Positions 1-38,486 of a DNA stretch of 38,486 nucleotides are shown here, one piece after another; the first letter of the stretch is position 1, and every line of letters starts with the position of its first letter. The stretch lies in contig JAVBXM010000257.1 of the NCBI GenBank assembly GCA_030824585.1, forward strand, positions 1-38,486, written 5' to 3'. Below the pieces are notes generated by a model that did not search any database, was not told the origin of the DNA, and saw only the letters and a program-made list of their open reading frames with translations. The stretch comes from Phaeospirillum sp. Its GTDB lineage: Bacteria; Pseudomonadota; Alphaproteobacteria; Rhodospirillales; Magnetospirillaceae. Position numbers and translations under genes: made by a program.

Positions 1-64
1 CCGCTCCGATGGCCGCCAACGGCAGGACCAGAAAGAACGCCCGGAAACCATAGGCCCAAACCAT
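1..64 (-). CDS. Start of a probable NnrS-like membrane protein (partial)
   Basis: Only the first 21 codons are inside the window. The ATG at 64 overlaps the TGA of the ATPase gene (TGATG), so it is the next gene of the same operon. The visible start, MVWAYGFRAFFLVLPLAAIG, resembles the N-terminus of NnrS proteins, which begin with a short polar stretch, a GFRPFFL-like motif and a first membrane helix. NnrS is a haem- and copper-containing membrane protein of nitric-oxide-stressed and denitrifying bacteria. An NnrS here would fit the FNR/DNR-type site at the head of the operon. The assignment rests on about 20 residues, so another polytopic membrane protein is possible. Confidence 0.45.
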   Translation of the reverse strand, partial: MVWAYGFRAFFLVLPLAAIGA

Positions 65-801
65 CACGGCAACTCCACCGCCAGCGCCTCGGCGGTGGCC
101 GGATCGGCCAGCAGGCGGTTGACCATGCAATGAACGAAGCCGTCGTCGCGCTCGGCGAACGGCTCGGGGATGCGATGCAGGGCCGCCGCCCGTCCCGGCG
201 ATGGCGACAGCACCAGGATGCGGTCGGCCAGACGCACCGCCTCGGCCAGATCGTGGGTGACCAGCAAGGCGGTGAGGTTCCGCCCGGCGATCAGGCGGCG
301 CACCAGGGACTGCATCTGGCGGCGCAGCCCGACATCCAGCGCGCTGAACGGCTCGTCCAGCAACAGCAGGTCGGGCTCCACCGCCAGGGCGCGGGCCAGG
401 GCGACCCGCTGGCGCATGCCGCCCGACAGTTCGTGGGGAAACTTGGCTCCGTCCTCGGGAGCGAGCCCGACGACCTCCATCAGCCGCCCGGCCCGCTCCA
501 GCCGCTGGCGGCGCCCCACCCCCATGGCCTTCAGGCCGAAGGCGATATTGTCGCGGGCGTCGCGCCACGGCAGCAGGCAGGGGTCCTGGAACACGAAGAC
601 CGGGTGGCGGAAGCCATGGTCGATGGTGCCCTCGGCCGGGGCGAGCAATCCTCCGACCATGGACAGCACGGTGGTCTTGCCGCAGCCCGACGGACCGAGC
701 AGGCAGCCGATCTCCCCCCGGGGCAGCGAGAAGGACAGGTCCTCGATCACGCCCTGGGGGCCGAACGCATGGCTCAGCCCCCTGATCTCCAGGCCGGGCA
801 T
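64..801 (-). CDS. ABC transporter ATP-binding protein, NitT/TauT (SsuB/TauB) type
   Basis: A 245-residue cytoplasmic ATPase that should power the permease encoded just upstream. It has Walker A GPSGCGKTT, the signature LSGGMRQRVALARAL, Walker B LLLLDEPFSALD and the switch histidine in LLVTHD. Length and motifs fit the nitrate/sulfonate/taurine/thiamine-precursor importer family. The substrate cannot be read from the ATPase. The start at 801 is chosen because its ATG overlaps the permease TGA (TGATG); the open frame continues further upstream but there it only antisense-shadows the permease. The gene is translationally coupled on both sides. Confidence 0.93.
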   Translation of the reverse strand: MPGLEIRGLSHAFGPQGVIEDLSFSLPRGEIGCLLGPSGCGKTTVLSMVGGLLAPAEGTIDHGFRHPVFVFQDPCLLPWRDARDNIAFGLKAMGVGRRQRLERAGRLMEVVGLAPEDGAKFPHELSGGMRQRVALARALAVEPDLLLLDEPFSALDVGLRRQMQSLVRRLIAGRNLTALLVTHDLAEAVRLADRILVLSPSPGRAAALHRIPEPFAERDDGFVHCMVNRLLADPATAEALAVELP

Positions 802-1625
802 CAGAAGCCTCCCGCCCCGGTGCCGCCGGTGCCGCCGGCGCCCGGCATCTCGCGCCGCCAGACCTGCAGGTGGCGCCGGATGGGTTCCAGCAGCAGGTAC
901 TCCACCGCCAGCAGCAGCCCCACCACCGCCAGCACCCATCCCATGGCTTTCTCGGTGTCCACCTGGACCCGCGCGGTGGCGAGTCCATCGCCGATGCCGC
1001 CGGCACCGCTCAGCAGTTCGGCCATGACGGTGACCTTCCACGACAGGGCCAGACCGGCCGCCAGGGCGGGAAACAGATAAGACAGCATATGCGGCAGGTA
1101 GACGTCCCACAGCAGGACCCGGGCGGGAACCCGGAACGACAGCGCCATGCGCCGCAGGCTGCCGTCCAGGGTCCGGACGCCCTGGGCGGTGCCGGCGAAG
1201 ATGAGCGGCGCCGTGCTGACCAGCACGGTGAACACCACCGCCAGCCCGGTTCCGCCGAACCACAGCAGCGACAGCACCACCCAGGCGATGGCCGGAATGC
1301 CCAGCAACAGGGTGGCGATGGGCTGCAGCAGGCGACGCATCATGTCCGACGCCCCGGCCGCCGCCCCCAGCACCCCGCCGGCCAGCGTGGCGGCGAGGAA
1401 GCCGCCCAGGGCGTTGCGGCTGGTCTCCAGCACGGCGGGAAGGACCTTGCCCGCCTCGGCCATGCCCCACAGCGCGGCGACGGTATCGCGGGGCGAGGGC
1501 AGCACCAAGGTGCCGTAGGCGCCGTGCCCGGCCTCCCACAGGGCGGTGAGCAGGAGCAGGCTGGCGCCCGCGCCCCAGCCCCCCCACACGTAGTCAAGAA
1601 TCCGCCCGGCGCGGCTGCGGGTCAC
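801..1625 (-). CDS. ABC transporter permease, NitT/TauT type
   Basis: A 274-residue inner-membrane protein of the binding-protein-dependent permease family. It has a first membrane helix near residues 14-32, further helices, and the conserved cytoplasmic region around RRMALSFRVPARVLLWDVYLP that contacts the ATPase. The later segment WKVTVMAELLSGAGGIG is typical of SsuC/TauC permeases. The start is taken as GTG at 1625, one base after the stop of the binding-protein gene; the frame remains open upstream, but those codons lie inside the preceding gene. The C-terminus is rich in Gly and encoded by a short 9-bp repeat. Together with its neighbours it forms an importer that probably takes its ligand from the TonB receptor of the same operon. 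Confidence 0.92.
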   Translation of the reverse strand: MTRSRAGRILDYVWGGWGAGASLLLLTALWEAGHGAYGTLVLPSPRDTVAALWGMAEAGKVLPAVLETSRNALGGFLAATLAGGVLGAAAGASDMMRRLLQPIATLLLGIPAIAWVVLSLLWFGGTGLAVVFTVLVSTAPLIFAGTAQGVRTLDGSLRRMALSFRVPARVLLWDVYLPHMLSYLFPALAAGLALSWKVTVMAELLSGAGGIGDGLATARVQVDTEKAMGWVLAVVGLLLAVEYLLLEPIRRHLQVWRREMPGAGGTGGTGAGGF

Positions 1626-1626
1626 A

Positions 1627-2631
1627 TCAGGCTCCCCAATAGAATCCGGGCTCGGGCAGCTTGCCGCCCAGGATGTCGGGGGATATCTCCAGCAGGTCGG
1701 TGAAGAACGCCTCCATCCCGGCGCGGGCCTCGGCCGCCGAGACCACGCCCAGGCGGAAATGGGGCAGAGAACGCTCGATGATCGGCGCGGGAAGGTCCAG
1801 ATAATCGGTTCCCAGACGCCCGGCGCTGGCCGGATTGTTGCCCACCCAGCGGGCTCCGGCGACACAGGCCTCGTGGATGGCCTTGACCAGGTCCGGCCGC
1901 TGCTGCGCCAAATCCTCCGAAATACCCAGCCCGGCCTGGGGAATGCCTCCCTTGCGGTTGTTGACCTTGCCGTAAACCTCGGTGAGGTCGAGGACACGAT
2001 GGACGGCGATGCCCGCCTGCATGCCCCGCATCTGGGTCGCCGTCGCCATGGGCTCTTGCAGGATGGCGATGTCGGCCTTGCCGGCCAGGAACAACTGGGC
2101 GGCCTCGGTGGGGGTGGCCACGTAGTTCAGGGCCACGTCCTTGTCGGGATTCATGCCCAGCTTCCGCAGAATCTGGCGGAACACCAGGTCGGGGGCGTCG
2201 TTGCGGAAGGATTGCAAGATGGTGCGGCCCGCCAGGTCCTCGATCCGGGTGATGGCCGGATCGCGGCTCATGACGTAGAGCAGCCCCCAGGTCATGATGT
2301 TGAGCATGCGCACCGGGGCGCCGCGGTTCTTCAGGTTGGCGCAGGAATAGCTGGGAATGCCGAACACCTTCATCTCGCCCGACACCACCCCGGCCCGCAC
2401 CTGATCGGGGGTGCGCCACACCTTGAGGCGGGCCTTGCCCACGTGGCCGGAAAGCGCCCCCGATTCCACCATGTGGGCCAGCACCACCGACGGAGTGGCG
2501 GGCATGCCGGCGATGGTCAGGCTGTCGAGAACCGGGGCGGCCCGGCCGACGGCGGGAAACAGGCCGGCGGCGCCCAGGCCACCCAGGCCGCCCAGGCCGC
2601 CCAGCAGGGCACGGCGTGAAAACTTGTGCAT
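1627..2631 (-). CDS. ABC transporter substrate-binding protein (NMT1/SsuA-like, Tat signal)
   Basis: A 334-residue periplasmic binding protein. The N-terminus has a twin-arginine signal (FSRRALLGG) followed by a Gly/Leu-rich stretch and a probable cleavage after VGRA, so export folded by Tat is expected. The body has the NMT1/SsuA pattern: a strand-turn near IAGMPATPSVV, then DLAGRTILQSF and the hinge-region segment GKADIAILQEP. Such proteins bind small organic ligands (sulfonates, thiamine precursors, nitrate or riboflavin relatives); the ligand is not predictable here. The ATG at 2631 has AAGGA upstream. The gene follows the TonB-receptor stop by 18 bases. Tat export of a soluble SBP can indicate a cofactor-like ligand, but this is only inference. 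Confidence 0.85.
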   Translation of the reverse strand: MHKFSRRALLGGLGGLGGLGAAGLFPAVGRAAPVLDSLTIAGMPATPSVVLAHMVESGALSGHVGKARLKVWRTPDQVRAGVVSGEMKVFGIPSYSCANLKNRGAPVRMLNIMTWGLLYVMSRDPAITRIEDLAGRTILQSFRNDAPDLVFRQILRKLGMNPDKDVALNYVATPTEAAQLFLAGKADIAILQEPMATATQMRGMQAGIAVHRVLDLTEVYGKVNNRKGGIPQAGLGISEDLAQQRPDLVKAIHEACVAGARWVGNNPASAGRLGTDYLDLPAPIIERSLPHFRLGVVSAAEARAGMEAFFTDLLEISPDILGGKLPEPGFYWGA

Positions 2632-2649
2632 GGGAAAATCCTTTTCGGC

Positions 2650-4662
2650 TCAGAAGGTCGCGACGGCGCGAACGTAGAAGGTGCGGCCCGGCCCGTTGAC
2701 GGAGGACGGATTGGCGTCGTCGGTGGCGTTGGCGGGGAGATGCTCGGCGTAGGTCTTGTCCAGCACGTTGTCGATCCCCAGCCGGACGCCGACGGTGTCG
2801 AGGAACTGCACGCCGCCGTAAAGGTCGAGCAGGGCGAAGCCGCCGCGGCTCGCCACGTCGTAGCCGCTGCCGGTCTTGGGATCGGAATCGGTGCGGCCCT
2901 GGGAGGCGACGGCCCGGAGCTTGGCGCCGGCGTTCCACGACCCGATGTCGGCCAGGGTGTCCTGATAGTCCACCAGCCAGTTGCCCTCCAGGGGAGAGAT
3001 GCCGTACAGCGCCCGTCCGTCCGAGGTGTTCTGCCCCCAGCGATAGGACAGCACCAGCCGGGTCGACCAGTTCCGGGTCAGGTTGATCCCCATCTCGGCA
3101 TCGGTGCCGGCCAGCCGGGCATCGACATTGCGCCAGATGAAGGCGTTGTCGTTGAGCAGCACGCCCGACTGGCCGTGGGCGCGGTCGCGGCTGATGAAGT
3201 CCTTGACCTCGTCCACATAGCCCGACACCGACACCCGCCAGGACCGGCTGGCCGCCCAGTCGTCGCCGCCCGGGCGCTTGCGGCCGTAATCGATCCAGTC
3301 CTCGCCCTTCAGCGCGGCCCCGGCCTCGGCGCGGTAATGGGTCTCGGGGGTCAGGTTGGGATTGCCGATCTGGCGGGCCGAGGTGCCGGCCGCCGTGGCG
3401 TTATTGGCCGACGGCAGGGCGAAATAGCGCTCGATAGTGTCGGCGGCGCGCATGATGCGCCCCAGCGAGCCGGTCAGCGACAGGGCGTCGCCCAGCAGCT
3501 TCTGTTCCCCGTCCAGCTTGGCGCTGAGCAGGTGGTCGTCGCGCGACACCGACGAGTTGCCGTAATACATGGAGTAGAGCGAACGCGACGTGCTGGAAAA
3601 GCCGCTGACCGTGGTCCTGGTATCGGCCTTGGTGGCGTCGGCGACCACGTAGTCGTAGCGCAGCCCGAGATTGACGCTGGTCTGGACGGCGGGCTTCCAG
3701 GCCAAATCCACATTGGCCGAGTTCTCCCACATCTCGACGCCGGGAAACTGGAAACCCGACAGGGTGGACAGCGAGGTGTTGGGGCCGCCATAACGGGCGG
3801 CATCGTGCCAGATGCTCTTGGTCGACAGGGTCAGCCGCCCGAGAAGATTGTCGGCCAGACCGGTCTCGCCCGCGATGGAGCCGCCGATCTCCTGGCGGTT
3901 CGGCTTGGCCTCGTTGCGGCTGGCGACGGGAGTTTCCGGCCGGTGCTCGAAATTGTTGGCGACGCGCTGCAGTTCCGAGAAGCGGAACTCCGCCTTCAGC
4001 TTGTCGATCACCCCCACGGGCCCCGCCGTCTCCACCGAGGCGACGCCCAGGGTGCGCTCGGTCCGCACCGGATCGGCGCCGTAGCCCTCGGACAGGGCGA
4101 CGCCGCTCTGGGTGGTGGTCACCGCCAGGGGCAGCTTGTGGTCGTCGATCAGGTCGTGGACCACCATCAGCCGCAGGGCCGAATCGGCATTGGGACGATA
4201 GGCCATGGCAAGCTGCTCGGTATGGCGGTCATAGCCGGTCCGCACCTTGTCGCCGTTGCCGTCCTCGTACTGGCCGGCCTTCTCCACCGTGCCGGTCACC
4301 TGGACCATGCCGAGGGAATGGGCGAGCGTTCCCTGGGCGAAGTGCTCCATGGCGTTGCCGCCGTTGCCGTAGCCGGTGCCCAGCTTGATCGGGGCGGCCG
4401 CCCCCATCACCGAGGCCAGCACTCCCGGCCCGGGATGGACCTTGTCGCGGCGGTACGCCATCTCGGCCGGCGCCCATCCCAGGTCCCACATGGGCAGGAT
4501 GGGAAACGGGCCCGGCATCGCGTGCTGGGCCAGAACCGGCACCACCGGATTGGCGGGAAGCGCCGGCCCGGCCGCCCCGGTCGCTCCGGCCTCCTGGGCC
4601 CAGGCGGGAGACGAAAGAGCGGTGGCGACGGAAAGGAGGGTGGCGAAACGGGAGAGGGACAT
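2650..4662 (-). CDS. TonB-dependent receptor-like outer-membrane protein with reduced plug
   Basis: A 670-residue protein with a Sec signal (MSLSRFATLLSVATALSSPAWA) and a long beta-barrel ending in the outer-membrane C-terminal pattern RTFYVRAVATF. Receptor hallmarks include the late NLTPETHYRAEAGA and RLGIDNVLDKTYAEHLP motifs. The segment MVQVTGTVEKAGQYEDGNG, followed by YDRHTEQLAMAYRPNADS, recalls the OprC/NosA branch. Only about 90-100 residues separate the signal peptide from what looks like the barrel, and I find no TonB box or normal plug motifs, whereas a plug is usually about 130-150 residues. The start at 4662 was chosen over upstream ATGs because GAGG lies 8 bases before it and a signal peptide follows. 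First gene of the uptake operon. Confidence 0.8.
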   Translation of the reverse strand: MSLSRFATLLSVATALSSPAWAQEAGATGAAGPALPANPVVPVLAQHAMPGPFPILPMWDLGWAPAEMAYRRDKVHPGPGVLASVMGAAAPIKLGTGYGNGGNAMEHFAQGTLAHSLGMVQVTGTVEKAGQYEDGNGDKVRTGYDRHTEQLAMAYRPNADSALRLMVVHDLIDDHKLPLAVTTTQSGVALSEGYGADPVRTERTLGVASVETAGPVGVIDKLKAEFRFSELQRVANNFEHRPETPVASRNEAKPNRQEIGGSIAGETGLADNLLGRLTLSTKSIWHDAARYGGPNTSLSTLSGFQFPGVEMWENSANVDLAWKPAVQTSVNLGLRYDYVVADATKADTRTTVSGFSSTSRSLYSMYYGNSSVSRDDHLLSAKLDGEQKLLGDALSLTGSLGRIMRAADTIERYFALPSANNATAAGTSARQIGNPNLTPETHYRAEAGAALKGEDWIDYGRKRPGGDDWAASRSWRVSVSGYVDEVKDFISRDRAHGQSGVLLNDNAFIWRNVDARLAGTDAEMGINLTRNWSTRLVLSYRWGQNTSDGRALYGISPLEGNWLVDYQDTLADIGSWNAGAKLRAVASQGRTDSDPKTGSGYDVASRGGFALLDLYGGVQFLDTVGVRLGIDNVLDKTYAEHLPANATDDANPSSVNGPGRTFYVRAVATF

Positions 4663-4685
4663 CGGGCACGCCTCGATATTGCGGT

Positions 4686-4730
4686 TGCGACTCATTTGCA
4701 TCACCCCGTGGTAGATGCGCTTGAGTCGCA
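4686..4730. promoter_or_regulatory. Interrupted palindrome, Fur-box-like
   Basis: Two 16-base arms (4686-4701 and 4715-4730) match as inverted repeats at 13 of 16 positions; the outer 9 bases, TGCGACTCA and TGAGTCGCA, are perfect. The left arm also fits a Fur-like dyad TGC-N9-GCA with a TCATT core. It lies between the FNR-type site and the receptor start codon, so it could be an operator for an iron or metal regulator or a hairpin in the 5' leader. Confidence 0.35.
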
Positions 4731-4736
4731 TTCGCA

Positions 4737-4750
4737 TTGACGATGGTCAA
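4737..4750. promoter_or_regulatory. FNR/DNR-type binding site TTGAC-N4-GTCAA
   Basis: The sequence TTGACGATGGTCAA is a perfect 5-4-5 palindrome of the FNR/ANR/DNR/NnrR class (consensus TTGAT-N4-ATCAA). Its centre is about 81 bases upstream of the minus-strand receptor ATG at 4662, which suits activation from near -41.5 with a leader of about 40 bases. It is also upstream of the plus-strand gene at 4931. Oxygen- or nitric-oxide-responsive control of the uptake operon is the likely meaning, consistent with a possible NnrS gene at its end. Confidence 0.6.
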
Positions 4751-4930
4751 GCAGCCACCCCTTTCGGAAATGCCGGCGTCTCCCATAGACTTTAGTAAGA
4801 GGGGTGCCCCGGGACATGGACATTGACGAATTGTCGTGCCCGCTGCATGTTCCCGGCATCAGGGAGGCCTGCTTTGCCGCGCGCACTTCGCCCAAGACTT
4901 GCCGAATCGGATTCATCCCGGAAGGGATGG

Positions 4931-5317
4931 ATGGGGCGGCGCTCGGTCGGCGCCTGGCTCGGACTGGTTCTGCTGCTGGCGGAAATCCTGGTCGGCGGAG
5001 CCCTGCCGCTGGTTCCCGGCAAGTCCGTCGCCCAGGCGCTTGGCGACGATCACGTCTGGGTCTGCACCACCGGCGGCATGGTGGAACTGGGAGCGGACGG
5101 CGTCCCGCTCGATTCCGGGCAGGCCGGCCACCAGCGCCTCTGCGCCTTCTGCCTGCCGGTGTTCGGCGGCGGGTTCGGCCATGCGCCGGAACTTGCCCCC
5201 CTGCCGGCCCGTCTGGCGGCCTCCCTTGCCTCGCCGCCTCCTCCCGCCACCGTTCCCGCCGCCGTTCCGGCCACCCTGGCCGGGCGATCCTCGCCCCGCG
5301 CGCCGCCTTTCGCCTGA
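4931..5317 (+). CDS. DUF2946-like membrane/periplasmic protein
   Basis: A 128-residue protein with a basic N-terminus, one hydrophobic segment (WLGLVLLLAEILVGGALPL) and an extracytoplasmic part containing HVWVCTTGGM and, after about 30 residues, QRLCAFCLPV. The spaced Cys/His pattern (VCTxxGM ... CxxC) resembles DUF2946 proteins, small membrane-anchored proteins often near copper or TonB genes; no biochemical role is known to me. The tail is Pro/Ala rich. The ATG at 4931 follows GAAGGG with short spacing; in-frame ATGs at 4823 and 4847 would add a non-hydrophobic extension and have no good ribosome site. It lies 120 bases upstream of the sigma-factor gene and may be the first gene of the peptide locus. 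Confidence 0.62.
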   Translation: MGRRSVGAWLGLVLLLAEILVGGALPLVPGKSVAQALGDDHVWVCTTGGMVELGADGVPLDSGQAGHQRLCAFCLPVFGGGFGHAPELAPLPARLAASLASPPPPATVPAAVPATLAGRSSPRAPPFA

Positions 5318-5340
5318 CATCCGAAACCTGATTCCTCCGC

Positions 5341-5372
5341 CCCCGGCCCAGCCGGGGAGGGAAGGCCTTTTT
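5341..5372 (+). terminator. Weak hairpin plus T-run after the DUF2946-like gene
   Basis: CCCCGGC (5341-5347) and GCCGGGG (5351-5357) form a 7-bp stem with a 3-base loop, followed 10 bases later by TTTTT (5368-5372). The distance to the T-run is longer than in a classical intrinsic terminator, so it may only slow polymerase. If active, it would separate the DUF2946-like gene from the sigma-factor gene. Confidence 0.3.
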
Positions 5373-5437
5373 CGAATGCCGGAAAGGACTTGCAGCAATG
5401 CGACACAGCACCGGGATGAGTCCGGTCGGGGGCGAGC

Positions 5438-6037
5438 ATGGATGCCTCCGATCCTGACTGGTCATCCACCACACCATCCGAGGGCAGCGCTGCGGAATGC
5501 GCCCTGCCCTCCGCCTGCCAGGGCGGGTTCGGCGAGCAATTGGGACGCCTCTACACCGAGAACATCGCCCGCCTGCATGCCTTTCTCACCCGCCGGCTGG
5601 GCAATTCGGGGGATGCCGAGGACGTCGCCCACGAGGCTTTCGCGCGGATGCTGAAGCGCTATGGCGCGGGCGGTATCGATACCCCCGTGGCCATGCTGTA
5701 CCGCATCGCCGTCAATATCGTGCGCGACGGGGCGCGGCTGGAGCGGTTCCGCATCCGCCAGTGCCAGGGACTGACCGAGCCGGTCTGCGCCGCCCCGCCC
5801 GAAGGCGACCCGGAATCCGCCGCCTCGGCCCGCCAAAGGCTGAGGGCCCTCAAGGACGGCATCGACCATCTGCCGCCCCGTTGTCGCGAGGTCTTCCTGC
5901 TGTACAAGATCGGCGGCAAGAGTCATTCCGAGATCGCCCAACACCTGGGAATCTCGCGAAACATGGTGGAAAAGCATGTGATCCGCGCCTACACGCAACT
6001 GCGCGCGGTGCTTTCGTGCGCCGACGGCGACGGTTGA
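5438..6037 (+). CDS. ECF RNA polymerase sigma factor, FecI type
   Basis: A 199-residue extracytoplasmic-function sigma factor. Region 2 spans about residues 30-75 (LYTENIARLHAFLTRRLGNSGDAEDVAHEAFARM in two halves), with the DAEDVAHEAF helix that opens the -10 element. Region 4 lies near residues 147-187, with LPPRCREVFLLYKIGGKSH and SEIAQHLGISRNMVEKHV as the helix-turn-helix. This is the FecI/FpvI class, normally held inactive by a FecR-type protein and released when a STN-containing TonB receptor binds its ligand; both partners are the next two genes. An N-terminal Ser/Ala-rich extension of about 28 residues could be shorter if a later start is used. It stops 17 bases before the anti-sigma gene. 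Confidence 0.92.
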   Translation: MDASDPDWSSTTPSEGSAAECALPSACQGGFGEQLGRLYTENIARLHAFLTRRLGNSGDAEDVAHEAFARMLKRYGAGGIDTPVAMLYRIAVNIVRDGARLERFRIRQCQGLTEPVCAAPPEGDPESAASARQRLRALKDGIDHLPPRCREVFLLYKIGGKSHSEIAQHLGISRNMVEKHVIRAYTQLRAVLSCADGDG

Positions 6038-6054
6038 CAAGGCGGACATGCCCT

Positions 6055-7062
6055 ATGCTTCATAGCGCCATGACCGACACGCCGAGGGCACACGACGATC
6101 AAGAGCATGCCGCCGACGAGGTGGTGGCCCGCTATGTCGCGCTCCAGGCGGGGGAGACCTCGGCCAGCCAGCGCCTGGACTTCATGCGCTGGACCGCCGA
6201 GAGCCAGCCCCGCCGCGAGGCGGTCGAGGATTTGCGGCGCATCGACACCGACCTGGATGCCCTGCGCGGCCACTACGCCGCCGAGGTCGCCACCCTGGCT
6301 CGCCCAGCGGCAAGGCCGGCCCTGCGCCGGGCGGCCGGGCTGGCCGCCGCCTGTGTCGCCGGCCTGGGGCTGGTATTCCTGGCCACCGCCAGCCGCACGG
6401 TCACCGCGTCGGGGGGGCTCCCGGCCCTGGTCAGCCTGGGAGACGGCTCGCGCGTCCACCTCGATGCCGGGGCAAGCGTCGACATCCCCTATGCGCCATG
6501 GTCGCGGCACGTCGCCCTGCGCGGCGGCGATGCCGTCTTCGACATCATCCACGACGAACGCCGCCCCTTCTCGGTGGCGGTCGGACGCATGGAGATCCGG
6601 GACCTGGGGACCCGCTTCCTGGTGCAGACCGGGCAAGGCGGCATGACCGTGTCGGTCTATGAGGGCGCCGTGGAAATCGACTCCGGCACCGGGACGCCGT
6701 CCCGCCTCCTGTCGCCGGCCACGGCCATGACGGTATCGGCGGACGGAGAGATGAGGAGCGTGCCCCTGGCCGGCGAGGCGGAAGCCACCGCCTGGCGCCA
6801 GGGCCGCCTGATCTTCGACGACACGCCCCTGGCCGACGTGGCCGAGCGGCTGTCGCGCTATGGCGGCGAGAAGGTGGTGATCGGCTCGCCGGCCATCGCC
6901 GGATTGCGGATCAGCGGATCGTTCGAGCTGGCCAACCGGGCCGGCTTGCTGCGGGCCATCGAGGCGACCTTGCCCGTCGCCGCCCGGCGGACCGGCGAGC
7001 AGACCGTGCTGATGCCGGCCCCCGCCCGCGAGGTGGTCCCTCCCCGCCTGATGACACGCTGA
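6055..7062 (+). CDS. FecR-type anti-sigma factor / sigma regulator
   Basis: A 335-residue single-pass inner-membrane protein. The cytoplasmic N-terminus (about residues 20-60, with EVVARYVALQAGE and FMRWTAESQPRREA) is the sigma-binding DUF4880-type domain. A membrane helix sits near residues 88-112. The periplasmic FecR domain follows (SLGDGSRVHLDAGASVDIPY, LRGGDAVFDI, DLGTRFLV, VSVYEGAVEI), then a C-terminal STN-like segment (IFDDTPLADVAERLSRYGG) that should contact the receptor. The ATG at 6055 is chosen because AAGGCGG lies 9 bases upstream; the frame is open further upstream inside the sigma gene, and an ATG at 6070 lacks a ribosome site. It relays receptor occupancy to the ECF sigma factor. 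Confidence 0.92.
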   Translation: MLHSAMTDTPRAHDDQEHAADEVVARYVALQAGETSASQRLDFMRWTAESQPRREAVEDLRRIDTDLDALRGHYAAEVATLARPAARPALRRAAGLAAACVAGLGLVFLATASRTVTASGGLPALVSLGDGSRVHLDAGASVDIPYAPWSRHVALRGGDAVFDIIHDERRPFSVAVGRMEIRDLGTRFLVQTGQGGMTVSVYEGAVEIDSGTGTPSRLLSPATAMTVSADGEMRSVPLAGEAEATAWRQGRLIFDDTPLADVAERLSRYGGEKVVIGSPAIAGLRISGSFELANRAGLLRAIEATLPVAARRTGEQTVLMPAPAREVVPPRLMTR

Positions 7063-7171
7063 AAAAAACTTCGCCCCCGGCATCAGGGGGCCCCCTCCTC
7101 CTTCGTCAATCCCTCTGAACCGTCCGCGAAGGGACGGCGCAGCAGAGTCGATTGAGAGAAAGAGGGGAATC

Positions 7172-9550
7172 ATGAGCCGAGGGAATGGCGGCGGCGGGCG
7201 GCGGGCCCGGCGCATGGTGATGTTTGGCGCCCTGGTCGGATGGGGCATTCACTCCGCCGCGCTGGCCGACGAGGCCCGCATCAAGCTGGACATTCCCGCC
7301 CAGCCCCTGTCCTCGGCCCTCGACGCCCTTCGGGCGCAGTCCAACATCCAAGTGCTTTATTCCGCCGATCTGGTCGGCGGCCGCGCGGCTCCGGCGGTCC
7401 AGGGGGAATTCTCCCCCCGCGAGGCCCTGGTCCGCCTGCTCAAGGGCACCGGTCTCGAGGTCCACAGCGGCGACAGGAGCGGCTTCGCCGTGGTGCGCGC
7501 CGACACGGCCGACGGCGACAAGCCCATCCCGGAAGTGGTGGTCACCTCGGAGCGCGAACGCGGCTATGCCGCGTCCCTCGACGGCCTTGCCCTGGCGGCC
7601 CGCCGGCAGGGCAAGGCCGATACCGCCCGCCTGCTGGACGACATGCTGGGCGTCACCGTGGCGGGGGCGGGCGGCGTCTCGGCCCTGCCCACCGTCCAGG
7701 GCCTCGGCGACCAGCGGGTCCTGACCCTGGTGGACGGCATGCAATTGTCGGCGGCCTGCGCCAACCACATGAACCCGCCGCTGTCCTACATCGCGCCCAG
7801 CCAGGTGAGCAAGGTCGAGGTGATGACCGGCATTTCCCCGGTCAGCTTCGGCGGCGACAGCATCGGCGGCACCATCTTGGTGCAATCGGCCAAGCCGGTC
7901 TTCGCCCGCCCCGACGAGGGCACGGCGGTCCACGGGCAGTTCTCCACCTTCTACCGCTCCAACAACGCGGCGGTGGGTACCGCCGCCAATGCCTCCATAG
8001 CCAGCGAATCCGTCAGCCTGGGCTATTCCGGCGCCTGGAGCCAAGCCAGCAACTACTCGGCCGGCGGCGGCGGCGCGGTGCCGCTTTCCCGCTACAACAC
8101 CCAGAACCACAAGGTCAGCCTGGCGGGGCGCAACGAATCCAACCTGATCGTCGTGGAAGGCGGCGCCCAGTGGATGCCCTACCAGGGCTTCGCCAACCAG
8201 CCCATGGACATGACCCAGAACCGAAGCTGGTTCGGCAATATCCGCCATGAGGGCGAATACGGCTGGGGCCGCCTGGACAACAAGGCCTACTACCACGCCG
8301 TCAGCCACAAGATGAACAATCTGGCCGAGCGCGGCGGCAACATGCCCATGAACACCGAGGGCAAGGATTTCGGCTATGGGCTGAAGGCCGAGGTTCCGCT
8401 GTCCGACACCCATACCGTACGGCTGGGCAACGAATTCCACGGCCAGACCCTGGACGACATCTGGCCGTTCGCCGGCAGCGGCATCCAGGACCTGACGGAG
8501 ATCAGCAACGGGCAGCGCAACCGCATCGGCAACTACGTCGAGATGGAATCCAGGTGGACCAGCCAGTGGTCCACCGTCATCGGCCTGCGGTCCGACATCG
8601 TGCTGATGGATACCGACACGGTGCAGGGCTACTTCGCCATCAGCAACTATGCCCACGCCCGGCTGTTCAACAGCATCGACCGCGCCCGCGAGGACTATAA
8701 TTTCGACGGCAGCGCCCTGGTGCGCTTCCAGCCCGACGGCCAGCAGGACTACCAGTTCGGCGTGGCCCGCAAGACCCGCTCGCCCGATCTCTACGAGCGC
8801 TACAACTGGCAGATGACCAACATGGTCGGCTGGTACGGCGACGGCAACAACTACCAGGGCAACCCCTGGCTGCGCCCGGAAACCGCCTATACCGTGGGCG
8901 CCACCGCCAAGTGGCATGACGAGGCCGGCAAGGACTGGGAATTCGCCGCGGCCCCCTACTACACCTACGTCCACAACTACATCGACGTGAACGGCACCGG
9001 CACCAGCACGCTGGGCACCGCCCTGGGACAGCAACCCGGCGGCCGCCAGATATGGAAGCTGCAGTTCGTCAACACCAACGCCGACATCTTCGGCATCGAT
9101 TTCGGCGGGCGCAAGCTGCTGGCCGAGATCCCCGGATTGGGCGCCCTTACCGGCATCGGCAAGCTGGGCTTCCAGCGCGGGCACAACCTCTCCACCGGCG
9201 CCAGCCTGTACCGGATGATGCCGCTGAACGCCAAGCTTGGCCTGGAGCACCGGCTGGAGGGCTGGACCAACGGCATCGAGGTGGAACTGGTCGACGACAA
9301 GACCCACGTGGACCCCATCCGCCACGATCCGCCCACTCCGGGCTACGCGGTGTTCAATCTGAAATCCGGCTACGTGTTCGGCAATTTCAAGATCGACGGC
9401 GGCATCACCAACCTGTTCGACCACCGCTATTACCAGCCGCTGGGCGGCGTCAACGCCATGAGGCTGGGGGAGAACAGCAACCAGGGACCGCGCGTCCCCC
9501 TGCTGGCGGAAGGCCGTTCCTTCAACATGGGGCTCACCGTCAGCTTCTGA
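7172..9550 (+). CDS. TonB-dependent transducer with STN domain and OprC-like copper motifs
   Basis: A 792-residue outer-membrane receptor. A signal peptide ends near ALADEA. The STN signalling domain follows (IPAQPLSSALDALRAQ ... VLYSADLV ... GTGLEV, to about residue 112), then a TonB box near PEVVVTSE, a plug (VQGLGDQRVLTLVDGMQLS to SFGGDSIGGTI) and a barrel ending GRSFNMGLTVSF. In the plug, C196-ANH-M200 before NPPLSYI, and in the barrel H379-K-M381, reproduce the CxxxM / HxM pattern that binds copper in the OprC receptor. The STN domain implies signalling through the adjacent FecR/FecI pair. GAGGGG precedes the ATG at good spacing. The precursor-peptide gene begins 90 bases after the stop. 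Copper, or a copper-peptide complex, is the inferred ligand. Confidence 0.9.
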   Translation: MSRGNGGGGRRARRMVMFGALVGWGIHSAALADEARIKLDIPAQPLSSALDALRAQSNIQVLYSADLVGGRAAPAVQGEFSPREALVRLLKGTGLEVHSGDRSGFAVVRADTADGDKPIPEVVVTSERERGYAASLDGLALAARRQGKADTARLLDDMLGVTVAGAGGVSALPTVQGLGDQRVLTLVDGMQLSAACANHMNPPLSYIAPSQVSKVEVMTGISPVSFGGDSIGGTILVQSAKPVFARPDEGTAVHGQFSTFYRSNNAAVGTAANASIASESVSLGYSGAWSQASNYSAGGGGAVPLSRYNTQNHKVSLAGRNESNLIVVEGGAQWMPYQGFANQPMDMTQNRSWFGNIRHEGEYGWGRLDNKAYYHAVSHKMNNLAERGGNMPMNTEGKDFGYGLKAEVPLSDTHTVRLGNEFHGQTLDDIWPFAGSGIQDLTEISNGQRNRIGNYVEMESRWTSQWSTVIGLRSDIVLMDTDTVQGYFAISNYAHARLFNSIDRAREDYNFDGSALVRFQPDGQQDYQFGVARKTRSPDLYERYNWQMTNMVGWYGDGNNYQGNPWLRPETAYTVGATAKWHDEAGKDWEFAAAPYYTYVHNYIDVNGTGTSTLGTALGQQPGGRQIWKLQFVNTNADIFGIDFGGRKLLAEIPGLGALTGIGKLGFQRGHNLSTGASLYRMMPLNAKLGLEHRLEGWTNGIEVELVDDKTHVDPIRHDPPTPGYAVFNLKSGYVFGNFKIDGGITNLFDHRYYQPLGGVNAMRLGENSNQGPRVPLLAEGRSFNMGLTVSF

Positions 9551-9624
9551 CGGCGGCCCCGACGCGACCGGCCCCGGGCAACTTGGCAGGCGTCCGGAGC
9601 CGGGGTTCCTCGAGCAAATGACCG

Positions 9625-9635
9625 AAGGGAGGTGA
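9625..9635 (+). promoter_or_regulatory. Very strong Shine-Dalgarno for the peptide gene
   Basis: AAGGGAGGTGA pairs with nearly the whole anti-Shine-Dalgarno tail of 16S rRNA and sits 5 bases before the ATG at 9641. It is the best ribosome site I noticed in the window and is the main reason to accept the 35-codon frame as a real, highly translated gene. Confidence 0.8.
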
Positions 9636-9640
9636 TTTTG

Positions 9641-9748
9641 ATGGTCAAGGAGATTCGCATCGTCGAGTTCGGCGCCGAGCTGGGCAAGTACATGATGGCG
9701 GGTGGTTGCTGCACCGGCCCCATGTGCCCGACCGACTGCTCGCACTAA
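9641..9748 (+). CDS. Cys-rich RiPP precursor peptide (35 aa), substrate of the adjacent radical SAM enzyme
   Basis: A 35-residue peptide between the TonB receptor and a radical SAM/SPASM enzyme. Residues 1-20 look like a leader, charged and amphipathic, starting MVKEIRIVEFGAELGK. Residues 21-35 form a likely core, GGCCTGPMCPTDCSH, with Cys at 23, 24, 29 and 33, Met28 and a C-terminal His35: a soft-metal ligand set. The GG before the Cys pair is a plausible leader cleavage point. It ends with TAA and is followed by a hairpin before the maturase gene. I recall short Cys-containing peptides paired with a radical SAM enzyme under family names CbpA/CbpB, but could not check whether this belongs there. 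It is not like methanobactin MbnA, and no MbnB/MbnC is present. Confidence 0.82.
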   Translation: MVKEIRIVEFGAELGKYMMAGGCCTGPMCPTDCSH

Positions 9749-9756
9749 GGGCAGGC

Positions 9757-9792
9757 GGGGGCGGGATGCTGGCAGGCACCCCGCCCCCTTTT
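9757..9792 (+). terminator. GC-rich hairpin with T4 between peptide and maturase genes (attenuator)
   Basis: GGGGGCGGG (9757-9765) pairs perfectly with CCCGCCCCC (9780-9788) across a 14-base loop and is followed directly by TTTT (9789-9792). It begins 9 bases after the peptide stop codon and ends 22 bases before the maturase ATG. Partial termination here would yield much more peptide than enzyme message, as is common in RiPP operons. Confidence 0.7.
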
Positions 9793-9814
9793 CATCTCAA
9801 CAGGGGCAGACAGC

Positions 9815-11221
9815 ATGACTTCGGACTTCATCAAGGACTTCCATCTCTTGCCGACGGCGCTGGGGCCGGTGATCTTCCACGGCACCTCCTACCGCTTCTT
9901 CCAGGTGGACAAGTCCGTCGCCCGCACCGTCGCCGCCCTGGAGGCGGGCGAGACGGTCGCCGCCGCCGAGGCCGAGGCCACGCGCAAGACCCTGCTCGAC
10001 CAGGTGGGTACCGAGGCGTTCCAGTTGAAGACCCACATGCTGGGCGACCGCGAGGACCTGTCGGTCTTCTATTTCTTCGTCAGCCAGGACTGCAACCTGG
10101 CCTGCGCCTATTGCTACGGCGACGGCGGCGATTACGGCAAGATCCGCATGCTGATGGACGAGACCGTGGCCGACGCGTTCCTCGACCGCTTCATCACCGG
10201 GCCGGGGCGCCGCTACATGGTCAACCTGTTCGGCGGCGAGCCGCTGATGAACCTGCCGGTGCTGAAATCCTTCGTCGCCAAGGGCAAGGACAAGGCGGCC
10301 CGGCTGGGCGGCACCGTGGACTTCAACATCACCACCAACGGCACCCTGTGGAACGACGAGATTCGCGACTTCCTCAGGGACGAGGTCAACAACGTCACCG
10401 TCAGCCTGGACGGCCCCAAGGAGATCCACGACGCCCAGCGCCCGGCGCGGGGCTCGTTCTCGCCCTACGAGCGCACGGTGCGCACCCTCGAGGAATTGCG
10501 CAGCATCAAGCCGGACAAGACCGTCACCCGCACCATCGTCACCAGCGCCAGTTGCGGCCGGATCGCCGAAATCTACGCCCACAATTCCGCCCTGTCGCCG
10601 GGCGGCGCCGGCCTGACCACCGTGGATGTGGACCCGGATGATCCCCTGGCCCTGTCCGACGGCGACCGCCTGTCCATGCTGGAGCAGATGGTCAAGACCA
10701 ACCGGGCCAGCCTGCTGTCCTTCGCCGAGGACGACGATCCCCGCTTCTTCGAATACACCTTCGACCTTTTCGAACTGATGTTCTTCCGCAAGTACCGCCT
10801 CAATCCCTGCAATGCCGGGCGGGCGGTGGCGGCGGTGGCCGCCGACGGCGACCTCTATCCCTGCCACCGCTTCGTGGGCAAGGACGACTTCCGCTTCGGC
10901 AACGTGCTGGCCGAAACCCCGCTGACCGGACGCTTCGACGCCATCCGCGCCGATTTCCGCGACGCCGGGGTCGAGGGCAGCCCCAAATGCTCCAAATGCT
11001 GGGTCCGCTATATGTGCGGCGGCTGCTGCTATGTGATCTCCCACAACCGCAACGGCGACATCGCCGACCCGCCCGACCATTATTGCCGCCTGAAGACCAC
11101 GGTCTATCACGAGTTGCTGACCACCTTCGTCGAGATCATGGCCGACGAGCCCCGGGCCGCCAAGCTGGTGGCCAACGTCACCCAATTGCTGGAGAAACGG
11201 GGAAAGCCGCCGGCATGCTGA
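9815..11221 (+). CDS. Radical SAM/SPASM peptide maturase
   Basis: A 468-residue enzyme expected to modify the 35-residue peptide. The N-terminal 90 residues precede the radical SAM motif C93-NLA-C97-AY-C100, which binds the SAM-cleaving 4Fe-4S cluster. Further barrel motifs include NLFGGEPLMN, FNITTNGTL and VSLDGPKEIHD. The C-terminal part has the SPASM-type cysteines: NPCNAGRAVAAV, GDLYPCHRF, then CSKCWVRYMCGGCCY and HYCRLK, which should hold two auxiliary Fe-S clusters. This layout belongs to maturases that make thioether or C-C crosslinks or epimerise residues in RiPPs; the reaction is not predictable from sequence alone. AGGGG lies 10 bases before the ATG. The 3' end overlaps the exporter ATPase start by 7 bases. 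Confidence 0.93.
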   Translation: MTSDFIKDFHLLPTALGPVIFHGTSYRFFQVDKSVARTVAALEAGETVAAAEAEATRKTLLDQVGTEAFQLKTHMLGDREDLSVFYFFVSQDCNLACAYCYGDGGDYGKIRMLMDETVADAFLDRFITGPGRRYMVNLFGGEPLMNLPVLKSFVAKGKDKAARLGGTVDFNITTNGTLWNDEIRDFLRDEVNNVTVSLDGPKEIHDAQRPARGSFSPYERTVRTLEELRSIKPDKTVTRTIVTSASCGRIAEIYAHNSALSPGGAGLTTVDVDPDDPLALSDGDRLSMLEQMVKTNRASLLSFAEDDDPRFFEYTFDLFELMFFRKYRLNPCNAGRAVAAVAADGDLYPCHRFVGKDDFRFGNVLAETPLTGRFDAIRADFRDAGVEGSPKCSKCWVRYMCGGCCYVISHNRNGDIADPPDHYCRLKTTVYHELLTTFVEIMADEPRAAKLVANVTQLLEKRGKPPAC

Positions 11222-11910
11222 AACCGGCGGTACAGATGGACGGCGTCGGCAAGACCTATGCCGGCGAAGTGCGGGCGCTGGACCATGTGTCCTTCCAGGT
11301 GGCCGAAGGCGAGACCTTCGGCATCCTGGGGGCCAACGGCGCCGGCAAGACGACGCTGATCCGCATCGCCTCGACCCTGATGCGCCCCACCCAGGGCCGC
11401 GTCGTCCTGTTCGGCGAGACGGACGGCACCGCCATCCGCCGCCGCATGGGGGTGGTGTCGCAGGACTGCACCTTGGACCCCCACCTGACGGTACGGCGCA
11501 ACCTGTCGTTCCATGCCCTGTTCTTCGGCCTGCCCGGCCCCCGGCGAAAGCGGCGGATCGACGAGGCGCTGGCCTGGCTGGGGCTCGACCATTGCGCCGA
11601 TGCCGCCATTCACACCCTGTCGGGCGGTACCAAGCGCAAGGTGATGATCGCCCGCGCCCTGCTGGCCGAACCGGCTCTGCTGATTCTCGACGAGCCGACC
11701 ACCGGCCTCGACCCCGAGGCCCGCGCCGTGGTGTGGAGCCGCCTGCGCGCCGGCGCGGCGGCGGGAACCACCATCGTGCTGTCGACCCATCACCGCGACG
11801 AGGCCGAAGCGCTGTGCCACCGCGTCGGGGTGATCGAACAGGGCCGCATGGCCGACGGGGATTCCGACGCCCTGGACGCCTGGTTCGCCAAGGCCGCCGC
11901 CCATGCCTGA
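11215..11910 (+). CDS. ABC-2 exporter ATP-binding protein
   Basis: A 231-residue ATPase with Walker A GANGAGKTT, signature LSGGTKRKVMIARALL, Walker B LLILDEPTTGLDPEA and H-loop STHHRDEAE. The TTGLDPEAR context and the VVSQDCTLDPHLTVRRNL Q-loop region are typical of drug, polysaccharide and Nod-factor type exporters (CcmA/NodI/DrrA class). The ATG at 11215 overlaps the maturase TGA (11219-11221), and its own stop overlaps the permease start by 8 bases. This tight coupling puts export in the same functional unit as peptide modification, so the modified peptide is the expected cargo. An immunity or efflux role for another compound is less likely. Confidence 0.92.
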   Translation: MLKPAVQMDGVGKTYAGEVRALDHVSFQVAEGETFGILGANGAGKTTLIRIASTLMRPTQGRVVLFGETDGTAIRRRMGVVSQDCTLDPHLTVRRNLSFHALFFGLPGPRRKRRIDEALAWLGLDHCADAAIHTLSGGTKRKVMIARALLAEPALLILDEPTTGLDPEARAVVWSRLRAGAAAGTTIVLSTHHRDEAEALCHRVGVIEQGRMADGDSDALDAWFAKAAAHA

Positions 11911-12667
11911 GCGGATCTGGATGGCCTATGCCCTGCGCTGTCTGACCGAGGCGGTGGTCGACTGGCGCGGCGCCGTCCAGCGGCTGCTGTTCCAGCCGCT
12001 GGTCTACCTGCTGGTGTTCGGCGGCGTGCTGGGCGGCACCAAGATCGGCGGCGGCGGCGACTACGCCCAGGTGGTGGCGCCGGGCATCGTCGCCATCGTG
12101 GTGATGAACTCGGCCATGGCGGTGGTGGGCGGCATGTTCGCCACCGGCTATTACTTCCACGCCATGGAGGCGTGGCTGCTGGGACCGATCTCGCTCAGGG
12201 GCTTTCTCGGCGCCCTGGTGGCCGGCGCCACCGTGATGGCCATGCTGGCCGGCGCCGCCGCCCTGATCCTGATCCGGCTGGTGCTGGGGCTCGCCCCCGC
12301 CCAGCCGGTCCTGGCCCTTGGCGCCATCGTCTTCGGCGCCGTGGCCTTCAGCCTGCTGTTCGTCATCGCCTTCACCCTGCCGCGAACTCCCGCCAGGGCC
12401 CAGGGCGTGCTGGCCTTCGTGATGATGCCGATGATGTTCTTCGGCTGCACCTTCTACACCTGGGACAGCCTAGCCTGGCCGTGGAACGGGCTGGCGCTGC
12501 TGATGCCCACCACCTATCTCAGCGAGGCGCTGCGCGCCACCTACCGGGCGGCGGAAGGCCTGGCGGCGGGGCCCCTGCTGCCGGCCGGCGGCCTGCTGAT
12601 CCTGGCGGGGCTGGCGGGACTGGCCGATTGCCTGTTCCGGCGGCGCTTCCGGGATTTTCCCTGGTGA
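11903..12667 (+). CDS. ABC-2 type exporter permease
   Basis: A 254-residue inner-membrane protein with about six helices, in the NodJ/DrrB ABC-2 permease pattern. An N-terminal amphipathic part is followed by LLFQPLVYLLVFGGVLGG, the YAQVVAPGIVAIVVMNSAM region, and the late FFGCTFYTWDSLAWPWNGLA stretch near the ABC-2 signature. It partners the preceding ATPase to form an exporter. No peptidase C39 domain is present, so leader removal would need a separate protease. The stop lies only 3 bases from the stop of the convergent GGDEF-EAL gene, leaving no room for a terminator between them. Confidence 0.9.
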   Translation: MPERIWMAYALRCLTEAVVDWRGAVQRLLFQPLVYLLVFGGVLGGTKIGGGGDYAQVVAPGIVAIVVMNSAMAVVGGMFATGYYFHAMEAWLLGPISLRGFLGALVAGATVMAMLAGAAALILIRLVLGLAPAQPVLALGAIVFGAVAFSLLFVIAFTLPRTPARAQGVLAFVMMPMMFFGCTFYTWDSLAWPWNGLALLMPTTYLSEALRATYRAAEGLAAGPLLPAGGLLILAGLAGLADCLFRRRFRDFPW

Positions 12668-12670
12668 GGA

Positions 12671-15145
12671 TCATGATCTTTGGATGTCGCCCCCCATCCA
12701 GTCGATGAAGGCGTCGGCGGCCAGCGGGCGGCTGTAGAGGTAGCCCTGGCAGGAATCGCACCCCCGCCCGGTCAGGAAATCCAACTGCGCCGTAGTCTCC
12801 ACCCCTTCCGCCAGCACGGCCAGCCGCAGGTTCTTGGCCATGGCGATGATGGTGGCGGTGATCTCCATGGCGGCGGGATCGTGGGGGATGTCGCGGACGA
12901 AGCTCTGGTCGATCTTGAGCTTGTCCAGGGGGAAACGGCGCAGATTGGCCAGAGAGGAATAGCCGGTGCCGAAATCGTCGATGGCCAGTTGGATGCCCTG
13001 GTTCTTCAAGGCGGCCATCTGGCCTTCGGCCGCGTCGCCGCGCGCCATGATGGTGCTTTCCGTCAGTTCCAGTTCGAGGCAGGGCGGCGGCAGCCCGCTT
13101 TCTTGCAAGATGTCGCGTACCCTCTCCTTCAGATTGGCCAGGCGGAACTGTTGCGGCGACAGGTTGACCGCCACCTTGTCGATCCGCAATCCCTCGTCGA
13201 GCCAGCGCTTCATCCGGTTGCAGGCCTCGCGCAGCACCCAGTCCCCCAGGGCGATGATCAGCCCGGTTTCCTCGGCCAGCGGAATGAACTGGTAGGGGGG
13301 GATAAGCTCCTTTCCCGGCGGCTGCCAGCGCACCAGGGCCTCCACCCCCTCGACCCGCATGTCGGCCAGCGAGATCAGGGGCTGGTAATGCAGGACGAAC
13401 TCGCCCTGCTCCAATCCCCGCCTCAATCCGGCCTCCATCTCCAGGCGGCGGCGGGCTTCCTCGGTCAGCGAGCGGGTATAGAAGCGATAGGTATTGCGCC
13501 CCTCGCCCTTGGCCTGGCTCACGGCGGAGCCGGCATGCTGGATCAGTTGCTCGGCGCTGTCCCCGTCGTCGGGAAACAGGCTGATGCCCACGCTGGCGCC
13601 GATGCAGACCTCCTGGCCGTCCTTCAGGCGGCAGGGTACCGCCAGATGCTCGATCATGCTTCCGGCGACGGTGGCGGCATCATCGGCATAGGGAACATCC
13701 TCCAAGACCACGATGAACTCATCGCCGCCATGGCGGGCCAGGGTATCGGCCTGCCGCGCCCGGTCGCGCAGCCGGCTGACGGCGATCTGCAGCACCTCGT
13801 CGCCCGCCCCGTGCCCCAGGCTTTCGTTGACCACCCGGAAATGGTCCAGGTCGAGAAACAGAACGGCGCAGCGCTTCTCATCGCGGCGGGCCCGGTCCAG
13901 CACGTGTTCCAGCCGCAGGCGCAGCAAGGTGCGGTTGGGAAGATCGGTCAGGGGATCGTGGTGGGCCAGATGCTGGAGCATGGCCTCGGATTGCTTGAGC
14001 CGCGACAGGTCGGCGAACACCCCCACATAGTTCACCGCCTCGGCAGTCTCGGTCCCCACCAGGGCGATGCTCATCCAGGCGGGAAACACGTCACCGCCCC
14101 GGCGCCGGCAGGACACCTCCCCCTGCCACGCCCCATTGGCCCGAACCTCCCGCCAGATGGCCGGGTAAAGGGCGGGATCGTCGCGGCCCGATTGCAGCAT
14201 GGCCAGGGGGCGCGACACCATTTCGGCCTCGGAATACTCGGAAATCATCGAGAAGGCCGGATTGACGGCGAGAATGATGCCGTCGGGATCGGTGACGAAC
14301 ACCGCCTCCAAGGTGGTGGTGAAGACGGCGGCGGCCTGCCGCAGGCTCGCCTCGTTGCGCCGCAATTCCGTGACGTCCACATGGGTGCCGACCAGCCGCT
14401 CCGGCCGGCCCTGGGCATCGCGGGTCAGGAAGGCCGGCGCCCGGATGGACCGGTCGCTGCCGTCCCTGTGCCGCATGCGGAACTCAAGCTCGATGCGGTC
14501 CTCCCGGCCCTTCAGGAAATCGCCCATGCGCTTTTGGGTCGGCAGGCGGTCGTCGGGATGCAGCAGGTTGACCCAGGTGAACGGCGAGGCCTGCAATTCC
14601 ATTTCGCCATAGCCGAGCATGGCCTTCCAGCGGGGCGAGAAATAGACCTGGTTGGATTTCAGGTCCCAGTCCCACAGCCCGTCATTGGCGCCGCGCATGG
14701 CCAGCTGGAACCGCTCCTCGCTGACGCGCAGGCCCTCCTCGGCGCGGTGCAGGGCCTTGCGTTCCGCCACCTCGGCCAGGGCGCGCTGGATCGACGACAC
14801 CAGCCGGGCCAGATGGCCCTTCAGGACGAAGTCCCAGGCCCCCAGCTTGAGCATCTCCACCGCCTCTTCCTCGCCGATACTGCCCGAAATCAGGATGATC
14901 GGCAGGTCGGGACGGAGCTTGCGGATATGGGCGAGGTTTTCCTGGAAATCGAGGCCGGGGACATTGTAATCCGACAGGACAAGGTCCAGCGCCCCGCGCT
15001 CCAGGGCATCGGAAATCTCGGTGCGATTGGTCGCCCACACGCATCGGGCGGCGATGTCGTTGCGGCGCAGATGGCGTTCGATCATCAGGACGTCGGCCTT
15101 GACGTCCTCGATGATCAAGATGTTGATGGCCGTCTCCGTGGACAT
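12671..15145 (-). CDS. REC-PAS-PAS-GGDEF-EAL cyclic-di-GMP enzyme
   Basis: An 824-residue cytoplasmic protein. A receiver domain (about 8-125) has phospho-acceptor D59 in LVLSDYNVPG and the lysine in FVLKGH. Two PAS domains follow (about 145-265 and 270-385). The GGDEF domain has an intact active site at 473-477 (HGGDEF) and the inhibitory RxxD (RQAD, 464-467) five residues upstream, so it is a feedback-controlled diguanylate cyclase. The EAL domain starts near E602-A-L and keeps VNLSPQQF, LELTEST, DDFGTGYSS, KIDQSF, AEGVET and QGYLYSRPL, so phosphodiesterase activity is also likely. Third gene of an operon with a response regulator (1 base away) and a double kinase, which probably phosphorylates it or the regulator. 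Confidence 0.95.
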   Translation of the reverse strand: MSTETAINILIIEDVKADVLMIERHLRRNDIAARCVWATNRTEISDALERGALDLVLSDYNVPGLDFQENLAHIRKLRPDLPIILISGSIGEEEAVEMLKLGAWDFVLKGHLARLVSSIQRALAEVAERKALHRAEEGLRVSEERFQLAMRGANDGLWDWDLKSNQVYFSPRWKAMLGYGEMELQASPFTWVNLLHPDDRLPTQKRMGDFLKGREDRIELEFRMRHRDGSDRSIRAPAFLTRDAQGRPERLVGTHVDVTELRRNEASLRQAAAVFTTTLEAVFVTDPDGIILAVNPAFSMISEYSEAEMVSRPLAMLQSGRDDPALYPAIWREVRANGAWQGEVSCRRRGGDVFPAWMSIALVGTETAEAVNYVGVFADLSRLKQSEAMLQHLAHHDPLTDLPNRTLLRLRLEHVLDRARRDEKRCAVLFLDLDHFRVVNESLGHGAGDEVLQIAVSRLRDRARQADTLARHGGDEFIVVLEDVPYADDAATVAGSMIEHLAVPCRLKDGQEVCIGASVGISLFPDDGDSAEQLIQHAGSAVSQAKGEGRNTYRFYTRSLTEEARRRLEMEAGLRRGLEQGEFVLHYQPLISLADMRVEGVEALVRWQPPGKELIPPYQFIPLAEETGLIIALGDWVLREACNRMKRWLDEGLRIDKVAVNLSPQQFRLANLKERVRDILQESGLPPPCLELELTESTIMARGDAAEGQMAALKNQGIQLAIDDFGTGYSSLANLRRFPLDKLKIDQSFVRDIPHDPAAMEITATIIAMAKNLRLAVLAEGVETTAQLDFLTGRGCDSCQGYLYSRPLAADAFIDWMGGDIQRS

Positions 15146-15146
15146 G

Positions 15147-15581
15147 TCATTTCACCGGCGGTTCGTTGGTCAGCAGCCAATAGATGCCCAAACGGGCGGC
15201 CGTCTCGGCGAACTCCCGGAAATCCAGCGGCTTCCGGACGAAGCTGTTGGCTCCCTCCTGATAGCCGGTCAGACGGTCGTTCTCCTCGTCCGACGAGGTC
15301 AGCAGCACCACCGGCAGCCTGGAGGTACGCTGGTCGGCGCGGATGATCTTCAGCACATCCAGCCCGTTGACCCGGGGCAGGTTGATGTCAAGCAGGACCG
15401 CGGCGGGAAGGTCGGCGGAGGGGCGCCCGGCGAACTCCCCGTCGCGGAACAGATAGTCCAGGGCCTGCTGCCCGTCCCGGACCACGTCCACCGTATTGGC
15501 GAGGTTGACCTTGCGCAGAGCCCGCATGATCAGCATCTCGTCCTGGCGGTTGTCCTCAACCAGCAAGATCGTCTTGTGCAT
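15147..15581 (-). CDS. Single-domain response regulator, Rcp1-like
   Basis: A 144-residue receiver domain with no output domain. The acidic pocket is in LLVEDNRQDE, the phospho-acceptor D65 in AVLLDINLPRVNG, the Ser/Thr in VLLTSSDEEND and the lysine in FVRKPLDF. The RQDEMLIMRALRK start and the long loop before the DINLP motif resemble Rcp1-type regulators that pair with phytochrome-like kinases. The ATG at 15581 has GGAAGGGA upstream and lies 26 bases inside the end of the kinase gene. It most likely takes phosphate from the second kinase core of that protein and acts as a shuttle or feedback regulator toward the GGDEF-EAL protein downstream. Confidence 0.93.
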   Translation of the reverse strand: MHKTILLVEDNRQDEMLIMRALRKVNLANTVDVVRDGQQALDYLFRDGEFAGRPSADLPAAVLLDINLPRVNGLDVLKIIRADQRTSRLPVVLLTSSDEENDRLTGYQEGANSFVRKPLDFREFAETAARLGIYWLLTNEPPVK

Positions 15582-18510
15582 CCGGCGTCCCTTCCTCTTC
15601 CATGGCCCTGGCGGGCAAGGTGAACCGAAACACCGCCCCCTGCCCCGGCGACGCATTTGCCTGAATGGTTCCCCCATGCCGGCGGACGATGCGCAGGACC
15701 GTCGCCAGGCCGATGCCGATCCCGGGAAATTCGTCCTGGCGATGCAGACGGGAAAACGGCTTGAACAGCTTCTCGGCATGCTTGGGGTCGAAGCCGGCAC
15801 CGTTGTCGGCGACGCAATAGACCGGGCCGTCCCCGGTCTCCTCGGCATAAAGGGAAATCACCGGGTCGGCCTTGCCGGTGGTGTACTTCCAGGCATTGCC
15901 CAGCAGATTGCGCAAGATCACGTCGATCATCCTGGCATCGCCCTGGGCGGTCAGGTCCCCGGCAATGCGCCACTCCACCCGGCGCCGGGGGGTAAGCCGG
16001 GACAACTCGTCGCGGATGCCGCGCGCCATCTGGGACAGGTCGACCCGATCGCGGTACAGCTCTCCGCGGGTCGAGCGGGCCAGTTGCAGCAACCCGTCGA
16101 TCAGCGCCCCCATATGGGTGCCGCCGCGCACGATCTGGTCGAGATATTCGCGGGCCTCGCCGTCCAGCCGGTCGCCGTAATCCTCGACCAGCGCCTGGCT
16201 GAAACCGGTCATGGCGCGCAGCGGAGCGCGAAGATCGTGCGACACCGCGTAGGAGAAGCTTTCCAGTTCCTCGTTGGCGGCCTGCAATTCCCGGGTGCGG
16301 TCCTGCACCCGCTGTTCCAGGTCGGCGTTGAGGTGAAGAACGTCGGCCTCGGCCTCCTTGCGGCGCCGAATGTCCTCCACCACCGCGATGAAGTAATCGG
16401 GAATGCCCCGGGCGTTGCGCACCGACGACATGGTCAGGCTGATCCAGGTGACCTGCCCGCCCTTGGTGACGGCGCGCTTTTCCGTGGTGTAGGTGGCAAT
16501 CTCGGCGGCGATCAGCGCCCGGACCTGGGCCGCGTCCGTATCCCAGTCCTCGGGAAGGATGAAATCCCCCAGGGGATGGTCCAGCATCTCGTCGCGGCCG
16601 AACCCGAGGATTTGGCACAGCCGGTCGTTGACCCGCAGGAACCGGCCGTCGGGGCCCAGATGGGCGATGCCGACCGCCGCCTGTTCGAAGGTCGAGCGAA
16701 AGCGGACCTCGCTCTCGCGCAAGGTGGCGAGCTTGCGGCGGCGCTCGTCGATCAGCCGCCCGGCGCGGGCCAGCAATTCCTCCAGGGAGAACGGCTTGTG
16801 GACATAATCCTGCACGGCATCGCGCAGCAGCCTGACGCGCAGCCCGTCATCGGCCTTGGCGGTCAGCATGATGATGGGAACGTCGTCCATGGCGGAATCG
16901 CCGCGCAGGGCGGCGACCATCTCCTCGCCGCTCATCCGGGGCATCATCACGTCGCAGATGATCAGGTCGGGGCCGAGGGCCCGCGCCTTCTCCAGCCCAT
17001 CCTGCCCGTCGAAGGCCACTTCGACCCGGTAGCGGGCGGCCAGCGCCTCGGCCACGAAGGTCCTCATGTCGGGATTGTCCTCGACCACCAGGACCAGCGC
17101 CCCGCCGGGCTGGCCCTGGACGGGCGAGGCCGCCTCGCCCCCGCCCAGGTCCCGGGCCACATCCCTGGCGGTGGAGAAATAGCTCGACGATATCGGCTCC
17201 ACCTCCGTCCCGGCCGGGGCGAAGCGCGGCAGGGCAATGGAGAACAGCGCCCCGCCACCGGGGGCCGCCGCCACCGCCACGCTGCCGCCGTGCAGGGAGC
17301 AGAACTCCCTGACGATGGCCAGCCCCAGGCCGGTGCCGCCCGACCGGCTGCTTCCCTGGCGGAACCGCTCGAAGATCACCTCGCGCTCCTCGGCGGGAAT
17401 GCCGGGGCCGCTGTCCTCGACCTCGATGACCGCCACGCCGTCCCGTTCCTGCAGCGACACCGTGATGGTGCCGCCGTCCGGGGTATGGCGGAACGCGTTG
17501 GCCAGGAGATTGAGCAAGATGCGCTCGACCATCTCCTGGTCCACCTGGGCGGCCAGTTCGCTCGCCCCCCGCACCCCATAGCGGATGCGCCGGCCCTCGG
17601 CCAGGGAGTCGAAATGCGAGGCGATCAGGCGAATCTCGCGGGCCAGGTCCACCTGGACATGGCGAAGCACCATCCGCCCCGCCTCCAGCTTGGAAATGTC
17701 GAGCAGGTTGTTCACATGGCGATAAAGCAGGCGGGCGTTGCGGCCGATGACCCCCAGGTCGCGCCGCTCGGCCTCGGTGATGGCCGGATCGGCGTGCCGG
17801 CGCTCGGCCACCCCGAGGATCAGGGTCAACGGCGTGCGCAACTCGTGGCTGACATTGGCGAAGAACTGGGATTTGAGGTCGTCCAGTTCCCGCGTCTTCT
17901 CGTACAGCCGCTCCAACTCCCCGTTGGCCTGCTTGAGCTTGAAATTGATGTCCGCCACCTCGCGGGCGCGGGCATAGATCTCGGCCTCCATCCGCCCGGT
18001 GTGTTCCCGCAGATGCTCGGCGATCCTGGCCTGCTCCGTCTCGCGCTGCTGCAGCAGGACGAAGTCCGTCACGTCCTCGACCCGGTGGATGATGTGGGCC
18101 AGGGCGCCGTCCGGCCCCAGGACCGGCGTGTTGATCGGACTCCAGTAGCGGATTTCAAAGCCGCCGCCCTCCTCCTCGGGCTTGCGGATGTCGTATTTCT
18201 GGATGGCCATGGTATCGACGGCCCGGGTGGACAGCACCCGTTCCAGCGAGGCCTTCAGGTTGCGGACCCCATCGGCGGCCGCGTCATCGGGATTGTCGGG
18301 AAAGATATCGAAGATCCTGCGACCGACGATCTCCTGGCGATGGGTCCTGGTGGCCCGGGTATAGGCATCGCTGACCGCCACGATCCGCAAGGCGGGATCG
18401 AGAATCAGGTACAGCCCGGGAGCCGCTTCGAAAAGAGCGCGAAAATCCGGGGCCGCTACGGGGGGTAAGCCCCCGTAAGACCCTGGTGGAGGTGTAATCT
18501 GCACCGCCAT
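15556..18510 (-). CDS. Hybrid sensor protein with two histidine-kinase cores (PAS-HK-REC-PAS-HK)
   Basis: A 984-residue cytoplasmic protein with no clear membrane segment. A PAS domain (about 20-140) and coiled linker lead to HisKA with H222 in NVSHELRTPL and an ATPase domain (NLLANAFRHT, DSGPGIP, GGTGLGLAIV). A receiver follows with D520 in LIICDVMMPRMSG, then a second PAS (about 620-730), and a second kinase core with H758 in AVSHDLRAPLRAMTGF and its own ATPase domain (NLLGNAWKYT, DNGAGFD, GIGIGLATV). The second core resembles those of phytochromes. The start at 18510 is chosen because GGAG lies 7 bases upstream; an open extension of 33 codons lacks PAS or signal features. First gene of the minus-strand signalling operon, divergent from the symporter kinase. 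Confidence 0.93.
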   Translation of the reverse strand: MAVQITPPPGSYGGLPPVAAPDFRALFEAAPGLYLILDPALRIVAVSDAYTRATRTHRQEIVGRRIFDIFPDNPDDAAADGVRNLKASLERVLSTRAVDTMAIQKYDIRKPEEEGGGFEIRYWSPINTPVLGPDGALAHIIHRVEDVTDFVLLQQRETEQARIAEHLREHTGRMEAEIYARAREVADINFKLKQANGELERLYEKTRELDDLKSQFFANVSHELRTPLTLILGVAERRHADPAITEAERRDLGVIGRNARLLYRHVNNLLDISKLEAGRMVLRHVQVDLAREIRLIASHFDSLAEGRRIRYGVRGASELAAQVDQEMVERILLNLLANAFRHTPDGGTITVSLQERDGVAVIEVEDSGPGIPAEEREVIFERFRQGSSRSGGTGLGLAIVREFCSLHGGSVAVAAAPGGGALFSIALPRFAPAGTEVEPISSSYFSTARDVARDLGGGEAASPVQGQPGGALVLVVEDNPDMRTFVAEALAARYRVEVAFDGQDGLEKARALGPDLIICDVMMPRMSGEEMVAALRGDSAMDDVPIIMLTAKADDGLRVRLLRDAVQDYVHKPFSLEELLARAGRLIDERRRKLATLRESEVRFRSTFEQAAVGIAHLGPDGRFLRVNDRLCQILGFGRDEMLDHPLGDFILPEDWDTDAAQVRALIAAEIATYTTEKRAVTKGGQVTWISLTMSSVRNARGIPDYFIAVVEDIRRRKEAEADVLHLNADLEQRVQDRTRELQAANEELESFSYAVSHDLRAPLRAMTGFSQALVEDYGDRLDGEAREYLDQIVRGGTHMGALIDGLLQLARSTRGELYRDRVDLSQMARGIRDELSRLTPRRRVEWRIAGDLTAQGDARMIDVILRNLLGNAWKYTTGKADPVISLYAEETGDGPVYCVADNGAGFDPKHAEKLFKPFSRLHRQDEFPGIGIGLATVLRIVRRHGGTIQANASPGQGAVFRFTLPARAMEEEGTPDAQDDLAG

Positions 18511-18865
18511 TGCGAGTCTCCAGGTGGAGCTACGACAACATCGAACCCCAACGTACTCCCCCCGAACGTCATCATCATGACTCCGTCGGGGCACAACAGA
18601 GAAGGACAAAGCACCCGCATAATTCTACCTATAAGCCTTGGACCATAGGGTAGGTAGATCATTGGGCCTGGCCATCATATGATATATGGATGGATTGCGC
18701 CCATGCCATAGGGTATAAGCCTATAAATTGATCGTAATCACCATTGACACACCATAACGTGTGCCATCTTGGGGCGGAAGCACCAGCCAGGGTGGCGGAA
18801 AATTTTCCGCCACCGGCCCCGCTACCGTTTTATGCTGTGCGCTTCAGACGCTCGAGGAGCCTGGG
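18511..18865. other. AT-rich divergent intergenic region
   Basis: About 355 bases between two divergent signalling operons, with no convincing coding frame. The stretch 18620-18760 is markedly more AT-rich than its surroundings and holds repeated CCTATAA-type motifs, the dyad ATCATATGAT, and an FNR-like site. Promoters of both operons are expected here; I could not assign -35/-10 boxes with confidence. Confidence 0.6.
18728..18741. promoter_or_regulatory. FNR-like site TTGAT-N4-ATCAC
   Basis: TTGATCGTAATCAC matches the FNR consensus TTGAT-N4-ATCAA at 9 of 10 fixed positions. It lies about 125 bases upstream of the symporter-kinase ATG and about 220 bases upstream of the divergent hybrid-kinase ATG. 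Control by oxygen of either operon is possible. Confidence 0.4.
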
Positions 18866-21800
18866 ATGAGCGGCCTTCTGATTCTGCTGACGGCCTTCGC
18901 CTCCTTCACGGCACTGTTCGGCCTTGCCATGGCGGTCGACAAGCGGGCCGCGCCGGCCAGTTCCGAACGGCTTGGCGGCGTGATCTATGCCCTTTCCCTG
19001 GCCGTCTACTGCACGTCGTGGACGTTCTACGGCAGCGTCGGCCGGGCCACCACCGATGGCGGAGGCTTCCTGGCGGTCTATCTGGGGCCGGCCCTGCTGT
19101 TCCTGTTCGGCCAGCCGGTCCTCGCCCGGATCATCCGCGCGGCGAAGGCGCATCACTCCACCTCCATCGCCGACCTGATCTCGGCCAGCCACGGCAACAG
19201 CCGCACCCTGGCCCGAATGGTGACCATCATCGCGGTCATCGGCATCCTGCCGTACATTTCACTGCAGTTGAAAGCCGTCGGAGTCAGCTTCCAGATTCTG
19301 GAGCACTACCCCAGCCTGCAGGGGTTCGCCAGGCAGCCGTCCCGGCCGGTATGGCAGGACCCGGCGGCCTATACCGCGCTGGTCCTGGCCGCCTTCTGCA
19401 TGGTCTTCGGAACCCGCCGCATCGACGCCTCGGAACAGCACCGGGGACTGGTGACGGTCGTGGCCCTTGAATCGGTGATCAAGCTGCTGGCCTTCCTGGC
19501 CGTGGGCGGCTTCGTCGTCTGGGGAATGTTCCACGGGCTGGGCGACCTGCTGTCGCGGGCCGCCGATACCCCGGCGGCGGCCGGCCTGCTCAACGTGCTG
19601 CCGTCCCTGGGCCGGCTGGACTGGTGGGCGGTGGTGCTGGCGTCAACGGCGGCGATCATCTGCCTGCCGCGCCAGTTCCAGGTCCTGGTGGTCGAGAACA
19701 ACAACCCGCGCCACCTGCGCTCGGCCGGCTGGATCTTTCCCCTGTATCTGGCGGCGATCAACCTGTTCGTCCTGCCCATCGCCATGGCGGGCATCCTGCT
19801 GCTTGGAGACCTGCAGGTTCCGGGGGACACCTTCGTGCTGACCCTGCCCATCGCGGGACAGCAGCCGTGGCTGGCCTTGCTGGTCTTCATCGGCGGCCTG
19901 TCCGCCGCCGCCGCCATGGTGCTGATCGAGGTCACCGCCCTGGCGACCATGATCTCCAATGAGCTGGTGATGCCTCTGATCCTGCGCCGGCTGATGGCGG
20001 CCGAGCGCGACCCCGTGCCCATGATCAAGGCGATCCGCCGCGTCTCCATCGTCGCGGTGCTGATCCTCGCCTACGTGTATTTTCGCGCCATCGGGGACTC
20101 GCGGACCCTGGTGGGCATAGGGCTGGTTTCGTTCGTGGCCGCCGCCCAGTTCACCCCGGCCCTGCTGGGCGGACTGTACCTGCGGCGACCCAGCCGGCAA
20201 GGCGCGCTGTGGGGGCTGGCCGCCGGCTTCACGGTATGGAGCTATACGCTGCTGTTCCCGTCCTTCGCCGAATCGGGCTGGCTGGGGCGTGAATTCCTGG
20301 AAAAGGGCCTGTTCGGGGTGCCCAGCCTGATGCCGCGCGCCCTGTTCGGCCTTAGCGGCCTGAACGAGATTTCCCACGCCCTGTTCTGGAGTCTGGCGGT
20401 CAATGTGGGCTGCTATCTGACCGGCATGGCCATGGGCGGCAGGGATTCGGCCGCCGCCAGGAAAGCCGGGGCGGCGGCGGCCATGGCCATTCCCGCCACC
20501 TCCCTCCAGGATCTGGTCGGGCGCTTCATCGGTGGGGAGCGCAGCCGGCAGGCCTTCGCCGATTACGTTTCGACCCTGGACAGCCCACCGCCGCCGGAAG
20601 CCACCCCGTCGCACCCCTTCGTCGGCTTGGCGGAGAAGCTGCTGGCCGGCACCATCGGCAATGCCTCGGCCAGGATCGTGGTGGCCGGCGCCTTTGGCGG
20701 CGAGGGCATCGACCCGGCCCATATGCGCGGCATGCTCAAGGATGCCTCGGCCGCCATCGAGTCCGGCCGGGTGATACTCGCCGATGCCCTCGACCACCTG
20801 GGCCAGGGTGTCACCGTGGTGGATGCCGACCTCCGGCTGGTGGCCTGGAACAGCCGCTTCGTGGAATTGCTCGCCCTTCCCGACGGCGTGGTGACGCACG
20901 GCGCCCCCCTCGAGGCGATCATGCGCCAGAACGCCCTGCACGGCGGATACGGCCCCGGCGACCCCGACGACCTGGTGACGGCGCGGCTGGCCTGGCTGCA
21001 CAAGGGGCTGCCGTTCCACGACGAGCGCGAACACCTGGACGGAACCATCCTGGAGGTCCGGGGCAAGCCGCTTCCCAGCGGCGGCTACGTCACCACCTAC
21101 ACCGACGTCACCCGCCGGCACCGGGCCGAACAGGAGCTGCGCCGGGCCTATGACGAGTTGGAAAGCCGGGTCGAGGCCCGGACCCAGGAATTGTCCAAGG
21201 AGGTCCGCGTCCGTTCCCTGACCGAAACGGCGCTGCGGCGATCGCGCGAACGCCTGAAGGGGATCACCGACAGCCTGTTCGAGGGCGTCCTCATGCTCAA
21301 TTCCGAGGGACTGATCGCCTTCATCAACCCCTCGGCCAGGAAATTGCTGGGTATCGAAGAGGAAGCGGGCGACATCGAGGGCTACCCCCTCGACGCCGTG
21401 ATGCGGATTCGGGGCCGGACGGGAGAGATGGCGTTCGCGGCCTCGCCGCTCGGGCTGGCGTTGACGGACAACACGCCGTTCCACGACACCGACGCTGTAT
21501 TCGTCACGGCGGCAGGATTGGCCGTGGAAGTGGCCTATGCCTGCTCCCCCCTTGCCAACGAAAGTGGCCGCCGCTCGGTGATCATCTCCTTTCGCGACAT
21601 CGCCATGCTGAAGACCGCCCAGCGCGAAGCCCTGCAAGCCTCGCGGCTGGCCAGCGTCGGCCAGTTGGCCGCCGGCATCGCCCACGAGATCAACACGCCC
21701 ATCCAGTATATCGGCGACAATCTCAACTTCATCCGCGGCGCCATGACCAAGCTGATCGCCCTGGCCCAGGCGGGCCAGGAACTGGCGGCGGCCACCGGCC

Positions 21801-22429
21801 CGTCCGAACCGGCCAGCCGCTTCGCGGCGCAGGTCGCCGCCGTGAAGCTGCCGTTCCTGCTGAGCGAAACACCGGTCGCCGTCCAGGAAACCCTGGACGG
21901 CGTGGCGCAGATCGCCAAGATCGTCCTGTCCATGAAGGAATTCTCCCATCCCGGCACCACCGAGAAGGTGGTCACCGACATCAACCGCGCCATCGAAAGC
22001 ACCCTGACCGTCTCCCACAACGTCTGGAAGCAGTTCGCCACCGTCGAGACGGCCCTCGCCCCCGACCTGCCGCAGCTCCCGTGCTTCGCCAGCGAGCTGA
22101 ACCAGGTGTTCCTCAACTTGGTCGTCAACGCCGCCCAGGCCATCGAGGCATCGGGCAAGCCCCTGCCCGGCCGCATCACCGTGACCACCGCCGTCCGCGA
22201 CGGGGCGGTGGAAATCTCGGTGGCGGACAACGGCACCGGAATTCCCGACGCGATCCGCGACCGGATCTTCGATCCCTTCTTCACCACCAAGGAAGTGGGC
22301 AAGGGAACCGGCCAGGGACTGGCCATCTGCCGTGACGTCGTGGTGGTCAAGCACGGCGGCGCCCTGCTGGTCGAAAGTGAAGCCGGGCAAGGGACGAGGT
22401 TCATCGTGAGGCTTCCCCTCTCCGACTAG
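18866..22429 (+). CDS. Sodium/solute-symporter histidine kinase (CrbS-like)
   Basis: An 1187-residue membrane protein. Roughly residues 1-520 form an SLC5/SSSF transporter unit with about 13 helices and the conserved YCTSWTFYGSVG and FLAVYLGPALLFLFG motifs; PutP and CrbS/CbrA kinases share this unit. A linker leads to a PAS_7 domain (about 640-760), a coiled coil, a second PAS (about 800-910), and the kinase core with H940 in AAGIAHEINTPIQY and an ATPase domain (NLVVNAAQAIE, DNGTGIP, GTGQGLAI). The ATG at 18866 is preceded by GAGGAG; an upstream frame extension is not hydrophobic. Relatives sense or transport a small solute such as acetate or histidine; the ligand here is unknown. Its transmitter is nearly identical to that of the next gene. 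Confidence 0.93.
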   Translation: MSGLLILLTAFASFTALFGLAMAVDKRAAPASSERLGGVIYALSLAVYCTSWTFYGSVGRATTDGGGFLAVYLGPALLFLFGQPVLARIIRAAKAHHSTSIADLISASHGNSRTLARMVTIIAVIGILPYISLQLKAVGVSFQILEHYPSLQGFARQPSRPVWQDPAAYTALVLAAFCMVFGTRRIDASEQHRGLVTVVALESVIKLLAFLAVGGFVVWGMFHGLGDLLSRAADTPAAAGLLNVLPSLGRLDWWAVVLASTAAIICLPRQFQVLVVENNNPRHLRSAGWIFPLYLAAINLFVLPIAMAGILLLGDLQVPGDTFVLTLPIAGQQPWLALLVFIGGLSAAAAMVLIEVTALATMISNELVMPLILRRLMAAERDPVPMIKAIRRVSIVAVLILAYVYFRAIGDSRTLVGIGLVSFVAAAQFTPALLGGLYLRRPSRQGALWGLAAGFTVWSYTLLFPSFAESGWLGREFLEKGLFGVPSLMPRALFGLSGLNEISHALFWSLAVNVGCYLTGMAMGGRDSAAARKAGAAAAMAIPATSLQDLVGRFIGGERSRQAFADYVSTLDSPPPPEATPSHPFVGLAEKLLAGTIGNASARIVVAGAFGGEGIDPAHMRGMLKDASAAIESGRVILADALDHLGQGVTVVDADLRLVAWNSRFVELLALPDGVVTHGAPLEAIMRQNALHGGYGPGDPDDLVTARLAWLHKGLPFHDEREHLDGTILEVRGKPLPSGGYVTTYTDVTRRHRAEQELRRAYDELESRVEARTQELSKEVRVRSLTETALRRSRERLKGITDSLFEGVLMLNSEGLIAFINPSARKLLGIEEEAGDIEGYPLDAVMRIRGRTGEMAFAASPLGLALTDNTPFHDTDAVFVTAAGLAVEVAYACSPLANESGRRSVIISFRDIAMLKTAQREALQASRLASVGQLAAGIAHEINTPIQYIGDNLNFIRGAMTKLIALAQAGQELAAATGPSEPASRFAAQVAAVKLPFLLSETPVAVQETLDGVAQIAKIVLSMKEFSHPGTTEKVVTDINRAIESTLTVSHNVWKQFATVETALAPDLPQLPCFASELNQVFLNLVVNAAQAIEASGKPLPGRITVTTAVRDGAVEISVADNGTGIPDAIRDRIFDPFFTTKEVGKGTGQGLAICRDVVVVKHGGALLVESEAGQGTRFIVRLPLSD

Positions 22430-22644
22430 CCGGAAGGAACGGCCCGGCCATTTACAGAACCGATACACAGCCATTGAATTCCGTTTTCCCCCTGCCGTTA
22501 TATTGACGAAAGGTTAGGGTCCGATCCCGGCCATCCTTGCCGCCAAGAAGGTGACCCGGCAGGGAAAGCGCCTATGGACGCACAACCTTATTGACGTATG
22601 CTTACCGGTATAAATCCGGGAAACGCGACATTCTTGGAGCTTGA

Positions 22645-25600
22645 ATGCACAAGCTGCTGGCCCGCCAACTCCGCAAGGCCGCCGAGGGATCTCCCGACGG
22701 CACGGTGGATTTGGCGCGTCTCATCGACATGGTCGATCGGGCCTACGAGGAGACCGAGCGCGAGCGCCGGCTGAAGGACCGCGCTCTCGACGTCATGCAG
22801 GAAGAGGTCGAGGAGATGAGCCGCCGGGTGGCGGAGGAAGCCGAGCTGCGCTTCAACCTGCTGATGGACAATGTGGGCGAGGCGGTGATCGTCATCGGCG
22901 CCCGGGGAGACATCGAAGGGTTCAACCGGGAGGCCGAAAAAATCTTCGGCTATGCCGCCGCCGAAGCCATCGGCCGCAACATCGCCGCCCTGATGCCCGA
23001 TGATCTGGCCTCGATCCACGGCACTTTCCTGGCGGAAGCGGATCGCCACGGCCGGACCCGCATCCTGGGCAAGGGCGGCCGCGAGCTGCTGGGCAAGCGC
23101 AAGAACGGCGAAATCTTCCCCGCCGAGATCGCCATCGGCGAGGTCACCACCAGCGGGGAGCGCCAGTTCATCGGCGTCATCCGCGACATCACCCTGCGCC
23201 GGCAGGCGGAAACGGAATTGCGGGAAAGCGAAAGCCGCTTCCGCGACCTGGCCGGCTCGGCTTCGGACTGGTTCTGGGAAAGCGACGCCGAGCACCGGCT
23301 GACCTTCGTCTCCGAGCGCATCGGCAGTGTCCTGGGAGTGAAGCCGGCGGCCATCCTGGGGCACACCTGGTTCGAGATCGGCCTGGACGACCAGCCGGAA
23401 CGGGCCACGGCCCATTGGAACGACCTGCGGGCCCATGCCAGCTTCCGCGACCTGGTCTTCACCGTCGGCCCGCCCGACGGCAAGGATGCCAAGGTCATCC
23501 GCCTCAGCGCCATTCCCATGTTCGCCCCCGACGGCACCTTCACCGGCTATCGCGGCGTCGGCGCCGACATCACCCGCGAGGCCAGCGCCGTGGACCGGGC
23601 GATCCAGGCCCGCGAGCAGCTCCGCGACGCCATCGACAGCATTTCCGACGCCATCGCGGTCTACGACGAAAACGAAAGGCTGGTGATCTGCAACCAGGCC
23701 TATGCCGACACCCTGGACGGCTCCCACGAATTCCTGTTTCCCGGCATCTTGTTCGAGGACGTGCTGCGCAACGGCAACGAGCGCCGGTTCTTCGACATCG
23801 GCGAGCAGGATTTCGAGGAATGGCTGGTCGGCCGCATGGCGCGCTTCCGCAATGCCGACGGCCATTCCTTCGTGGTCAAGCTTTCCGCCGGCCGCTGGGT
23901 GCAGAGCCGGGAATGTCCGACCCGCGAGGGCGGCGTGGTGGCGGTGCGCACCGACATCACCCGCCTGAAGCGCCGCGAGGAGGACCTGGACAAGCTCCGC
24001 CGCCGCTACGAGCTGATCCTGGACTCGGCCGGCGAGGGCATTGTCGGCCTGGATTCCTGCGGCCGGGTCACCTTCGCCAACCACATGGCCGGCGAGATCA
24101 TCGGCCGCAATTCGGTTGAAATGATCGGCCAATGCTTCCATTGCCTGGTCCATCCCGACCCGCTCCAGTGTGATGGACCCTGCCCCGCCTCGGCATCGCC
24201 GGTGGTGGAGGCCTATCTGAGCGGCACTCCCGGCCAGGTCAGCGGCGAGGTCTTTCGCAACACCGACAATCGGGTCATCCCGGTGGATTACTTCGTCGCG
24301 CCGATCATCGAGAACGAGGAACCCTCGGGGGCGGTGCTGGTGTTCCGCGACGCGACGCTCCGCTTGCAATACGAGCGCAGCCTGGAGGAGCAGCAGCGGG
24401 AACTGGCCCATCTGGTCGCCGAGCGGACGCGGGAACTGCAGCGCGAGATCGACATCCGGGCCCATACCGAAACCGCCCTGCGCGGCTCGCGCGAGCGGCT
24501 CAAGGGCATCACCGACAGCCTGTTCGAAGGCGTGCTGGTGGTCGACCGCGAGGGCTACATCTCGTTCGCCAACCCATCGGCCAAGCAATTGCTGGAATGC
24601 GACGACAGCAGCGGCGATATCGAGGGCTATCCCCTCGAGATCCTGCTGCGGGTCAGGACGCCGGCCGCCGATGTGGGCTTCGGCGACTCGCCGTTCCGGC
24701 GCGTGATCCGGGAGAATGCCACCTTCCGCGACGACGACGCCATCTTCGTCACCGCGTCGGGCAAGGCCCTGTCGGTGGCCTATGCCTGTTCGCCGCTGGG
24801 CGAGGACGAGGACAAGCGGTCGGTGATCATCTCCTTCCGCAATATCGAAACCCTGAAGAAGGCGCAGCGCGAGGCGGTCCAGGCCTCGCGGCTGGCCAGC
24901 GTCGGCCAGTTGGCCGCCGGCATCGCCCACGAGATCAACACGCCCATCCAGTACGTGGGCGACAACCTCCGCTTCCTCGACAACGCCCTGGGCAAGCTGG
25001 CGGCGGCGGTGTCCGCCGGACGGGAACTGGCCGCCAGCGCCATGCAGCACCCGGCCATGGGCGAGTCCGTCGACAAGTTCAACGCCGCCTTCTCCCAGGC
25101 CAAGATTCCCTTCCTGATGGCCGAGGTCCCGTCGGCGGTGAGCGAATCCCTGGACGGCGTCGCCCAGATCGCCCGCATCGTGCTCTCCATGAAGGAATTC
25201 TCCCATCCCGGCACCAGCACCAAGACCATGACCGACATGAACCGGGCGCTGGACAGCACCCTGACCGTGTCGCGCAACGTCTGGAAGCATGCCGCCGAGG
25301 TGGATCGGAATTTCGACGCCTCGCTGCCTCCGGTGCTCTGTCACGCCGGCGAGCTCAACCAGGTGTTCCTCAACCTGATCGTCAACGCGGCGCACGCCAT
25401 CGAGGCCTCGGGCAAGCCCCTGCCGGGGCGCATCACCATTTCCACCTCGCACAAGGACGATCACGTGGAGATCGCCATTGCCGACAACGGCACCGGCGTC
25501 CCCGAGGCCATCCGGGAACGCATCTTCGACCCGTTCTTCACCACCAAGGAGGTGGGCAAGGGAACCGGGCAGGGCCTGGCCATCTGCCGCGACGTGGTGG

Positions 25601-25710
25601 TGGCCAAGCATGGCGGCAGCATGGATGTCGCCGACAACGACGGCGGGGGTGCCGTCTTCATCGTCCGCCTGCCCATCGGCGGGACCGGCGAATCGGGGGC
25701 CAGGGAATGA
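22645..25710 (+). CDS. Multi-PAS soluble sensor histidine kinase
   Basis: A 1021-residue cytoplasmic kinase. A coiled N-terminus (1-65) is followed by about five PAS modules (near 68-190, 198-310, 325-440, 452-580 and 617-740), then H762 in AAGIAHEINTPIQY and an ATPase domain (NLIVNAAHAIE, DNGTGVP, GTGQGLAI). The fourth PAS carries a cysteine cluster, C497-x2-C500-x8-C509-x3-C513, with nearby histidines, which could bind a metal or Fe-S cluster. From about residue 612 to the end it closely matches the symporter kinase encoded upstream. GGAG lies 6 bases before the ATG. The stop overlaps the REC-HDOD start (ATGA), so that regulator is the likely phosphorylation target. Confidence 0.94.
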   Translation: MHKLLARQLRKAAEGSPDGTVDLARLIDMVDRAYEETERERRLKDRALDVMQEEVEEMSRRVAEEAELRFNLLMDNVGEAVIVIGARGDIEGFNREAEKIFGYAAAEAIGRNIAALMPDDLASIHGTFLAEADRHGRTRILGKGGRELLGKRKNGEIFPAEIAIGEVTTSGERQFIGVIRDITLRRQAETELRESESRFRDLAGSASDWFWESDAEHRLTFVSERIGSVLGVKPAAILGHTWFEIGLDDQPERATAHWNDLRAHASFRDLVFTVGPPDGKDAKVIRLSAIPMFAPDGTFTGYRGVGADITREASAVDRAIQAREQLRDAIDSISDAIAVYDENERLVICNQAYADTLDGSHEFLFPGILFEDVLRNGNERRFFDIGEQDFEEWLVGRMARFRNADGHSFVVKLSAGRWVQSRECPTREGGVVAVRTDITRLKRREEDLDKLRRRYELILDSAGEGIVGLDSCGRVTFANHMAGEIIGRNSVEMIGQCFHCLVHPDPLQCDGPCPASASPVVEAYLSGTPGQVSGEVFRNTDNRVIPVDYFVAPIIENEEPSGAVLVFRDATLRLQYERSLEEQQRELAHLVAERTRELQREIDIRAHTETALRGSRERLKGITDSLFEGVLVVDREGYISFANPSAKQLLECDDSSGDIEGYPLEILLRVRTPAADVGFGDSPFRRVIRENATFRDDDAIFVTASGKALSVAYACSPLGEDEDKRSVIISFRNIETLKKAQREAVQASRLASVGQLAAGIAHEINTPIQYVGDNLRFLDNALGKLAAAVSAGRELAASAMQHPAMGESVDKFNAAFSQAKIPFLMAEVPSAVSESLDGVAQIARIVLSMKEFSHPGTSTKTMTDMNRALDSTLTVSRNVWKHAAEVDRNFDASLPPVLCHAGELNQVFLNLIVNAAHAIEASGKPLPGRITISTSHKDDHVEIAIADNGTGVPEAIRERIFDPFFTTKEVGKGTGQGLAICRDVVVAKHGGSMDVADNDGGGAVFIVRLPIGGTGESGARE

Positions 25711-26927
25711 CGGACATGCTGCGCGTTCTGTTTGTCGATGACGAGGCCCACATCCTTCGGGGCCTGCGCCGCTCCATGATGAGCATGGGCGAGGAATGGG
25801 ACATGACCTTCTGCTCCTCGGGAGCGGAGGCCCTGGCCCTGATGCAGCAGGAGCCGGCCTTCGACGTGGTCGTCTCCGACATGCGCATGCCCGGCATGGA
25901 TGGCGCGGAATTCCTGGGAACCGTCCGGCAGCGCCACCCGGAAACCATCCGGGTCATCCTGTCCGGCTATGCCGACGCGGAATCGATTCTGCGCACGGTG
26001 GGGCCGGCCCACATCTACCTGGCCAAGCCGTGCGACGCCGAAACCCTGCACGCCGCCATCTCGCGGCCCATCGCCCTGAAGCGCCTGCTGTCCACACCCT
26101 CGCTGCGGGCGGTGCTGGCCGGGTTGAGCAACCTGCCCAGCCTGCCGGACCTCGTCATGAAGGTCGACAAGGAGTTGCGCTCGCCGCAATGCTCGGCCAA
26201 ATCCATCGCCACCCTCATCGACCGGGACGTGGCCATGACCGCCGAACTGCTGCGGCTGACCAACTCCGCCTATTTTTCCGTGGCCAGTCCCGTCACCACC
26301 ACCTTGCAGGCGGTCCGCACCATCGGTCTGGAGACCATCCAGGCCCTGGTCCTGCAGATCGGGATTTTCCGCCAGTTCTCCGGCAGTCCCTCGGTTGCCC
26401 CCCTGCTCGAGGCGCTGACCGGCTATTGCCTGGGAACCGCCAATCTGGCCGAGACCATCGCGTCCTCCATGGGAGCCGATCAGGCCACCGCCAAGGCCGC
26501 CCATTGCGCCGCCATGCTGTCGCGGATCGGCATTCTGGTCCTGCTCGACGCCTATCCCGAGGACTATGCGCGGATTCTGGCCCAGCCCCCCGCCGGATCA
26601 TCCCTCTACCAGGCCGAGGAACAGGCGTTCGGCGCCAACCACGCGCTGATCGGCGCCTATCTGCTTGGGTTGTGGGGGTTCACCCCGCCGCTGGTGGAAG
26701 CGGTGGCCTTTGCCGGAACCCCCTCCACCAGCCTCGGCCACGACAACACCATACTGACGGCGCTGCACGCGGCCATTGCCCTCGGCCCACCGCTCCCGGC
26801 GGTGTTTCCCGCGGCAATTCAGGTCCCAAACCGCCTGGACATGGCTTATCTTGTCGAAGCACGCAAGGACGGCCAGATTTCGCGCTGGCGCGAATTGGCG
26901 TCGCAGATTTCCGGGGAGGGAAAGTAA
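25707..26927 (+). CDS. Response regulator with HDOD output domain
   Basis: A 406-residue protein. The receiver (about 5-120) has acidic residues in VLFVDDEAHILRGL, phospho-acceptor D58 in VVVSDMRMPGMDG, and the lysine in YLAKPCD. The HDOD domain (about 135-330) begins LSNLPSLPDLVMKVDKEL and includes LLRLTNSAYFSV and AVRTIGLETIQALVLQ. HDOD is related to HD phosphohydrolases but lacks their metal ligands and usually works by protein contact. The family is often found next to kinases and cyclic-di-GMP proteins. ATG at 25707 overlaps the kinase stop; its TAA overlaps the next ATG by one base. Confidence 0.94.
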   Translation: MTDMLRVLFVDDEAHILRGLRRSMMSMGEEWDMTFCSSGAEALALMQQEPAFDVVVSDMRMPGMDGAEFLGTVRQRHPETIRVILSGYADAESILRTVGPAHIYLAKPCDAETLHAAISRPIALKRLLSTPSLRAVLAGLSNLPSLPDLVMKVDKELRSPQCSAKSIATLIDRDVAMTAELLRLTNSAYFSVASPVTTTLQAVRTIGLETIQALVLQIGIFRQFSGSPSVAPLLEALTGYCLGTANLAETIASSMGADQATAKAAHCAAMLSRIGILVLLDAYPEDYARILAQPPAGSSLYQAEEQAFGANHALIGAYLLGLWGFTPPLVEAVAFAGTPSTSLGHDNTILTALHAAIALGPPLPAVFPAAIQVPNRLDMAYLVEARKDGQISRWRELASQISGEGK

Positions 26928-28081
26928 TGCCGGAACGTATCTTGGTGATCGATGACGACCATCACCTGCTATCGGGACTGCGCCGCCAACTCAGCGACAC
27001 CTTCGACGTCACCACCGCCCAGGGCGGCACCGAGGCCTTGAACGAGGTCCAGACGGCCATGGCGGCGCAAAACCCCTTCGCCGTCGCCCTGTGCGACATG
27101 CGCATGCCGGGGATGGACGGCATCGAGACGCTGAAGCGGATTCGCGAGCTGGCTCCCGATACCGTCAGGATCATGCTGACCGGCAACGCCGACCAGCAGA
27201 CCGCCATCGAGGCCATCAACCAGGGCAACATCTTCCGCTTCTACACCAAGCCCTATCCGGTCGAGCAACTGCGCGAGGGACTGGAATCCGCCTGCGAGCA
27301 ATACCGGCTGGTGACGGCGGAGAAGGAACTGCTGGAAAAGACCCTGACGGGAGCCATCAAGGTCCTGGTGGACATCGCCTCCATGAACGACGCCGTGGTG
27401 GCCGGCCTGGCCACCCGGCTGCGGGAATGGGTACGGCTGCTGACCACCGAATTCAAGATGCCCCAGCGCTGGCAACTGGAAATCGCCGCCACCCTGGTGC
27501 CGGTCGGCCAGGTGGCCATCCCGCCGGAACTGATCACCAAGAAGCGGTCCGGCGAAGCCCTGACCGATCTGGAAAAGTCGCTGTTCGAACGCAACCCGGA
27601 GGCGGCGCGCAACCTGATCGCCCACATTCCGCGCCTGGCCAAGGTCTCGGAGATCGTCTACCTGCAAGATCGCGGCTTCGACGGCAGCGGCTTTCCGGCC
27701 GACGGGCCGGTCGGCAACGACATCCCCCTGGATGCCCGTCTGCTGAAGATCCTCAAGGACCTGGCCGAAGCCACCGAGGGCGGGCCGCTGACCAAGGCGG
27801 CCTTCGCCGTCCTGGAACGCCGCCGCTCGCAATACGACCCGGTCCTGCTGCCCAAGGTGAAGACCTGCCTGGAACGGGTGGTCGACATGATGCCGTCCAC
27901 CTCCATGGACGTGCCGCTGGCCTCGCTGCGCACCGGTCAGGTGGTGCTGTCCGACGTCAAGCTGGCCAACGGCCACCTGATCCTTGCCGCCAACACCCAA
28001 CTGAGCGGCGCCCAGATCGAACGCCTGCACAACTTGCGGCGGATCTTCACCTTCGCTGAACCCATCAAAGTCAGGATTTGA
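26927..28081 (+). CDS. Response regulator with degenerate HD-GYP domain
   Basis: A 384-residue protein. The receiver (about 1-120) has D57 in ALCDMRMPGMDG and the lysine in FYTKPYP. The second half follows the RpfG/HD-GYP fold: the helix WQLEIAATLVPVGQVAIPPEL lies where active enzymes have LLHDIGKIAIP, so the HD pair is lost. The GYP region reads GFDGSGFP (250-257) but the two preceding histidines of HHExxDGSGYP are replaced (YLQDR). Catalysis of cyclic-di-GMP hydrolysis is therefore unlikely; a binding or regulatory role is more plausible. It is preceded by GGGGAGG and coupled to the HDOD gene through TAATG. Confidence 0.9.
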   Translation: MPERILVIDDDHHLLSGLRRQLSDTFDVTTAQGGTEALNEVQTAMAAQNPFAVALCDMRMPGMDGIETLKRIRELAPDTVRIMLTGNADQQTAIEAINQGNIFRFYTKPYPVEQLREGLESACEQYRLVTAEKELLEKTLTGAIKVLVDIASMNDAVVAGLATRLREWVRLLTTEFKMPQRWQLEIAATLVPVGQVAIPPELITKKRSGEALTDLEKSLFERNPEAARNLIAHIPRLAKVSEIVYLQDRGFDGSGFPADGPVGNDIPLDARLLKILKDLAEATEGGPLTKAAFAVLERRRSQYDPVLLPKVKTCLERVVDMMPSTSMDVPLASLRTGQVVLSDVKLANGHLILAANTQLSGAQIERLHNLRRIFTFAEPIKVRI

Positions 28082-28086
28082 CGAAA

Positions 28087-29274
28087 ATGAGCGCGGCAAA
28101 CACCGACGACACCAAGCCGGCCGCCTGCGGGTTGGCCTGGCGGCTGCACGAACTGCTCGGCGCCACCAAGGCGCACGAAGGCCGCCGGCTGAGCTTCCTG
28201 GCCCTGGACCCCGCCCGCAAGCATTTCGGCCACGATTGGCCCCGGGTCTCGGCCAAGGTGCACGGGCTGGTCACCACCACCTTGAAAAGCTTCCTGTCCG
28301 AGGGCGACGTCTATTCCGCCGCCGACGAGTTCTCGTACATCATCCTGTCCAGCGGCCGGGAAGCCAGCGACTTCGACAAGCTGATGGACGACATCAGTTC
28401 CGAGATTTCATCGCGGCTCACCGGCAAGGGCATCGCCAAGCAACTGGTCGCCATCATCCACCTGAACGCCAACACCGACGACGGCCACGGCTCCCATCGC
28501 GGCAAGATATCCCCCCTCGCCAACATCGATCCGGCCGAGCACATCAGCAATATCGAACGGATCATGGGCGAGGCGGATGCCAACGTCGTCGAGTTCAAGA
28601 TCAGCGACGTCCAGACCTCGCTATCCCCGGTCCTGTCCCTGGGCACCATGTCCACCTCGGCCTGGGCCTGTCTGGCGTCGCGGGTGGACGAGAACCAGGT
28701 CAGCCATTACGGCTACGGCGTCCTGCCGGCCGAGGCCGACCCCCTGCTGTTCGCCGAGTTGGACGCGCTGGCCGTCGAGTATGGCGCCAGGCGGCTGAAG
28801 GAGGCGGCGGACCGGAATATGATCGTCCTGCTCCCCGTTCACCGCGTCACGCTGTCGTCGAAGAAATATCGCGAGATGTATCTCAAGATCTGCCACGGCC
28901 TGCTGGCCAACCGCAAGGAGCGGATCATCTTCGACATCCACGGCATCGACGAGGGGACCCCCTCCAACCGGGTCGCCGAGTACATGCAGTGGCTGCGCCC
29001 CTACGCCAAGTTCATCGCCGTCACCCTGGACATGGACTTCGCGACCCTGTCGGCGTTCTCGGGCACCAACGCCATCTCCGTCGGCACCGATATCCGGACC
29101 CTGGACGACGATATCGCCATCCAGAAAATCGGCAAGTTCGCCAGCCGCGTGAAGGCCGCCAACATGAAATGCCATATTCACGGCATCTCCACCAAGTTCC
29201 AGGCCGAACTCTGCCTGAAGCTGGACATCGACTACATGGACGGCGAACTGATCCTGGACACCGCCCTGCCTTAG
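28087..29274 (+). CDS. Protein with apparently degenerate GGDEF-EAL fold
   Basis: A 395-residue protein whose family I do not recognise with certainty. The N-terminal part (about 30-130) has a GGDEF-like layout with YSAADEFSYIIL where GGDEF would stand. The C-terminal part (about 215-395) has an EAL-like order: IIFDIHGID, a strand near KFIAVTLDMDF, then KCHIHGISTKFQAELCLKLD followed by YMDGELI, recalling AEGVET...G.D..QG.LF. The catalytic EAL, DDFGTG and E residues are absent, so it is probably a cyclic-di-GMP receptor remnant or a protein-interaction module. The ATG at 28087 is preferred over TTG at 28078, which overlaps the previous stop. Last gene of the operon that starts at 22645. Confidence 0.7.
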   Translation: MSAANTDDTKPAACGLAWRLHELLGATKAHEGRRLSFLALDPARKHFGHDWPRVSAKVHGLVTTTLKSFLSEGDVYSAADEFSYIILSSGREASDFDKLMDDISSEISSRLTGKGIAKQLVAIIHLNANTDDGHGSHRGKISPLANIDPAEHISNIERIMGEADANVVEFKISDVQTSLSPVLSLGTMSTSAWACLASRVDENQVSHYGYGVLPAEADPLLFAELDALAVEYGARRLKEAADRNMIVLLPVHRVTLSSKKYREMYLKICHGLLANRKERIIFDIHGIDEGTPSNRVAEYMQWLRPYAKFIAVTLDMDFATLSAFSGTNAISVGTDIRTLDDDIAIQKIGKFASRVKAANMKCHIHGISTKFQAELCLKLDIDYMDGELILDTALP

Positions 29275-29311
29275 GACCAATCGACATTCAAGCGGACAGG
29301 TCATGGAATGG

Positions 29312-29399
29312 GACACAGATGAACACAGATTCCCGCTACGCGGGACACAGATAAGGAATTTCCCAAATTCATCTGTGTTTATCTGTGTTCATCTGTGTC
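29312..29399. repeat. Inverted repeat element with perfect 19-bp ends
   Basis: GACACAGATGAACACAGAT (29312-29330) and its exact reverse complement (29381-29399) flank 50 bases that contain two small hairpins: CCCGC/GCGGG near 29332-29345 and GAATTT/AAATTC near 29356-29370. The ACACAGAT word recurs inside. The layout is that of a short non-coding palindromic element of REP or MITE type, lying between convergent operons. Confidence 0.8.
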
Positions 29400-29465
29400 T
29401 GAATTTTCTGTATGGAAGGCATTTTGGCCCGAAATCAGCCCAATTCCCTGAATGTCGATTGACCC

Positions 29466-29529
29466 TAGAGCCGGATGCTTTGAGGTCGAATCGCTTCGCG
29501 ATTCGTCCGAGAAGCTGAATCCGTCTCTA
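29466..29529. repeat. Nested hairpin element 1
   Basis: Outer arms TAGAGCCGGAT (29466-29476) and ATCCGTCTCTA (29519-29529) pair at 10 of 11 positions. Inside, CGAATCGC (29487-29494) and GCGATTCG (29498-29505) form a perfect 8-bp stem with a 3-base loop. The outer TAGAG arm recurs in the element at 29540-29602, so the two look like related copies. Confidence 0.65.
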
Positions 29530-29539
29530 ATCAATAAGG

Positions 29540-29602
29540 TAGAGGGCGATTCAGACAATAGATCGGCGCGCCGCTGCGCCGATCTATTGTCATCGCGCTC
29601 TA
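29540..29602. repeat. Nested hairpin element 2, overlapping the ketosynthase stop codon
   Basis: A perfect 16-bp stem, GACAATAGATCGGCGC (29554-29569) with its complement at 29576-29591, has a 6-base loop. Outer arms TAGAGGGCGAT (29540-29550) and ATCGCGCTCTA (29592-29602) add 10 of 11 pairs with a 3-base bulge. The minus-strand ketosynthase TAG (29602-29600) is the tip of the outer arm. It may serve as a transcription terminator for the minus-strand cluster, or be a mobile palindromic element. Confidence 0.7.
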
Positions 29603-30829
29603 ACCCCCCCGGCGCAGGATCAGCGAGGCGTTGACGCCGCCGAAGGCGAAGTTGTTGCTCATCAGGTATTCGGCGTCCATGCGGCGCGGCATGCCCTGGA
29701 TGTAGTCCATCTCGGCGCAGCGCGGGTCCACCTTGTCCAGGTTGGCGGTATGGCAGCACCAGCCTTCCCGCATCATCTCGATACCCAGCCAGGCCTCGAT
29801 GGCGCCGCAGGCCCCCAGGGAATGGCCGAAATAGCTCTTGAGCGAATGGATCGGCACGCGCGCCCCGAACACCGCCGCCGTGGCCGCCGCCTCGGCGATG
29901 TCGCCGCCCTCGGTGGCGGTGCCGTGGCCGTTGACCACGCCGATGGCCCCGGCATCGAGGCCGGCGTCCTCGAGCGCCAGGCGCAGGGCCTGCTCCATGG
30001 TCTCGGGCTGCGGCTGGGTGACGTGGTTGCCGTCGGCATTGGTGCCGAACCCCGCCACCTCGGCATAAATGGTGGCGCCGCGCGCCCTGGCCCGGTCGTA
30101 ATCCTCGAGGATCAGGGCGCCCGCCCCCTCGCCGATCACCAGCCCGTCGCGGTCCACGTCGAACGGCCGGGGGCTGAGATGGGGGGTATCATTGCGGGTC
30201 GAGGTGGCGAACAGGGTGTCGAACACCGCCGCGTCGGTGATGTCCAGTTCCTCGGCCCCGCCGGCCACCATGATATCGGCCTTGCCCCACCGGATGGCCT
30301 CGGCGGCGAAGCCGATGGCCTGGCTGGCCGAGGCGCAGGCGTTGGAGGTGGGGATCATCCGCCCGGTCAGGCCGAAGAACATGCCGATATTCACCAGGGC
30401 GGTGTGGCTCATCATCTGGATGTAGGTGGTGGCGTTGAGGTTCCTCGACTTGCCGCTCATCTTCAGCTCGTAGAAGCCCAGCACCGAATCCGGGCTGCCG
30501 AACGACGAGCCGAAGGCCGCCCCCGCCCGCCCGCCGGTCAACACCGGATCGCCCAGCAGGCCGGCAGCGGCCAGGGCCTTCTCGCTGGCCGCCACCGCCA
30601 TGCGGGCAACGCGGCCCATGGTGCGGGTCTTCTTGCGCGGCCAGTGATCGGGAAGGTCGAAGTCGAGGACCGGGGCGGCCAGCCGGGTGTTGACGCCCTC
30701 GAAGCGGTCCCAGTCCGGGCTCATGGCGCGGATGGCGGTGCGCCCGTCGCGCAAGGCGGCGCTGATGGTGGGCCAGTCGTGCCCCAGGGCGGTGATGCCG
30801 CCCATGCCGGTAACCGCCACCCTGCGCAT
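29600..30829 (-). CDS. Beta-ketoacyl-ACP synthase, aryl-polyene type (ApeR-like)
   Basis: A 409-residue FabF-type condensing enzyme. The nucleophile Cys is in SNACASASQAIG, and the two catalytic histidines are in NGHGTATEGGD and KSYFGHSLGACG; the C-terminal NNFAFGGVNASLIL is typical. It would extend an acyl-ACP chain with malonyl-ACP. The ATG at 30829 overlaps the reductase TGA (TGATG), although the frame is open upstream. It is the last gene of the cluster on this strand, and its TAG lies inside the inverted repeat 29540-29602. By position it matches the terminal ketosynthase of ape clusters. Confidence 0.93.
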   Translation of the reverse strand: MRRVAVTGMGGITALGHDWPTISAALRDGRTAIRAMSPDWDRFEGVNTRLAAPVLDFDLPDHWPRKKTRTMGRVARMAVAASEKALAAAGLLGDPVLTGGRAGAAFGSSFGSPDSVLGFYELKMSGKSRNLNATTYIQMMSHTALVNIGMFFGLTGRMIPTSNACASASQAIGFAAEAIRWGKADIMVAGGAEELDITDAAVFDTLFATSTRNDTPHLSPRPFDVDRDGLVIGEGAGALILEDYDRARARGATIYAEVAGFGTNADGNHVTQPQPETMEQALRLALEDAGLDAGAIGVVNGHGTATEGGDIAEAAATAAVFGARVPIHSLKSYFGHSLGACGAIEAWLGIEMMREGWCCHTANLDKVDPRCAEMDYIQGMPRRMDAEYLMSNNFAFGGVNASLILRRGG

Positions 30830-31548
30830 CACACCATGCCTCCGTTCACCGAAATCACCTGCCGGGTGATGTAGCCCGCCGCCTCGGAACACAGGAAGCC
30901 GACCAGGGCCGCCACCTCCTCGGGCTGCCCCAGGCGGCGCATGGGGATCAGTTTCATGGCCTCGTCCAGGGGAACGTCGGCGATCATTCCCGTCTCGATC
31001 AGGCCGGGCGCCACGCAATTGACGGTGATGGAGCGCTTGGCCAGTTCCAGGGCCAGGGACTTGGTGGCGCCGATGATGCCGGCCTTGGCGGCCGAGTAGT
31101 TGACCTGCCCCCGGTTGCCCACCAGCCCCGAGACCGAGGACAGCGTCACGATACGCCCGCCCTTGCGGGCCGAGACCATGGGCATGACCAGCGGCCGCAG
31201 GACGTTGTAGAAGCCGTCCAGATTGGTCCCCAGCACCCGGTCCCAATCCTCGTCCTCCATGGCCGGAAAGGCCGTATCGCGGGCGATGCCGGCATTGAGC
31301 ACCACGCCCCAATAGGGGCCGTTGGCCTCCAGATCGGTCTCCAGGGCGGCACGGCAGCCGTCGCGGTCGGCGGTATCGAAGCGGATCAGCCGCCCGGCGC
31401 CCCCCATGGCCTCCAGGGTGCCGCGCGCCGCCGCCTCGTCGGAATGGTAGTGCACCACCACCTTGAAGCCGTCGCCGGCCAGTTTCAGGGCGATGGCCCG
31501 GCCGATACCGCGACCCGCGCCGGTGACGAGAATGGTCCTGGCGGTCAT
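30829..31548 (-). CDS. 3-ketoacyl-ACP reductase (FabG/ApeQ-like)
   Basis: A 239-residue short-chain dehydrogenase/reductase. The NAD(P)-binding motif is TGAGRGIG near residue 9, NAG in VVLNAGIARD, the catalytic serine in LSSVSGLVGNRG, and Tyr/Lys in NYSAAKAG. The C-terminus SEAAGYITRQVISVNGGMV is FabG-like. It should reduce the 3-keto group made by the adjacent ketosynthases during polyene elongation. GGGGGAGGCG precedes the ATG at 31548, which overlaps the dehydratase stop (ATGA). Confidence 0.94.
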   Translation of the reverse strand: MTARTILVTGAGRGIGRAIALKLAGDGFKVVVHYHSDEAAARGTLEAMGGAGRLIRFDTADRDGCRAALETDLEANGPYWGVVLNAGIARDTAFPAMEDEDWDRVLGTNLDGFYNVLRPLVMPMVSARKGGRIVTLSSVSGLVGNRGQVNYSAAKAGIIGATKSLALELAKRSITVNCVAPGLIETGMIADVPLDEAMKLIPMRRLGQPEEVAALVGFLCSEAAGYITRQVISVNGGMV

Positions 31549-31988
31549 GACGCCTCCCCCCCTTGATCGGGCTGGTAGACGCTCAGTTGCGCCTCGGCCA
31601 GCACGTCCCCCCCGGCGCCGGTGATACGGCAGTCGAACACCCCCATGCCCTGGTCGCGGAACACCAGCCGGGCGGTGATCTCCAGCCGCTCGCCGAAGGC
31701 AAGGAACGGCCGGACCGCCTGGTAGCGCCGGGTGCCCAACAGGAAACCCAGCCGCACCGCGCCGCCCTCGCGCCGGGCCTCGGCCCCCGCCCACACGCCG
31801 CAGGTCTGGGCCATGAATTCGATCCCCACATGGGCGGGTACGCCCTCGGGGCTGGCGAACAGATGGTCGGGACGGATGGTCACCGCCGCCACCGCCCCCG
31901 CGGCGTCATAGGACAACGCCTCGTCCAGCAGCAGCATGGGCCGGGCGTGGGGCAGCAACTCCCCGACGGACCAGGGACAGGCGCTCAT
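31545..31988 (-). CDS. Hotdog-fold 3-hydroxyacyl-ACP dehydratase (ApeP-like)
   Basis: A 147-residue hotdog protein. It starts MSACPWSVGELLPHARPMLLLDEAL, read here in two parts, with the LLPHxxPMLLLD motif found in FabZ/ApeI/ApeP dehydratases. Further conserved parts are FASPEGVPAHVGIEFMAQTCGVWAG and the late VFDCRITGAGGDVLAEAQLSVYQP. It would dehydrate 3-hydroxyacyl-ACP to give the conjugated double bond. The ATG at 31988 overlaps the upstream ketosynthase stop (ATGA); an ATG 10 codons earlier lies within that gene and is rejected. Confidence 0.88.
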   Translation of the reverse strand: MSACPWSVGELLPHARPMLLLDEALSYDAAGAVAAVTIRPDHLFASPEGVPAHVGIEFMAQTCGVWAGAEARREGGAVRLGFLLGTRRYQAVRPFLAFGERLEITARLVFRDQGMGVFDCRITGAGGDVLAEAQLSVYQPDQGGEAS

Positions 31989-33163
31989 GGCGTTCCCCGG
32001 CGGAAGGCCAGGCAGCAATTGCTGCCCCCGAAGGCGAAGGAATTGGACAGGGCCGCCGGCCGGGACAGCCGGTGTTCCGCCCCCGCCAGATCAAGAAGCG
32101 GCAGGTGGGAATCGACCGCGCCATCCCACAGGTGGAGTGGCAGGCGGCCTTCCGGGTTCCAGCGGCGCGACAGCGTCAACCACAGGAAGGCGGCCTCCAC
32201 CGCCCCGGCGGCGCCCAGGGTATGGCCGGTCATGGCCTTGGTCGAGGAACACGGCACGCCCCGGGGAAACAGGGCCGCCACCGCCTTGGCTTCCATGGAA
32301 TCGTTGAGCGCCGTTCCGGTGCCGTGCAGGTTGACGTAGCCGATCTCGTCCGGCGGCAGCCCGGCATCGGCCAGGGCGGCGCCCATGGCGGCCAGGGCCC
32401 CGGCCCCCTCGGGGTCGGGGGCGCTGACGTGGTGGGCGTCGGAGGTTTCGCCCAGCCCGGCCAGCTCGATCTCGGCCGGGTCGGGGCTCAGCAGGAACAA
32501 CCCGCCGCCCTCGCCGATGGTGATGCCGGCGCGGTTGGCGGAAAAGGGATTGCTCGGGCTGGGCGCCAGCGCCTCCAGGGCTCCGAACCCGGTGACGGTC
32601 AGGCGGCACAGGGTATCGGCACCGCCCACGATGGCCGCATCGGCCAGACCGGCCCGGATCAGCCGCCGCGCCGAGGCCAGGGCCTTGGCGCTGGACGAGC
32701 AGGCGGTGGCCACCACATAGGCGGGGCCGGACAGCCCCAGGAGATCGGCCAGGAACAGGGCGCCGCCCCCGGTTTCCTGCTGCCGGTAATGAAAGCCGGC
32801 GGGCCACTCGCCCGTGCGGGCGTGGGAGGCGAAGGCGGCCTCGCCCTCGGCGATGCCCGAGGTGCTGGTGCCGATCACCACGGCGATGCGGTGGGCGCCG
32901 AAACGCCGGATGGCGGCGGCGATCTCCTCCGCCATTTCGGCGGCCAGGGCGGCGAGCAGCCGGTTGTTGCGGCACTCCCAGCGGGTCAAGGCGGCGGGCA
33001 GCGGCGGGGGTTCTCCCGGCAGCACGCCCAGCGGCACCGCGAAGCCGTCCACCCGGCGCAGGCCCTGGCGCGAGCCGGCCAGCAGCGGCCCCATGGCGGC
33101 CGCCTTGCCCAGCCCCAGGCAGGAAGCGACCGCCATGGCGGGAAGGTAGAGGCGACGGCTCAC
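31985..33163 (-). CDS. Beta-ketoacyl-ACP synthase (ApeO-like)
   Basis: A 392-residue condensing enzyme, the second of the cluster and clearly divergent from the one ending at 29600. It has ATACSSSAKALASA with the nucleophile, NLHGTGTALNDSMEAKA and TKAMTGHTLGAAGA with the two histidines, and ends LSNSFAFGGSNCCLAF. The start is GTG at 33163, overlapping the DUF3261 gene stop (GTGA); the upstream open frame has no ketosynthase features. Two paralogous ketosynthases are normal in ape clusters, where they act as a pair or on different chain lengths. Confidence 0.92.
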   Translation of the reverse strand: MSRRLYLPAMAVASCLGLGKAAAMGPLLAGSRQGLRRVDGFAVPLGVLPGEPPPLPAALTRWECRNNRLLAALAAEMAEEIAAAIRRFGAHRIAVVIGTSTSGIAEGEAAFASHARTGEWPAGFHYRQQETGGGALFLADLLGLSGPAYVVATACSSSAKALASARRLIRAGLADAAIVGGADTLCRLTVTGFGALEALAPSPSNPFSANRAGITIGEGGGLFLLSPDPAEIELAGLGETSDAHHVSAPDPEGAGALAAMGAALADAGLPPDEIGYVNLHGTGTALNDSMEAKAVAALFPRGVPCSSTKAMTGHTLGAAGAVEAAFLWLTLSRRWNPEGRLPLHLWDGAVDSHLPLLDLAGAEHRLSRPAALSNSFAFGGSNCCLAFRRGTP

Positions 33164-33705
33164 GGCGCCACCCTGGCCGAGCGGACCTCGATCTCGTAGC
33201 CCCACGGACGGTTGACCAGCCGGGACAGCCCGTTCCAGGGATCGCCCCGCCACGACACGGCGATGGCATCGCCGATATGGCGCCCCTGGGAGGTCTGGGT
33301 CAGGGCCGCGCCGCTCAGGCCCCGCCGCACCGCCTCCTCGGGCCAATACAGCAGCACGATGTCGGCCAGGATGTTTTCCGGCTTCAAGGAATCGGGCAGC
33401 CAGTCGGCCCGCTCCACCACGATGCCGTCCCGGCTCCAGGTCACGGTCATGGCCCGCCGGCCCATGGAATCGCTGCCGGCCAGCAGCAGGCGCTCGCCAT
33501 CCACCGACAGGCGGCACTCGAACACGAAAGTCTCGCCGTCGCGCCGCGCCGTCACCAGTTGCACCGCATCCTCCCGGCGGCCAAGCTCGCCCGGGGCCGG
33601 CAGGACCAGGGCGACGCCCGGCGCCACCATCACCCGGTCGGAGGCGGGCGGCGCGGCGGAGCAGGCGGCAAGGACGGCGACAATCAAACCAGGGAAAAAG
33701 CGCAT
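33160..33705 (-). CDS. DUF3261 lipoprotein of the aryl-polyene cluster (ApeN-like)
   Basis: A 181-residue lipoprotein precursor: hydrophobic signal FFPGLIVAVLAAC with the lipobox cysteine, then a mature part with VFECRLSVDGERLLLAGSDSMGRRAMTVTW and NILADIVLLYWPEEAVRRGL. These segments fit DUF3261, a family found almost only in aryl-polyene-type clusters and thought to help move or anchor the product at the outer membrane. The ATG at 33705 is used; a TTG one codon earlier is possible. The ribosome site is weak, and 46 bases separate it from the YajG-like gene, whereas most other joints in this cluster overlap. Confidence 0.82.
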   Translation of the reverse strand: MRFFPGLIVAVLAACSAAPPASDRVMVAPGVALVLPAPGELGRREDAVQLVTARRDGETFVFECRLSVDGERLLLAGSDSMGRRAMTVTWSRDGIVVERADWLPDSLKPENILADIVLLYWPEEAVRRGLSGAALTQTSQGRHIGDAIAVSWRGDPWNGLSRLVNRPWGYEIEVRSARVAP

Positions 33706-33751
33706 CAACTAGGGTCCGTCAAGATGTCACCCGCCCGCGGGAGGCCGCCCG

Positions 33752-34336
33752 CTAGCGAACCAGCGTCACGAACGCCGGATCGTTGAGAACCTGATCCACC
33801 GCGTCCTGCAGGGCGGCGTTGGCGACCTTCCGCAAATCCTCCACGTCGGCGAAAACGCCGACATCCAGGCTGATGAGGCTGCCGGTGACCAGATCCGACA
33901 CCGCCTTGCGCCGATAGGCCGTCTGGCCCGAAATCTTGTCGACCAGGGACACGTCGATACGGGCATGGGCCTCGCGGCGGACGTACTGGTTGCAGTCGAA
34001 CTGCTCCACGTCGAGGCGCATGGCATAGGTGCTGCCGTCGCCGGTCAATCCACGGGCCTTGAGGCCCTGGGCGAAAGCGGACTTGACCTCGTCCTTGACC
34101 GGCCCCTCGGTCACCAGGGTCTTCAACGGATTGCCGTAGCCGCCGCGAATCGCCCCCAGCCAGTTGGCATCGTGCTTGCGGTTGTCGGTAACGGAAACGA
34201 TCTCCACCTTGGCCTTGGCCGGAGCCCCGACCTTGACCGCCCGGCTCGCATCATAAGGCAGGCTGGTTTGCGTGGTGCTGCAGGCGCTGGTCAGGGCGCA
34301 TCCGCAGATCAGCGCCGCCAGAATGGCAATCCTCAT
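33752..34336 (-). CDS. YajG-like lipoprotein inserted in the cluster
   Basis: A 194-residue lipoprotein: signal IAILAALICGCALTSAC with lipobox cysteine followed by STTQ, then VEIVSVTDNRKHDANWLGAI and KDEVKSAFAQGLKARGL, a pattern resembling YajG and related lipoproteins of unknown function. Late DVGVFADVEDLRKVANAALQ is helical. The ATG at 34336 follows GAGGGGGG; an upstream start in the same frame lacks such a site. It is flanked by gaps of 75 and 46 bases in a cluster otherwise joined by 1-4 base overlaps, and its codon use looks less GC-rich, suggesting a later insertion with its own expression signals. Confidence 0.75.
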   Translation of the reverse strand: MRIAILAALICGCALTSACSTTQTSLPYDASRAVKVGAPAKAKVEIVSVTDNRKHDANWLGAIRGGYGNPLKTLVTEGPVKDEVKSAFAQGLKARGLTGDGSTYAMRLDVEQFDCNQYVRREAHARIDVSLVDKISGQTAYRRKAVSDLVTGSLISLDVGVFADVEDLRKVANAALQDAVDQVLNDPAFVTLVR

Positions 34337-34411
34337 TTTATCCCCCCTCGAATGGCTTCCCAAACCGCTGGATTTGTATGCCGCCCGCCCAACAAAATCA
34401 ATGGATGCAGA

Positions 34412-36673
34412 TCATTGCCGCCGCGCCACGGACGGCGCCAGCAGGAAGGCCAGCGCCACCCCCACCAGCATGGTGGCGCCGAAGGCCCGCACCGCCGCCG
34501 CCTCGCTGAGCGCCAGCAGGCCGAAGGACAGCAAGGTGGTGACCATGGCCAGGCTGACCGAGACCAGGGTCACCGGGTCGCGGCGGTCGTCCTCGGCGCA
34601 GAACACCGCGTAATCGACGCCGATGGACAGCACCAGCACCAGGGCCATGGCGGCGAAGAACGAGAAGCCGATTCCGGCCAGGGCCAGCAGCGGCGGGGTC
34701 AGCATCACCGCCGCCGCCGACGGCAGCAGCACCCGCACCGCCCGCCGCACCCCGTAGCGCCACGCCAGCAGCGGCACCATCAGCAGGGTCGAGGCCGCCA
34801 CCAGCATCAGGGCGCGGCGGCGATAGCTTTCCAGCAGCAGGTTGAGATCACCGGTGGGGTCGGCGAAGCGCACGCCGTCCAGCCCCTGGGCGGCGGCGCG
34901 CAAGGCGGCGGAGTCCGCGTTGCCGTCCACCATCACCACATGCAGCCGCTCGTCCAGCACCAGGGCGTCGAGGAACGGCAGACCGCCCGTGGCGCGGATA
35001 TCGGCCAGGGACAGCGGCCGGGCGGGGATTTCCCGCTCCGCCGCCGGGGCCATGCCCAGCCCGGCGCGGTAGGCGGCGAGATGGGGGGCGTAAAGGGCGT
35101 GTTCGGCCAGGGCGGCGTTATCGGCCTGCCGTCTGGCGGAGGGCACGAAACGCGCCGCCGCCTGGCGGCCGCCCAGCCCGGCAAGGCGCTCGTCCAGGGC
35201 CTCTTCCCGCTCCAGCACCTGCTGCTCGTCGCCACCTTGCACCAGGAAGAAGCGCCCGGCCTGGCCGAAGCCGGCCAGACGCTGAATCTCCGCCTGCTCC
35301 GCCACCAGAACCGGCGACAGCCCCTGCTGGCGCCGCATGTCGTCGTCCACCTGCAGCCGGGACAGCCCGAAAGCTCCCACCAGGGCCAGGGCCGCCAGGG
35401 TCAGCCGGCGCGCCCGGCCATATCCGGCCTCGTCCCAGAAGCGCCACAGCCAGCCGGCCGCCGCCGCCAGCCGGGGGTTCAGCCGGGCGGCCGGCGCACG
35501 GTCGAGCAGCGGGAACCACAGCACCACCGACAGGAACGACCCGGCCAGCCCTACCGCCGAGAACACCGCCACCTGATGCAATCCGGGAAACGGCGACAGG
35601 GCCAGGGTGCAGTAGCCGGTGATGGCGGAGGCGGCCCCCAGGGCGATGCCGGGCAGCACATGGGTCAGACGCTGGGCGGGATCGGTGCGCGGCGTGAATA
35701 TCTGGCCGAAATACAGCAGGGCGTAATCCACGGCGATGCCGATCAGGGCGGCGCCGAACATCTGGGCGGCCACGTGCAGCGAATCGAACAGGGTGAGGCT
35801 TGCCGACAGCGCCACCGCCAGTCCGCTGCCGATGGCCGAGAGCGACAGCAGCAGCGGGCGGAGCGAGCGGAAGGCCAGCACCACCAGCAGCACCGTCCCG
35901 GCCAGGGAAACCAGCCCGATGCGCGCCGATTCGCCCATGGCCTGCTCAGCTCCGGCCTGGGCGAAGAACACGGCGCCCAGGCGCAGGATGCGGGTTCCCT
36001 CCGGCACCTGCGCCTGGGCGCCGTCGAAGGCGGCGACGAAACGCTTCTGGAAGTCCAGGTCGAAGGCCTCGCCGGTGATGCGGAGGCTCTGCAACACCCA
36101 GGTGGTGCCACCCTCGCCGACGGTCGGCAGCCCTTCGTCCATGCTCATGCGGTTGGCCGGGGTGGGCAGGCCGCCCAGGAAAGCGGGAAACAGCAGGAAG
36201 GGATCGCGGGCCAGCAAGCGGGAATCCACCGCCCCGCCGAAGCCGTAGATCTGCGACAGCGCCCGCTTGACCAGCCCCTCGCCTTCGCCGCCCAGCAGCT
36301 TGCGCCGGTCATCCTCGGCCAGCAATCCCGCCCGGTGGGCGAAATAGGCGGCGCCCAGCCGCTTGACCGCCGCCTCGTCGGGCACGTCGCCCTCGGACCG
36401 CACCAACCCGGCCTCCACCAGGGTGCGGCGCAACTCCTGGGCGGCGGAACGGGCCTTGCCGCGCTCGGCATGGCCGACCATGGCCACCACCCGGCCCGAC
36501 AGCGAACGGGCCACCCGGTCCTTGGCCGCCTGCAGGTCGGGCTCGCGCTCCTCGCGCGGCAACAGGGCCATGATGTCGGTCTCGCGCGGCAGGCCGTGAC
36601 GGGAAAGGCTCGCCACATGGGCGGCGGCGGCCAGCACCACGGCCAGCCACAGCAGGGCGAGGATTTTCCTCAC
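34412..36673 (-). CDS. MMPL/RND-type exporter (ApeM-like)
   Basis: A 753-residue inner-membrane protein in two similar halves. Each half has one N-terminal helix (LALLWLAVVLAAAAHVA; RRLTLAALALVGAFGLSRL), a large periplasmic domain and about five further helices, including GAALIGIAVDYALLYFG and VLVLSIGVDYAVFCAEDD, which carry the acidic residues expected for proton coupling. It resembles the MMPL exporters of aryl-polyene and flexirubin clusters, thought to move the lipid-linked pigment toward the outer membrane. The start is GTG at 36673, overlapping the LolA-like stop (GTGA). Confidence 0.92.
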   Translation of the reverse strand: MRKILALLWLAVVLAAAAHVASLSRHGLPRETDIMALLPREEREPDLQAAKDRVARSLSGRVVAMVGHAERGKARSAAQELRRTLVEAGLVRSEGDVPDEAAVKRLGAAYFAHRAGLLAEDDRRKLLGGEGEGLVKRALSQIYGFGGAVDSRLLARDPFLLFPAFLGGLPTPANRMSMDEGLPTVGEGGTTWVLQSLRITGEAFDLDFQKRFVAAFDGAQAQVPEGTRILRLGAVFFAQAGAEQAMGESARIGLVSLAGTVLLVVLAFRSLRPLLLSLSAIGSGLAVALSASLTLFDSLHVAAQMFGAALIGIAVDYALLYFGQIFTPRTDPAQRLTHVLPGIALGAASAITGYCTLALSPFPGLHQVAVFSAVGLAGSFLSVVLWFPLLDRAPAARLNPRLAAAAGWLWRFWDEAGYGRARRLTLAALALVGAFGLSRLQVDDDMRRQQGLSPVLVAEQAEIQRLAGFGQAGRFFLVQGGDEQQVLEREEALDERLAGLGGRQAAARFVPSARRQADNAALAEHALYAPHLAAYRAGLGMAPAAEREIPARPLSLADIRATGGLPFLDALVLDERLHVVMVDGNADSAALRAAAQGLDGVRFADPTGDLNLLLESYRRRALMLVAASTLLMVPLLAWRYGVRRAVRVLLPSAAAVMLTPPLLALAGIGFSFFAAMALVLVLSIGVDYAVFCAEDDRRDPVTLVSVSLAMVTTLLSFGLLALSEAAAVRAFGATMLVGVALAFLLAPSVARRQ

Positions 36674-37239
36674 TTGAGCAGCGCCGCCTCGGCGGCATCC
36701 AGCGGACGGGCATTGAGGTCCTGCCGGGTGAAGGTCAGGCGGTCCATGTCACCGCCCGGCTTGGCGATCTCCACCTCCTCGACGAAGCGGCCCAGCCGGG
36801 CGGTGATGGCGGGAACGTGGGGGTCGTCGGGCCTGAGCGGCCGCAGCCAGATGCGCTCCGCCTTGCGCGTGATGGCGAAGGTGCCGTCCAGCGCCCGCCA
36901 GTCGCCGGCCAGGGCGGCGGCCATCATGTCGTAGAGCCGGGCCAGGAACGGCAGCCGGGCGGTGGACAGCCGGGTGGTCTCGGCGCCGTCGACGCTTTGC
37001 ACCAGCCCGGCCGGGGTGACCACGGTGGTGATGGCGAAGGGCGTCTCGGCCCGCCAGATCAGGCCGCGCCCCGGCGCCACCAGGAAACTGCCCTCGGAGC
37101 GCAGCGGGGCGGCGAAGCCCTGCATGTGGCGCTCCTGCACGAAGCGGCCGCGCAATACGTCGCCGTCCTTCAGCATGGCGGTCTCGGCCAGGGCGGGACA
37201 GGCGAACAGCAGCACGAACAGGGCGACCAGCCGGCTCAC
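36670..37239 (-). CDS. LolA-like outer-membrane lipoprotein carrier (ApeL-like)
   Basis: A 189-residue periplasmic protein with a Sec signal (VSRLVALFVLLFACPALA), then a LolA-type half-barrel: GRFVQERHMQGFAAPLRSEG, FLVAPGRGLIWRAETPF and the late DRLTFTRQDLNARPL. LolA relatives carry hydrophobic cargo across the periplasm; in aryl-polyene clusters one is dedicated to the product. The start is GTG at 37239, overlapping the thioesterase stop (GTGA); an upstream ATG in the frame would lack a signal peptide. Works with the MMPL exporter encoded directly after it. Confidence 0.9.
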   Translation of the reverse strand: MSRLVALFVLLFACPALAETAMLKDGDVLRGRFVQERHMQGFAAPLRSEGSFLVAPGRGLIWRAETPFAITTVVTPAGLVQSVDGAETTRLSTARLPFLARLYDMMAAALAGDWRALDGTFAITRKAERIWLRPLRPDDPHVPAITARLGRFVEEVEIAKPGGDMDRLTFTRQDLNARPLDAAEAALLK

Positions 37240-37646
37240 GGCAGCAGCTCCCGCACCTTGTCGAGAAGAATGGCGGGCGATTCCAGGCACAATTCGCCCG
37301 AGCGGGCCTCCACCGCCAACTGGATGGTGGTGGCCTTGGTCAGCACCTCGCCGCTATCCGCGTCGAGGATGCGGTATTCGATGCGCAGCCGGTTCTCGTA
37401 CTCGGCCAGTTGCGCCACCACCCGGATGCGCTGGGCGAAACGGATGGGCCGCACGTATTTCAACCGCAGGTCGACGATGGGCCAGACATAGCCCGAGTCC
37501 TCCATCTGGGGGTAGTTGTAGCCGATGCGGTCCAGCAGGGCGCAACGCGCCTCCTCCAGGAAGCGGGGATAATTGCCGTGCCAGACCACCTGCATGGGGT
37601 CCAGGTCGTAGAACTGCGCCGTCAGGGTGATTTCAGCGGAAATCAT
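37236..37646 (-). CDS. Hotdog acyl-CoA/ACP thioesterase (4HBT/YbgC-like, ApeK-like)
   Basis: A 136-residue thioesterase. The 4HBT active-site region reads FYDLDPMQVVWHGNYPRFLE, with the catalytic aspartate in DLDPMQVVWH. Later parts YVWPIVDLRLKYVRPIRF and LRIEYRILDADSGEV follow the hotdog strand pattern. It could release or proofread acyl-ACP intermediates. ATG at 37646 overlaps the acyltransferase stop (ATGA) and its own TGA overlaps the LolA-like GTG, so it is translated as part of a fully coupled string. The frame continues upstream, but those codons shadow the acyltransferase gene. Confidence 0.9.
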   Translation of the reverse strand: MISAEITLTAQFYDLDPMQVVWHGNYPRFLEEARCALLDRIGYNYPQMEDSGYVWPIVDLRLKYVRPIRFAQRIRVVAQLAEYENRLRIEYRILDADSGEVLTKATTIQLAVEARSGELCLESPAILLDKVRELLP

Positions 37647-38486
37647 CGGACTTTCTCCCCCGCCCAGAAGTCGAAGAAGTTGTACCACTGGAAGGGGGCT
37701 TCGCGGCACTCCCGTTCCAGCCGCGCCGCATAGCGCCGGACATATCCGGCGATGGCCTCCTGGCGCCGGCCGCGCGGCAGCTCGACGCGCTCGGCGAAGG
37801 GCTCCAGACCCAGGCGCCAGCCCCCCTCCCCGTCCCGGCGGCAAAACAGCAGATGGACGGGGCAATCCAGCAGCGCCGCCAGCAGCCACGGACCTTGCGA
37901 GAATTCCGCCGCCTCGCCCAGGAAGGACGCCCGGCACACCCGGCCCCGGGACAGGACCGGCACCCGGTCGCCGGCCATGGCGATCCACTCGCCGGCCTCG
38001 ATGCGCTCACGCAGCACGATGGCGGTGTCGGGGCCGATCTCGGTGACCTGGAGCATGCGGGCCGCCGCCTCGCCGCGATGGGCTTCCAGCAGGCGGTTGT
38101 AGTTCTCGGCGTGGCGGGTGTGGACCAGCACGGTCAGGCGCCGGCGCAGCGCCGGGTCCATCAGGGCGTGGGAGAGTTCGGCGTTGCCGTGGTGGCTGAC
38201 CACCAGCAGGGCGCCGCGCGGATCGGCGGCGGCCCGGGCGACGAACTCGCCGACCTCCATGGCCCGAACCGGAACGGCCCGGCTCCAGGCGGCGAAGGCA
38301 TCCAGGGCGCGGCCGGCGAAATCCATGAAATGGCGAAAGCCCTCGGCCAGGGTGGGAGGGCGGTTCAGCACCCGGCCGAGATAGGTCCGCGACGCCCGGC
38401 GCTGTTCCGTCCCGGTCAGGAAGAAATAAAGCACGATGGGGGCCATCACCCAGGCGCAGCCCCGCCGCCCCAGCAGCCGGTAGGCC
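37643..38486 (-). CDS. Lauroyl/myristoyl-type acyltransferase (LpxL-like; 5' end outside window)
   Basis: The visible part is about 280 residues and continues past the window edge; the frame is open through 38486 (AYRLLGRRGCAWV precedes MAPIVLYFFLTG), so the true start is outside. Catalytic H-x4-E is in VVSHHGNAELSHA, and substrate motifs include IAMAGDRVPVLSRGR and RASFLGEAAEFSQGPWLLAA, as in LpxL/HtrB-family acyltransferases. The C-terminus ends FQWYNFFDFWAGEKVR, which matches proteins of aryl-polyene clusters, where such an enzyme probably acylates a lipid carrier of the pigment. In E. coli-type clusters this domain can be fused to a glycosyltransferase; whether that is so here cannot be seen. 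Confidence 0.88.
   Translation of the reverse strand, partial: AYRLLGRRGCAWVMAPIVLYFFLTGTEQRRASRTYLGRVLNRPPTLAEGFRHFMDFAGRALDAFAAWSRAVPVRAMEVGEFVARAAADPRGALLVVSHHGNAELSHALMDPALRRRLTVLVHTRHAENYNRLLEAHRGEAAARMLQVTEIGPDTAIVLRERIEAGEWIAMAGDRVPVLSRGRVCRASFLGEAAEFSQGPWLLAALLDCPVHLLFCRRDGEGGWRLGLEPFAERVELPRGRRQEAIAGYVRRYAARLERECREAPFQWYNFFDFWAGEKVR

Follow-up and report, generated by a model that had tools for sequence, protein, structure and literature searches.

Among described copper systems, the methanobactin group I locus of Methylosinus (MbnI, MbnR, MbnT, MbnA, MbnB, MbnC and MbnM) brings together a small precursor, a TonB receptor with an N-terminal signalling extension, a FecI/FecR-like pair and an exporter, and has been proposed to mediate self-signalling copper uptake (PMC3621798). 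CruR, a copper-sensing upstream open reading frame (uORF), turns downstream genes off when copper is high, and published work places it in synteny with receptors of OprC type and with MbnPH-like genes (PMC9426467); OprC itself imports ionic copper (PMC8610252). Other copper-binding RiPPs, namely the MNIO-dependent bufferins, captophorins and bulbicupramide and the lanthipeptide noursin, are made by enzyme classes different from the one considered below, and TonB does not occur in the main texts of the three papers that describe them (PMC13097082, PMC12538549, PMC10206099). In 2023 methanobactins were given as the only RiPP chalkophores reported (PMC10206099), and a recent copper-receptor paper states that a high-affinity chalkophore for CrtA had not been identified (PMC12914433). 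The portions of the open-access literature retrieved with 'chalkophore' and 'radical SAM' describe no system that joins the two.

The locus presented here occupies positions 4931-12667 of the window (the whole stretch of 38,486 nucleotides of Phaeospirillum sp. DNA that was analysed) and encodes, all on the plus strand, a DUF2946 protein, FecI, FecR, a TonB receptor, a peptide, a maturase, an ABC ATPase and an ABC-2 permease, the last three (maturase, ATPase, permease) overlapping by 7 and 8 bases. An earlier note on this DNA had described eight genes on one strand with the final three overlapping, an STN-FecI-FecR set, CxxxM/HxM copper motifs in the receptor and a methanobactin-like layout without MbnB or MbnC. 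The positions are confirmed, Pfam identifies the signalling domains, phmmer aligns the motif residues C196/M200 and H379/M381 with the ligands of OprC, and neither the MbnB (MNIO) nor the MbnC family appears among the listed Pfam and NCBIfam matches of the eight genes (the best 25 of long lists). A small precursor, a TonB receptor with a signalling domain, a FecI/FecR-like pair and an exporter share a single locus here too; the maturase, however, is a radical SAM/SPASM enzyme rather than MbnB/MbnC, the exporter is of ABC-2 and not MATE type, the receptor is OprC-like, and a CruR leader stands at the head of the operon. With MbnB/MbnC-type enzymes and a MATE exporter absent, the locus is not a methanobactin system. 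We think it rather likely that its product is a chalkophore of RiPP type, matured by the radical SAM enzyme, whose uptake is self-signalling.

The first gene of the operon (4931..5317; 128 residues; PF11162, 30 bits against a cut-off of 23.7) has the hallmarks, judging by its sequence, of a CruR-type copper-responsive uORF. Its CXXC motif (CAFC, 71-74) and its RAPP motif (123-126) are separated by 48 residues, with 2 more after RAPP; the spacing is 42-50 in matched sibling loci and 45 +/- 1-2 in published CruR proteins (PMC9426467). Of 17 distinct relative loci (from 26 stretches scanned), 10 have a CXXC-x(42-50)-R[AG]PP frame and the other 7 do not show it within the stretch examined, and in Ideonella a relative adjoins genes annotated as DUF2946, MbnP and MbnM. 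A C>G bubble, a candidate Rho-utilisation stretch (5170..5358), lies at the uORF's 3' end and in the gap before FecI and holds the only 78-nt segments on either strand of the window in which C minus G reaches at least 0.35; Pro/Ala-rich coding contributes to this bubble. From CXXC, a C-terminal RAPP and a C>G stretch located where a CruR leader should have one, we predict that copper shuts the operon off. The gene, which the earlier note had left uninterpreted, strengthens the copper reading. Described CruR-headed operons (DUF2946 plus TIGR01778) likewise begin with a CXXC/RAPP DUF2946 gene and have a copper TonB receptor downstream (PMC9426467), whereas the operon in the window inserts FecI and FecR, adds an STN domain to the receptor and trails a RiPP cassette. 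A sigma-70 promoter scan returned a single site, on the wrong strand.

The direction of this predicted control also bears on whether the peptide might buffer or defend against excess copper, as bufferins or captophorins would. MNIO-made Cys-rich copper RiPPs are induced by excess copper and by oxidative stress and are candidates for sequestration (PMC13097082, PMC12452194), and caution in arguing from CruR is advised by CutF, a related uORF that acts in the opposite sense, copper enhancing its downstream gene (PMC9973294). CruR, however, turns downstream genes off at high copper (PMC9426467), and STN, FecI and FecR speak for uptake, an importer being the wrong partner for detoxification; we regard this function as very unlikely.

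Between the uORF and the receptor lie genes for an ECF sigma factor of FecI type (5438..6037; Sigma70_r2 and r4_2) and a sigma regulator of FecR type (6070..7062; PF04773, 57.9 bits), which are 44% and 33% identical, respectively, to their counterparts at L155, a locus from another class within the window's phylum that we return to below. FecI also scores 62.7 bits, against 350, with NF040705 (a sigma factor carrying an MbnA domain), over the sigma part only. The TonB receptor (7172..9550; STN 59-101, plug 144-234) carries a predicted copper site of OprC type that is supported by alignment with OprC: ligands C196 and M200 form a CxxxM motif in the plug (codons at 7757..7771) and H379 and M381 an HxM motif in the barrel (8306..8314). 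With row H63, which had been read in the wrong frame, left out of the count, the CxxxM ligands are retained by all 27 relative rows and the HxM ligands by all 28. Against family models the receptor scores 123 bits with TIGR01778, under the cut-off of 472.45, and equally (123.1) with TIGR01785. While the ligands are common to this receptor and OprC of Pseudomonas aeruginosa, the window adds the STN domain, FecI/FecR and the peptide. Of the 28 members scanned, the receptor in the window and that of the L155 cassette carry the STN domain, and 0 of 26 relatives do. Novosphingobium H63, which had seemed to span the STN region, was set aside: it is annotated as a 715-residue receptor, a small protein annotated separately precedes it, and the cassette is missing. 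Because OprC imports copper in ionic form, the receptor in the window may need no peptide.

Such a peptide is encoded 90 bases downstream of the receptor gene. It comprises 35 residues (9641..9748), with a C-terminus rich in Cys, Met and His behind Gly-Gly, and its gene is preceded by a strong Shine-Dalgarno sequence, GGGAGGTGAT (9627..9636; read directly). Among 252 short frames of the window (25-60 residues) it is the only one with at least 4 Cys in its last 18 residues, a count made with the upstream start at 9632. The strong Shine-Dalgarno sequence and the unique Cys-rich end argue that the frame is more than a chance occurrence. The peptide has no match in Pfam or NCBIfam, and so none to an MbnA-type precursor there, nor any in plasmid records. 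Its place in the locus is that of the peptides at L155 and at L070, a locus of Ca. Schekmanbacteria; as alignments the similarities are weak, with 979 of 2000 shuffles reaching the score of window versus L155, and 40/2000 and 22/2000 those of the other two pairs. In the gap between peptide and maturase a G+C-rich hairpin followed by TTTT (9757..9788; inverted repeat I2) is possibly an attenuator; its fold z-score is -1.1 and the consensus terminator scan has no entry for it.

The maturase (9815..11221; PF04055, PF13186) retains both the CX3CX2C triad and the cysteines of the SPASM domain. It is 38% identical to its homologue at L070, 37% to that at L155 and 27-31% to the 18 alignment rows besides L070, and the maturases of the window, L070 and L155 form one clade (support 100/99). 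SCIFF, PapB, NlpM and QhpD enzymes have the same fold and cluster motifs, although the clade that holds the window maturase is separate from theirs. The best NCBIfam match, TIGR04064, reaches 233 of 518.7 bits and misses the equivalog cut-off; indeed, among the matches listed (best 25 of 73) all fall below their cut-offs except the general SPASM domain model. NCBIfam also relates it to QhpD and NlpM. Its structure model (pLDDT 86.7) has as best PDB matches 5why/5wgg, which we take to be the SCIFF maturase CteB; the match to this thioether-forming enzyme spans 448-456 alignment columns, gaps included. From the order of strands and helices and the near full-length PDB match, the modelled N-terminus appears like a leader-binding fold. 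A radical SAM enzyme is reportedly involved in thio(seleno)oxazole RiPP formation, to go by a title, so chemistry other than thioethers is possible. Thioether formation would consume thiols, which we count against the chalkophore reading, as we do the absence of a leader peptidase among the eight genes, the weak peptide alignments, the TIGR01778 score under its cut-off, the CXXC-RAPP spacing of 48 and the 7 relative loci in which the CXXC-RAPP pattern was not seen.

Whole-genome matches to the maturase were mostly of QhpD type, a label that rests on neighbouring genes and plasmid annotation, with a qhpC-like gene next, and were put aside as a separate family; one further match, L043, is neither QhpD-type nor of the window's family. 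An exact-pattern scan of genome contigs with the maturase gave zero matches, and among the rows listed for plasmid and phage records no maturase relative exceeds 35% identity. A predicted exporter completes the operon: an ABC transporter ATPase (11215..11910; PF00005), 50% identical to both L070 and L155, and an ABC-2 permease (11903..12667; PF01061), 50% identical to L070 and 44% to L155. A divergent plugless barrel and an NMT1 transporter were considered as the inner half of uptake and rejected, the cassette being absent beside both in the relatives examined.

A maturase of this clade, a short Cys-rich peptide, an ABC pair and TonB receptors occur together at L070, and the same cassette at L155 is accompanied by FecI, FecR and an STN receptor. 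On the co-occurrence that the earlier note had suggested testing, peptide, maturase, ABC pair and TonB receptor stand together in 3 of 3 readable loci, and STN, FecI and FecR accompany them in 2 of 3. The 90-base gap, and the fact that, to our knowledge, SCIFF- and NlpM-type maturases are not tied to metals, might suggest that the block of peptide, maturase and ABC genes serves to make an antimicrobial or some other RiPP and is merely situated behind a copper receptor gene; yet the block adjoins TonB receptors of differing types in three unrelated lineages, and we consider this highly improbable.

A redox cofactor or signal is another conceivable product. PQQ likewise owes its synthesis to a radical SAM enzyme and is imported by the TonB receptor PqqU, the maturase is kin to QhpD and NlpM, and both L070 and L155 encode a Vgb-like protein, that of L070 with a weak cytochrome-c-like match at its C-terminus (21 bits, cut-off 93). 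If the peptide were such a molecule, the copper receptor would be an independent neighbour. However, Pfam finds no dehydrogenase partner in the operon, and TonB receptors, joined by FecI/FecR/STN in 2 of 3 loci, constitute a metallophore-uptake layout, which makes a PQQ-like role rather improbable.

The metal itself is a separate issue. The receptors at L070 and L155 are of general siderophore/heme/B12-like types, neither CxxxM nor HxM was found in the four of them, and neither tblastn nor motif search revealed a DUF2946-like frame at either locus. Copper is thus not a common feature of the cassette and may be specific to the window's lineage. The earlier proposal of a chalkophore or other metallophore matured by a radical SAM enzyme stands in part: the OprC site, STN/FecI/FecR, the leader-binding-like fold and the co-occurring cassette favour it, and the lack of an OprC-type receptor and DUF2946 at L070 and L155 weighs against the copper part of it. 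One might suppose that the peptide is secreted and recaptured for a metal that is generally not copper (iron, zinc or nickel, for example), the copper receptor and CruR having been recruited in the window's lineage only. FecI/FecR systems serve mostly iron, in keeping with this. Against it, two independent copper features, the OprC ligands and the CruR motifs, flank FecI and FecR in the window, and a Cys/Met-rich core fits Cu(I); we judge a non-copper metal unlikely.

Returning to the chalkophore reading, we observe the order of the genes, their domains and motifs, and a cassette conserved across three lineages, and from these we infer how the peptide would be modified and exported, which metal it would bind, how it would pair with the receptor and how two regulatory steps would act. 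When copper is short, the nascent DUF2946/CruR protein would stall its ribosome, and transcription would continue through the operon. The N-terminal domain of the maturase would bind the 35-residue precursor and the enzyme cross-link its Cys-rich end, probably through thioethers, after which the ABC-2 pair would export the modified peptide, which would bind copper with those Cys, Met or His residues that are left. At its CxxxM-HxM site the STN receptor would then import the copper complex, or copper passed on from the peptide, and the STN domain would signal through FecR to free FecI, yielding more transcript for receptor, peptide, maturase and exporter. Once copper is plentiful, its binding to the CXXC of CruR would abolish stalling and Rho would end the transcript.

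More broadly, we put at slightly better than even the chance that these loci represent a new class of RiPP metallophore system with self-signalling, present in at least two phyla. The maturase clade would produce peptides rich in Cys and Met, a dedicated ABC-2 pair would export them and partner TonB receptors would take them up again; in the window's lineage the cassette would have become fused with an operon for a copper receptor, under two opposed copper controls, CruR turning it off and FecI turning it on. If true, the chemistry of copper acquisition would be widened by an independent enzyme route to a chalkophore peptide, CruR-headed receptors would gain a candidate partner ligand, and FecI/FecR self-signalling for copper would become directly testable in a small operon.

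The operon at 4931-12667 (+) comprises eight genes encoding, in order, a DUF2946 protein, an ECF sigma factor (FecI), FecR, an STN-TonB receptor, a 35-residue peptide, a radical SAM/SPASM enzyme, an ABC ATPase and an ABC-2 permease. Gene calls and domain matches bear out this arrangement, as first read from the sequence, including its single strand and the overlaps of 7 and 8 bases among the last three genes. Gaps of 120, 109, 90 and 66 bases lie 5' of FecI, the receptor, the peptide and the maturase, respectively, the last containing a G+C-rich hairpin followed by TTTT, with a folding energy that is unexceptional compared to shuffles (z -1.1). A strong Shine-Dalgarno sequence precedes the peptide gene, and no other of the window's 252 short frames has at least four cysteines within its last 18 residues. 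None of the eight genes encodes a protease. The right flank (12671-28081) carries many signalling genes (GGDEF-EAL, several PAS histidine kinases, an HD-domain response regulator), for which we see no link to the operon.

Radical SAM and SPASM cysteines are both in place in the maturase, whose best NCBIfam match, TIGR04064, scores 233 bits, below its cut-off of 518.7. In an AlphaFold model (pLDDT 86.7), the N-terminus runs strand-strand-strand-helix-helix before a poorly predicted stretch (70-81), an order that we take to be that of leader-binding RRE domains. The model matches 5why/5wgg, titled as thioether-forming, across 448-456 alignment columns, gaps counted.

Single-sequence queries with this enzyme, at thresholds of 1e-30 to 1e-43, found no close relative in overlapping samples of 60 relatives, 385 class, 398 phylum and 55 family genomes. 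A profile scan of genome contigs (at least 593 stretches) yielded one full-length relative among the best 80 of at least 548, in a locus of Ca. Schekmanbacteria (L070); among those 80, an extra cysteine in CGGCC is common to it and the window maturase only. At 1e-60, a two-row profile matched one of 199 genomes of the order, the window's own, and two of 369 in another class of the phylum (G1046 and G1164), the same two that a three-row profile recovered from an overlapping sample of 210. The maturases of the window and L070 and all three of the G1046 locus (L155) form one clade with support of 100/99, keeping in mind that two long branches join within it.

In L070, a TonB receptor (5498-7549) is followed by a 42-residue Cys-rich peptide (7743-7871), the maturase (7983-9425), a Vgb-like protein (9438-10892), the ABC ATPase (10876-11580), the permease (11577-12341) and a second TonB receptor (12335-14257). 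L155 has FecI and FecR on one strand and, on the other, an STN receptor, a 46-residue Cys-rich peptide, three maturases, the ABC ATPase, the permease, a second TonB receptor and a Vgb-like protein. Identity to the window in L070 and L155, respectively, is 38% and 37% for the maturase, 50% and 50% for the ATPase, and 50% and 44% for the permease; FecI and FecR of L155 are 44% and 33% identical. A plausible Shine-Dalgarno sequence precedes each of the three peptide genes. All three readable loci thus combine the peptide and maturase with the ABC pair and a TonB receptor, and two of them also have FecI, FecR and STN; on the 3,493-base contig of G1164, maturase genes alone were found. The three tandem maturases behind one peptide in L155 (8438-12346, -) suggest a more heavily modified product. 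The Vgb-like propeller proteins that accompany the cassette in both loci (L070 9438-10892; L155 3493-4812), 24% identical to each other, carry a CxxxCH or CxxCH motif in their C-terminal part and might have a role in metal reduction or release.

What metal might be involved? The window receptor matches the PDB entry of OprC, the copper receptor of Pseudomonas aeruginosa, whose ligands are Cys143, Met147, His323 and Met325, a site described for ionic copper (PMC8610252). Both ligand pairs align (C196/M200 and H379/M381), which bears out the copper-type motifs of the earlier note; in an alignment of relatives, the Cys-Met pair is conserved in 27 of 27 rows and the His-Met pair in 28 of 28. Two of these rows represent a single gene and one breaks off ahead of the first pair; L040 had been left out beforehand (wrong frame). 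Scanning 28 receptors (from the window, 26 relatives and L155, with the duplicate and truncated rows excluded) gave two with an STN domain: the window's and, by E-value and a separate domain reading, L155's. Furthermore, ten genome regions (14-20 kb) around ordinary relatives contain no FecI, FecR or window-like maturase at 1e-5. The window receptor therefore appears to be a common copper receptor type, here equipped for signalling. However, OprC takes up ionic copper itself, which counts against a peptide-dependent reading. A separate OprC/TIGR01778-like barrel lies at 2650-4737 (-), covering profile positions 132-633 of 637, with the plug domain undetected and no Pfam Plug match; at 1e-60, 12 of 99 genomes carry a match (the window's own among them, and some matches partial), and an NMT1-type binding protein adjoins this type of barrel in seven of nine relative loci.

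The first gene also points to copper. As set out in PMC9426467, the CruR family (DUF2946) comprises copper-sensing upstream reading frames (uORFs) in which a CXXC senses copper and a C-terminal RAPP stalls the ribosome; with copper present, Rho terminates transcription ahead of the next gene, a C>G bubble being the signature of the Rho site. The same paper reports members of the family 5' of both OprC-type receptors and MbnPH-like genes. In the window protein, 48 residues separate CAFC (71-74) from RAPP (123-126), which only two residues follow. No C>G bubble on either strand of the window is stronger than that at 5170-5358, to which Pro/Ala-rich coding contributes. A CXXC-x(42-50)-RAPP/RGPP frame occurs near the C-terminus in 15 of 26 fetched loci, equivalent to 10 of 17 distinct places around receptor relatives, and is missing from the other seven within the stretch examined. 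On an Ideonella plasmid (L063, 3173-8190), a receptor relative sits behind genes annotated DUF2946, MbnP and MbnM, with no precursor peptide in the record's incomplete gene table. The sign of copper control in the window is put forward as a prediction, because a related uORF, CutF, acts in the opposite sense (PMC9973294).

Does the copper role extend to the other loci? CxxxM and HxM motifs are absent from all four receptors of L070 and L155, the aligned L155 STN receptor having A, R, A and R at the ligand positions, and neither locus has a DUF2946-like frame (tblastn at 1e-2, and motif search). The copper case therefore stands on the window locus. Peptide pair scores were reached by 40, 22 and 979 of 2000 shuffles; the three peptides share their position and general character rather more than their sequence. 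L070 encodes three small Cys-rich, probably secreted proteins 5' of its first receptor (4135-5359), without Pfam or NCBIfam match, two with Pro-Pro near the C-terminus, recalling CruR/CutF-type leaders.

Regarding origin, window 1-4665 is syntenic with the relative G010 (89% DNA identity), 7-4662 with G007 and 1-4547 with G815. Because synteny breaks off abruptly (around 4665), just 5' of the CruR gene, in all three, the pattern fits an operon, or a larger block, that arrived later. Contamination as the source of the contig is, we infer, unlikely, since it carries a module common to close relatives.

How does the locus relate to methanobactin? Group I methanobactin loci (PMC3621798) resemble it in the proposed way of working. 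However, the maturases, precursor type and exporter that define the family were looked for and not found among the domain matches listed for the eight genes, so the locus is not a member. Copper ligands, CruR features and cassette conservation make the idea of the earlier note the best-supported reading: on balance, we favour a RiPP chalkophore made by a radical SAM enzyme, whose peptide would be exported, bind metal and, on uptake, signal for its own production.
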